A DNA stretch of 64,000 nucleotides from Suillus spraguei (Eukaryota; Basidiomycota; Agaricomycetes; Boletales; Suillaceae), in assembly GCA_016800925.1 (NCBI GenBank), contig JABCPU010000208.1, positions 1-64,000 on the forward strand, read 5' to 3'. The notes beneath the pieces were generated by a model, which was given only the letters and a program-made list of their open reading frames with translations, did no database searches and was not told the origin of the DNA. The position numbers and the translations under genes are program-made. Position 1 is the stretch's first letter. The number at the start of each line of letters is the position of its first letter. Shown here in pieces: positions 1-64,000 of the stretch.

Positions 1-905
1 CTCGGCACTCACTCAGAATAATGTGAAAGTTATTGATCCACACATGTTGAGTGCCGAACCCCGAACCCCGGCAGCCGACATTCGGGACTCAGGACTCAGA
101 ACAATATGAAAGATATTGATTTGCACATGTAAAGTGCCAAATGCCGAATGACGGAACCCGGAACTCGGCACTTGGCACTCAGAATAATGTGAAATTTATT
201 GATCCACATATGTTGAGTGCCGAACCCCGAACCCCGACAGCCAGAACTCGGGACTTGGGACTCACAACATTGTGAATGATATTGATCCAAACATTGCATG
301 TGCCGAACGCCAACTGCCGAGCCCTGGCACCCGGAACTTGGCAGTTGGCACTCAGAATAATGTGAAAGTTATTGATCCACATATGTTGAGTGCTGAACCC
401 CGAACCCCGGCAGCCAGAACTCAGGACTCGGGACTCACAACATTGTGAATGATATTGATCCACACATGTTAAGTGCCGAATGCCGAATGCTGAGCCCTGG
501 CACCCAGAACTCGGCACTTGGCACTCAGAATAATGTGAAATTTATTGATCCACACATGTTGAGTGCCGAACGCCGAATGCCAAGCCCCGGCACCTGGAAC
601 TCAGCACTTGGCACTCAGAATAATGTGAAAGATATTGATCCACACAATGTGAGTGCTGAACCCTGAACCATGGCACAGATATCTATTTCATCTCAAATCT
701 TGAGTGCTGAACCCCAAACCATGAAATCCGGTAGTCCACAATTTTGGGTTCAGGGTTTGGTACCTAAGAGTCGTGACTTGCCACTCAGAAATATGTGAGG
801 CAATCTTGCCATTCAGAAGTTGAGTTCCATGAATTGAGTCCCAAACTCTGAGTACCTCGGCACTCAGGCATTCACCACTCAGCATTCGGGATTTAGGACT
901 CTACA
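1..905. repeat. Satellite-like array, GTGAAAGATATTGATCCACA family, copy 1
   Basis: About 90-120-bp degenerate units repeat in one orientation. Each carries an AT-rich part (GTGAAAGATATTGATCCACA and variants, then CATGTTGAGTGCCGAA) followed by a GC-rich part made of CCGAACCCCG, CCCGGCA and ACTCGGGACTCAG words. The array probably starts before the window. Its right edge (about 660-900) continues without a break into the sequence next to a KDZ transposase remnant, exactly as at 26950-27190, so the array looks like part of that mobile unit. Short open frames across it are by-products of the repeat and are not genes. Confidence 0.85.
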
Positions 906-1140
906 TCCGGATCTTGAAATCCAGTCCTCGAAATCCGGAACAAAATATTTGGGGGTCAAGACAATCATTTGGATGGAATATAATATTTTACATCATGTAT
1001 GAAATGAAGACCTCTCTAATCTAAACACAGTGAAGAGGACTCCACTCCCCTGCCTCTCTTCAATCTCTGTAGCATGTCAGTGTACATCTTCACCTCTGCC
1101 ATCTTCTCATGGATACCCTCATCTTGCTCCTCCATCAATG

Positions 1141-1455
1141 CTACCAGGCATGCTCAATCATCTTAAGTCCCATCACTGATGGGCCTGATGAGTCATTTAC
1201 CTCCTCAGGAAGAACCAAGCCATCATCCTCAACTCCATTTTCCATCCAATGCTGGTAGTGAACAACACAGGACCTCATGATTTGACCCCATTGCCATGGT
1301 TCATTCGGAATTTCGGTGTGTCCCATCCACCATGGAGTATCATAGCTGGGAATAATCCAGGATGGATGTCCCGGAGCTGCGACATCATCAAACTGACATA
1401 GGTGGGATGAAAAGATGTGGTCTGGAACAGTGTTCCAGGTGAGCATGGGATACAA
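1141..1455 (-). CDS. Unidentified ORF shared by both KDZ-flanking units
   Basis: An open frame of 104 codons, rich in Trp, His and Pro (for example PWWMGHTEIPNEPWQWGQ). The same DNA occurs at about 27403-27717, where a single-base loss in a C-run breaks the frame. It lies just downstream of the KDZ transposase remnant on the same strand, so it may be its last exon, a second gene of the unit, or an exon of a gene whose other parts were lost. I do not recognise a domain. The composition looks coding, but no start or splice context is convincing. Confidence 0.35.
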   Translation of the reverse strand: MYPMLTWNTVPDHIFSSHLCQFDDVAAPGHPSWIIPSYDTPWWMGHTEIPNEPWQWGQIMRSCVVHYQHWMENGVEDDGLVLPEEVNDSSGPSVMGLKMIEHAW

Positions 1456-1597
1456 TGTCAGGACATGAGCGACGGGGCTTGGAACAACAGAAATGATGTT
1501 CCTTGCAGCTGAGTACTGCAGGAGTGGTGTAACAAATGTCTGTTGGAAATCTCAGCATTGCCCACCAAAGTCAGCCGGTCATCCGGTCATCAGTCAC

Positions 1598-2786
1598 TTA
1601 CATTGATCTCCCATTGCAGCCCAGCTTTAAAGTACATGATCCGGGCAGAAGAGGGATGGTTGTTAGCAGCCTCCATCTGATATTGAAAGATACATGCGTG
1701 GATGCACGAAGGGCTTGAGATTTGGCTTGCCTAACTGTTGTTTGGAACAGGATAGCCTTGTTGCACAAGTGAATGTGGAGACTGTGCAGGGCATCATTGG
1801 CCTGCCCTTCACAAAGCGACATCTCCAACGGAATCAGATCCTCTGCCATACAGCGTCTGCAATGATCAACCCTGAGGTTTGATGGCAATGGAATTATGGT
1901 AAGCTCAGGGGAGTTTGTCCACGCATCAGATGTCTCAGTGAAATCTGCCAGGTCATCATCGAGATCATCAAGAATATCTATGTTCAAGTCATCAGGATCG
2001 TCATCTGCATCAAATCCCTCTCCAAGATGCGTAAGAGCAGACCGAGTGAATTCATCTATCTGGCCTTGGAGATGATCACATTGCCGGGCAATATCTAATC
2101 TCTGTGTCTCCGTCGATCGTCTTCCAATTCTGCGGACCTCGATGAGCAATGCAATTTGAGCCTCTTCAATTGCCAACCCAATTGATATCCATGTTGCCAC
2201 AGATCTGTGAGAGGGTGCTGCATTACAGGCATTACCCGCTTCTAGTAGTCTAAGCTCGATCTCCTTTTTGCTTGGTGCTAAGTGCAAAATTAATTTGGAG
2301 CTCCACGGAGACAAAGAATGTCAACTTACCCTTCTTGATATTGATTTCATATAAATCCATCGCCGCAGGATCCCTGATTCTCTTGGACTGAGCGACCATC
2401 TCGCTGGCTAACCATTGTGTCTTTAAATTGCCAGGTGCAGCTTCATCAAGTCTGTCGAAAGCCTTGCCACTTTCGGCGATGCCATTCTTCGCCAGCTTGT
2501 ATTTCCGGCAAAGAGTCCTTTTCATGTGGATCATCTTGCAGAAATTGGAATCATTCATCTGATAATCAAGACATTCCTTTCGGTGCGGGGATGACATTCC
2601 CCAAGCGGCAGGGGAAATCAGGTTGAGACATGCCCATAGGGTCTCCATGATCTCTCCATCAATCGGCCAATGCCTTCAATAAAATTTGAAGCATATCAGA
2701 CATAGCAACTGTCCTGATGTCCATGCACATGCCACAACCTGATTCCAGGAATGATGGTCAGTTCCGGTACCATGTCAAGGTATCGG
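1598..2786 (-). pseudogene. KDZ (Kyakuja-Dileera-Zisupton) transposase remnant, C-terminal part, copy 1
   Basis: Minus-strand frames 2250-2648 and 1598-2314 give the C-terminal part of a KDZ-family transposase. It starts at WHVHGHQD, continues with ETLWACLNLISPAAWGM and reaches an acidic stretch followed by QANDALHSLHIHLCNKA, a pattern I know from agaricomycete KDZ proteins. The CxC2 zinc cluster and the catalytic core are absent. Compared with 27851-30164, this copy also lacks about 0.87 kb at about 1713, so the last quarter of the protein is missing. The sequence stops matching copy 2 exactly at 2786, where a TGTAA...TTACA element begins. It cannot encode an active transposase. Confidence 0.8.
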
Positions 2787-3748
2787 TGTAAAGATACAAC
2801 CTAGCTTGGGCTGTAGATAAACCACTGCCTAAACTAGTATGTGAGTCTTGCGCTCTGTCTAGTCTGCTTCACTTGTAAGAACAAGAGTGTTCGACCCTAA
2901 ATGGGGATGCCTATAAGTATGGTCAAGTTCAAGTCTAACTTATGTGCGCAACAAGCATCAGGTCAGTGGTAAGTTGCCATGGTCAGTGATGATACCACTG
3001 GAACTAGCACCGTGAGTAGCGGTGCTACCGTGGTTGAGATAAGGTCAGTAACAGTTGCATCAAGCAAGCGATGTTGAGCGGTGATATCAGCGGTAGCAGT
3101 AAAGTAGCGAGCGGTGCAAAGAAACAGTAAAGAAGTCCGCGGTACTTTCAGCAGTAAAGCAGTGGTGCATGAGAAGTTCAGTCAAAGTAACAGTCAAAAG
3201 TCCAGCGGTATGCCAGTGGTACGGAGAACGAGCGTGATGTATTAACAAGCGATAAGGAAACTTTAAAGACTATGTCCACTACTGGGTAGATCCAGAGCTA
3301 GACAGTAATCCTGACCTATAGTACGTGCAATGGTGTAAAATCAGGTGTCTCTATCGTGCGGGGTACGTGGTGCTTATATCCTAAATTGTATGTACTCAGA
3401 ATACTCTAGGCGAGATCAGTAGCGCTGGAGTGTAGTAACCACCATAAGTAAACATAGCGCAAGGCACTGCGGCACGAGGCAACATGTAATAAGGCTTGCC
3501 GTGGAATCAGTGATAACGAACAGAAAACAAACTATGCACCAAATGGAGCTATGCAGACGCGGCAAGGACATGGAAGGACACCGGTTCATGGAACGAGGTG
3601 TGGCAGTCGGTACGGTGTGTGGTATGCGTGGGATGCTGCCGGTACTGCTAAAGGGGTAAGACGGCCATGGACAAGTGGTAACTCCTGTAGACGTGAGATG
3701 AGTGTCAAAATATGGGGTTTTAAGCCCAGCGCCAATATGTTCGTTACA
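2787..3748. mobile_element. Probable solo LTR (TGTAA...TTACA) inserted between KDZ and copia remnants
   Basis: A segment of 962 bp begins TGTAAAGATAC and ends CGTTACA, so its termini form a short inverted repeat with TG...CA ends. The left junction is defined by loss of similarity to the second KDZ copy, and the right junction by resumption of a copia gag frame. The interior has no long gene but is full of AGCGGT and CAGTAA words. No target-site duplication is seen, because the two flanks derive from different elements; rearrangement is likely. The LTR family is not identified. Confidence 0.5.
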
Positions 3749-3962
3749 CCACACTCCCATCTTCCTTCGTGAGGACCTTTGTCTTTGGGTCTATTTTATA
3801 CATGACCGGTTTGACTGCTCTCCCATCAATGTATCACATCAAACCTTGGGCACTTACAGCCATTAGTGTCCTCTGCTTGTACATGATCCAATTTGAACCA
3901 TTGTCAGCTAACTTCAGGACATTGAACAGGGAAGAAGTAGTGCCGGGGGGCGTAGTATCCAT
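3749..3962 (-). pseudogene. Ty1/copia gag N-terminal fragment
   Basis: Read on the minus strand from ATG at 3962, the frame gives LADNGSNWIMYKQRTLMAV, then a stop, then YIDGRAVKPV and DPKTKVLTKEDG. This is the characteristic N-terminus of basidiomycete Ty1/copia Gag (NWxxYKxR, then GLMRYxDGRA). The internal stop (3834-3836) is TGA where the family has Arg, consistent with CGA to TGA. Just upstream of the ATG, around 3972-3995 on the minus strand, lies CCCAGAGGTTATGAGC, which resembles the primer-binding region of such elements. The frame is cut at 3748 by the solo LTR. Confidence 0.7.
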
Positions 3963-6716
3963 GGTGAGGTCAGGGCTCATAACCTCTGGGATTATGAGAT
4001 GAATGGGGAGGGAGCGGGCAAGCTAGATAACAAGGTAAATCTCAGTCTCTTGAAAAGAACTCTATTGACAGTTAAAATGACAACTACTCAACTGACCATT
4101 TTCGATGTTTTGGGCATTTGGAGTTTCCTACACTCAATTTCTTATCTATTTCATTTCCCCAGTTCTCAATGCTGGATATATGTTTCTGTAAATTTCGCCC
4201 TAGGATACTAAATATATGTGAAATGTACTGGAGGTGTCTGATCATTAAATATCGATAATTTGAAGGCATAGGCCCCTTATCAGTAGAAATAGCAAGTATA
4301 TGCACTAGCTCACAACTCCGGACTATTCTAAGCTGATCCTAGTTATAAAAAGCAGGTATATGTGCTATTATAATGGTATATAAACAGGTATGACTATTAA
4401 TGCAAGAGTAGAGTAGTCAGAAACATCAAACTTGTGAAACATGTGATTTATCAAGTTATTGTTCCTGTAGAAGGATCCTATAGGTTTCCTGGAGTATCTA
4501 GCTGATAAATATGCTCTAAATATGCATAGGAATGGACCGCACACCTTCCTTGAGGTTCGGTCCTACAGGAAAAAAAAATTACAGCAGGTAAATCATCAGG
4601 AGAGGGGGGATGCACTACACAACAAGGTCTTATACTGTTGTTCTGAGCTCCTTATACATTGTTCATAATGTTGGATAAATGCTGGGAATCATATTTCAAA
4701 GGCTCTGTACCTATAGATTAACACATGAGAACATATTTTGTGTTTTCCTGTATATATGCTATATCTATTGATGTAGGACGCTTCAGGGGGTCAAATAAAG
4801 ATGGGAATTTCTTTGTATATACTCTTAAACATGGTCTGAATATCATAGAACACTTCCCTATTAAAGGGGAAAAAGTGCGAAAGTGTTCTATACCCTAACC
4901 TACTTTGAATGGCCCCTGGAGGAGGAGGAGAAATAGAAATAAACAAAAAAAGCGGTCTATTATACTATATTATACATATTTATACCAAACTACTACTTAG
5001 ATATAGGGTGGAACTCATTGTGGTGTAGTGGTGAAGCTGCAGTAAGGTGGGGAGGGTGTGGGAACAATTGATATTGTGGAGATTCCCAAAGTGGGCGATG
5101 TTTTTGGTGTTGTGGGGAAATTCCCACAGTAGGTGTCCCAAAATGCGGAGCTATGAAGTGTGAGAATATTGTGGGGAGGTGTAGGTGGCCAAAAATGCGA
5201 AAATATGCTGGGAATGATGTGTACCTGGGATTCACCAAGGATACATCAACCTGGACAGTGGATAGTTAAACTGAAAGATGTATGGGGGTTTTTGGCTAAT
5301 AAGCCAGTTTGGATATATCAATATGACAGTATGAGCTGACTATTGGTCATTCTGGCCTTGCGCTCGGACCATTCTTCTTATCACTTCCCGCTGGTACCTA
5401 TCTCGGATCCTTCGGCCTCTTCCCTCTCGGATCGCTCAGATTCCAACAGCCTGTTCTGTTGTTTAATTCAGTAACCGCCGCCACCATGACGCGAACGAGC
5501 GCAAGGGTTTGGGGTTATTTGGTCTTGTGTACGCCTTCAAGCTGGGTATGTACATTGCATCCTGAGTTTCAGTTTCATAAATACGGCAAGGTGTCTAGAT
5601 GACTTAATATGAGGGATATTGGACAACTGGTCCCCCTCCTGTCTTCGTGGAAGAAGATTACGGTTCTGTGACTTGATCGACTCTCTTGAAGGCGCGACAC
5701 ATCCAGGATAGTTCATTATGGAATGGTACTTGGGTTCGTGTCTCTTGCTATAGCGTCTAACTTTTATTCATCGTATTTATGTGCCAGCAATCAGTTTCAA
5801 ATGCACGAGCTGGATACAGCCACGCAACTTCTGCTTAGTCTATATCGTTCATTCACTGCAATGCACGTCGTAGGTCGAATCAAGGCTGAACCAGCCCGTC
5901 CAACAAGGACCTCTTTTGCGGCGATGGTGACGCTCCTTGAAATCTGTCGTTCAAAAGGTGTGCTCTCATGGTTCCTTAGAGTTGTTCATTTGTATGTCTC
6001 CTGCAGATTTTACCCTTGCTCGCGGTCTCTGTTGCCTGTTGTCGAGCCCTGTTGCAGAGTCAATGCTAACGACCCCTCGATATCTTCTATCCTACATGTT
6101 TCACTCCCACCTTTTCCAGCGCTACACTCCAAGCCAATTCTCTCATCTTTTCAAGCAACTCCTCTAGCGTCGGGATAAATCGTATCTCCGTAGCCCCACT
6201 TTTGTTTCTTCTCAACAGCGACTTGGGAAACTTGGTCTGTCATCGGCTGTGCCGAGGAGAGTGATGCCTGTCTGATAGGGACGGGAACGAACGAGAAGAC
6301 GAGTCTGATGAGCACCATACAATACTTTGATTACAAAAACTCCCGCTCTGGAGAGTACCCATTTCTTACTCCGCAGCTTAGTTGCATAGCGATCTGAACC
6401 ATTAGTCTGTCATGTGTAGTTTAGGAAAAATTCAGTAAGATATCCGTTCTTGCTTTATTGATTGCGGCGTGTACTTATTGTCGTACGAAGCCAAGTACAA
6501 AAGCAAATTTAATATGGGTCTTTGAATGAAGGGGGCGGTCGTGAATGAATCTGTACAATAACTTGGCGCGAGATGACGGTGCTGACGGAGAAGGCAATGG
6601 ATAGGTCTCCAATGTCTACTTTGAAACATATGGTATATTTATGCATGGTGATAACGCAGGTGTGACCATCAAGTACAAATTAATCAGGTTAGAGATACCC
6701 GGCCTTCTAAATACAT
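3963..6716. other. AT-rich interval without a recognisable gene
   Basis: About 2.7 kb. The left part may include the LTR and leader of the copia remnant. A repeat at 4993-5238 recurs near 54960. A 151-codon plus-strand frame at 5723-6178 has no familiar motif; it contains a possible GT...CTGCAG intron around 5959-6006, after which a second frame continues. I cannot support a function for it. The stretch 6180-6716 is the downstream flank of the minus-strand HET gene. Confidence 0.5.
4993..5238. repeat. Interspersed repeat with TTTTCGCATTTTTGGCCACC words
   Basis: On the minus strand this segment reads CATTTTCGCATTTTTGGCCACCTAC-type blocks alternating with TGGGAA(T/G)TTCCCCACA and CTCACACTTCA words. 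The same blocks occur on the plus strand at about 54975-55110. It is probably a small non-autonomous element or a shared promoter-like repeat; no terminal repeats or target duplication could be fixed by eye. Confidence 0.5.
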
Positions 6717-9585
6717 CTACAGTATTTCTACGGTACCTATGTGCATATTATCAACGGAAGAAATGTCTTTGACTTGTGCAACAATGTTATGGTCCGACAC
6801 GATCCTCTTGTATTCTCCGGTACGCTGCCGCGCTAGTAAAAATACGTTAAAAGGTTGTCGGAGACGAACCATCAACCGTAAGGCTTCTGTGCTCTCCGAA
6901 TCATCTGTGGAATCAGGCTGGTCTGCAAAGTCAGATACCTCGAGGAGATACCGATCCCATGGACGGACAAGTAACAACGTCCGCCGATTGAGCCTTGAAC
7001 GCGAGAAGTGAAGTAGGGGTTCTTTGGTGGTGATCAGCAGATCATTAAGTCCCTCTGCCTTGATGTGATACGTGTCCTGGGCTAGACCGCGGCTTGGGCC
7101 AACTTCCGTGATACGGAATGAAATGCAAGGCAGATGAAGTCTGCAGTTTGCAAACCGAGGAGCACTCAGCTGTTCAAGCTGATCATACAGTTCTAATGCC
7201 AGATCTGTATCCATGGTTTGTCGCAACGAAGAGACTTGTGTGCGAATATCATCGTCAGACAAAGGTGGAAGGGTGCGTGGAGGGGTGGTGTAAGAGGTAA
7301 TGTGAGCCGGAAGACAGCTATTGAACTCGGAAGGTTGTCCGATCCACTCCAGAACGCTGATATCACCCGATCGAGCCACAATCTCCTGCAAGAGCCGCCC
7401 GAGCGCATTCTGCCTCCTCTCGCCATAAATGACGGGTAGGGTGATGCCAAAAATGCCAAATAATGAGTACGCGACATCTTCCTGCAAAGTGGTGACACGC
7501 TTCGATGCCCACTGCAGTTTCTCCCGCGCGCCGGTCATACCTGGACGAAAAGTCACCAGGGCCTGCGCATCTATCCCCGTTGCATTCTCCAACTCCTTCA
7601 TGATTGCAGAGGACTCCTTGTGGTTAGGAGAACGATTGCCGAGATACAACGACCAATCTTTTTGATAAAAGATGACGACTTTCGGGGCGACAAATTCTTG
7701 AAAGGTCCATCCTCGCTCATTCCAAATACTCCTGGCTAGTGCACCAGGCTTGGATGACGGAGGGACATCGGATAGGTAGACGATGGTAAGTGCTGAGTGG
7801 CGGTACCAGACGAACATAGAGTTGACCGATTCTTGAACCTCGGTGTTGCTCCTCTTGTCGATGCAGCATGTGTCCATCCATGCCCATCGATACCCAGCAT
7901 CACGAGCAACTTTGCAGAACGACTGCAGTTTCACGAGGCCACCAAGTTCGTTCAACTCGTAGACGACTTTGTCTTGAATGTCAAGTAGCACCACCTCCGT
8001 TTCTTCCCACCTGTGTGATAGCAGGACGCAGCGGAAGTATGTCGCCGTGACATCTTTGATGCGCCCAGTTTGGAGGTCTGAATGCTTTGTTGTGGATGAC
8101 AAAAGCTCCTTGTACTCTGCACTCATTTTGAAGGTGCTCATTTGTGCCGCTCGGTCGCACAAGACACCGGTGGAGGTATTAAGAAGACGTAGCGGAGCAT
8201 ATTCGAGTTCCGTCCAAACGGCTCTTTGGATAGCGTCTCCTACTTGGGATGGATGGATATGCTGCTGACGCAGATCTGCAAAACAAGATGAGCAGTTCGA
8301 GACGATGGAGGAGTGCTCTATGGCTTACCTCGTACTTTCGCTTCGGGAGCATGGTCCAACTTGGACAACATGATTGTGAAGGCGTCGATAGCTTCGTCGT
8401 AACGTTGCAAGCCACGCAGTGCTGTATGTTTCAACTGGTATCCGATATGAGACGAAAGATCGAGTACGATGGCCTATGCATCGAGGAGATCAACATGAAC
8501 CGCAAAAACGTGAAAGTCATCACACCTTTTGCGCGTCCTGGAGCGCATCCTCCCATAGCATTTTATCTAACTTTGCCTGGCTAGACTTTGCAAAGGTCGT
8601 GATGGTTGGAATCTATACGACACATGTTCAATATGTGGTATATGAATCAAGGACGAAAACATGCCTTTGAAATGATGTCATCGGGTACTGCCCACTCTGT
8701 GATCATCTTATCGCCACCTCCACTGAGGATGTGTTTTCCATCCACGGAGAAAGTGACGCATCTCAGGTAGGATGAGTGCTTGAAGGTGGCAACGGTTCGT
8801 TGATCGGAGAGCTGCCAGAGACGGACATGGCCGTCATGAGATGCCGAGGCGACGAGGGTGCCAGTAGAATTAAAGGCAATGGCATAGATAGCTTGAGAGT
8901 GGCCCTGCCAAGGACTGCCAACCCGCTCCCAGGTCGATGTATCCCATTCGCGTATGGTAGGATCACTGCCACTTGTGAGAAGGCGTGTGCCATCGGGCAT
9001 CCACGCGAGTGAGAAGTTGTATGATTTGTGACCCTTGAAGGATGCGACGCATTTTCTTGTGCCTGGATTATAAATTTGAATATCTTTGTTTGTTGTGATG
9101 GCAAGAAGTTCTCCAGACGGCGAATATCGAACGCAATTGACATCGCTAGCACACCTGATCGGATCTCCTTGTTGCTGCCAGGTTTTGGTGTTCCACAGTT
9201 TTGTCGTTTGGTCAAATGAACCACTGGCCAGTACTGTTCCATCGGGAGAAAAGTCCAGCGATTTGATCCAACTGGAGTGGGCTTTGATGAGTGATTCGCC
9301 CGTTTCTCCGTGCCAGATGATGATCTTTCCGCCACCATCACCGCTTGCTATCAACTGCCCATCCCGTGATACTGCCAAACTCCACACCCATGTGTGGTGC
9401 TCCTCCATCTTCTTCAACACATCACCTGTTTTCAAGTCCCACAGATGAAGTGTCTTGTCGTCCGAGGCTGTAACCATCCGCCATTCATCGGGAAAAACTG
9501 CGACTGCCCTTACCCCGTCTTCATGACCTTTGAACGTTCGCAGGGGGATAGGGATAGGGATAGGGATAGGGATGAGCTCCGGCAT
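6717..9585 (-). CDS. WD40-TPR-HET domain protein (four exons, about 903 aa)
   Basis: I join four exons: 9585-8665, 8612-8526, 8473-8329 and 8275-6717. Intron phases agree at every junction and introns are 52-53 nt; the first uses a rare GC-AG pair (AAG/GCATGT...TATAG). Residues about 15-300 form seven WD40 repeats (LRTFKGHEDGVRAV, then units ending in D-x-x-LW or IKEW-like strands). Residues 308-385 are TPR-like (LWEDALQDAQKAIVLD, then YDEAIDAFTIML). From about 470 comes a HET domain: LLSHRW, WAWMDTCCIDK, SMFVWYRHS, GWTFQEFVAPK. HET domains act in fungal non-self recognition and cell death. The order is inverted relative to the classic HET-NACHT-WD40 proteins and no NTPase is present. If the GC intron is not used, this would be two adjacent genes: WD40 (8647-9585) and TPR-HET. 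Confidence 0.82.
9545..9575. repeat. Hexanucleotide microsatellite coding for (Pro-Ile)n
   Basis: Four to five copies of GGGATA on the plus strand (CCCTAT on the coding strand) lie at the very start of the WD40-TPR-HET gene and encode alternating Pro-Ile before the first WD40 repeat. In-frame length change here would alter the N-terminus without breaking the frame. Confidence 0.85.
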
Positions 9586-10331
9586 TTTACTGGAAGTTGA
9601 CAGCGTTGGGCTGGGTTGAGGTGGACTTTGGAGGTATTGTGGGTGTCTTCCTCTAGGTTGCAGAGGTGCGTGTATTGTGCGTATGGTGCTGCTTCATTGC
9701 ATCCGTCTCGTTTCCTTAGACGCCCAGGCACGAACCCTCTACCCTCAATCACTGTTATGGCAAGAATGTACCCTATCAGTGTCATGCCAGCCGTTCTCGA
9801 TACTGTAGCACCCCAGCACCTCTGTAATGCATACATGCGTCCGACTGTTGTCTTCAAAGCTTCCGGAATGCATCCCATCCCATTCACTCGAACAGTCGGT
9901 GCTTCCCAGCGGTCGAATCTATCCTACATGACTCCATAATTATTGTTGCTTTTCGTGTCGAGCTGCTACTCCAGCACATCACCATGTCACTCTTCGAACA
10001 CATGTATTTAGCTTACTGCAATATCACCCCTCCATCCCATTGACTCCCAAGTTCTGCATATTCTGCAAGCAACCAAGTTTCATATTCTTTTTTTGTTTTG
10101 GAAAAGCGAGTCTATCATGTAGCAACCGACACCGTCTGGCCCTACATAAACGCTTATAGCAACGCCTAGGCGTTGTCCAAGGGAAAATGCAACTTAAGCA
10201 CACTCTACATCCATAGAGTAGTGTGGGGCTCCATATACTACCTGGTTGCCTCGGTCTGCGGGGGTCTAGGTAGTTTTATACCCACTAAAACCTCTAGGGT
10301 GGTTACCCAGTCTTTCTGTACGAGTCCACCA
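9586..10331. other. Upstream flank of the HET gene, no gene seen
   Basis: The interval holds the presumed promoter of the minus-strand WD40-TPR-HET gene and no convincing coding frame. Scattered poly-T and AT runs are present near 10085. Confidence 0.5.
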
Positions 10332-10384
10332 CCTGTTGTGCCTTCGGCACAGGAAGCAAAAGGAGTGCGAAGCACTCCTTTTGC
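10332..10384. other. Two adjacent short hairpins
   Basis: The first pairs TGTGCC (10337-10342) with GGCACA across TTC. The second is perfect, with 13-bp arms (10356-10368 and 10372-10384; GCAAAAGGAGTGC) around a GAA loop. They precede two copies of CTTGGCTTCATCC. The structure may belong to a small element or a terminator-like region; no flanking gene uses it clearly. Confidence 0.7.
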
Positions 10385-10704
10385 TCCCTGGCCTTGGCTT
10401 CATCCTAATAATTCTGTTTGCCTTCCTGGCCTTGGCTTCATCCCAATTAATAATTATCTTCAAAAATGATAATAGGTTTTGAAATAAATTATAATTTTGA
10501 CCAATATTTTGACAGAAGTAAAAGTACCACATCACCATCTTTGTGAGTTTATATTTTGCCCATCTCATCCTCATGTCATTGCATTTGATTTTGATGTTTT
10601 TAAATTATTTACTGCAAACTATTAACTTGAATAAATCTTTTGTGTCAAGTTTTAATAGGGGGCAACAGTATTAAGTTGTCACACAACAAATTCATGCAAG
10701 TGTC

Positions 10705-10777
10705 CCATCTCCTGTCTCCCATCTCCCGTCTCCCGTCTTGTGTCTCCCGTCTCCCGTCTCCCGTCTCCCGTCTCCCA

Positions 10778-10832
<55 letters not shown>

Positions 10833-11210
10833 GTCTCCCATCTCCCATCTCCCATCTCCTGTCTCCCCCTGTCTCCTGTCTCCCGTCTCCCGTCTCCCGT
10901 CTCCCGTCTCCCGTCTCCCGTCTCCCGTCTCCCGTCTCCCGTCTCCCGTCTCCCGTCTCCCGCCTCCCGTCTCCCGTCTCCCATCTCCCGTCTCCCATCT
11001 CCCGTCTCCCATCTCCCATCCCCTCCCGTCTCCCATCTCCCGTCTCCCATCTCCCGTCTCCCGTCTCCCGTCTCCCGTCTCCCGTCTCCCGTCTCCCGTC
11101 TCCCGTCTCCCGTCTCCCGTCTCCCGTCTCCCGTCCCGTCTCCCGTCTCCCGTCTCCCGTCTCCCGTCTCCCGTCTCCTGTCTCCTGTCTCCCACCTCCC
11201 ATCTCCCATG
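10705..11210. repeat. Heptanucleotide minisatellite (CCCGTCT)n
   Basis: About 500 bp of CCCGTCT units with CCCATCT and CCTGTCT variants; the complementary strand is AGACGGG. Seven is not a multiple of three and the unit contains no stop in any frame, so long open frames appear on both strands; these are artefacts. The G-rich strand has G3 runs every seven bases. CTTGGCTTCATCCTAATAATT-like words occur on both sides (10391, 10432 and 11648). Confidence 0.95.
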
Positions 11211-11866
11211 CCTTCATTCTCCCCTTCCCATGCTCTTCTGTCCCCCCATCTCTCCATCCTAATGATCATAGCAGCTTTGAAACAAATAACATGATTTTTC
11301 AAATGACAAAGTTCAGATTCTTTGATAGCCAATATATAATCAATCTAACAAAAATTTATCAGAAGTTTTTCCTGAGGGTGGGGGAGGACACTTCCAGCCT
11401 GCTGGCAACTTCCAACCTGGTATTGGTGCCTGATGGAGTAGCTTGTCATAGGTATCAACCTGTTCCTGACAACTTGACCATGCCTTTTGATGGTGCCACC
11501 ACTCCTTCCAGCCCCTGATGAGTTCCTTCTGTTTTTACCTATCAGCCATCTTCTGCAATTGCACTCATTTTTTGCTTGCCCTCCTTTTTTGCTTTCCACT
11601 CCTTTGCACTTCTTTTTGGCTTCACTTTTGACTTCACACTCCCTTTGGCTCCCTTGGCTCCATCCTAATAATTTGGTTTTACCCCCAACCCATGGCAAAT
11701 TTGACCAGCTGCGCAGTCACGTGACCAAATCACGCAATTACGCAATCACACAATCACACAATCACACAATCACACAATGGGACAACTGTTGAATCGGCAC
11801 TCGAAAAAACCACACGAGAAATTAAGCGAGCTAACTGAAACACATGCGAGCATAAGTGAAAACCAC
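11211..11866. other. Intergenic segment with a short octamer repeat
   Basis: No gene is recognised. At about 11728-11778 the octamer AATCACAC repeats about five times. A poly-pyrimidine region lies at 11570-11650. Confidence 0.6.
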
Positions 11867-11871
11867 GTGGC

Positions 11872-12578
11872 TGTTAAGACCGTACTCAAAGGTAGAGAGA
11901 TCCAAAGGGCTTTGGCCTCAGTTCGTGCACTGTGCCCCTTTCCTGAGTAATGCCCCTTATTTCAGGGAGAAGTTATACGTCCGAAGGTTATCCAGAATGT
12001 AAGAATAGAACGAAGATTAAGACTAGCTTTGGAACGAGTTCCTAACTAGAAACTAACGGAGATAGACTATCCAAAGATAGAGTCAGAGATGTAGACTATA
12101 GGAATCAATCCCAAGTCTTGGAGGATGACTTAGAGCAGAAAGTGGCTTAAGTCCGGAGGAAGCAGAATGAGTAGAATCTAAGATGATATTTGAACTAAGG
12201 TTCTACGGAGATCTACAAGTAGTTTATATACTGTAAGTATCTAAGACGGATAATCAACAAGTCTGGGACCGAGGGCTATGTACGAAGTGTAACGGAAAGT
12301 CTAGTAGTTAATGCACAGCGGATCAGTAAGCATGAATCGGAAATGAACACAGGTAATGGATCAGTGATGCAGGACAGAAATATACACAGCCGGAATACCA
12401 GAAACAGGAGGAAAGACGAAAGGAGATAGATGCAGATACACACAAGGGAGTTAAGGTGCAAGAAGTGAGCACATTCAGATGGGTGGTCCAGACAGGATCT
12501 GTGGACCGGACGGAAATGGAATCGATCGGATCTGATCGGATATGGTCGGATCTGGGATTAGAAGTATGGTATATGACA
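11872..12578. mobile_element. Solo LTR, family L1 (same as the 42026-49872 element)
   Basis: A 707-bp unit starts TGTTAAGACCGTACTCAA and ends GTATGGTATATGACA. It is flanked by the perfect 5-bp duplication GTGGC (11867-11871 and 12579-12583). It matches the LTRs of the gypsy element at 42026-49872, so it is a solo LTR left by LTR-LTR recombination. In that element pol runs toward the TGTTAAG end, so the biological 5' end of this LTR is the TGTCATATACC end on the minus strand. Confidence 0.92.
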
Positions 12579-12738
12579 GTGGCCCTACGTGACATACGCA
12601 AAAGCCATGCAAGCTAGCGACAACTTTCACCCACATTCACCCTTTCTTCTTAGATCATTTCATCTATGGAGATTATGTCAGCCCATGTGTTTACTAAGGT
12701 GCTGTTTGGACAGCGACTCCGGGTTCAAAATTCCGGGT

Positions 12739-13122
12739 TCAAATCTGCATGTAATGATGGCATGTGCCTGCTAACGGCTGACTAATGGTAACTAGTAATG
12801 GGCGGTCCAATCTATTGTAGATGTATGTAGATACACATATTATTACTGAAATGTCTGATAAATCCAGCACTGGATCTTCACACTCCCTGCACTCTTGAGG
12901 TACTATTGAAGCAGCATCTGGAGTATCCTGTAGGGCTCCCACCATTTGGTCAAAAGCAGAGGAAACCGCCTTTCTTGAGTTCCTCTTGAAGGCCCTTCCT
13001 TCCTCAGGCGATGGAGGCTTCAAGATGCCCACTTTCAAACAACAGAGAGGTGCAGAAAAGACTGGTGCAGTTTGTAAGCATAAATGGACAGTGGTGCGTC
13101 TACTGAACTTTCCTGCTGCCAC
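12739..13122 (-). CDS. Unidentified exon-like ORF between two LTRs
   Basis: A 127-codon frame contains a segment that looks like protein (PSPEEGRAFKRNSRKAVS and PQECRECEDPVLDL), but no domain is recognised and the ends are low quality. It lies between a solo LTR and an LTR fragment and may be a gene relic or chance. Confidence 0.2.
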   Translation of the reverse strand: MAAGKFSRRTTVHLCLQTAPVFSAPLCCLKVGILKPPSPEEGRAFKRNSRKAVSSAFDQMVGALQDTPDAASIVPQECRECEDPVLDLSDISVIICVSTYIYNRLDRPLLVTISQPLAGTCHHYMQI

Positions 13123-13148
13123 TGATGCTCATCATGTATTTTTATAGT

Positions 13149-13620
13149 TGTCATATACCATACTTCTGATCCCAGATCCAACCATATCCGATCAGATCCG
13201 ATCGATTCTATTTCCGTCTGGTCCACAGATCCTGTCCGGATTGCCCATCCAAATGTGCCCACTTCTCGCACTCTAACTCCCTTGTGTATATCTGCATCTA
13301 TCTCCTTTCATCATTCCTCCTGTTTCCAGTATCCCGGCTGTGTATACTTCCGTCCTGTGTCACTGATCCGTTACCTGTGTTTCATTTCCGATTTGTGCTT
13401 ACTGATCCACTGTGCATTAACTGATAGACTTCTGTAACACTTCGTACATAGCCCTCGGTCCCAGATTTGTTGATTATCCATATTAGATACTTACAGTATA
13501 TAAACCACTTGTAGATCTCCATAGAACCTTAGTTCGAATATCATCTTAGATTCTGCTCATTCTGCTTCCTCCAGACTATACCTACTCTCTGAAATAAGGG
13601 GCATTACTCAGGAAAGGGGC
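13149..13620 (-). mobile_element. Truncated L1-family LTR, opposite orientation to the solo LTR at 11872
   Basis: It starts TGTCATATACCATACTTC, the reverse complement of the end of the other L1 LTRs, and remains similar until GAAATAAGGGGCATTACTCAG. It then breaks at about 13620, before the GTCTTAACA terminus. The break abuts a Tc1/mariner relic, so one has truncated the other. Confidence 0.85.
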
Positions 13621-13624
13621 AGGA

Positions 13625-14190
13625 CTGGAGATGGGTTATCTGGTCAGATGAGACCAAAATACATAGGAAGGGGTCATAAAGCCTGAAATTTTTGCAAGAA
13701 AAGCAGGAGATCTACTAGAAGCAGGAGAAGTCAAACAAAGCCTTGACTTTGGAGGATGAAACTTGATGGTACAAGGTTATGACATGGAAATTTTCTGTGA
13801 AACAGAGGGGGTAATAAATACAGAGTGTTCCATTTCCACTTCAGATAGGGAGAAGACACTATCTTTCAATATGATAGTGACTCCAAGCACACCTCTCAGT
13901 TGGCTACCAATGACTTAAAGACCACAATATTAGTATTCTATAATGACCAGCACAGTCCCAAAACCTCAAACCTATCAAATATCTCTGGTAATTACTCAAG
14001 AAATTGCATACAGCCTGTTAAAATTCACAATAGGGGCTATTTCAGCTATAGGACAAAGTTGTAGCAGGGTAGAGCAAGATAGCTAGGGATGGATATAATA
14101 AATTGACAGATAACATGTTTAGAAGAGTGGCGCAAGTGATTAGAACAAAAGAGGTCAAATAAAGGATCAGAATTATAGAGATTGTGTTGG
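13625..14190 (+). pseudogene. Tc1/mariner transposase relic
   Basis: Across several frames one reads WSDETKIHRKGS (first catalytic Asp motif), then QYDSDSKHTSQLATNDLK, which corresponds to the DNDPKHT region with the second Asp. A degraded SPDLNPIE-equivalent (HSPKTSNLSN) has lost the Glu. The C-terminal RRVAQVIRTK resembles the end of Tc1 proteins. Frameshifts and stops make it inactive. The 5' half is missing at the LTR junction. About 170 bp of it recur without visible change at 17427-17597. Confidence 0.75.
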
Positions 14191-14381
14191 TCAAACTGAA
14201 AGTCAAAAAAAGTGTCCTAATGAATCACCAAATGAAAATGACCATATATTCGCACAGTGCGAGCGGATTCCCACGCCATAGGGACCACTAATGAAGCTGA
14301 GAAGCAGGGCTTTCTGACATCGCCCTATAGCTTAGTCATGGTCCCACACCCTGACTCACAGTAAAGCTATTACATGAAAAT

Positions 14382-14416
14382 CCACAAACATTGGACACTT
14401 TTTTGAGCCACTGTAT
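14382..14416. repeat. Probable right terminal inverted repeat of the Tc1 relic
   Basis: GGACACTTTTTTGAGCCACT is the kind of terminus seen on Tc1/mariner elements (CAGTGGCTCAAAAAAGTGTCC type) and lies about 0.2 kb after the transposase relic. AAAAAAGTGTCC also occurs near 14207 in direct sense. The left terminus is not in the window. Confidence 0.55.
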
Positions 14417-14748
14417 GTTGATGGCCCTCCGCCCCATGAAATTGAGAACTGATGGTATTGTGTTCCAGCATACTTCTGACCTTCTCGGAGATCAATTTGA
14501 AGCAGGTAAGCCAACAGTATATTAAAGCTCAAGGTACAACACCCCACGGGGTAGCAAGGGCAATGTATCATTACATGAACCAAACCCTGGCATACAGACC
14601 CTACATGATGTATCACCACAGGACTGATGTATCATTGCCATGCTAGTGCTATATACTAAGGAGTGACAGACTCTCACACTTATGTATCAGTATTCTTATG
14701 ACAGTGTCATATATGATACATCAGAATGACAGTATGAGTGTTACGACC

Positions 14749-16107
14749 ATGCAAAACCGGAGATTAGTAAGAAGTCCTGGTCTTACATGGGGTTGTACCG
14801 GAGGGTTGTAAAGTCAAAGGGGCTTGGCCTCAGCTCGTATGCTGTGCCCCTTACCCGAGTATGTGCCCTTAATTTCGGATGAAGTCCAAGGCAGAGTTCT
14901 GGTGAAGTCCGGATGGAGGGTCCGGACGAACTCTAAGGCAGGATAGCTTCGACAGAGCTCCGATGGACTTCCGGATGAGTGTGGGAATGCGCCGGAACTA
15001 TTTCCGGAAGGTAGGGAGTAATGGTAACACTACTGGAACAAGCTCCAAGTAGAACAGATGAAAGATGGACCGCTGGACAAAGTCCAGGGCAGGATAGGAG
15101 CAGAGCTCCAGAGGGAAAGATGATCCATAGATGTCAGAGGGTAGGATAGAATGGATCCAGAGGACTAGGGGTCCGAAGGTCTGGAGCTCGAGGAGCGGAG
15201 GAGCGGAGGAGCGGAGGAGCGGAGGAGCGGATGATCGGATGATCGGATGATCGGATGAGCATAGCTCTGTGGATCTTAGAGGAAGTGTTGGCTACTAGGG
15301 AGGAGTAGGTCCGGATATGGTGTAGGGATAGTATAGACTACTCCGGACAAGGTCCAGAATAGAAACAGACAGTATAAGACTACCAAAGGTAGAGTCGGAG
15401 GTGAAACAGATGATAGATGGAGATGGACGAAGTCCGAAAAGATTATAGGACATAGGATCAAAGCTCCGGCCTAGGGAGTGATCCCATAGGCCTGAGTCAG
15501 AAGCTTACAAGGGCCGGAGCCCAAGTGCAAGAACGGAAACGGAGTTATATAGACATGATAACAGGATACAGAGTAATCAAAGGAATATACAGAAGTAGGA
15601 ACAATGAATCAGACTAAGGTCTGCAGGAGTTGTACTACAAGTTTATATACTGTAGGAGCATGCCGGAAGGTAAGTACGGATAGTCTGAGGCTATGTCTGA
15701 AGCATACGGAAACACATTAGTAAGTACAGCGGGACATAAGGCTATGAACTCGGAGATGAAGCTTGTATGAAATACTTATCAAGACAGAGGCAGAGATCAC
15801 CGAGAGCCGAGAAGCACAGAGATACCCAAAAGCCAGAGACACAGGTATATTCTAAAAGGGGTGATGCGCAGGTGCGCGGGAAATAGTTCGGATATGAACT
15901 CGATCGGATATAGACACAGATCAGATATGGACAACAGATCGGATATGGACACAGATCGGATATGGACACAGATGGATATGGATTGGAGCGGATTGGTGGA
16001 TTGGATATGTGAACTGGATTGGATGGGTGGATCAGATATGTGTAGATTGGGTGTCTGGATGTCCATGGATTGGATTTGATCTAGACCTGAATGTACGGTA
16101 TATGACA
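14749..16107. mobile_element. Long solo LTR of a second, related family
   Basis: A 1,359-bp unit begins TGTTACGACCATGC and ends TACGGTATATGACA, with a perfect 5-bp target duplication ATGAG (14744-14748 and 16108-16112). Short words (GGCCTCAG, TGTGCCCCTT, GGTATATGACA) are shared with the L1 LTRs, so the families are related. Inside are a GGAGCGGA tandem run (15185-15260) and a TCGGATATGGACACA run (15900-15985), which explain its extra length. Confidence 0.9.
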
Positions 16108-16291
16108 ATGAGGTTGCATTATTACATAGATGCATTAGATGAAGATGCGTTGGAGCCTGCTTCCCTGCTGTCAAATGAGTGCAAGACAACACTTGATATT
16201 ACAAAATGAGACATACAACAGTACACTATCAGACTACCATATGGTCCTGTGAGTCTGCTGGTGCCTGCCATGGTGCGCTGTCACAAAGCAG

Positions 16292-16945
16292 TCACTTCTC
16301 TTCCAACCACTCAAGCCTTATTGCCTCATCCAATGAGTAGAAAATGATGGCTTGGTTTTCATGTTCAGCCAGGAAGTTGGCAATGGCCAGGCACTCTTTG
16401 CTAGTAATGTTTGTGCACTTGTTGAGCAGGAAGATGGTGTTTCCAATATGTGTTCCAGGCTGTGCTAGTACTAGTGGTGGTGGAGCTAGCATCAGACTCT
16501 TCTGCATCTCACGCACTACTTCAACAAGGTTCTTCATCATTTCCATACCCTCCTGTTGTGCTAATAAAGTGGCAGATGGTGGCCAACTTCACTTCTGGGA
16601 ACCTGCAACTGACTCAGCACTAGGGTTAAGTGTGCTGAACTTGCGTTTGCTATGGCTGATGCTCGTCCATGCTGAATCTGTGGTGGAACCTCCACTGGAG
16701 GTTGCAAGAAAGGTAGATGGAACAGGCGGTGCATGGGAATCCAGATCAACTGATGATGGAGGCGCTACTGGTGGAGGCACTGCACTCTCTGTTGCTGGGG
16801 GAATGGGAGTTGAGACAGCAGTGGGCTGGTACATATGCGAATTTTTTGTCTGGTTTGGCATTAACTGTTCTATAATATTAAAGTGTTCCAAGCCCTTTGA
16901 CATAAAGGGCTTTGCATGAGGATGTGACTGAAGATAATGTCATTA
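16292..16945 (-). pseudogene. Myb/SANT-like DNA-binding protein relic (Harbinger-type partner)
   Basis: On the minus strand the frame reads HPHAKPFMSKGLEHF, then a Pro/Ser/Thr-rich middle with KRKFSTLNPSAES, then a C-terminal helix-rich part ending AIRLEWLEEK. This layout matches the Myb/SANT-like proteins found in many copies in basidiomycetes and thought to partner Harbinger-like transposases. A TGA at 16589 splits the frame, and the N-terminal tri-helical domain is lost upstream of about 16945. The assignment rests on remembered family patterns. Confidence 0.55.
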
Positions 16946-17095
16946 AGGAGCACACAATTCATCACAGTACTTTGGTGAAACATGCCCAGGCATCATCCTT
17001 TCTATCAGTAATACCTGCCCCATTCTCATCACTTCATGTGAAGCCTGATGTACACTTTATCTCAATGACACTGTGATATGCTTTTTTTTAACTAT

Positions 17096-17150
17096 TGTTA
17101 AGACCATACTCAAAGGGTGAAAGATCCAAAGGGCTTTGGCCTCAGTTCAT
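17096..17150. mobile_element. Short L1-family LTR fragment
   Basis: TGTTAAGACCATACTCAAAG through GGCCTCAGTTCATGCACT matches the first 55 bp of the L1 LTRs, then stops abruptly. It is too short to have arisen by normal insertion and is a rearrangement scar. Confidence 0.85.
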
Positions 17151-17426
17151 GCACTAATAGTCCATTACTGATGCTTTAAAGCAAAGGTTTGTCATGACTT
17201 TCTATGAGTCAGAGATAGAAGTGTGTTTTATGCTTCATTATAGCTTTAATATTGGACACCCTGAGGGGATCACTGACTGTCTGAACTGAGCTAGTAATAG
17301 AGGTAATCTAATTAATGATTTTTATAGACTTAGTAGCACTGATAGCCTGCCTAGTTAGAATATAATGAATAAAATATCTGTTATCATATATAGTGAGCTT
17401 TCAAGTTAGCTATGAAATAGCTTAAA

Positions 17427-17597
17427 CACCACAATATTAGTATTCTATAATGACCAGCACAGTCCCAAAACCTCAAACCTATCAAATATCTCTGGTAATT
17501 ACTCAAGAAATTGCATACAGCCTGTTAAAATTCACAATAGGGGCTATTTCAGCTATAGGACAAAGTTGTAGCAGGGTAGAGCAAGATAGCTAGGGAT
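17427..17597 (+). mobile_element. Second fragment of the Tc1/mariner relic
   Basis: About 170 bp match 13920-14093 with no difference seen by eye. Sequence to the left is only loosely similar and sequence to the right is unrelated. It contains the decayed region after DSDSKHT and no complete catalytic motif. Confidence 0.85.
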
Positions 17598-17619
17598 TGA
17601 AATTATGTGGTTGGTGACG

Positions 17620-18960
17620 TGCATGCATCCACTCTGAAGTCTGTGCAAAGCCACTCGAGTACCAATGGACAAACATGTGAGACAGCGTCTGGTGCTTGAT
17701 GCTGCATTGTGCGGAGTGTAGCAAAGGACTTGGAACATTGATGAGAAAGGCACAGACATGATGGTACATACAGTCATATCGCATGGAGAGGAGGAAAGAC
17801 CATCGGAGACATCGAACCCAATGAGAAACGAGGGACTTGATGCATTCAGGGCAGTGAAATTGAGAGATAAAGGCAGGGACATGAATTAATGGTTGAGACT
17901 GGAGCAGGTCGCGGTCTCATGTAGGGTGGTGAAGTCTGATGGTCGAGAATAGCTCAAGTTAGTCCCCATTAACCCGAACTAGATGTACACGACCATGCAA
18001 ACAGTCGTGCCATGTAGAGAAGGGGGAAGACAATCAGAGACATCGAGCCAGGTATTAACAAGGGACTCGGTACGTTCAAGGTGGGAACATGACCATACAA
18101 ACAGTCATGCCATAGGGAAGGAAGGAAGCATACAGAAGGACCCCTACAACGATGAGCTCAGCAATACAAACCGTTGAGTCCATGTGCAAGGAAAGTGAAG
18201 GTAAATTAAATGTATAGCAAGGATTCATGGACTTGGAACTTTGAGATGCAAAGAGCCCAACAATGCCAAATAAATTATGTAATGATTACCTCAATTGATG
18301 GTTTCATTTCACACATGACACATAGACTAAGTAATCTACTTTCTTGAACTTCCCCTGGCGCCATGGTATGTACCATCATGTCCATCTCCCTTGGCTATGA
18401 CATGACAGTTTGTATCGTCGTGTCTTTCCTTCATTCACCTGCAATTTTGTCATGATGACAAATGATGAAGCTTTTGTTGCCCGGAGCTCGATGGTTTGTA
18501 CCGTTGAGCTCGTGATGCTTGATGCTCTTTCACCTCAATGATCCTTGTCTTCCTACTCCATGGTCCAATGTCCCCAATGGACGGCCTTTCACCATATTTA
18601 CGCTTCACACGGCACAACTGTATGTATGGTCATGTGTTGTTTTTCGTCGCCTGCTTACCCTCCCGACTTCAACGGTCATCATTGTGTTCCTTTCTCCCCA
18701 TCGTTTCAGTTACATGACAGAACACTGTACTACACAAATTTTTCTTTATTTTAAACTCAAAAGGTCATCCCGGCCGTTTATTCCTCCGCGATACGTACAT
18801 CCCTGCAACGTGTGCATAATGTCATTAGCATCACCTCACTCATTCACCTCCCTACTTGTGTGAAATATTTGTACTGTTATCGTCACTAGCTCCCTTTTTC
18901 AATTCAACTTCAGCAGTCTTGATCCACATATTCAATTTAAACCCCGTGTGTCACCACCCT
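17620..18960. repeat. Foldback-like unit, copy A
   Basis: The left half (about 17620-18310) and the right half (about 18340-18960) carry the same landmark words in mirror order. Examples are a GAC-GTTTGTAC-GTC palindrome next to GAGCTC, then another next to CATG(A/G)C, then an AGAAGGGGGAAGA/TTTCCCC block. At least seven imperfect GTTTGTAC-centred palindromes are present. No gene is recognised. Confidence 0.6.
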
Positions 18961-19321
18961 CTATTGTTGCATTCCACTTCCACTTTCCACACCAACTCCA
19001 TTGTTATTGATCCCTTATAATTCCAAGAAACAATCTGCACTCCTTTTCCACATACAATACAAACTATGTCAACAGCACATCGTTAATACCCAAATATTTT
19101 GAAATGAAAAATAAATTGTCGCCCATGCCCATTCCTCATCGCCACCTAGTCCAAAAACCTTTGCTTTGCAACCTCAAAACCTCTTCTTACTGGGTAGGCC
19201 TCAGACCTAGATGGACTCTAGTGCAGGGCATGGCATGGTTGAGTCTACATGCATGCTACCCATCTAGAGTCACAGGCGCGCGCTGAAAGCTCAAAGTAGA
19301 GCTTCAAATTATCTCCAATAA

Positions 19322-19522
19322 ATGCCATCAAGTGGGAAGACCATAGGGGATGCCTGGTCAGGTAGTACCGAAGGTCTGGAAACATTGATGAAAAGGGGGG
19401 AGTCAGAAGATGAACGTGATGGTGGTTTGGAACCAATGAAACAGATATGTGCAGCCCAGAATCCGATGATATCCAGGGTACAAGTTGATAAATTACCTAG
19501 AGCTTTATATGATGATGAATAG
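19322..19522 (+). CDS. Small unidentified exon-like ORF
   Basis: A 66-codon frame of ordinary protein-like composition (LMKRGESEDERDGGLEPMKQ) lies between the two foldback-like units. No domain, partner exon or homologue is recognised, so it may be chance. Confidence 0.2.
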   Translation: MPSSGKTIGDAWSGSTEGLETLMKRGESEDERDGGLEPMKQICAAQNPMISRVQVDKLPRALYDDE

Positions 19523-19649
19523 CTTGCAGGACTGACTAGGCGCAAAGTGGAGAGATCGTCAATCTCAACTCAAAGATTTATGTGAGTGAAAGTCGCAATG
19601 GTTTAGTGTTATATGGTCTGTAAGGTGAAGTCCAACGGCCTAGAATGAC

Positions 19650-20640
19650 AGGTAGTCTCATGAGAAGTACTTCACTGACTCCAGCCAGATGACATGACCG
19701 TACAAACAGTCATGCTGCATGGAGAAGGGGGAAGATCATCAGAGACATTGAACCAGGGAGTAGCGAAGGACTCGAAATGTTCAAGGCAATGAAACCAGAA
19801 GAGAAACAACTTTACAAGGGAAGGAAGGGAGCATGATGATGAAGAATGCTGAACTTCGGACGCCTGCGATGAGCTCGGCAGTACAAACCATCGAGTCCAT
19901 GTACAAGGAGTGAGGGTAACAGAAGTTTGGTGATTTTGGAAGAGCACAAACAATGCTAAATAACTTATGTAATAATGCCACTTCGAGATTTTGCGCACTC
20001 TGGTCAGACTTATCTACTGCTACTGCCTTCCCCTGGCGCACCATCATGTCTGAATCTACCTTGGCTATGGCATGACAATTTGTATTGTCATGTCTTTCCT
20101 TATGATGACCATTGTTGCCAGGAGCTTGACAGTTTGTACTGTTGAGCTCATAATTCTAGTCTTCCTGCGGATGGCCTTTCCCCTATTCCCACAGCATGAC
20201 TGTATGTATGGTCATATCATGTCTTTTTTTTGTCACACGCTTGCCCTCTTGACTGAAATGTCGTGTTCCCGCCTCCCCATCATTGCTGTTATGTGACAGA
20301 CAGGACAATGTACTATCCAAATCTACCCTCTGCTTAAATGTATTTCAAATTTGCAAAGTCCTCCCAGCTGTTGTTTATCCCTCTGCCCCTACAACAATGC
20401 ACGATGGTGTTAGGTCACCCAACTCATTCACATTCACTTCCCCGCTCATGTGAAATTTATACTGTTATTGTCACTAGCTTCATTTTGTCCTCAGCCTTTT
20501 CCATTCAACTTTGACGGTCTTTATCCACATATTCAATTTAAATCCCGCGTGTCACCACCCTCTATTGTTATCTTCCACTTTCCATACACATTCATTGTTA
20601 TCAATCCCTTATACTTATAATTGTAAGAGAGTCTGCACTC
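19650..20640. repeat. Foldback-like unit, copy B
   Basis: A second copy of the 17.6-19.0 kb unit in the same orientation. Matching landmarks include CAGAGACATTGAACCAGG, GATGAGCTCGGCAGTACAAA, CCCTGGCGCACCATCATGTC, GGCATGACAATTTGTATTG and TGTCACCACCCTCTATTG. It shows the same internal mirror arrangement, with a centre near 20005. Confidence 0.6.
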
Positions 20641-21033
20641 CTTTTCCATCCACCTGTCGCACTAAAATAGTTTGTACTGTCACACACTTCCCTCACTCTC
20701 TACTGTATCATTCTACATGTCGACCCATAACTACTGCCAGATCTAACACATCAGTTCATACTGTTGTGGTAGAAGCTTGGTTGTGGTTCTTGTCTACTGT
20801 GTCTTTCTGCACGTCAACTTAACTCTTCCGACCATCCAATGACTGCCGATCTCAAAGTCTTTGTGCGTGATGGGAAGGTCTTCACTTCTCTCACAGCGTG
20901 CTTCTTGCCTGAAGTTATTCCATACCAGCTTCCCTGGAGCCCTCACAACAATCATGATTATTCTCCCGATGACAGTGATGCGCCACTCACTCCTTGCTGG
21001 GCCTATGCGTCGTGTACATGGTTTCCTGTTGTG

Positions 21034-21802
21034 TGTTAAGACCGTACTCAAGGGGTGAAAGATCTGAAGGGCTTTGGCCTCAGTTCGTACACTGTGCCCC
21101 TTGTCCGAGTAATGCCTCTTATTTCAGAGAGGAGATATATGTCCAAAGATCCGGAAGGAGTTGCATGGCGGATCCGGACATCCGAAGGTATCGGATATGG
21201 TACGTCCGAAGGTTATCCGGAGCGCGGGGATGGAAAGAGGACTAAGGCTAGCTTTGGAACAGATTCCTAACTAGAAACTGACAGAGGTAGACTATCCGAA
21301 GATAGAGTCGGAGATATAGACTAAAGGAATCAATCCCAAGTCTCAGAAGATGACTTTGAGCAGAAAGTGACTAAAGTCCGAAGGAAGCGGAATGAGCAGA
21401 ATCTAAGATGATATTCGAACTAAGGTTCTACGGAGATCTACAAGTGGTTTATATATGGTAAATATCTAAGACGGATAATCAACAAGTCTGGGACCGAGGG
21501 CTATGTATGAAGTGTAACGGAAGTCTATTAGTTAATGCGCAGTGGATCAGTAAGCACGAATCGGAAATGAAACACAGGTAACGGATCAGTGACACAGGAC
21601 AGAACTATACACAGCCGGAGTACGGAAACAGGATAAGTGACGACAGGAGATAGACGCAGATATACACAAGGGAGATAGAGTGCGAGAAGTGAGCACATTC
21701 GGATGAGCAATCCGGACAGGATCTGTGGACTGGACGGAAATAGAATCGATCGGATCTGATCGGATATGGTCGGATCTGGGATTAGAAGTATGGTATATGA
21801 CA
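21034..21802. mobile_element. Solo LTR, L1 family
   Basis: TGTTAAGACCGTACTCAAGG to GTATGGTATATGACA, 769 bp. Flanks TTGTG (21029-21033) and TCGTG (21803-21807) agree in four of five bases and are probably a decayed target duplication. Confidence 0.88.
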
Positions 21803-21909
21803 TCGTGCCTTTAAACCCTAGTTTGATGGGCCCATCTTTGAATGTCTGAATCACACCAGGTTTTCTCTCCGCACAGAGGTCGATGCACATGGCAAGTACA
21901 TGCTCCATC

Positions 21910-22656
21910 TGTTAAGACCATACTCAAGGGGTGAAAGATCTGAAGGGCTTTGGCCTCAGTTGTGCACTGTGCCCCTTGTCCGAGTAATGCCCCTTATTTC
22001 AGAGAGGAGATATATGTCCAAAGATCCGGAAGGAGTTGTGTGGCAGATCTGGACGTCCGAAGGTATTGGATATGGTACGTCCGAAGGTTATCCGGGGTGT
22101 AGGGAAGGAACGAGGATTAAGGCTAGCTTCGGAATGGATTCCTAACTAGAAACTGACAGAGGTAGACTATTCGAAGATAGAGTCAGAGATATAGACTATA
22201 GGAATCAATCCCAAGTCTCGGAAGATGACTTAGAGTGGAAAGTGACTCAAGTCTGGAGGAAGCAGAATGAGTAGAATCTAAGATGATATTCGAACTAAGG
22301 TTCTACAGAGATCTACAAGTGGTTTATATACAGTAAATATCTAAGACGGATAATCAACAAGTCCGGGACTGAGGCTATGTACGAAGTGTAACGGAAGTCT
22401 ATTAGTTAATGCGCAGCGGATCAGTAAGCACGAATTGGAAATGAAACACAGGTAACGGATCAGTGACACAGGATGGAAGTATACACAGCTGGAATACCGG
22501 AAACAGGAGGAATGATGAAAGGAGATAGACGCAGATATACACAAGGGAGTTAGAGTGCGAGAAGAGGGCACATTCAGATGGTGATCCGGACAGGAACTGT
22601 GGACCGGATGGAAATAGAATCGATTGGATCAGAGATCAGAAGTATGGTATATGACA
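21910..22656. mobile_element. Solo LTR, L1 family, inside an exon
   Basis: TGTTAAGACCATACTCAAGG to GTATGGTATATGACA, 747 bp, with a perfect CCATC duplication (21905-21909 and 22657-22661). It interrupts a reading frame that is otherwise continuous. Confidence 0.93.
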
Positions 22657-23208
22657 CCATCGCAACATCAGAGAAAGATGGTATGAGCTGGAGAAGAAAT
22701 TGATCTGGTGCCAGGAGCATTTGGGTGCTGGGATGTTTGTTCCATGGGACACCGTACTCCCACGGGCTCCAGCTATGTTGGGGTATCTTCATTCACATGA
22801 GAACGCCAAACTCGCTATAAAGATTGCACTAAGGTCGCGCAACGCATTTTTATGTACGTTAATCTCTATTCCTATTGTATTGTGACTGACATTTTTCTAG
22901 TAATCGCGGCTGCCTGTACATGGCACATTATGAGTCATCAATATTGAGGATCCAATTGCCCCTTGGATGTCCATCTTGACCAATGACCGCAAGTGCCCCA
23001 TACTGGCTGAATGGGTTCTCGAACTATTGCGTTCATTTGTAGGAGATCTTTTGGCCGATGTTGAATGCACTGGAGTGTTCATCTCCTCTACCCATCTGGG
23101 TCTGCTGCACTAAGGATGCGCCTGTTGTGGACCCTATGTTGCATCACTACATTCCCTCCTGGGAAGCCCTTGCCTCTGCAACTGCACATATTACAGTGAA
23201 CTATCTCC

Positions 23209-23720
23209 GTATTATATGAGTGAACGGATGTGCATAATATCCCATATGATACAGGCCAGTGGACCATGGCCCATGGTAGAAATATCCTCGTTGATGACGG
23301 ATGGGCCGGGAGGAATATTATTCCCGATGACAGCAGGTGGGCCCATGCAAGGAATATGTAGAGTAGATGAGTGGGCCGATGTACATGAATATCTGGTAGA
23401 TGGATGGGCCGAGGTAGTTGGATATCATGTAGATGGTGTATCAAGGTAGATGTGAATCAAATAGACAGGTATGTGAAGGGTACTTGTTATCACATACACG
23501 GGTGGGCCCAGACACATATTAAATAGACAGGTATTAGACGGGTGAGCTGAGAGTGTTATATAAATATTTATTAGATGGGTGGGCTGAGGGTGTTGTACAG
23601 TATATTATATTAGACGGGTGGGCCGAGGGTGGTATAAAATATAGATGGGTGGGCCCATGTGTATGATAATGGTAGACATGACGAGCTGAGGGAGTTGCAT
23701 ATCATCTGAATCAGAGAGGT
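23209..23720. repeat. Left inverted minisatellite arm of the 15.7-kb block
   Basis: Irregular 30-60-bp units contain GACGGGTGGGCCGAGG or GATGGGTGGGCCCA followed by AT-rich TATATTA spacers. The reverse complement of the same family fills 38380-38890. Outer ends also agree in inverted order: CATAATATCCC, CCTCG(A)TG(T)TGACGGATGGGCC and GGAATATTATT(T/C)CC occur in the same order at both sides. Confidence 0.8.
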
Positions 23721-23734
23721 AATAAATCACAGTT

Positions 23735-24505
23735 ACTGAGTTCCCGGAGCAGCAGGTGCTGTCTTGAAATGGCCTTTTATGGCGCTTAGGTTGTCTTGTA
23801 GAATGTGGAAACTGGGGTGCGAGGCTTGTGTTGCCCTACAAGACACCCAGCTCCGACCCCCGAAAATCAGATGAAGCATACCAAGTTCCGAGTTCCGAGA
23901 CCCAGGTCTCGACACATAATTCAGTCAATATGAGACACCCAGTTCCGACCCCCAAATTTGAGTGAAGCATACCAAGTTCCGGGAGCAGCAAGTGATCTCT
24001 TGAAATGGCCTTTATGGCGCTTAGGTTATCTTGTAGAATGTGGAAAGCGGGGTGCGAGGCTTGTGTTGCCCTACAAGACACCCAGTTCCGACCCCCGAAA
24101 ATCAGATGAAGCATACCAAGTTCCGAGTTCCGAGACCCGGGTCTCGACACATAATTCAGTCAATACGAGACACCCAGTTCCGACCCCCGAAATTTGAGTG
24201 AAGCATACCAAGTTCTGGGAGCAGCAAGTGATCTCTTGAAATGGCCTTTATGGTGTTTAGGTTGTCTTGTAGAATGTGGAAAGCGGGGTGCGAGGCTTGT
24301 GTTGCCCTACAAGACACCCAGTTACGACCCCCGAAAATCAGATGAAACTTACCAAGTTCCGAGTTCCGAGTTCCGAGACCCAGGTCTCTGCTTGACATGG
24401 CCTTTTATGGTGCTTATGTTGTCTTGTAGAATGTGGACACCAGGGTGCAAAAGTGGTTGCCCTATGAGATGCCAAGTTTCCGAACCTGGGTCTCGACAAA
24501 TGAAT
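23735..24505. repeat. Tandem repeat of about 236 bp, three to four copies
   Basis: GAGCAGCAAGTGATCTCTTG recurs at 23747 (variant), 23983 and 24219, with a partial unit from about 24376. Each unit also contains GTTGCCCTACAAGACACCCA and GAGTTCCGAGACCC. Open frames in it are repeat artefacts. It directly follows the left inverted array. Confidence 0.9.
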
Positions 24506-24789
24506 ATCAGATATCCAGCACACTTCCAATCATCTGGTATTTCATTGAGCAATGGATGATAATACAGCTTTGAAAGCCAATATCATCCAAGGTTCCCTTA
24601 TCTGATCCTTGCTATCTCCACCCCCTTTAACACCAAAGTCTGGACATCCAGCATTCAGCATCTGATTTCCCAATATCAACTTCCAACATGAACACTTCTT
24701 CCATGTCCACTTGTGACATAAAAATCTGGTGCACTTGGGCCCTGGCCATCACTCATGAAGCAGGGCATATACCAAACAAAAATTCAATG

Positions 24790-25991
24790 CAGAGAAGACT
24801 GGAGGAGAACCAGTTATACCTTCTCCGAACCTGGACACTGATCTGGTGATGGCGTGCGATCGCTTGGCTGATGTACTCAAAAGGCATATAAAAATCCCAG
24901 TGGGTCTTCCTGCAGATGTTGAAAATGTGTTTGATCATTCAAATTCCTTCATGACAGTTAAGATGCAGATTGATATTGCAAGATATAGCAAATTGATATC
25001 CCCAAAGAAACACTGGGCATAATGAGGGGAAAGAGGAGAAGTTGCTTGAGAGGTGTCCTCCTGGCCATGAGGGCACAAAGTTGGTGGACAAACCTGCCAC
25101 AATTATCGATGTTTCCGGTACCATCATCGCATGGTACCTTCCGGATGCCCTGACCGAGACCACCCAGGTGCATAATGTGTAGATTGTTACTCAATGGATA
25201 TTGAATATCAAATGGTACCTACAGAAGGAAATCAGGGCGGCCACCGATTTGCTGGGTCCAAGCCTCAAAAAAGTGTAAAGGCTGATGGAAATTGGCGATA
25301 TAATCAAGAATGGTTCAGACAGGGCTCGGAAAATGTTGGGTCAACTCCTGGATGCATCAATTTATCTCCGGCATGGTTTCAACAGGGCCACGAGGTAGGA
25401 TGTGATGAGATGGTGATTTCTGGAGTCAAACTCACCAATCCCATAGAATCTGTCAGATCTGGAGGTATCTGCATCATTGAAGGGACCCTCCTCCGAGAAT
25501 ATCCTGAAAGCTATTGCAAGGCCGGCAGCCACCGCATTGGTGGCACTCAGGGTCATGCATCCTCAGCAGTATTTTGCAGGGTTACGAGCCTTGTCACACC
25601 TCGGAGATAAGGCACTGAGCAAGGAACTGCCACAGATGCCAGAGACCCTGCAGTACTGGGCATCTGTGTTTAACAGCCTCTCCATCATTTCCAATCGGAA
25701 ACCCCCAATCATCGAGACCATTTATCGATTCCTGAATGCTTTGATATTCTCACCACCATGGGGAACTATTCTAAAGCTCGGATGAGTATGCCAAGCCTTC
25801 AGCTGGAATTCAGGTATGATTCCGGCTGTATGATTGCATTTTTGGAAAGAATTGTGAGACATGGGGTTGATGGAGTGGAAGGGGACCAGATTGCTTGGGC
25901 ATGGTATATGAGGGATTCTGTGCACATTTATGCCGGGGTTCCCTCATGTGGATGGGCTATGGTTGAAGGCCGCATACTAACCACGGTGTGA
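24790..25991 (+). pseudogene. TET/JBP-family 2-oxoglutarate/Fe(II) DNA dioxygenase relic
   Basis: Plus-strand pieces in order: LVMACDRLADVLKRHIKIP (from about 24826), ERCPPGHEGTKLVDKPATII then AWYLPDALTETTQ, WRYNQEWFRQGS with TPGCINLSPAWFQQGHE, ALRVMHPQQYFAGLRALSHL, WASVFNSLSIISNRKPP, then HRDHLS, MPSLQLEFRYDSG, VRHGV and WAWYMRDSVHIYAGVP. NR-x-P-x-HRD carries the HxD iron ligands and RHGV the distal His, as in fungal TET/JBP proteins that oxidise 5-methylcytosine. The metal-binding residues survive, but single-base shifts at about 25015, 25267 (A-run) and 25708 (C-run) break the frame; they may be decay or assembly error. Introns are likely (CAG/GTGCAT...CTACAG). Confidence 0.72.
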
Positions 25992-26089
25992 AAGATCAAA
26001 GAAGTTGAAAGAGTTGTTACCCATGTTAGTAGCAACACACGAATACCATGTACCAATTAGAGCATCAACAGTTCTGGAACTCAAGTCAG

Positions 26090-27190
26090 AAGTCGAGTTC
26101 CATGAATTGAGTCCCTAACTCTGTGTATCTCAGGACTCGGGACTCGATACTCAAAATTCGGGACTCAATGATTGATAGTCCGAATTCAGGCTTGACACTC
26201 GAGACTCAGCAAAGTGTGAGGCAGCACAATGGGAGGCAACACCACTTTGATCCACACATTTTGGACTGGCCGAACACTGAACCCCGGCAGCCGGCACTCG
26301 GGACTCGGGACTCAGAATAATGTGCAAGTCATTGATCCACACATGTTGAGGGCCGAACTCCGAACCCCGGCAGCCCAGCAGCCGGTCAGTCGGGACTTGG
26401 GACTCAGAACAATGAGAAAGATATTGATTCCTACATGTAAAGTGCCAAACCCGAATGCCGAACCCTGGAACCCAGAACTCGGCACTCGCATCCAGAATCA
26501 TGTGAAATTTAGTGAGCCACCATATGTTAAGGGCTGAACCCCGAACCCGGCAGCTGGCAGTTGGACTCGGGACTTAGAACAATGTGAAAGATACTGATTC
26601 CCACATATCAAGTGCCGAACCCTGGCAGCCGGAACTGGGACTCGGGACACACAACATTGGTGAATGATATAAATGCACACATGTTAAGTGCCGACTGCCG
26701 AGCCCCGGCACGCAGAACTCGGCACTCGGCACTCAGAATAATCCACACATGTTGAGTGCCGAACCCCAAACCCGGCAGCCGGAACTCGGACTCACAACAT
26801 TGTGAATAATATTGATGCACACATGTTAAGTGCCAAACGCCGCCGAGCCCCAGAACCCGGAAACTCGGCACTCGGCACTCAGACTAATGTGAAAGTTATT
26901 GATCCACACATGTTGAGTGCCGAACCCCGCACTGTCGCACAGATATCTATTTCGTCTTGAACCTTGAGTGCTGAACCCCAAACCATGAAATCCAGTAGTC
27001 CACAATTTTGGGGTTCAGGGTTCGGTACCTAAGATTCGTGACTTTGCCACTCAGAAATATGTGAGGCAATCTTGCCATTCGGAAGTCGAGTCCCATGAAT
27101 TGAGTCCCAAACTCTAAGTACCATGGCACTTGGGCATTCGCCACTCAGCATTTGGGATTTAGGACTCTACATCCGGATCTTGACATCCAG
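26090..27190. repeat. Satellite-like array, copy 2
   Basis: Same family and orientation as 1-905 (GTGAAAGATATTGATCCACA, GTGCCGAACCCCG, ACTCGGGACTCAG). From about 26950 the sequence matches 660-960 almost base for base and leads into the KDZ unit. Confidence 0.85.
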
Positions 27191-27402
27191 TCCTCGAAAT
27201 CTGGAACAAATATTTGGGAGTCAAGACAATCATTTGGACAGAATAAATATTTTACATCATGTATGAAATGAAGACATTCTAATCTAAACACAGTGAAGAG
27301 GACTCCACTCCCCTGCCTCTCTTCAATCTCTGTAGCATGTCAGTGTACATCTTCACCTCTGCCATCTTCTCATGGATACCCTCATCTTGCTCCTCCATCA
27401 AT

Positions 27403-27717
27403 GCTACCAGGCATGCTCAATCATCTTAAGTCCCATCACTGATGGGCCTGATGAGTCATTTACCTCCTCAGGAAGAACCAAGCCATCATCCTCAACTCCA
27501 TTTTCCATCCAATGCTGGTAGTGAATGACACAGGACCTCATGATCTGACCCATTGCCATGGTTCATTCGGAATTTCGGTGTGTCCCATCCACCATGGAGT
27601 ATCATAGCTGGGAATAATCCGGGATGGATGTCCCGGAGCTGCGACATCATCAAACTGACATAGGTGGGATGAAAAGATGTGGTCTGGAACAGTGTTCCAG
27701 GTGAGCATGGGATACAA
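27403..27717 (-). pseudogene. Broken copy of the unidentified ORF at 1141-1455
   Basis: Nearly identical to 1141-1455, but one base is missing in a C-run (CTGACCCATT against TTGACCCCATT), which shifts the frame. The function is unknown. Confidence 0.45.
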
Positions 27718-27850
27718 TGTCAGGACATGAGCGACGGGGCTTGGAACAACAGAAACGATGTTCCTTGCAGCTGAGTACTGCAGGAGTGGCGTAACAAATG
27801 TCTGTTGGAAATCTCAGCATTGCCCAAAAAAGTCAGCCGTCATCCGGTAA

Positions 27851-30164
27851 TCAGTCACTTACATTGATCTCCCATTGCAGCCCGGCTTTAAAGTACATGA
27901 TCCGGGCAGAAGAGGGAGGGTTGTTAGCAGCCTCCATCTGATATTGAGAGATACATGCGCGGATGCGCGATGCAGCCATATTCAAAGTACAAGAAATATC
28001 TTGAAGGTTCAGCTTCATGGGTTGCCAGTGATGTCCAGTATTTGGAGTGCCAGATGTAGATGCAGGAGTTTCAGGCATGGCTAATGCAAGAGTGTGACGC
28101 TGGGAATGACACTGACAGATGGTGAAGAGCTGATGATATGAGTCACTGATGGATGGATTAGAAATTCAAACTCCGACATGGGCTGACCCGGACAATTCCC
28201 GGGACTCAATGTTTGGGTGTCAAATATGCGTTTCATTAGCAAAACAAATTCATTCATGTGCACCATCGATCAACGAGGCTGCAGGTCTTGAAATGCTGCC
28301 TGTGCATCCTGAGCTAGTAAGGAATACATTTGAGACTGCCTTCCGGCATAGCATGCATGACCCGGAAGTTGTTTCAACAATGATTCCTGCATCCGGGCAC
28401 CCCATTGGGTTGCCTTCCACAAGAAAAAGTTGCACGTCCAATCCATCTCTGATTGCACCAATGATATTTCTTCCATCCATCGATCTGTAGTGCCTTTGCC
28501 CAAGCCAATGAACTCGGTAAACTTGGGATGGGTCCTGTCAGCTCACCACGGAATATATCAAGCATGCCCGAACTCACATTCCTCATTCCACGAATTTTCT
28601 GGACCCTCCATATCGACTTCCACTGACCAGAACCAAGCGAGGGACTCATTTCGCTGACCTCGGGTGTTTGGATTGCCGATGGCAGTGCTGATTTTGAGCT
28701 GCTCGCAAAGCAGGGGTTTGTATTTCTGAAGCTGGTCTGGCCCCAGCTCAAGTTGTATCATTTGCTTCCTGGTTTTTGTATATATACTGGCAGTAGGGAT
28801 ACTGCCTGCTGCACTGATGTCACCTGGGACCACGCTCGAGTTTTTAGGGCTTGATATTTGGCTTGCCTAACTGTTGTTCGGAACAGGATAGCCTTGTTGC
28901 ACAAGTGAATGCGGAGATTGTGCAGGGCATCATTGGCCTGCCCTTCACGAAGGGACATCTCCAACGGAATCAGATCCTCTGCCATACAGCGTCTGCAATG
29001 TTCAACCCCGAGGTTTGATGGCAATGGAATTATGGTGAGCTCAGGGGAGTTTGTCCATGCATCAGATGTCTCGGTGAAATCTGCCGGGTCATCATCGATA
29101 TCATCAAGAATATCTATGTTCAAGTTGTCAGGATCGTCATCTGCATCAAATCCCTCTCCCAGATGCGTAAGAGCAGACCGAGTGAATTCATCTATCTAGC
29201 CTTGGATACGATCGCGTTGCCGGGCGATATCTAATCTCTGTGTCTCCGTCGATCGTCTTCCAATTCTGCGAACCTCGATGAGCAATGCAATTTGGACCTC
29301 TTCAATTGCCAACCCAATGGATATCCATGTTGCCACAGATCTGCGAGAGGGTGCTGCATGACGGGCATTACCCGCTTCTAGTAGTCTAAGCTCAATCTCC
29401 TTTTTGCTTGGTGCTAAGTGAAAAATGAATGCGGAGCTCCACGGAGACAAAGAATGTTAACTTACCCTTCTTGATATTGATTTCATCTAAATCCATCGCC
29501 ACAGGATCCCTGATTCTCTTGGACTAAGCGACCATCTTGCTGGCTAAACCATTGTGTCTTTAAATTGCCGGGTGCAGCTTCATCAAGTCTGTCGAAAGCC
29601 TTGCCACTTTCAGTGATGCCATTCTTCGCCAGCTTGTATTTCCGGCAAAGAGTCCTTTTCATGCAGATCATCTTGCAGAAATTGGAATCATTCATCTGAT
29701 AATCAAGACATTCCTTTCAGTGTGGGGATGACATTCCCCGAGCGGCAGGGGAAATCAGGTTGAGATGCGCCCATAGGGTCTCCATGATCTCTCCATCAAT
29801 CCGGCCAATGCCTTCAATAAATTTGAAGCATATCAGACATAGCAACTGTCCTGATGTCCATGCACATGCCACAACCCGATTCCAGGAATGATGGTCAGTT
29901 CCGGTACCATGTCAAGGTATCGGCTTCGTTGACTCCTGCAACAGCCCATGCAATAGAGAGGCTCGCCAAGACAATCTTGACATTTGTAGACCCCATCCTG
30001 GTGGCAGATGATGCATCTCCTGTCTTCTGGTGGAGCTTCTCGATCCAGGAGGTGATGCAGATATGATTCCTGCCTTGGCAGCCATTGCCTGAGGTAGTCA
30101 TTTTGACTCTGCATTTTTTATATTTAGCTATAGTTTGAATGACACTCCAACATTTATGTAACAT
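27851..30164 (-). pseudogene. KDZ transposase deletion derivative with CxC2 cluster, copy 2
   Basis: Reading right to left: QSQNDYLRQWLPRQESYLHH, a Cys cluster (CIICHQDGVYKCQDCLGEPL, then YCMGC) that is the CxC2-like KDZ-associated domain, then LDMVPELTIIPGIGLWHVHG HQD, ETLW, SGKAFDRLDEAAPG, an acidic stretch with DDIDDDPADFTET, NDALHNLRIHLCNKA, and the C-terminal LAWFWSVEVDMEGPE and WKATQWGARMQES. The CxC2 cluster is joined directly to the post-catalytic region, so the whole DDE core is deleted. Frames change at about 29500 and 29200. This is a non-autonomous derivative. Neighbouring exons at 49873-50277 represent part of the missing region from another copy. Confidence 0.82.
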
Positions 30165-30664
30165 GAACTTGCCATGGTTTTTGGGAGTTGCAATGGCTCA
30201 AATGAGCCTTGGTCTTGCTCATAAGTATTGTCAGGAAAGTCATCCCAAGGAGGTGGTGCCTGAACAGGCTGAAGTGTTGGTGATTCTGGGGGAGAGTGAG
30301 GCATGGACCTGTAGGCTCATCGTCTCGTGCTTGCAAGTGGGACCTTGACCCAAATCTTTCTACCTTTGCTGCCCCTTGCTTCTACCCTGTGGGATTTTTG
30401 CAATGGGGTGCATCTACCTATCTTCATCTTATTTTATAATGCTAATGTTGCAAGCAAAGCATCTGCTCAGGTGGAATGAATTTTTATTACATTGTGGTGT
30501 CATACTGTCCTGCCGACTCATTACAAATTTATGTCCATTTATGGCTTCGGGACCAATATAGCTCAATTAAGCTACTGTTAGGCTTTTGTCAAAGATCAAC
30601 TTCTGACAATTCATTCATACTTCCACCTTGCTTATCCTCAGCCCATTCTGCAATTTGATTCACC

Positions 30665-32526
30665 ATGGCAAGGACGGGTCATTCCACTCACATGACTTCC
30701 GGCAGAAATAGGGCACGTCAACCACAGACACAGAAGCTCACGGAAAACGAAATTTCGGAGTTGAAGAACTACCTTCCTGAGTGGACCGCGGCCAAAAGGG
30801 GTGAGAAGCGGGGGGTTTTCACTGCAATTGCCAGGGCAACCAGGTTGTTTGCTCCTAAAGTCGACCAAGGACAATGGAAAAAGAGGAAGCAGGTGATGCG
30901 TCTCCGTTGTGTTGAAAAACTACAATTTTAACATCTTATTCTTCCATCAACTCTCAGATGTATAAGACTTGGTTGTTCAACAACAAGAAAAGGAAGGAAA
31001 GGAAGGACATGATAAAGTATGGGAGGAAATGGACGCCTAGGATGGTGGTCTACCAGCAGAAGCGCGAAGAGGTGCTAAAGAGGATTGAGGACGAGTCCGG
31101 GGCAAAGCCGGGAGATCCCAGTATGTTCAAACATTATCAGGGGGCTGTGAAGAGAGTCATGGCTGAATTGGACGATGACAAGTTGGAGAAGGCAAAAGAA
31201 ACAGCGGAAGAATGGTCAAACAGCTTTCCTCCTCTGGAGATACAAGCAGAAGTTGCTTGTAAGAAGGGACCAGCATATATGGAGCACTTTTCGAAAGAGA
31301 TGTGGAGGCAATGCGGGATGAGAGTTTTTGTGTTGTCAGCTTGGAAGAATGAACAGGGAGAGGTTCTGTTCGGGATGTAAGTCAATTGTGTCCGTCATCG
31401 CCGATCTTCGATCTCAATATATGTGTGCAGGCATGATGATAATGAGGCATTAGGAGATGGGGACAGCTTCATGAAGACAAAGGACTGGGAGGACATTGAG
31501 CCAGTATGGCAGGAGTACGCCCAGGAACAGTTCGGTGAGTGTTTGAACTTTGGATGCAAGAATGAATTTGTTGATCATCACAATGATAGGTGCCAGGGCA
31601 CAGGACAGAGGACGACAGGTCAAGGGAGGTCGCAAAAGAGTCAGAAAACCAGCTTTTGAACTCGACACAGATGGAAATGGGATGCCGTTGCTTCCAGACA
31701 TCACGGAAACAAAACTTGAGGAGAAGAAAGCCATAGTCAGGGCGTTTCTTACATCGCACTACAGTGAGTCTTTCGTGGCAACATCCGAGATGTTGCTGAA
31801 TGCGTGGACACAGGAATATGTTCTGGGAATGACAAGGCTGTCGTGCCATGGAGTGCCCTCGTACAAAGTCAGGATGACTTTGTGGCAAGGAAGTATCTTC
31901 CGGCGGATATTGACCTGAAGGAGCCTTCGAAGTTGCAAAACTGGGACACAACGGCCTTGCTCAATTTCTGGTATGCTCAGCAGGAAACAGGAAAAGATTC
32001 AACATTCCTGTTCAAAGCATGGAAGAACAAGGATGGGGACATGGTACCATCTGTGGTATCCGGCAAGTCGCCATCGCGTCTGACTCGTCAAGTGAGAATG
32101 CAGAAGAGTGGAACTCTCTGAAGGCCCCGGGATCCATCAACCGAAGCCGAGAGTGATACCGACAGTGAAACTCATGACAAGGAGGATGACATTGATGATG
32201 ACTCAGCTGACGGTCGATCCCCACTGAAGAAACCCAGATGAATAGCACATCCATCTTCAGCACCCAAGGAGACAGAAGTTCCATGTTCAATGCCGGAGCC
32301 TCGCCCGGCCAGGCCGGCCAAGGCAGGTGCACTTTTGACATCACGGATGGGTGACCTCCTGGCCGGGTTGACTGAGGAAGTGGAAGAGAGGAACACATTG
32401 CCAGAACCAAGGAGTATACAGGGCAAGAAAGCTGTCATTGAACCATCCGCAAGGACCACCTGGAGTAAGTCTCAAAAGCCGGTAGAGAGTACACTTCGAG
32501 TAACCAGGGCAAGGGGAAGGAAATAA
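30665..32526 (+). CDS. Uncharacterised multi-exon protein of an expanded basidiomycete family
   Basis: Exons 30665-30892, 30958-31376, 31431-31534, 31590-31763 and 31814-32121 join with consistent phases. The protein starts MARTGHSTHMTSGRNRARQ, has a basic N-terminal helical part (WFNNK-like WLFNNKKRKERK, RKWTPRMVVYQQKREE), EMWRQCGMRVFVLSAWK, then DSFMKTKDWEDIEP, LEEKKAIVRAFLTSHY and SALVQSQDDFVARKYLP, and ends near SGKSPSR. After 32075 the frame is lost: an acidic tail (SDTDSETHDKEDDIDDDS) with a KKPR cluster and a last frame to 32526 (ending RVTRARGRK) continue with shifts and one TGA. I recall similar proteins in many copies near KDZ units; their role is unknown. Nuclear action is a guess from the basic clusters. 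Confidence 0.6.
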
Positions 32527-32827
32527 TGTACATATACCAAACTGCCCCCATGTTTACCACATTTTCATCATTTGTCACACTTCTCAAAACACAGTGTCCC
32601 ACTTCCAAAATGTTGAATCCTAAGCACCGAGTTCTGGACAAGTCCTGATCACCGAGTTCCGGACGACTCCCGATCACCGAGGTCCGGCACCCAGGTATCA
32701 ATCATTGGTAGTTGGTATTAGAGATTAGGGTTTGTGCATCATCTAAAATAAATTGGAAATGTCATTGTTATACATGAAAAATTCAGTGGTGAACATGATG
32801 TAAGTATGTGAATGAATATCCAAATAT

Positions 32828-33844
32828 TTACATATGGGGTTGATCATCACACTTTTCAATGAGGGTATCTAATACAAGCAGCAATTCAGAGCTCATCTGT
32901 TTGGCCCTTTGCAACCTCCGGAGGTCCATATCAGCTCTTCTGAGTTTGTTGGATGTGTCAGCCCAAGCCACTCGGAATGGTCGGTCAGCCTCGAGGAGTT
33001 GATGTACGGTAGGCTCCGGAAGATGGCCATGACGCTGTTGGTAATGGTCCAGGCGATCCAGAATTGATTCAACTTCAAGAAAATTAGCAGAAAGATACAT
33101 GATGAACAATTAAATGCTCACATTCTGTTTGATCATATGACCCTAGGGGCATGAACTCCCTAAGCATGGCACGCAGGTCTTCATTGCTGAGTTCTGGTAT
33201 GGGGGACTGACATTTAGGAGGTGTTGCATGTGCTTGGAACATCACATCAACAATAAAAATGAGATGGTATGAATGAACTCACCTGGAATTGCTATTCCTG
33301 GGATAGCCGAAGCATCAATCTCAACATCAGCACATTCCGGTGCTTCATCACAATCAATAAGATCATCATCAGGCCCTAGGTACAAGTCCGGATCATTGAA
33401 CAAAGGCAGTTCCTCAGGCTGAGCCGGGCATAAATGATCTGGATGGATTGAATGAACATCCACAGTTGGATTATCTAAATGTGAATTGAGAAACCTACCA
33501 GGAACTGCATCCAAGACATCCGGAACACCTGATGACCCAGAATCATAGTCGATCTCATCATCCGGCCCAAGGTATACATCTTCACATGGATCTAATAAAT
33601 GTCCAGTCAATTGTAAGATACACTCAAAGCAACACATACCTGATGAAATCCGGGACTCAGTCTCATCATCCGGCCCAAGGTATACATCATCCAGTGCATC
33701 TGGTCCATCTCCGGTCAATTGAGAGCTGTACTGAAAGCACAACATACCTAGTAAAATCTGGGAGTTGGTTGAGTCATCCACATCCATTGAGTTGTATTCA
33801 GTGACCAGAGGTTCATAAAATCTGACTGCTGGTTGAGATCTCAT
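32828..33844 (-). CDS. Uncharacterised acidic protein with repeated YLGPDDE motif (three exons, 305 aa)
   Basis: Exons 33844-33283, 33232-33122 and 33072-32828 join with exact phases (918 nt including the stop); introns are 50 and 49 nt. YLGPDDE or YLGPDDD occurs three times within residues 55-155 in an Asp/Glu-rich, low-basic region. Residues about 190-225 (SPIPELSNEDLRAMLREFM) and the C-terminal LEADRPFRVAWADTSNKLRR segment look helical and could form a coiled coil. No known domain is recognised. It is transcribed away from the gene at 34063 and toward the gene at 30665. The intact splice structure suggests it is or recently was functional. Confidence 0.62.
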
Positions 33845-34062
33845 GATGTCTGATCAACTGATCAAACTGATTGATAACTGATAACTTCGAAGTTCAACAC
33901 ATGGCTGGCAACGGCCAAAAGTTGAACCACGACCAAACAAAGACAAACAATCAACGCTTATCAAGATCGTCCTTCAATTGTCTGGTTTCTTTTGAAACTT
34001 CATCCTAGTGATAACAGATTTCAAACTTATCTCAAGCTTTCACATCTTTCAACTCAATCCAA

Positions 34063-36201
34063 ATGTCTACTCCAGTTCAAACCTCTTTGGCCGGTCTCAA
34101 GGCAACCACTGCTCAGATTGTGGGCATCATCGCTGGGGCGCAGCTCATGCCTGCTGGCAATGGCCAAGCCCACCTTGCTCTGACAGCACAAGTCACTAAT
34201 CTTGTGGTAAGTACCATTCATGTGTTAATTTTACTTTTGGTTTTTCTAAGATCTGTTTAGGCTGAGATAGTCAGGGAGCATGAGAAAGGGCCTTACATGC
34301 CCGGCATCATTGCATCCTGCTCCAAGGAGTTGATGAGAGTCAGGTCCATGACTCCCCGGGTGTGGCCCAACTGGCACAGCATCGGCCATGACGACCCCCG
34401 GGTGTTGAAACACTCCTGGCACAGCAAGATTCGCGCCTGGGAGGCTTTAGGTGACCATTCAGTTGATCTCCCTGTCATGCCTAACCCTTCCATTGGCCCA
34501 ATCACTGTGTACCTTCCCTCCCCACCCGTCGTCGCCGGCAATGTCGCTGGTTCTTCCACCCATGCCACCTCCGAGCTCCAGGACAAAGGAAAAGGTAAGG
34601 TGGTTGTTGCTGACCCAGAGCCGGAGGTGGAAGGGAGCAGGAAGAGGAAGTCCCCCATGATGTCTGGACACTCTTCCTCACCTCTGAAGTCGGCCAAGAA
34701 GGGTCACAAGCGGGTCAAAGCAACTTGCCATGTGAAGCAGAAGGTGCTTGTGGAGTCGGAAGATGATGAAGACACAATTGTTCAAGTATGTCGTCCAGCT
34801 CATTGTTTTCATTCTCTCAATTTTCTGTAGCCTATTTCGAGTGGAGTGCCGGCGCTCAACGTTCCCTGGCCTTCCACAATTGGTGTAGGGACGCCTCATT
34901 CCCCTCGTTCACCACGTTCCCCAAAGAAGCAATTGTTTGGTCCTGCTTCAGTAAGTAATATTTAGTTGTCCGGCACTTGGAAAAATGCTTATATATCATC
35001 AGCTCATTGCCGGCAGTCCACCCAAGGTGATGGTGAGTCATCATTCTTTGTCCGGACCTCCCGCCTGTACTTACCCATTGTCAGGCCACCTCCGGCAGTT
35101 GTCCGGAGGTCATTGAGACTCCCCAGGCAACGTCCAGCACTCTGGCGGAGGAACCTGCAGTCATGGATACAGGTGATATTCTCATTCCCGGCCCAGTGAG
35201 TACTCTAATGAATTCCAATGAGTCCATCAACTAATGAAACCCACAGAACAACCCCTGCCATTATTACACCCAGGAGAAGTGGCCCTGCACCACTCGGTTG
35301 GACAGGAGGACCTGTGCCCCATGTTTGTCGTGCGTCCGCTGCGCCACCAAGAAGATCAAATGTGTCCCAGCATCCATGGGATCCCCGCCAAAACGTATTT
35401 GAGGGAAGTCTACCACCTGGCAGGCTCGCTCCAGGACACCTTCCAGAGCTCCCTCCAATGTGCCAGCTGCCTCGCAGTCCAAAGCCCGAACTCGCAGTCA
35501 ATCTCATGGCCCCTCCGGCACTCCAGCTGTCCCTGCTGTGACCACACCCAAGGCACAGTCCCGTGGGTGCAGCAAGACAATCACTGCCCCCAAGACACCT
35601 GCACCTGCATCAGCTTGTGAGTCACCCCAGTTGTCTATGACCATCTGACCTTATCTTTCACTTAGCTATTCCATCTTCAAGCGCCGCAGTGCCTCGTCCG
35701 GCACTCGATGTGCCCATGCCGGATCTCCATTCCATGGCAATTGCGATTCAGGATGGTGCCGCTTGAATTGCTCTTCTTGAGGCTCGTGTGGCAGAGCAGG
35801 ATGGTAAGATTGATACCCTGCAACGCCTCCATGAGGGCCTTCATCGCAAAGTCATGGACCGGCACCCTTCATTTCCACTTCCCGACTCTCCTGTCAATGC
35901 AACCTTTTTGCTTGATCAATCTGTCCCCCTGTCCATCTCACCCCTCCCATCTGCACTTGCTCCCCTCATTGACTTGGATATGGCAGGAATGGAGCCTCCG
36001 TCTCTGAAAGTCCAGCCAGCATCTATCATTGAGGGTCTCATATTTGAGCTGAGCCAGATTCAGCCTGAGGGTCCACAAACATCCGGCAAACTTGTGGACC
36101 CAGATGATCCGGGCAACCTTGTCCCAGAATATGATTCTGATGATATGGATGTTGAGGTGAAGGTTGAACCCTCTGCTGATGAGGGTGAAATGGCTACATA
36201 A
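34063..36201 (+). pseudogene. Uncharacterised multi-exon protein with CxxC...CxxC cluster and coiled coil, two in-frame TGA
   Basis: Exons 34063-34206, 34261-34785, 34831-34950, 35085-35195, 35247-35616 and 35666-36201 keep phase. Segments: MSTPVQTSLAGLKATTAQIV; a basic SRKRKSPMMSGH and KKGHKRVK stretch; a cysteine cluster CAPCLSCVRCATKKIKC; a coiled coil LEARVAEQDGKIDTLQRLHE; and an acidic end. The C-x2-C-x2-C-x2-C-x6-C pattern with Lys resembles a small zinc-binding or DNA-binding module, but I do not recognise the family. TGA codons at 35400 and 35764 lie in frame; the second sits where AARIALLEARV is expected, so CGA to TGA is likely. The gene may be a recent pseudogene. Confidence 0.55.
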
Positions 36202-36389
36202 GTGTATGTTCATATATGTATATACAATGTTTGAATGAATGTCAGTGCTGGATGCCAAGTCCGGAAATCCGGAACTGGACAATGGAGATTCACAATGGAT
36301 ATTTCATGAATTCCGGATATCCGGCTACCTGAAATACAACACACAATTTAAAGAATTTGAAACATATCTGTCAAGTTACCTTGTGCCGG

Positions 36390-38235
36390 GTGCTGGGTCA
36401 CATTGTGAAACATATCATTCCATATATCTTAAGTGCCGAACCCCGGACCCCAGGACCCTGGAGTTGGGACTCATCACCATGTGACAGATATCGATCCACA
36501 TATTTGATGTGCTGAACCCCGAACTCTGGCACTCGGGAGTTAGAACAATGTGAGGCAATACAAAGATATTGATTGACACATGTTCAGTGCCGAACCCCGA
36601 AGTCCGGCACCCGGCACTCGGGACTCGGGCCTTGGAACTTATAACAATGTGAAAGATGTCGATGCACATTTTCTATCACTGAACCCCGAACCCCGGCACC
36701 CGGGAGTTAGAAACATGTGAGGCAATACCAAGATATTGATTTACACATGGGGAGTGCTGAACCCCGAACTCCGGCTCCCGGCAGTTGGGAATCTGGACTT
36801 GGGACTCATAACCATGTGAAAGATATCGATCCACATATTTAACCACCCAACCCTGAACCCCAGCACCCCGGAGTGAGAACAATGTGAGTCAATACAAAGA
36901 TATTGATGTACACATGTTGAATGCTGAACCCCGAACTCCGGCACCTGGCACTCGGGACTCGGGACTTGGTACTCATAACAATGAGACAGATATCGATCCA
37001 CATATGTTAACACCGACCCCCGAACCCCACCACCCATGAGTTAGAACCATGTGAGGCAATACAAAGTTGAGTGCTGAACCCCGAGCTCCGGCGCCCTGGA
37101 GTTAGCACAATGTGAGGCAATACCATGATATGGATTTACACATGTTGAGTGCCGAACCCTGAGCTCCGGCACCCGGAGCTCAGGGTTCGGCACTCAACAT
37201 GTGTAAATCCATATCATGGTATTGCCTCACATTGTGCTAACTCCAGGGCGCCGGAGCTCGGGGTTCGGCACTCAACATGTGTAAATCAATATCATGGTGT
37301 TGCCTCACATTGTGCTAACTCCAGGGCGCCAGAGCTCGGGGTTCAGCACTCAACATGTGTAAATCCATATCATGGTATTGCCTCACATTGTGCTAACTCC
37401 CAGGTGCCAGAGCTCGGAAGTCTGGAGTCCCGAGTGCCGGGTGCTGGAGTTCGGGGTTCGGCACATAAAATATGTGGATCCAGGTCTTTCACATTGTTTT
37501 GACTGCCGAACCCCGAGCTCTGGCACTCAGGGTTCAGCACTCAACATGTGTAAATCAATATCATGGTCTTGCCTGACATTGTGCTAACTCCCGGGTGCCG
37601 GAGCTCGGGGTTCAGCAGTCAAAACAATGTGAAAGACCTCGATCCACATATTTTATGTGCTGAACCCCGCACTCCCGCACCCGGCACTCGGGACTCCGGA
37701 CTTCCGAGCTCCGGCACCCAGCACTCGGCACCCGGGACTTGGTACTCATAATGTGAAAGATCTTGAGCAACATATTGTCAGTGCTGAACCCTGAACCCCG
37801 GCACCCAGCACTCGCAACTCGGGACTCAGAACAATGTGAGGCAATAGACACCTATTGATCCACACATTCTAAGTGCCGAACTCCGAACTCCGAAATCTGG
37901 TAGTCTACTATTTAGGGGTTCGCGGTTCGGTACTCGGGCTTTTGCACTTGAGACCGAAAACAATGTTAGTCAATAACATGACTTTGATCCACACATTTTT
38001 GGTAGATATCTTTTTCATCTCAAATCTCAAATCTCGAGTGCCAAACCCCGAATCCCGAAATCCGATAGTCTACAATTTCGGGGTTCGGTCCTCGGGACTC
38101 AGACACATGTCAGGCAACAACAAAACTTTGATCCACACATTTTTGGTAGATGTCTGTTTTGTGTCGAATCTCGAGTTTCTAGTTTCTAGTTTCAGTACTC
38201 TGCACCCGCACCCGGCACCCGGCACCTCAATTATC
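36390..38235. repeat. Satellite-like array, copy 3, with a switch of orientation
   Basis: The same unit family as 1-905 and 26090-27190. Units run in the original orientation up to about 37170, in reverse from 37173 to about 37620 (TGTAAATCCATATCATGG and CTCACATTGTGCTAACTCC repeated about four times), then in the original orientation again. Confidence 0.9.
37066..37276. repeat. Nearly perfect 104-bp inverted repeat with 3-nt loop
   Basis: Arms 37066-37169 and 37173-37276 are reverse complements except for one T-G position (37075/37267). The loop is CAC at 37170-37172. It lies at the left orientation switch of the satellite array. Confidence 0.95.
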
Positions 38236-38379
38236 AATAAATGTCAGACATGATGAATTCAGGTTTTCGTGCTTCAGGGTTTATATTTTGGTGGTTGATG
38301 GTAGGTATATGCACTCATAGGGTGCATGTATCCTATGTGTTTGATTCTCTGGTGGCTACATCAGCTGTACGTCTTTATG

Positions 38380-38890
38380 ATACATATCTAGGCCCACCCG
38401 TATATGTAATATATTTTACCTCGGCCCACCCGTCTATGTAAAATTCCCCCACATCGGCCCACCCGTCTATGCAATAAATATTTTACTGCACCCTTGGCCC
38501 ACCCATCTATGTAATACACCCCACGTCGGCCCACCCGTATATGTAATATTCTCTCACCTCGGCCCACCCATCTATGCAATAATATTTGCCTTGCATCTCT
38601 CTTCAGCCCAGCTGTCTATAATATCCTACTCTACATACTACCCAGATGGGCCCACCCATCTCTGTCGGGGATTATATCCCCCTGGCCCATCCGTCAACAT
38701 CAGAAATCATGTTTCCCTCGGCCCACCCGTCTCTCCCGAAAATACAAGTCTCCCAGCCCACCCGTCTCCATTGGAAATAATATTCCCCCTGGCCCATCCG
38801 TCAACATCGAGGATATACATGACCTTGGCCCATCATCTGCTGGCCCATCTTTGACGGGATATTATGTGGGTCGGGTGACCCGTATAGTAC
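38380..38890. repeat. Right inverted minisatellite arm of the 15.7-kb block
   Basis: Units TCGGCCCACCCGTCTATGTA plus AT-rich spacers, reverse complement to the left arm at 23209-23720. The outer end GTACTATACG (38890 to 38881, minus) resembles GTATTATATG at 23209. Outside it the DNA is the chromodomain end of a gypsy element. Confidence 0.8.
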
Positions 38891-38911
38891 AGAGTTTGTC
38901 ACTGAAGGGGC

Positions 38912-41900
38912 TCAGTTCTTCAAGTTCTTTTCTGGGAGCCACTTGTTATTTCCCAATGAATATCCTTTCCAGGAAACAAGATAGCGTCGGCGAATGCCGG
39001 TTCCTTTGTGGGACAGAATTGCTTCTACTTCGTATTCTTCTTCTTCTTCAATAATATCAGGTGGTGGTTCAGGGAAGTTTGGGCCGTGTACGTCTGTTTT
39101 GCTATAGGACAATAAGACAGAAGCATGGAAAGTGGGATGAATTTTCCATTGTGGGGGGAGTTTGAGCGTAAATGTGATAGGTGATAAGACATCGATGATC
39201 GGGAAAGGTCCATATCATTTTGGTGCAAGTTTCCGTGGTGGGAGTTTGAGTCTAAGATTAGCAGCAGATAGCCAGACCTTATCTCCAATCTTCCATGGGG
39301 TATACTTTTCTCCTCAGGATCGTTCAGCCATTGTTTGCATCGCAAGGTTATGGCAGGTGATTGCTTCTTCTCTTATCTTCTGCAGGGATCATACTCGATC
39401 TTCTGCTGCAGGGACAGATGAGTCGGGGATCAGGTGAGGGATGGCGCGTGGTTCGTATCCCATCATGAGATAGAAAGGTGATGCATTCCTTGCATCGTGT
39501 TTTCGGTGGTTGTGGACAAATTTGGCGATTGGTAAGTGTTCTACCCAATCTTCAGGGTTATTGTGGCAATAGATGCGTAGGTACGTTTCTAGCTCTTGAT
39601 TGAGCTGCTCAGTTTGACCATCAGTCTGAGGGTGATAAGCCGTAGATGGGGCGATGACGTAGTCGAGAAGTCGGGCAAGCTCCTTGGAGAAGCGAGATAG
39701 GAATTGCGGGCCTTGATCCAAGATGACTTTGTCATGGAGTCCAAATCGACGATAGACGTGTTTCAAGAATAGTTTGGCAATGCCTTTGAAAGTAACAGTT
39801 TTCAGATAAGGGATAATAATTGCCCCCTTCATAAGGCCATGGTCTACCATGACCATGATACTATCAAAGCCTCCAGAGACAGGGAGGTCAGTGATAAGAT
39901 CGACAGAGACCTGAGAAGGTTGAGTCGCAGATGAGGGGATCGGGGCAAGTGGAGGTCGAACAGGATGTGTATCCGCTTTCATTTGCTGACAAAGGGCGCA
40001 ACCCTCTACGTATTTCCGAATATAAGAGCCCATAGCGGGCCACCAGGCTTCTCGTTTGATGAATTCTTCAGTTTTGAATCTACCGGGATGTCCTGCAGTG
40101 GGATGATCATGATACCTTTTCAGGATATCGGGACGATGTGCCGGTGGAATGTAGGCACGATTCTTAAAATAGAGGACGTTCTCCTCAATTTTCCAATCAG
40201 AGAGTGCCAACTTCATAGGGGGAAGACACACACCATCAAGGGCATCAGATGTGGTCTTGAAGACAGGGTCATAGAGGGGGTCAGAGGATGATAAAACATC
40301 CTTCAGGTCAGTGTCAATAAGACGAACGAATAGAGCGTCAGGGAGGAGGGTCTGGTCCTTGTTATCATCTTTGCCGGAGTTGTAGTCGGGTCGGCAAGAT
40401 AGTGCATCAGGTACTGCGAATTTAGTACCTGCAACGTGATGCAGTTCAATGTCATAAATAGACAAATCAGTTGCCAATGTGCTTGGCGACGGGTAAGCTC
40501 CTGTGCACTTCTAAAGTACAGAAGATTCTTGTGGTTGGTGAATACCAGGACGGGGTGCAGGTTTCCTTCAAGATAATGACACCATTCATTCAATGCCCGG
40601 ATCACGGCAAGGAGTTCCCGATCAAAGATCTGGTAATTGTGTTCTGCAGGATTCAAAGACTGTGAGAGATATGCACATGGGTGATAAACACCATTCTCAT
40701 TGGTCTGCAAGAGAACTCCACCAGTTGCCACAAGCGAAGCGTCGGTAGCAATAGCAAATTGTCGGGAAGGATCAGGGTTATGGAGTACCGGTTGGGATGT
40801 GAAGCATCGTTTCAGTTCTTCGAAGGTGTCCATACATTCGGTTGACCAATCAAAGGCCTTATCTTTCTTTGTCAATTCGATAAGGGGTCGGGCGATGTCA
40901 GAGTAGTGGGAAATGAACGTGCAGTAGAAGTTACAAAAACCGAGGAATGACTGGACTTCTTTTACAGATTTCGGTGTTGGCCATTCGGCGATTCCTTTGG
41001 TTTTGGCGGTATCCATAGCAACTTGTCTGGGGCGAATTATCATTCTGAGATATTCCACTTCTTCTGCATCGAAGGTGCATTTCTCCAGTTTCAGGAACAA
41101 ATGTTCCTTTTGTATTTTCATCAAAACCCGTCTGGTTCATTCACGGTGTTCTGCCATTGTTGTAGAGAAAATCAGGATATCGTCCATGTAGATAACCATC
41201 CATCCTTCATTGATTTCCTGTTGGAAGGTACAATTCATGTATGCTTGGAAAGTTGCTGGGGAATTACAGAGGCCAAAGAACATGACGTTCGGTTCGAAGA
41301 GGCCGAATTCTGTGGTAAATGCTGCTTTCCAATGATCATCGGGATGGATGCAAATATTATTATAACTGGATCGAATATCCATTTTCATAAAGAACTGTGC
41401 ATTGTGAAGGCGTGCAACAAGGGAAATAGGAAGTGGGAGCAGATAAGCATTCTTGACTGTCCAATCATTGATGTAGTGATAATCTTGACAGGGACGCAAT
41501 TCTCCACTCTTCTTTCCCACAAAGAAGAGACACTAGCTTGGGGTGACTTTGATTCTGAGATGAAGCCTTTCACAATGTTTTCATCAATAAATGTTTTGAC
41601 GGCAGCGCGTTCTTTTTCTGATAGCGGGTAAACCTTAGATGTGTGAGGGATAAAACTGGGTTTAGTATCAATTTGATGATCAATACCGGGTCGTTCAGGA
41701 GGTAACTTGTTTGATCTGTCCTTAGCAAAGACATCTGCAAAGTCGTGCAAATATTCTGGGACCAATTCTTCGAAGGTTTTCTTTTTCTTTTCCTTCTCAT
41801 CCATGGCGAATTCTTGAGCTTTGTTACTGTATTTCAGGGGAGGAAGGGAGACTGTAGAATAGATGGAGAGTTGTTCGAGTTGGGAAGTTCCATCACGTGT

Positions 41901-42025
41901 AAGGGGTGTATCCATGAATACTTCTTCGATGATTCTCATGCTAACTCCGTCGGTGTCATATTTCACAAGGAATTCTCCATCTCCAAGCTCGTAAGAGGAA
42001 ATTTCATGTACTTCTGGTGCATGCC
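38912..42025 (-). pseudogene. Ty3/gypsy pol remnant with chromodomain, copy A
   Basis: Minus-strand order: linker DGVSMRIIEEVFMD (41960), RT with YMDDILIFS (about 41185), RNase H (FDRELLAVIRALNEW, about 40640), integrase zinc finger (HDHPTAGHPGRFK, then CALCQQM), integrase core (VDLITDLPVSGGFD, LDQGPQF, TAYHPQTDGQTEQLN) and a chromodomain (EVEAILSHKGTGIRRRYLVS, WKGYSLGNNKW). Frameshifts near 40470 and 39420 and a TGA near 41136 inactivate it. SDRG is LDQG here, whereas copy B keeps SDRG. Gag and protease are lost at 42025, where an LTR of another element begins, and the 3' end is cut at about 38891 by the inverted array. Confidence 0.9.
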
Positions 42026-42774
42026 TGTCAAGACTGTACTCAAGGGTAGAGAGATCCGAAGGGCTTTGGCCTCAGTTCGTACACTGTGCCCCTTTCTCGA
42101 GTATTGCCCCTTATTTCAGGAAGGAGTTATTCGTCCGAAGACCCGGAAGGAGTTGCGTGATGGATCCGGGTGTCCGAAGGTGTCGGATATGATACGTCCG
42201 AAGGTTATTCGGAACGTAAGGAGAGGACAGAGATTAAGGCTAGTTTCGGAATGAGTTCCTAACTAGAAACTAACGGAGATGGACTATCCGAGGATAGAGT
42301 TGGAGGTATAGACTATAGGACTCAATCCTAAGTCTCGGAAGGTGACTTAAAGCGGAGAGTGGCTTAAGTCCGGAGGAGGCAGAATGAGTAGAATCTAAGA
42401 TGATATTCGAACTAAGGTTCTACGGAGATCTACAAGTGATTTATATACTGTAAGTATCTAAGACGGATAATCAGCAAGTCCGGGACTGAGGGCTATGTAC
42501 AAAGTGTAGCGGAAGTCTATTAGTTAATGCACAGCGGATCAGTAAGCATGAATCGGAAATGAACACAGGAAACGGATCAGTAACACAGGACGGAAATATA
42601 AACAGCCAGAGTACCGGTAGCAGGAGAAATGACAAAAGGAGATAGACGCAGATGTACACAAGGGAGTTAAGGTGCGAGAAGTGAGTACATTCGGATGGGT
42701 GGTCCGGACAAGATCTGTGGACCGGACGGATATGGAAACGATCGGATCTGAGATTAGAAGTATGGTATATGACA
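42026..42774 (-). repeat. 3' LTR of the L1 element
   Basis: Same family as the solo LTRs at 11872, 21034 and 21910. It is preceded on the element strand by the polypurine tract. Confidence 0.92.
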
Positions 42775-42969
42775 GTATCCCCCCCTTAGGGCCGAACCCC
42801 TGAGGCACAAGAAGCGTCGATCCGGATCGGACAAGATTAATGCGAGACAATGGGGAAGTTTGATGGTTGTAGTGCTGAGTCTGTAATCCGACAGATATAC
42901 AGACGTCAGACGTCCGAAATGATTCCTACCCCCACTTCATATCCTTGTTAACAAAACTTGTCTCCAAAC

Positions 42970-43960
42970 ATGTCTGGAAAGAAATCCGATGCCCCTAAGT
43001 CTGCTGCTGACCTTGTGGCAGATCTGGAGCAGCAACTGGCAGCTGCTAAGGCTGCAGCGGAAGCCGAGGTGGAGCGGAAGCAGAAAGAGGCGGAGGAGCG
43101 GAAAAGGCAGGAGGAGTTGAAGCAGATTGAGTTGGCGGAGATCCAGAGGGAAATGGAGGAGAAGAGGCGGAGAGCACTGATTGAGGCTCGGGTGAGTGCT
43201 GTGGACTCTTCCGGATCCGGATATTAATGGGTTGGCAAAGGCCAAGGCTGCTCCTGCGTCTGGAGCAAAGGATGGGTACTGCTCCCGTTGCGTCACTAAG
43301 GGCCGGATGTGCCAGTGGGGTGATGCTGAGAAGAATGCCATGGTGAGTCGTCCGAAAAACCTCGGATCCGCTGATTTCGACGTTTTGTAGATTAAGTCCT
43401 GTGACGTCTGCCAGAAGGACAAGGCCACTTGTCCTGGAAGGCCCGGATTCGTTAAGGGGCCCCAGGGCCGGAAGAGGCAGCATCCTGCTGGTACTCTGTC
43501 TCCGAAGGGCAAAGGCAAGCGCCGTCAGAGGAGTCCTACTCCGGATGTGGCGGACGCGGATGTCTTCTCTAATCCAGTCACTATCGAAGGTACGGATGAG
43601 GATTTTGTGGAGTATGATGATCAGGCTTGGGTGGCCGCTGCCAATGGAATCATTGCTGAGTTGGCGTGGACCAACAGACTTCTCCAAGATGGTATTGCGG
43701 CGGCGGAAGGGAGTCGGATTGCCATGGAGCGGATGAGCTCTACCATGGAGGCCTTCCTCCAGCAACAGAGGGAATTCCAGGCCCTGCTCATCGAGGAAAT
43801 TCGGACCGGATTTAGGCTTTCCATTTCTGCCGGATCCGACAAGGATGGCGCTGGTGAGGAGATTGGGGAAGAGGTGGCGGATGAGAATGGAGGAGAGATG
43901 GCGGATGGGACTGGGGAGGAGACTGGGGGTGCCGGAGGTGAAATGGAGACTGGAGCTTAG
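42970..43960 (+). CDS. Antisense three-exon gene inside the gypsy element (297 aa)
   Basis: Exons 42970-43191 (74 codons), 43241-43342 (34 codons) and 43391-43960 (190 codons with stop) all have whole-codon lengths and GT-AG introns of 49 and 48 nt. N-terminal residues 1-74 form a charged helix (ADLVADLEQQLAAAKAAAE; RKQKEAEERKRQEELKQ). Exon 2 gives CSRCVTKGRMCQW and exon 3 CDVCQKDKATCPG, so two C-x2-C-x6-C clusters span an intron. A basic stretch (PQGRKRQHPAG, KGKGKRRQRS) and a second coiled region (RMSSTMEAFLQQQREFQALL) follow, then an acidic Gly/Glu tail. The frame is intact although gag and pol beside it are broken. The stop lies 57 bp from the pol stop, tail to tail. A zinc-binding nuclear protein is a guess. 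Confidence 0.75.
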
Positions 43961-44017
43961 TCCAGATCCGGATTTCCGCTACTGCCCTCAATGTACTTAT
44001 ATTTCGTTACGTACTCT

Positions 44018-47000
44018 TCAAGCAATGGGACCAGGCTTGTCCGGATATGCTGAGTGGAAATCCGCTATGAGATCCGATGCATTTCTGAGTTCTGTGGCCA
44101 GTAACCAGGAAGTTTCTTCGTCCGTTCCTTCGTATCCGGACCAACGGACGAGGTATAGAAGTTGGCAGTGGTGCCTACGACGGTCCAGTTTAGAGTCCAG
44201 GATTTCGGATATCTCGTACTCTGGTTCTCCGTCGACTTCGACTGGTGGTGGAGGAGGTTGGATGCGATTGGGAATGGTGTTCGGAACTGCTGGCTCTAAC
44301 TGCGAGACATGGAAAACAGGATGTACGGAACACATAGAATCCGGAAGTTGGATGGCGAAAGAATGAGTACCCGGGCGGGATATAATTTCGAATGGTCCCA
44401 AATTCTTTTCCGAAAGTTTCTTCGACGGACAAGTGGAGCGGAAGTACTTGGCTTTGACGAAGACTTGTTCTCCAATCCGGAAGTCTGGAGCAGGCTGTCT
44501 TTTAGCGTCCGCGGGTCCTTGATAGCATTTCTGAGCTTCGGACATCTCATCTCGGAGGAACTGGTGAAGTTTGTTAAGGTCTAGGGCATATTCCTGGGCA
44601 CGGATGGAGGATAGGTCGCGTTCCGGATGGATGGAAATGTTTGGATGATAACCTTTATTGGCGAAGAAAGGTGAAACTCCGGTAGTGGCACTCAGAGCGT
44701 TATTGTATGCAAACTCTGCGAGGGGCAGCAGCTCGGACCAGTTGTCCTGCTGATAGTTGCAGTAGATCCGGAGGTACTGTTCCAGCATTTGGTTGGCACG
44801 TTCTGTTTGTCCGTCCCCTTCGGGATGATATCCGGATGTGAAGTGTAGGACCATGTCCAATGCCTTTCCTAGGGAATGGAAGAAGTGGGATACGAACTCT
44901 GTTCCTCGATCCGAGGTTACATGGGACGGGACTCCATGCTTAGAGAAGACATGGAGGAGAAATAGGCAGGCGAGATCAGGAGAAGTAATGGTGTCGTGGG
45001 TCGGGACAAATATGGCTTGCTTGGATAAACGATCTATGATGACGAGGATGGCTGTAAAGCCGGATGAGTCCGGAAGTTGTTCAATGAAATCCATAGAGAT
45101 GGAATTCCATGGTTTTTCTGGGACGGGAAGTTGCTTGAGTAGACCGTAGGGCTTATGTCTGGGAACTTTGGCTTGGGCGCAGGATGTGCAGGATCTGACA
45201 TACTCTTTGACAAAGGCTCGTACTCCGGGCCAGGTATAGTTGCGTCGGATGAGCTCGAGAGTACGATTCTGTCCAAAATGTCCGGATAGGGGGTGGTCAT
45301 GGCAATTCCGGAGGATGCGAAGTCGTAGATCATTGGTATCCGGAACGTAGATGCGGTTGTCACAACAAAGGAATCCACCATCGTCTATTGTCCATCTCGG
45401 ATCTGAAGGAACTGGAAAATGTGTTTGTGCAATGGGGTCATTAGGGAGTGCTATCAGAATGTCTTTCCGGAGGTGTTCGGTGTCCATAAGAACAGCTGCT
45501 CTAAGGACTGGAGTTGCTAAAATGGAAGCTCGCAGGGACGAAGCTAATTGTTCCGAAGCAAATATTGGACGGAGGTTGTGAGGGTTAATCTGAGCGTAGT
45601 CCTTATCCCCCTCTTTAGGGTAGACGTCCCATTGTCTAGTGAGGGAATCTGGCTTGACTCCGAGTCTTCCAGGACGGTAATGGATAACGAGGTTGAACTG
45701 ATGGAGGAACTCGGACCAGCGGGCCTGACGACGGGATAGCAGTTTGGTGGTAGAGAAATACTCAAGGTTCTTGTGGTCCGTGACAACATCTATAGGCTCG
45801 GACGAGCCTTCTAGGTTATGGCGCCAGGTTTGGAACACAGCATAGATGGCTAGTAGTTCCTTATCATGGACATCATAGTTGAGTTCTGCACCGGACAGTG
45901 TCCAGGAGTAAAATGCCACCGGACGAAGTTCCGAGTCTGGGCATACAATGGATAGTATTCCAGCGATAGCATAATCCGACGCATCAGTTTCCACAACTAT
46001 AGGAACATTCGGAATCCAATGTGTAAGCACCGGAGCGGATGTGAAGGCTTTCTTGAGTGCATTAAATGACTTCCGGCATTCCTCGGAAAAGTCCCAAGTG
46101 ACGCCCTTGCGAGTGAGTCGAGTAAGGGGAACCACGATATCCGAGTAGTTGAAGATGAAACGACAATAGAAATTAGCGAATCTGAGGAAAGAGAAAGATT
46201 GGATGTCCTTGACTTTCCGAGGTTCTGGCCAGTCTATGATAGACTGGATTTTCTCGGACGACATTGTCAAGCCATCCGGAGATAGGAGGTAACCAAGATA
46301 TTCGACGGAGGATGAGTGGAATTCGCATTTCTCGGGTTTGGCATATAGTCGGTGTTTACGGAGACGTCGTAAAACTTCTCGAACATGTTCCTTATGACTT
46401 GCAAGGTCTTGGGAATAGATAAGGATGTCATCCAGATATACAACAACACATACGTCCAGCATATCGGCAAACACGCTATTGACAAAGCGCTGGAAGGCTG
46501 CCGGAGCATTTGTGAGGCCTTCCGGCATCACCAACCATTCATAGGAGCCATAGCCGTACGGAAGGAAGTCTTCCACTCGTCTCCTTCTGTTATCCGGACG
46601 AGGTGATATGCAGATCGGAGATCAATTTTGGTATAAACTTTAGCGCAGCTCGGGGAGTCTAGAAGGTCGGCAATGAGGGGTAACGGATATCGGTCTTTCT
46701 TGGTGATGTGGTTAAGGCCACGGAAATCCACACAAAGGCGGAGGGATCCATCCTTCTTTTTGACAAATAGGACGGGGGCTCCGTGGGGAGAAGATGAGGA
46801 GCGGAGGAGTCCGGACGAGATGTTTTCGTCAAGGAACTTCCGGAGGGCCTCAAGCTCTACCGGAGAAAGAGAGTATATGGTTCCGAGAGGCGGACTAGCC
46901 CCTTCTTCCAACTCAATCTTGAGATCGTAGGGTTGATGTGGGGGAAGTTGTCTGGCTTTGCCTTTGTCGAAGACATCCAGAATTCGTGGTAGTCAGAAGG

Positions 47001-47660
47001 GATTCTGGAGAGGTCTGGAGGATCGGATGATACGGATGCGGATCGAAGGTTTACTTTGGAGGGACGGAGGTAGATGCTGAACTGAGTAGATCCTTCTAAC
47101 TTGCAGGCACGGCAAAAGGCCACTGCGTTTATCAACGATATGTTAGGGACTGGGGTACCAGCGGAGGGTTCGGATTTGGTCAGAGGCGGAGTCTCTGCCA
47201 CGGATGGGGTGCTCTGAGGCGACGGAGATTTTGGAGGGGAGGAATCTTCCTTGGGTGGAATACCCGAAGGTAACAGAGGTGTCGGATTGGATTTTCCTGC
47301 CATGGTCGGTGTGTCCGGAGGCAGCGGTGATGCGGATGGGGTTAATGGCACTCCTTGTTCAGTAGTTTGGAACTCGATGCTGCCCAATACCCAGTCAATC
47401 AACGGATTGTGTCGGGTGAGCCAGCTATATCCGAGAACGATATAACATGAGGAATCCAAAGGGGTGACGTAGAACGTGTCGGAAGTGATTACACCGGAGG
47501 AGAATTGGACGGATAAGTTTATGGCTTCGACAATATTGTTATTGCATGTACCATCAAATAAAGGAGTGGAAGCGGAGGAATCTGATAGGTAGGAATTTTA
47601 TGTTCTCGGACGAAATCAGTGTCTATGAAGCAGTGGGAGGAACCACAGTCTATGAGGGCC
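44018..47660 (-). pseudogene. gypsy pol of the L1 element: protease, RT, RNase H, integrase, chromodomain
   Basis: Protease at about 47650 (FPALIDCGSSHCFID). RT from about 46840 ([28 protein letters not shown] near 46430), with a frame break near 46560. A duplicated SF in IQSFSFLRFANF is visible. RNase H begins near 45990 (VVETDASDYAIAG), the integrase zinc finger near 45310 (HDHPLSGHFGQNR, CTSCAQAK), the integrase core has MDFIEQLPDSSGF and SDRGTEF (about 44910) and YHPEGDGQTERANQ, and the chromodomain lies at about 44230-44030 (YEISEILDSKLDRRR, YLVRWSGY). The 852-codon frame 44018-46576 is intact, so inactivation, if any, comes from few lesions. Confidence 0.9.
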
Positions 47661-47879
47661 GGAAAGTCAGATATATTGGAGAAAGATGGAAGAGAGACAT
47701 ATGGACACAGAGAGTTCGGATCAGGAAGAGTTACAGCTTGAGTCGTAGTTCCGTTGTATGGGTTGGGCCAATGCGACCCTCATCCGTACGGAGTCAGGAG
47801 GGTCGCGGACTAATTTTTTGCCTCATCCGAGGCTTCCGGTTCCGTTTCCGGAGTGAGCACAGTAGCGCGGCCTTTGGCA

Positions 47880-49094
47880 GCGCGCAAAGTGGATTTGGTG
47901 CATTCCCGGGCAGTGTGACCAGGTCCGCCGCAGAACATACAGAGCCTTTTGTCAATAGTCTCTGACGCTCCTGGGTGGTTAGCTTTCCGTCCGCACCAAC
48001 AACACTAGGGAGATCCGAAACTTTCGGGGCAGAGGGTGTTGTGGAGGATGTGGGTTTATTGAATTTGGGCGTATCGGATCCGGATGAGTTGGAACTCGTC
48101 CGGTCGGATGTTGACTGCCTGGGAGGATTGGAAGAGGTGGTTCTACTCTCTCGGGTGACTTCGCCCTCTGTTCCCAGTAACGGGCGTCGATGGTCTGGGC
48201 GAGAGTCTTGAACTCCGAAAGGGTAGTGGGCTTACCCATGCGACTAATCTCATCTTTGATTCAGGCCGGAAGTCCATTGTAGAATTGGCGTTGTAGGGCT
48301 CCGTCTCCCCATTCGCGTACTTGGGAGGCAAGTCGCTGGAATTCTACAACGTACTTGTTGATCCGTTGTCCGTCACGCATGTGGAGTTGTTCTAACTGCA
48401 TCTCTGCGTCTCCGGAGGGATTGTGTGGTCCGAAATTGGTTTGGAGCTCGAGCATGAACTCGGAGTAGTCATCCATCCAGTCCGGACGGTTGCTATATCC
48501 GTCCGAAAGGAGGTCCGGTTCAAACCACTCGAGAGCCATACCCTTAAGGTAGGATTGGGCGAAATTGACTTTAGGCGTCCGGAACGGAAAGCGCTAGGTT
48601 TGCTCTGGAAGTTGAGCTCACATTGGACGAAGAATGCCCGGAGCTTGGAGGTTCGGACCCATCGAAGGTATCTGGCTCACGGACTTTGACTTTGCTATCA
48701 TCCGAGGTGGGGGTGCGACGGCTACTGCGAGCGAGGTGGTTAATGGCTACGGATAGTTGGGCTAGGACCCGGTCCTGAGGGCTCAGGTGGATTTTATCTT
48801 CTTCGTCATCCAGGTCCTCGTTGTCCGGATCACCAACTTCATCATCTGGTAGGTTACTGCGCAGCTCATCATCAAAGCGAATGGTTGGGCTGAATTGGAG
48901 TCTGGGTTATCTGGGTTCCGAGTTGGTGTTATCGGATCCGGTCTGACTTGACAGGCGGAGATACTTTGACCTATGTCGCTCATGCTTGCTGGCGTTGAGA
49001 GAAACTGGTGAATGTTTGGACGATGGGTGTGGGATCCTGTTGGATCGGACAAGTCCGGCTCCTCAGAGTGTGTTCTGAGTTTTACGGGAGGCAT
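47880..49094 (-). pseudogene. gypsy gag of the L1 element
   Basis: It starts MPPVKLRTHSEEPDLSD at 49094. Frame changes near 48870 and 48560 separate an acidic part (read in another frame) from the capsid-like part ALEWFEPDLLSD, then FGPHNPSGDAEMQLEQLHM (48539-48261). The capsid frame ends in GLPA followed by TGA and continues in frame as IKDEISRMGKPTTLSEF, so CGA to TGA is likely. A CCHC zinc knuckle (CMFCGGPGHTAREC) lies near 47930. Confidence 0.8.
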
Positions 49095-49144
49095 GATATG
49101 GGATGGTTGCTAAGTTACTCGGAAAGGTTTGAGTTCGAATATAC

Positions 49145-49872
49145 TGTTAAGACTGTACTCAAGGGTAGAGAGATCCGAAGGGCTTTGGCCTCAGTTCATA
49201 CACTGTGCCCCTTTCTCGAGTAATGCCCCTTATTTCAGGGAGGAGTTATTCGTCCGAAGACCCGGAAGGAGTTGCGTGACAGATCCGGGTGTCCGAAGGT
49301 GTTGGATATGATACGTCCGAAGGTTATTCGGAACGTAAGGAGAGGACAGAGATTAAGGCTAGTTTCGGAACGAGTTCCTAACTAGAAACTAATGGAGATG
49401 GACTATCCGAAGATAGAGTGGAGATATAGACTATAGGAATCAATCCTAAGTCTCGGAAGGTGACTTGAAGCGGAAAGTGGCTTAAGTCCGGAAGAGGCAG
49501 AATGAGTAGAATCTAAGATGATATTCGAATAAGGTTCTACGGAGATCTACAAGTGGTTTATATACTGTAAGTATCTAAGACGGATAATCAGCAAGTCCGG
49601 GACCGAGGGCTATGTACGAAGCATAGTGGAAGTCTATTAGTTAATGCACAGCGGATCAGTAACACAGGACGGAAATATAAACAGCCAGAGTACCGGTAGC
49701 AGGAGAAATGACAAAGGAGATAGATGCAGATGTACACAAGGGAGTTAAGGTGCGAGAAGTGAGTACATTCAGATGGGTGGTCCGGACAAGATCTGTGGAC
49801 CGGACGGATATGGAAACGATCGGATCTGGACGGATATGGTCGGATCTGAGATTAGAAGTATGGTATATGACA
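49145..49872 (-). repeat. 5' LTR of the L1 element
   Basis: 728 bp, ends TG...CA. The sequence after it on the element strand (GTATATTCGAACTCAAACC) would hold the primer site; its tRNA partner is not identified. Confidence 0.9.
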
Positions 49873-50277
49873 CTGAACAAGATACATTAATCCCAGGCTG
49901 AGGACATGCCAGGCAAAATAATGCAAGATCTCCTGCGTTCGGGATGTCAGAACGATGGCCATAGCCATGCCATTTCATGGTCTTCAACTGCCTCCACTGT
50001 CGGGCAACTCTCATGAGCTCTCTGTATCAATCCTTGCCACGGCCTTTGTCAACATAACGTCCTTTAGATGGAGCATGAATAGCATTACTGGAACAAGGTG
50101 TGGAAACATGCTCGAGGTCATTCGCCGGAGCTTACTGTAATAGTTCATCGCGGAGGTGCCGCATTCAAGGTTGTCCAATGGAAAATCATCCAGCACTCTG
50201 AAGGTAAACACAGTCTTTGGCCTGTTAAACAATGCAGGGAAAAATCCATGCCAAAACATTTGAATGTCTGGACTCAT
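49873..50277 (-). pseudogene. KDZ transposase N-terminal exon fragment
   Basis: Minus-strand frames give RPKTVFTFRVLDDFPLDNLE, CGTSAMNYYSKLRRMTS, then MRVARQWRQLKTMKWHGYGH and LALFCLACPQPGINV. This is the part of CxC2-type KDZ transposases just before the catalytic domain. It is missing from both other KDZ copies in the window. Similarity ends at 49873, where the gypsy LTR begins, and no further exon is found to the right. One frameshift separates the two frames. Confidence 0.8.
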
Positions 50278-50284
50278 GGCATTT

Positions 50285-51335
50285 GGACAATCACCTGAAA
50301 GCCGCAGCTTTGGCCTGGATTCAGACGGCTCTGGCTTTGAAGAACTGCAGGCCGGGCCAAAGCCATCAATGACAGCTTGGCTTTGGCCTGGCTCGGCTTG
50401 AGCTGTGGCCCAATAGAGGTATCAGGTAGTGATGGGTAGTGGTGAACAGTGGGCAATGGCTTCAATCAGCATGGATTGAACTTGAGGGAAGATTGACACA
50501 CTCACAAGCTGTAAACAGTAGGCAATATCAAGGTGTGATTCAATAGAAAAAACCTTGTCACCGGCAGATTTCAATCCCGGACAGTCCAAGGAAAGCAGAT
50601 TTTGATTCTGCTGTAGCAACCACCAGGCTAGACCAGTTACAGCAAATTTCTAAAGAAACTATCAATGGGGACGACATCAGTAGTGAGAGCATGGCAATGA
50701 ATCACTGAGGCCATGGGGGTTTCAGCAAAACGCAAACTTGGGCCCAAATAGCTGAGTGAATGAGCAATCGAAGATGACAAGAGAAGAATATGATTGAAGG
50801 TCAAAAGCAAGAGACGTAGGAAGCCGACCGATTTGAATGAGGTCTCAGTGATAAAACACGATATAACCCACTCCCTTATGGTAGCGGGAATAAACCTACA
50901 TGACACATTAGAATAGTCACACAGGGTGTTCAGAACTTCGGAGACCAATGGAAGCACTTACCTTACTAGGAATGTTCTGATAAGTGGAAGCCTTAGAAGT
51001 AGAGCACAATGGTCTGGCTGTCCATAGGCACCTTGTTTACTGTTCAGTTTGAATGAGTGGTATTTGTTTACATAATAAACAGAACGACACACCATTTGTC
51101 AGATACTTGTGGCTGGTATGAGCGAGTCAGGGACTGGCACTGGTGCTGATACTGTAATATAAGTAGGTGATGGAAGAACAGAACTTGGATAAGCACTAAG
51201 CCGCGGCCTGAGCCAGCAGCTTTGGCTTTTCATAATCTTAGGCCAGGCCAAAGCCATCACCAAGCCGTGACTTTGGCCTGGCCTATTCAGGCCTGGCTTG
51301 GCCTGGCCCATGGCCTGAAGCCGGGCCATGCACAT
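50285..51335. repeat. Unit bracketed by GGCTTTGGCCTGGC-rich blocks
   Basis: Two blocks (about 50285-50415 and 51190-51330) are made of AAGCCG(C/T), CTTTGGCCTGG and GCCAGGCCAAAGCC words in both orientations, giving many small palindromes. The 0.8 kb between them has no recognisable gene; a 106-codon minus frame at 50637-50957 is not convincing. Confidence 0.5.
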
Positions 51336-51349
51336 CACTATTTGTGCTA

Positions 51350-52800
51350 TACAGCGTCATACAGCGCTACAGTGTTGTGCAGGATTGTGCAGTGCTGTGC
51401 CCACTGTACCCGACTGCACAGCATGACACATCCGAAGCACACAGTGTGGCTCGGCTGCGCATGGGGGTACCTTCCTGCGAACCCTGAGTCACTGTACGGC
51501 AATATGCAGTGCCACATACCCCATTTGGGTTTTGCTGATGGAACTGGACGCATGGTCCGGTCCAAGGTTTGGCCAAGACTCAGAACCGAACCTTTCCAGA
51601 GGTTCGGGGTTCGGGCTGGTAGTGAATAGGTTCAAACCCATTCGAACCTCTTTTTTGTAGGCTTCACACTTTTTTTAAAAATATGCAAGTATTTACTAGG
51701 TGTCTATATTGTCGCATCAAAATGTCTAAATCTAACGTTGATTGCGGAAATCCGAATGTGCTTACAAATATTTGGGCCACTGCTGTGGCTTCCAAACAGT
51801 AAGTGCGCATCAAACTACACAGACCACCATGCTCTATTTCCAAGGCTTCCACTTCTCAGAACCTTCCTGCACTCTTTTGGACTTGTCTGAACTCACCTGC
51901 ATTCATTTATGCTTCCTTGTGCTCGTTTGGATTTGCCTGCACTCGTTTGGACCTGCCTGGACTTGCATGTTGCCTGCATTCATCTGCGCTTGCCTGCAGT
52001 CGTGTGTACTTCCCTGCACTCGTTTGGACCTGCCTGGACTTGCATGCATTTGTCTATGCTTGCCTATGCTCATTTGGACTCATATGGACTCGTCTGTCCG
52101 CTTGTCTGTGCTTTCTACCCTCATTTGGACTCATATGGACTCGTCTGTATTCGTCTGGACTCGTCTGTATCCGTCTGAACTTGTCTGTATTCATCTGGAC
52201 TTGTCTGTGCTTTCCTACCCTCATTTGGACTTGCATAGACTCGTCTGTATTCGTCTGCTTGCCTGCACTCGTTTGAACTTGTCTGGCCTCGTTTGAACTT
52301 GTCTGGGCCCCTCGTTTGAACTTGCCTCAGCTTATCTGCTTGTGTCTGCTCTCGCCTGTACCTCCGCTCCTCTCATTCTGGCGCCTTCAGGTATTGTTCG
52401 CATATGTTCAAGCCACGTCAGCATTTGCTGACGTGCGCTGGGCATATGTGTTCAACACTGGCAAAGGGCTCCCTCTGTCGTCCCGTACTCGTCTGAGCCA
52501 CGTCAGCAGTTGCTGACGTGCACTAGGCGTTTGCGCATGGCATTCGTGGTGTTGGGAATGGCGTGGTGGAGCTCTCATGGTCTTGAGAGACCTCTGCAAC
52601 AAAATAGGCAGCCCATCGTCTACAAGCTTAGTCGAACCTGGTTGGAACGCGAACCGGACCTCCCGAACGCGTTCAGAGACGTTCGGTCCAGGGTTCGACG
52701 AAATGGCTGAACCGAACCATAGGTTCGGTTTGACGTTCGAAAAATTTGCCACAAGAACCGGACCGAACCGGACTTCGGCAGCACTATTTGAAGGTGTATT
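51350..52800. repeat. Gene-free repeat region with CGAACC blocks and a TCGTCTGGACTTG minisatellite
   Basis: GAACCGAACC/GGTTCGGGGTTCGG words cluster at 51570-51650 and again at 52620-52785. Between them, 51855-52335 is a degenerate tandem of 12-18-bp units such as TGCCTGCACTCGTTTGGACT and CGTCTGTATTCGTCTGGACT. Open frames there, rich in Leu, Cys and Ser, are repeat artefacts. Confidence 0.7.
52414..52520. promoter_or_regulatory. Pair of CACGTCAGCA/TGCTGACGTG palindromes
   Basis: Perfect 10-bp arms with 2-nt loops at 52414-52435 and 52499-52520. Each half contains TGACGTG, a bZIP/CRE-like core. Flanking words (AGC before, GCGCTGGGC or GCACTAGGC after) are also repeated, so the pair may be a small tandem duplication. 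They lie about 0.8 kb upstream of the protease gene; any regulatory link is inference. Confidence 0.5.
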
Positions 52801-53281
52801 TACGTTCCTGAGAGACCATCAGGTCTCTTGTCCACATGCGCGGGTAGAGGAGGCTGTCAACAACAATCTGGGGCCAGCGCAATTGCGCACAATAGATGAG
52901 GTCCAGAACGCAGAGTGGTATCCGAGCACAACCATCTCCAATGATACTTTCCCAGGGCTACAATGTCAAATGACTATGCTGACGCATCGACTATTTGTCA
53001 GGTCAAATCAATTACAGTCAGTTAGTGCTGACTGACTGACTGACTGACACCTGACAACACTGAGATTTAGAAATTGAACATGCCAGGATCAAAAGCAAAC
53101 CATCTCTTGCCACATTTTTTCGGGAAATCACATCCGTGCACTCTGGATGACTCCCATCGCAACTATCTTGTCATCACTTTTTCGAGGGGGACTGACGTGG
53201 CTAAGGTGCTCAACATTCCCATCGCGTTTGCTATCACATATATAGTGGGCCACCGAGTATGATATAACTTTCCAGTGAGTC

Positions 53282-54751
53282 ATGTTCTCCGTTGCATCCT
53301 TCCTAGCACTCCTGGCTTTGCCAGTTACGGGATCTCCCGTTGAAGTTCGCAATTCCCCCATCACGCTTCCCATGACCAGGAGGCTAGCATTCTCCAATGT
53401 TACTGACCTCTTGCGGCATGATGAAGCTCTCATTGCGGTCTTGACGGAATACAACGCGCATGGACGACGTGATTCTGTTCCGTTGACAAACTTTCATTGG
53501 GGCTACACCGTATCAGTTGGCATTGGCAATCCCACCACAATCTGTAAGTTCAACACTGAGAAAACATGCGGCTGCTAACGTAATATTGAAGACAACTTGA
53601 TTGTCGACAGCGCTAGCGCGATCACATGGGTTGGCGCCTACACTCAGTACGTGAGCAGTACCGGCACCAACATTGGAGTGCCTGTGAGGGGCACTTATCA
53701 GTTTGGCTCCTTCCAAGGTATGGCATACAGCAATATCATAAGTTGAAAATACCTACAATTAGTATCTATAGGAACTTTGTTCGAAGATTCAATGAGTTTC
53801 GGTACTGATCAGCTCTCCATCAACCGGATGCGATTCGGCGTTGCTTCTACTTCGCAGGGCTTCGCTTTTGACGGTGTCCTTGGCATCGGGCCTAGAGACT
53901 TGACACGTGGCATCCTAAATTCGCCAGAAGCCACACTCTCGACTGTCGCTGACTACCTGGTTCAACGATACGCCATTCGTGAGCCCGTTGTTGGTATCTT
54001 TTTCCAGCCCATCGGTGTGGGTACAGCCCTGATTGGCGATGGAGAGATTTCCTTTGGTGGAGCCAACCCTCGGAGGCACACTGGCAGAATTAAATACACG
54101 TAAGGCACCTTAGCCTCTGGATCAATCCAGACTGATAATAATTGTTTTGTTTCAGTGATATCACCGCCATCCCCCCCTCATCGCGGTACTGGGGTATCAA
54201 TCAGGGGATCACCTACGGAGATACACCTATCTTGGACTACACCGCTGGCGTCGTGAATTGTGGTTCCACCTTTCTTTACATCGCCTCTGGTGTGTATTTG
54301 GAGTGCAACGAGTAATAATGGTCTCATCAGCGTTCGATAGATGCCTTTGAGAGGTACCAGGCTGCAACCGGCAGTACCATGCATGCAAATGGTCTTCTCC
54401 AGATTTCCCTTAACCAGTACCATGCCCTACATCACTTGTACTTTCGTATTGGCCGGGTACGTCAATTCTGTTGGACCTCACATCCCTTGTTAACCATTTG
54501 CACAGGAGACCTTCAGATTCGTCCCTAATGCGCAAATCTGGCCTCGTTTGCTCAACAACAGGCTTGATGGCGGTGGCGGTGACGATGATATATTTCTCAT
54601 CGTTAAAGGCCTTGCATCGCCCACTGGCTCAGGGCTTGACTTTATTAATGGCTACGTATTCCTCCAGCGCTTCTACACTGTGTTCGATGGCAGCATCAGG
54701 CCCCGCGTCGGTTTTGCCCGAACCCCGTACACTCATGTCGAAATCAACTAA
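53282..54751 (+). CDS. Secreted pepsin-like aspartic protease homologue (A1), probably inactive
   Basis: Exons 53282-53543, 53592-53717, 53772-54099, 54156-54289, 54341-54456 and 54506-54751 join in phase to 404 codons including the stop, about 403 aa; introns are 48-56 nt. Residues 1-17 (MFSVASFLALLALPVTG) are a signal peptide, followed by a short propeptide. The fold is that of basidiomycete pepsins of the polyporopepsin type: IVDSASAITWVGA at the first active site, FDGVLGIGPRDLT, and VVNCGSTFLYIAS at the second. The expected motifs are DTG; here they are D-S-A and N-C-G, so the second catalytic Asp is Asn. The frame and splice sites are otherwise clean, which favours a diverged, possibly binding-only protein over a fresh pseudogene. 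Confidence 0.88.
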
Positions 54752-55487
54752 TATGGAATTGCCAAAGTATACGAAGCATCGTTTTGCAGACATCACTGAA
54801 TGGAAGGTAGCAGCCGGTATGGTCATATCGATACATCCTAACTGGACTATAAGCCAGAAACCCTGCATTATCCAGGCAGGTTATCCATACTGCTAGAATA
54901 TATTATTCCTGTATAGATACATGATCTGCCATATGGCCCATATCTAGAATATTTTTGAATCTCAGCTGTGCATGTATCATCCCCAGCACATTTTCGCATT
55001 TCTGGCTACCTACTGTGGGAAGTTCTCCACACCACCTATTTTTATCGCTCCCCACAATGCTCTCACACTTCAATGCTAATGCTTCGCATTTTTGGCCACA
55101 ACAGATCGTGCGTGAACTTGAGAAGCCTTTTGAGATTGTGTGAGATTGGCTGGCGAAGTTGTTACTAATAATAGCACTAGTCTGAGGTCATCTTCATAGT
55201 TATGTATGACATTCTAATACGTTCACCAGTTCACTGATGGCTCCACTGGACCATCAGTGGAGGAAGAATAGGTGGCTTGCAATATTCAGAATGCATACCA
55301 CTATTACATTAGACAATACTCAAGTTGTGCAGTGAATGTCAAAATTGATGCGATTTTCATAACATGCCTGAAGGAGGCACAATCTTCTGAATGGCATTTG
55401 GGTCATTACAACTTCCTTTTCCTTGAACCATTACCTCACCTTCTGGTGTGCCTGGAATGACATCACTGAAAACCAAGATTCCCTATC
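54752..55487. other. Protease downstream flank with an interspersed repeat
   Basis: About 54960-55120 contains CCAGCACATTTTCGCATTTC, CTACTGTGGGAAGTTCTCCA and CGCATTTTTGGCCAC words shared with 4993-5238 in inverse orientation. No gene is seen in the rest. Confidence 0.55.
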
Positions 55488-56376
55488 TGTTACAAGAACA
55501 CCTTCTTGCACCCCTACTATCATTTTTCCTCCTATGTGTCGCCATCTACTCTTGTCCCAATGAGGCCTCCATCCTCATCCTCTGCTATCTCGTATGGCTC
55601 GCCATCATCACTCCTTACCTTGCCTCTGCTTGTCTTCTCCATCGCTGGTAAATGTGCCCTCTTTGTGCGCCTTCTGCCTCCTTCACGCCTATACACACCT
55701 TTTGCACTTCTTGCGCTTCAAACACCTTCTCTGCACTCGTTGCATTACCCTGTGCTTCAACACACGCCACCTCCTGGTTCATGGGAACTCCCCATTGGCT
55801 CTCAAAGACATTCTGGTATTGTCTTATGCTTTATCCTTTTACCATTTACCTTTCTTGACTCGTGCATCGCCTCATTGGCTCGTACCCTTTATACCTTCAG
55901 CTCTGCACCTATGACTCCCTTTTGCATATGCATGCTTTCATTGGTTCATATGCCTCTGACTCATTCATGAGCATGCGTCCTCTTATTGGCTATCTGACTT
56001 CATACTTAATCTAGCCATACTTACGTATTTGTGCTCTGCTTCAATCTTATGTATGTATAAATATGCGCAGATAGCCTTTGTACTCCTTTAACTTGAATCT
56101 ACTTGATCTTCGACCCTGAACTTCCTTTCAATAAGCTTTGATAAGCTTATTGTCTATACTTCGACTTCTTAGAAGCTCATCGCTTCTAAGTCTATTCGTC
56201 ATCGTAGAACCCGTCGCTGAGACATGGTTGTGAGACAGCGCATTGCGCCCACCTCCAACCCGACGCAACTAGTGCACTCCATGCTAGGCAACCAATACAC
56301 ACGGGCCACTGCTCTTTATAGAGCGCCCGTTGCAGACACCACTCAAGTTCCTTAGCACCTGGCTAGGTCACTAACA
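55488..56376 (+). repeat. Probable 5' LTR of the outer gypsy element
   Basis: Begins TGTTACAAGAAC and ends TCACTAACA (889 bp). It is followed by AAAGATTCAAGTTACC, which parallels AAAGATTAAAGTCC after the 57423-57805 LTR. TATA-like and polyadenylation-like AT words occur near 56050-56160. The left limit is inferred only from the TGTTA/TAACA symmetry. Confidence 0.6.
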
Positions 56377-56559
56377 AAAGATTCAAGTTACCTTTTACTC
56401 ACTACACTGCCCAGCTAGCTGAGATAGGACACTTGACCAGAACACTGACAGGAGGATGCTGAATTAAGCCCCCTGAGGAACACACGCACCAACATCACCT
56501 TCCTACCCCTGCCACTGAAGCAAGACAGCTCAGGACCAGCACCACAAACCCAGAACATC

Positions 56560-57422
56560 ATGTCTGGCTCCGCAGCAATGACAACCCCTGTTGCTAAAGC
56601 AATAGGACCCAAACTTAAGGCAGGAATGCCCTCCAAGTTCAACAGTAACCCAACTGATGCTATGCGTTGGTTATACACCGTGATGACCTACCTTGCTTTG
56701 AATCAAGCGCTCTACCCCTCTGACGAACATTGGGTCTGCATCACCCTGTCCTATATGACAGAAGGCACTGCTCGTACTTGGGCACTCAATGCCTATGCCA
56801 AAGCCTATAAAACCAACCCTCCCCAATTCAGCAAATGTGAAGACTTCCAGAAAGACTTCAAGAGCGCCTTCAATCCCCATGATGAGAAGGTTGACACTAT
56901 GGTGAAGATCGCCAAGGTCAAACACACCGGCACTCTTACAGACTGTATCGCAGAGTTCAAGACTCTAACAATGCGCGTGAGCATCAAATAAAGTTCGGTC
57001 CTCATCCACTTCTTCAAAGCTGGACTCAAGGAACCCCTCTGCCATGCCATCTGCCAGATAGAAACCATCCCCACTACCATCGACCAATACTATGCGCCGT
57101 CAAGTTGAATGCCAACTATGAACGCGGAGTGGCCATGCACAACATAGTTGCCAAGAATCACTCCCACCACAAGCCCCCTACACAGAGGCCGAATCACGCC
57201 AGACACGACCCTGATGCCATGGACATGGACCTGATGCACCAAGAGTGCGAGAAATACATGAAGGATGGCCTCTGCTTCAAATGTGGAAAGCGCAGCCACC
57301 GTGCCAGTGATGCTACCTTCCACCCAAAGGTCCGACGCCAAGATGATGACGAGAAAGGAAAGAATTTGGTAAGGGATGAAGTCCCTGATGATGAAGACTC
57401 CAATGAAGATACTTCTGATATG
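56560..57422 (+). pseudogene. gypsy gag, outer element
   Basis: MSGSAAMTTPVAKAIGPKLK begins a Gag protein with a capsid-like part (WLYTVMTYLALNQ, FQKDFKSAFNPHDEKVDTMV). A TAA at about 56990 and a shift near 57100 break it. The zinc knuckle CFKCGKRSHRASD lacks its last Cys (Asp instead). The frame is truncated at 57422, where the LTR of the inner element starts. Confidence 0.8.
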
Positions 57423-57805
57423 TGTTACAATCTTGACTTCCTTGTTTGGATACGCACTTACATTCTCACGTCTCCCTCAGTCCGTGCGCACATATTGGTC
57501 CATTTAAGCATGCTGTACTACGCTTGTATACTTTACTTTAATCTTACTGGGTTTTACCTGGAATATCCTTCGCTTAGGTCTCCAACTAAGTCATCTTGAA
57601 TTGTCTCTAAGTCTAAGCACTCCTTAGCCTTAGTCTCTATTCTCGTAGAAACCTCTTAGACTTATCTTTGAGGCCAAACCCTTGATAGTACTCGGAACAC
57701 GTTCCTTGTACTTTCACCTTGTCCTCTTCTGGACATTGTAGAACTTCCCAGTAGACCATCTGTGTCTTTTCACTGTCGCTGGTGACGCCACCCCAGTTCG
57801 TAACA
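57423..57805 (+). repeat. 5' LTR of the inner gypsy element (copy B)
   Basis: TGTTACAATCTTGAC to CAGTTCGTAACA, 383 bp, with TGTTAC/GTAACA inverted ends. It sits inside the outer element, cutting its gag. The 3' LTR is beyond the window. Confidence 0.75.
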
Positions 57806-57931
57806 AAAGATTAAAGTCCTCCTGATCATCAACTATCCAGTCCTCAACCCTGAACCCTGAGAAGCCCTTCAGACAGCAAGACAGCGCATGTAGGCACCGA
57901 GAAAGTATAACTCACCAGACGAATCATCATC

Positions 57932-58744
57932 ATGACGACCACCAAAGAATTTGAATACAAAATCGGTCTCCCAACCGGTTTTGATGGAGATCGCGACAAC
58001 TCTCGTGAATTTATCCAATCATGCAATCTATGCTTCGACATCAATGAAAAGCTTTACACCACTGACAAACAGAAGATTATTTTTATAACATCCTTCATGA
58101 CCGAGAAAAACGCCAAATCTTGGAAAGAGCAATTCCTTGACCATGCTCAGTCAACCGATACCTCTGGACAAAAAGTTGGTTACGGGACATTGTTGGATTT
58201 TATGAAAAGCTTCAAAGAAGCCTTTGAACCAGTGGATACCAAAGGAACCACACTAACAAAACTCAGGGACCTCAAACAAGGAAGTGGTGATCTCCATACT
58301 TACATCGCCAACTTTGAGGCACTTGCAGCCAAGGCCCATATCACTGACGATGCAACAAAGATTCAATTCTTCCAAGATGGCCTAAATTTGGGTATCCTTA
58401 CCAAGCTTTTCGCACCAGGAGATGTCTCAGAAGTATTCCGAGAAGTTGTATTACAATGTGTTTCCATTGACAATTCCCACCATCATCTTCAAGCGATACG
58501 AACACGTCATGCTCCACAACAGAAGAAAAAGAACTATGGAAATGCACAGTACATACCTAATTGTGACCCCAACACAATGGTCGTGGATCGAATCTCTGAT
58601 ATAGAGAGATCCGAATGCATGAAGAAGGGACAATGCTTCAGATGCCAGAAGACAGGACACCGCATTCATAACTGTCCTGAAAGAAAGAAGAAGACCCCGC
58701 TTCAGCAACCAAAGTCAAGGATGAAGAAGATGAAGAAACCGTGA
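57932..58744 (+). CDS. gypsy Gag polyprotein (copy B), intact
   Basis: A 270-aa frame begins MTTTKEFEYKIGLPTGFDGD. It has a retrotransposon capsid region (FITSFMTEKNAKSWKEQFL; FKEAFEPVDTKGTTLTKLRD; KIQFFQDGL) and a canonical zinc knuckle (CFRCQKTGHRIHNC) near the C-terminus, followed by a basic tail. The start lies 127 bp after the LTR. The last codons may overlap the pol frame (EETVRRIVEDF is readable in another frame), suggesting frameshifted translation or a small indel. Confidence 0.88.
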   Translation: MTTTKEFEYKIGLPTGFDGDRDNSREFIQSCNLCFDINEKLYTTDKQKIIFITSFMTEKNAKSWKEQFLDHAQSTDTSGQKVGYGTLLDFMKSFKEAFEPVDTKGTTLTKLRDLKQGSGDLHTYIANFEALAAKAHITDDATKIQFFQDGLNLGILTKLFAPGDVSEVFREVVLQCVSIDNSHHHLQAIRTRHAPQQKKKNYGNAQYIPNCDPNTMVVDRISDIERSECMKKGQCFRCQKTGHRIHNCPERKKKTPLQQPKSRMKKMKKP

Positions 58745-58784
58745 GGAGGATTGTAGAGGATTTTTAAATTGGAGAAACAAAGAT

Positions 58785-61700
58785 TTGACGTATGTTTCTC
58801 CCAATGTATTACTAAGACTTGTACGCGCTGTAGGTGAAAGAAAAGAACTTTGTGTCCCTATCACCCTCCACTCGCGTACTCGCTTAAAATCCATCGACAC
58901 CACTGCCGTCATTGACTCCGGTGCAGCAGGAACATTTATTTCTGAAGAATTTGTGAAACTCCATCAGATCACACAGCGAAAACTCAAAACACCATTTTGA
59001 GTTACCACAGCGGACGGAACCCTTATCAAAGGAGGACCAATCATGCACTACTGTCTCCTAGTGGTCAAAATCGACAAATGAACAATGTATGGAAAATTCA
59101 ATATCACTAAACTAGGAAGAAGAGATCAAATCCTTTCAGGAATTCCGTGGTTACGCGCAATGAACCCAAGTATAGACTGGGCCGCTGAAACACTCATCCT
59201 CCCTTGAACGACGAAATCAGACAAAATTGAAATCGACGTAGATACCAGTCGGAAAAAGAACGGGCTACCCCTGGCCTTCCACTGCCATCCCAAGAAATGG
59301 CAACATTCACAACTTCCGAGATCCATCAGCATCTCTCCTCTTCCTAAAGAACCCGAACCAGAAATACGAATGCCGCGTACTACAGACCTCACTCCCTGTG
59401 TACAACTGCCACGAGCAGTATCACCGATTCCCTGCGCAGAAACACGAAAGAATGAATCTGAGCCCGAGCATCGGATCGGATCAGAACCTATTGAGCAACG
59501 GCCAATAGAAGAACAAAAATATGGGAAAAGAAAAGCGGAGGAAGAAATTCCTGGACGAGATACAAATGTACCAAAATTATCCAAGTTCTATGTTCCTCGA
59601 AAACCCTTCAGCATACTCCCTCAGCTTCAATTGAAGAAATCCCCGATAAAGAAGAACCCGTGCCCTCGTTGATCCCAACTGAGGATGATGACCAATTCAA
59701 CACTATGCAAGATGTCTGGCACACACCAGAAGTATGAGAGATTTCCTCTTACAAGCTTGGAGATGGAGAATTCCTTGTGGAATACAACACGGATGGGGTT
59801 AGTATGAGAATCATTGAAGAAGTATCCATGGATATGCCCCTCACACGTGATGGTACTTCCCGACTCGAACAACTTCCCAACTACTCCACAATCTCCCTCC
59901 CTCCTCGAAATACAGTAATAAAGCTCAGGAATTTGCGACAGACAAGAAGGAGAAGAAAAATAAATCTTTCGAAGAATTGGTCCCAGATTATTTGCATGAC
60001 TTTGCGGATGTCTTTGCTAAGGATGGATTAAACAAACTTCCTCCTGAACACCCTGGTATTGATCATTGAATCGATACTAAACCTGGTTTTATTCCTCGCA
60101 TGTCTAAGGTTCACCCACTATCGGAAAAAGGACGCGCGGCCGTCAAAACATTTATCAATGAAAACGTTGCGAAAGGTTTCATCTCAGAATCAAAGTCACC
60201 TCAAGCCAGTGGCTTCTTCTTTGTGGGAAAGAAGAGTGGAGAATTGCACCCCTGTCAAGATTATTGTTACATCAATGATTGGACAGTCAAGAACGCTTAT
60301 CCGCTCCCGCTTCCTATTTCCCTTGTCGCACGACTTCACAATGCACAGTTCTTTACAAAAATAGATATTCGGTCCAGTTATAATAATATTCGCATCCACC
60401 CCAACAATCGCTGGAAAGCTGCTTTTACTACGGAGTTTGGCCTCTTTGAACCGAACGTCATGTTCTTTGGTCTTTGCAATTCTCCGGCAACTTTCCAAGC
60501 ATACATGAATCGTACCTTCCAGCAGGAAATCAATGAAGGATGGATGGTTATCTACATGGACGATATCCTGATTTTCTCTACAACAATGGCAGAACACCGC
60601 GAACAAACCAGATGGGTTTTGATGAAAATACGAAAGAACATTTGTTCCTGAAACCGGAGAAATGTACCTTCGATGCAGAAGAAGTGGAATACCTTGGAAT
60701 GATAATTCGCCCTGGACAAGTTGCTATGGATACCGCCAAGACCAAGGGAATTGCCGAATGGCCAATACCGAAATCTGTAAAAGAAGTCCGGTCATTCCTC
60801 GGTTTTTGCAACTTCTACCGAACATTCATTTCCCACTACTCTGACATCGCCTGACCTCTTATTGAATTAACAAAGAAAGACAAGATCTTTGATTGGTCAA
60901 CCGAATGTATGGACACTTTCGAAGAACTAAAACGATGTTTCACATCCCAACCGGTACTCCGTAACCCCGATCCTTCCTGACAATTTGCTATTGCTACCAT
61001 GCTTCGCTTGTAGCAACTGGCGGAGTTCTCCTGCAGACCGATGAGAACGGTGTTTACCACCCATGCGCATACCTCTCACAGTCTTTGAACCCCGCAGAAT
61101 GCAATTACCAGATCTTTGATCGGGAACTCCTTGCCATGATCCGGGCATTGAATGAATGGCATCATTACCTTGAAGGAAACCCACACCCCGTCCTAGTATT
61201 CACCGACCACAAGAATCTTCTGTACTTTAGAAGTGCACAGAAGCTCACCTGTCGCCAAGCATGTTGGCAACTAATTCTGTCTATTTACGACATTGAACTG
61301 CATCACATTGCAGGTACTAAACTGGCAGTACCTGATGCACTATCTTGCCGGCCTGACTACGACTCTGGCAAAGACAATAACGAGGACCAGACCCTCCTCC
61401 CTGACGCTCTATTCGTTCGTCTTCTTGACACCGACTTACAGGATGTTTTGTCGTCCTCTGACCCTCTCGATGATCCTGTTTTCAAAACCGCATCTGACGC
61501 ACTTGATGGCGTGTGTCTTCCCCCTATGAAGTCAGCGCTCTCTGACTGGACAATAGAGGAGAACGTCCTCTATTTTAAGAATCGTGCTTATATCCCACCA
61601 GCTCATCGTCCTGACATCCTGAAACGGTATCATGATCATCCAACCGCGGGACATCCCGGTAGATTCAAAACTGAAGAACTCATCAAACGAGAAGCCTGGT

Positions 61701-62874
61701 GGCCCGTATGGGTTCTTATATTTGGAAATATGTCGAGGGTTGCGCCCTTTGTCAGCAAATGAAAGCGGATACTCATCCTGTTCGACCTCCGCTTACCCCG
61801 ATCCCTTCATCTGCATCCTGCCCCTTTTCTCAGGTCTCTGTCGATCTAATCACTGACCTCCCTGTCTCTGGGGGCTTTGACAGTATTATGGTCGTGGTAG
61901 ACCATGGCCTTATGAAGGGGGTAATTATTATCCCTTGTTTGAAAACCGTTACTTCCGAAGGCATTGCTAAACTATTCTTGAAACACGTTTACCGCCGATT
62001 TGGACTCCATGACAAAGTTATCTCGGACCGAGGCCCGCAATTCCTATCTCGCTTCTCTAAGGAGCTTGCCCGACTTCTCGACTACATCATCGCCCCATCC
62101 ACGGCTTATCACCCTCAGACTGATGGTCAGACTGAGAGGCTTAATCAAGAACTTGAAACGTATCTACACATCTATTGCCGCAATAATCCCAAAGATTGGG
62201 TAGAACATCTACCAATCGCTGAATTTGTCCATAACCATCGAAAACATGATGCAAGAAACACATCACCCTTTTATCTGATGATGGGATATGAACCGTGTGC
62301 CATCTCTCATCTGATCCCCGACTCATCCGTCCCTGCAGCAGAAGATCGAGTACGATCCCTGCAGAAGATCCGAGAAGAAGCAATCGCCTGTCATAACATT
62401 GCGATGCAGACAATGGCCGAACGATCCCGAGGAGATAAGTACACTCCATGGAAGATCGGAGATAAGGTCTGGCTATCTGCCACTAATCTTAGGCTCAAAC
62501 TCCCATCACGGAAGCTTGCGCCGAAACGATACGGACCTTTCCCGATCATCAATGTCTTATCGCCTATCACATTCACACTCAAACTCCCTCCACAATGGAA
62601 GATCCATCCTACCTTCCATGCTTCTGTCTTATCATCCTATAGCAAAACGGATGTCCACGGTCCGAACTTCCCTGAACCACCACCTGACATTATCGAAGAA
62701 GAAGAAGAATACAAAGTAGAAGCAATTCTTTCTCACAAAGGAACCGGCATCTGCCGACGCTATCTTGTTTCCTGGAAAGGATACTCATCAGGAGATAATG
62801 AATGGCTCTCAGAAAAGAACTTGAAGAACTCCGCTCAAATTCTGAATGCTTATAAGAAGCGACATTCCCTCTGA
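58785..62874 (+). pseudogene. gypsy Pol polyprotein with chromodomain (copy B)
   Basis: Protease VIDSGAAGTFISEEFV at about 58910; connector with PIEQRPIEEQKYGKRKAEEE; RT from about 60100 with YMDDILIFS at about 60555; RNase H FDRELLAMIRALNEW at about 61110; integrase zinc finger HDHPTAGHPGRF and CALCQQMK; core VDLITDLPVSGGFD, ISDRGPQF and TAYHPQTDGQTERLN; chromodomain from about 62700 (KVEAILSHKGTGICRRYLVS, WKGYSSGDNEW). In-frame TGA codons occur at about 58999, 59081, 59205, 59738, 60067, 60853 and 60978. Frameshifts lie near 59600, 59905, 60640, 60993 and 61705. Two of the TGA codons align with CGA in copy A. Confidence 0.92.
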
Positions 62875-62931
62875 TTATTCTTCAGTCAATCAAACCGCAC
62901 AAAGCACTTGATCAACTAACACCATTTCGAA

Positions 62932-64000
62932 ATGTCTTTCCCCACTGCATACATCACCCCAGTCACCGTTGCCAACAATGACTCCGACTCTGATGCAGAA
63001 AACTACGGAACCCTTGCCACCGAAATCAACAACACCTCTTACATTGAAGCCGCCCTTCTATGTGAAGGACATGATCTCGAAATTGAGAGAATCCTCACCG
63101 CAAGAGGCACCTTCCCTGCCTTACTCCTCGTCAACATCATCCGCACCGCTGCCCATATTGAAACTAACATCAATCAAACCACAGAAATCACCTACTGCCA
63201 GCGCATCTTACATCTACAAAAATGTATTCGTTCTTATGCAATGTTGTTGCTTCCCCGTTCTTTTAAGAGCGATGTTGAAAAAGCTATTCATATCGTGGCC
63301 AAACACCGAGCAGGTGTTGCTCGACCTCCCTCTCCACAAAGAGATACGGACTCACTTCCTATCCCTCCACCCTCTTCTTCGCGCATTTATTCTAATCTTG
63401 ATGCCTTTACTGGCTTATGTACTGCTGTCCAGGAAATTGGACAGCTCACCAATGCAGTCGTCGAAACTATTCAGCAATCGGTCATTGAAACAAGAACAGC
63501 CAGAAACCTAGTCGAAGAAGCCATTACTGATTTACAACAAACGCAAGCCGACCTCACCTCTCCATGAACCCCATCTCCTATCGAACAATCAACCTCATCG
63601 CCCCCCATTATAGTCTCCCACAATCACCCCGCATGGCTGTACGAGCCCTGCACAGAAGAGCAGTGTGAAGCTGCAAAAGTATTAGGAGTTCCAGTCGCTG
63701 AGTTGGTAGCACTCAGTCCTCAACTTCGTGACCTTCATATTCATCCCCCCATGTCCATTCCATCATCATTTGGGCCAATGGATCCTGTCTTGCCAGTCTT
63801 AATAAAAGACTTTGGCATTACCTCCCCTTCCTCCTCTGATGAACTTCTTGTGGTTGCTGAGCAAGGGACCACTCCTGACCTTCCAGCATCCGCATACACA
63901 CTCACCAGTAAACAACAGGCACAACTCAGGCGAGACAATGCCTTCGCCTTAAAATGCATGACATGACAGAAAGGGAAGAAGCGTGCCAGATCCACTAGCC
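62932..64000 (+). CDS. Extra ORF downstream of pol in copy B, runs off the window
   Basis: It starts MSFPTAYITPVTVANNDSDS 57 bp after the pol stop. The first part (211 codons) is largely helical with AALLCEGHDLEIERILTARG, RILHLQKCIRSYAMLLLPRS, a Pro/Ser linker and NLVEEAITDLQQTQADL. A TGA at 63565-63567 is followed in the same frame by 132 open codons, including HPAWLYEPCTEEQCEAAKVL, then a second TGA (63964-63966) before QKGKKRARSTS. Both may be CGA in the ancestor. No transmembrane segment or signal peptide is seen, so it is not envelope-like. The function is unknown; position and frame suggest a third gene of the element. Confidence 0.65.

Follow-up and report, generated by a model that had tools for sequence, protein, structure and literature searches.

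The 64,000-nt stretch of Suillus spraguei DNA analysed here (the window) very probably contains the defective copy of a DNA transposon that belongs to the KDZ superfamily, is large and present in many copies, and bears a TET gene. In its behaviour, this transposon comes closest to Kyakuja. The family has defined, inverted ends, exact 7-bp target-site duplications in 6 of 22 end pairs, empty related sites, a fixed placement of the KDZ transposase gene relative to a neighbouring gene (gene A) and a high copy number. Comparison of the copies at the sequence level suggests that the family has been mobile. A sequence-only reading of the window had proposed a large cargo-carrying element. For the family, this proposal is supported by the sharp common ends, the duplications, the empty related sites and the constant KDZ-A order. 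The window copy is defective and has flanks that do not match. Labels such as C758, C297 and C1 denote contigs of the S. spraguei genome.

Ends, copies and insertion sites

The true ends of the element were set by copies with unrelated flanks and are located at 23185 (CACATATTACAGTGAAC...) and 38913 (...GTCACTGAAGGGGCTC), 24 bp (left) and 23 bp (right) farther out than the bounds 23209..38890 assigned by the sequence-only reading. Its claim that the two ends are inverted copies was borne out: The left 540 bp aligned with the reverse complement of the right 540 bp at a local score of 129, compared to a maximum of 34 in 200 shuffles of 3-base blocks and to 21 in the same-strand comparison. The outer words were also found in the same inverted order at both ends, as had been described. 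The inverted repeats are imperfect and run in register from position 10 on either side, with 72% identity over 150 columns (Table 1). Outside the 22 pairs, one left end (L006) has a T instead of a C at the first position. The arms, which had been described as minisatellites, consist of imperfect terminal inverted repeats and subterminal repeats. The two internal satellite arrays, which were thought to share one orientation, do so only in part: The second array holds inverted copies of itself (e.g. 37066-37169 and 37173-37276, 99% complementary).

Table 1. Features of the element copy in the window (positions in the 64,000-nt stretch)
Feature	Position	Strand	Remarks
Whole element	23185..38913	.	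15,729 bp; ends common to 22 pairs that differ in their flanks; colinear with C758 copy
End-specific 9 bp, left (CACATATTA)	23185..23193	+	First base C in 22/22 pairs
Left terminal inverted repeat, outer best-matching part	23194..23342	+	72% over 150 columns versus right end
Left subterminal repeats	23300..23656	+	7 GRTGGGCY sites, 7/7 on plus strand
236-bp tandem repeat	23739..24370	.	2.7 copies
TET/JBP oxygenase, catalytic part	25447..25991	+	Frame-shifted; window piece 542 bp, broken
First satellite array	26541..26930	.	Units of ~75-87 bp
KDZ transposase remnant	28250..30197	-	~1.25 kb missing at ~29928 (alignment with C758)
Gene A, multi-exon	30665..32526	+	Premature stop near C-terminal end in window copy
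Gene B	32828..33844	-	Acidic protein, several small exons; frames in window and C758
Gene C	34063..36201	+	Zinc-cluster-like cysteines, heptad-like stretch, acidic tail; premature stops in window copy
Second satellite array	36453..37840	.	With inverted copies
Right subterminal repeats	38391..38850	-	14 GRTGGGCY sites, 13/14 on minus strand
Right terminal inverted repeat, outer best-matching part	38756..38904	-	
End-specific 9 bp, right (AAGGGGCTC)	38905..38913	+	

Counting of 20-mers with up to two mismatches yielded 296 left and 281 right ends in the genome, while the reversed controls gave 0 and 1. A search with the two arms returned 587 and 606 first-look candidates, 40 of which were scored in each case; the other full-length copies among them were 96-97% (left) and 90-96% (right) identical. 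Among the matches listed up to contig C417, 29 of 99 left ends are followed after 1-22 kb by a correctly arranged right end, and 8 of the same 99 have one in any of the three other arrangements. Three of these 29 pairs use a right end that is also paired with another left end. Among the matches listed, the pairs fall into two size classes, 16 of 4.4-11.1 kb and 13 of 15.7-21.7 kb. A listed gene A is present in none of the 16 short pairs and in at least 8 of the 13 long ones.

Target-site duplications were sought in 22 pairs (11 long, 11 short), comprising 20 left-right pairs with fetched flanks, the window and C758. Six of them carry an exact 7-bp duplication, three long (C1, C337, C236) and three short (C297, C336b, C368). 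No pair has a duplication of 8, 9 or 10 bp, and permuted flank pairings gave no match of 5 bp or more. In the remaining 16 pairs including the window (GCAACTG / AGTTCTT) and C758, the 7-bp duplication is absent. Recombination between copies after insertion, or chimeric assembly, would fit this split into perfect and absent duplications. For the six insertions with a duplication, the flanks were joined by a script and compared with the sequences gathered in the analysis. For four insertions (C1, C337, C236, C336b), empty related sites were found in which the junction is free of gaps and the 7 bp are present once; the relative of C336b has a 1-bp gap 36 bp away from the junction. Three empty relatives lie within the window itself (2843-3354, 49039-49529 and 3311-3751). 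These sites are related repeat copies and not empty alleles of the same locus. The joined flanks of C297 matched only C297's own flanks among the sequences compared.

The window copy is dead: Its TET gene is frame-shifted, its KDZ gene has a 1.25-kb hole, and genes A and C contain premature stops. Its right flank is the interior of a Ty3-like element that is also present at 62830-59743, its left flank unrelated repeat DNA shared with contig C1192, and an insertion site could not be reconstructed from the two. Since the copy is defective and its flanks mismatch, it is not demonstrated to be a simple insertion.

Arms without the cargo, which the sequence-only reading had named as a sign of a chance cluster, do exist in the form of the 16 short pairs that lack a listed gene A. 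However, exact 7-bp duplications in 3 of the 11 short pairs with fetched flanks make these pairs look like non-autonomous relatives. The same impression is given by C297, the one short element that was read (11,006 bp, with 7-bp duplication), because it retains only ends and satellites. Its 25 best matches to C758 cover 529 bp at the left, satellite sequence and ~1.9 kb at the right. All of them lie outside the KDZ, TET, A, B and C genes, and no resemblance to these genes was seen in any translated piece of C297 with 85 aa or more. By eye, satellites and two inverted mariner-like pieces were seen in its interior. Short elements with the same ends were presumably mobilised in trans.

Genes of the element and their conservation

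The copy on C758 measures 17,359 bp and aligns colinearly with that of the window; at window position 29928, it has ~1.25 kb in addition. The sequence-only reading had recognised a TET/JBP relic and a deletion derivative of a KDZ transposase, and both assignments are correct: In the window, the TET gene is broken, and the KDZ gene is shorter than that of C758 by the segment mentioned. In C758, the KDZ domain (PF18758, E 1.5e-26, score above cut-off) is found together with the associated cysteine-cluster domain CxC2 (PF18803, E 1.8e-25), the two features of the KDZ superfamily. Of 615 KDZ relatives, 120 were listed, 117 of them from Suillus and one from Pisolithus. One S. plorans gene model (P0349) joins CxC2, KDZ and Tet_JBP. 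The TET piece of C758 contains the Tet_JBP domain (PF12851, E 9.3e-15), and its best match among solved structures is CcTET (E 5e-23). AG-type TET/JBP proteins are characterised by HxD, Gly or Ser at CcTET position 331 and Asp at position 337 (PMC12730594). In the alignment with CcTET, the C758 piece has the HxD motif as well as Ser and Asp at these two positions, and judged by these residues, it is an AG-type TET/JBP oxygenase. The TET piece was compared in 20 copies, namely those of C758, the window and 18 other places. Twelve of them have an open frame and an intact motif, whereas this does not apply to the other 8, including C1.

The three further multi-exon genes that had been predicted are present, gene B on the minus strand. 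In the genome search for gene A, 40 scored copies were 95-100% identical. It has 190 relatives, and all 120 listed are from Suillus. No recognised domain above the cut-off was found in gene A, its profile gave a single meaningless match to solved structures (E 0.077), and an AlphaFold2 model based on 28 Suillus relatives reached a mean pLDDT of 39.9 and a pTM of 0.24. A search of viral contigs with gene A yielded 130 pattern matches, none of which was confirmed. For gene C, 240 first-look candidates were obtained and 40 scored, with copies at 92-97%; all 120 listed of its 192 relatives are likewise from Suillus. Its cysteine block is conserved in the alignment and resembles a fungal zinc cluster, but stays below Pfam's cut-off. 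Gene C contains no recognised domain above the cut-off, and its profile matched no solved structure.

Selection was assessed by comparing the reading frame with the two shifted frames in tests that treat variants as independent. For TET (20 copies), the in-frame dN/dS of 0.42 compares with 1.21 (Fisher p 0.015) and 0.83 (p 0.11) when the frame is shifted. For gene C (30 copies), dN/dS was lower in frame than in the shifted frames, both for all changes (p 0.025 and 0.0006) and without CpG-type changes (p 0.001 and 7e-6). As far as sequence variation among copies tells, the reading frames of both TET and gene C bear the mark of purifying selection. The shared variants in the zinc block of gene C (0 synonymous, 10 non-synonymous, all CpG-type) speak against selection in that block. 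For gene A (14 copies, three exons), dN/dS was 0.46, and neither comparison with a frame shift was significant (Fisher p 0.59 and 0.39). The last exon of gene B has 7 synonymous and 43 non-synonymous singletons, a test spoilt by some poorly aligned copies. At CpG positions of gene C, C-to-T or G-to-A changes occur in ~6% of the cells versus 0.1-0.2% at other C or G, i.e. CpG decay is ~30-fold faster. This implies that the family has been methylated at CpG in spite of its own TET gene.

The 20-mer counts in the genome (up to two mismatches) are 156 for gene A, 174 for KDZ and 168 for TET, with 0 for each reversed control. At no fewer than 56 of 79 gene A places (exact matches listed, contigs up to C690), KDZ is found 0.5-4.5 kb away on the 5' side and in opposite orientation. 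Another KDZ arrangement within 4.5 kb was found at none of the 79 places among the matches listed. The short KDZ-A spacing that goes with the missing KDZ segment occurs in 3 of the 56 KDZ-A pairs, among them the window. Up to contig C421, 42 gene A places were evaluated, and the left end is on the expected side in at least 21 of 42 cases and the right end in at least 17 of 42; among the matches listed, other arrangements were encountered four times for the left end and once for the right end.

In other species, gene neighbourhood was evaluated with 120 A, 120 C and 118 KDZ locus tags listed, genes within six tags counting as neighbours and 1000 shifted sets serving as null. A and C are neighbours in at least 13 pairs from 8 other Suillus species, each pair on one contig (null mean 0.18, maximum 2). 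At least 5 A-KDZ pairs were found in 3 species (null mean 0.23, maximum 3). The two C-KDZ pairs among the tags listed, one of them on different contigs, do not exceed the null maximum of 2.

Comparison with known elements

A linkage of KDZ transposons with TET/JBP genes in basidiomycetes was reportedly described by Iyer and colleagues in 2014. Helitrons insert without target-site duplication and are ruled out by the 7-bp duplications. Starship-type giant elements carry a tyrosine-recombinase captain gene; such a domain was absent from the 10 translated C758 pieces scanned, and a tyrosine-recombinase element is disfavoured by the 7-bp duplication, the inverted ends and the KDZ domain. Zisupton, for which 8-bp duplications are expected, does not fit, as none of the 22 pairs matches at 8 bp.

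KDZ-TET transposons of Agaricomycetes have already been published as TET+ Kyakuja, and Boletales are named among the orders that contain them (Kojima, 2025, PMC12730594). Kyakuja generates 7-bp duplications, and its Laccaria bicolor (L. bicolor) families have 5'-CA..TG-3' termini without terminal inverted repeats (TIRs) (PMC12730594). The Suillus element shares with Kyakuja the KDZ transposase, the AG-type TET/JBP oxygenase, the 7-bp duplication and the 5'-CA start. By contrast, its right end reads ...CTC instead of ...TG; all 22 pairs start with CACATATT and end with GGGGCTC. Furthermore, it has imperfect TIRs and subterminal repeats, whereas Kyakuja is described without TIRs, and it adds three genes that the description of Kyakuja used here does not mention (PMC12730594). 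As the element agrees with Kyakuja in its duplication but deviates in its ends, it is called Kyakuja-like KDZ and is not filed as Kyakuja. TET+ IS3EU and PHISTA of Pucciniales are also DNA transposons with TET and, similarly, encode a third protein beside transposase and TET, which is an alpha-kinase in the case of IS3EU and left unnamed in that of PHISTA. However, they belong to other transposase superfamilies, have 6-bp or TA duplications, a PU-type TET and other accessory genes (PMC12730594). The experimentally mobile KDZ1 of Cryptococcus neoformans resembles the Suillus element in being a large KDZ element (~11 kb) whose TIRs are long (241 bp) and whose transposase has a cysteine cluster, but differs by 8-bp duplications and by CxC1 instead of CxC2, and the part of its description used here mentions no TET (PMC12810828). 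The literature search found no paper that combines KDZ and Suillus. Suillus does not appear in the main text of PMC12730594, whose family table may name a Suillus family. While the KDZ-TET kind is already known, the inverted ends and the A-B-C gene set look new against Kyakuja as described there.

Alternative readings and significance

In intact copies, the KDZ transposase would pair both ends via the terminal and the GGGTGGGCC-type subterminal repeats and move the element by cut-and-paste. The TET/JBP protein may oxidise methylated cytosine on the element and counteract CpG silencing, as has been proposed (PMC12730594). Genes A, B and C would be accessory genes of the element with C as the best candidate for DNA binding, and shorter elements with the same ends that lack these genes would have been moved in trans.

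The idea that separate repeats and host genes came to lie between two similar minisatellites by chance is refuted and has practically no probability left, because colinear copies, duplications and empty sites were found. The window copy without target duplication and with mismatching flanks, as well as the arms at many places without a listed gene A, would be in line with such a cluster, but the common ends and the fixed gene arrangement add to the evidence against it. Improbable, too, is a separate mobile element consisting of A-B-C that fused with, or is nested in, the KDZ-TET transposon. It would account for A and C being together in species without a listed KDZ neighbour. Nevertheless, the lack of any other KDZ arrangement near gene A among the matches listed argues against it, and unsystematic inspection revealed no separate ends around A-B-C.

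Besides the accessory role given above, two other views can be taken of the three genes. They might be captured passengers without a role in movement or expression, which is possible yet rather unlikely. In favour of passengers are the lack of a recognised domain above the cut-off in A or C, the non-significant test for gene A, the gene B test with its poorly aligned copies and the ability of short elements to move without A, B and C. This is countered by the in-frame purifying selection on gene C, the joint maintenance of A and C in 8 other Suillus species and the near-equal counts of A, KDZ and TET. Conversely, A, B and C might constitute a dedicated anti-silencing system together with TET, in which protein C would bind the subterminal GGGTGGGCC repeats and bring TET to the ends, a logic comparable to that of plant Vandal elements, whose anti-silencing proteins are sequence-specific (PMC12730594). 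This is a speculative idea, less probable than the passenger reading. If true, it would mean sequence-targeted demethylation of the element's own family.

The strong CpG decay in the copies indicates that methylation does reach the family. With this element, a sharply bounded TET-bearing KDZ transposon is available, each end of which is present ~280-300 times in the genome of one ectomycorrhizal fungus. Further assets of the system are the short partners with the same ends and the accessory genes, which have been retained across Suillus species. It allows one to ask whether a transposon's own TET shields its family from methylation and which roles the accessory genes play.

Sequences around the transposon

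The right terminus of the defective KDZ-TET transposon copy cuts into the Ty3-like element at the right flank. The interior of this Ty3-like element is present twice in the window, and the two copies are 89% identical across 3.1 kb. An LTR-like repeat forms a tandem pair (91% identity) and has two further copies in the window. In addition, a simple repeat array was observed.

Features located in the window and on other contigs
Feature	Sequence	Position	Strand
Satellite array	window	10-661	
KDZ 20-mer	window	2638-2657	minus
(TCCCGTC)n array, ~72 copies	window	10703-11207	
LTR-like repeat, tandem pair	window	21034-21759, 21910-22633	
LTR-like repeat, further copies	window	42025-42774, 49145-49872	
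Ty3-like interior	window	38914-42000, 62830-59743	
Gene C	C1175	5457-7614	+
Gene C	C1175	10437-12593	-
Mariner-like pieces	C297 element	6620-7720	

Further and rearranged family members

Part of a second family copy is probably present at the left edge of the window, since a satellite array resembling the element's own arrays lies there, together with a perfect match to the KDZ 20-mer, a transposase gene probe. On contig C1175, two copies of gene C, the element gene with zinc-cluster-like cysteines, lie in opposite orientation with 2.8 kb between them, and C1069 carries a similar pair. These inverted pairs suggest recombined or head-to-head elements. The interior of the short relative on C297 contains two almost identical, inverted pieces, assigned as mariner-like by eye.

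CpG decay in gene C

At CpG sites of the 30 gene C copies (L021-L050), ~6% of cells carry a C-to-T or G-to-A change, compared with 0.1-0.2% at C or G outside CpG. This means, CpG decay is strong in the transposon family despite its TET gene.
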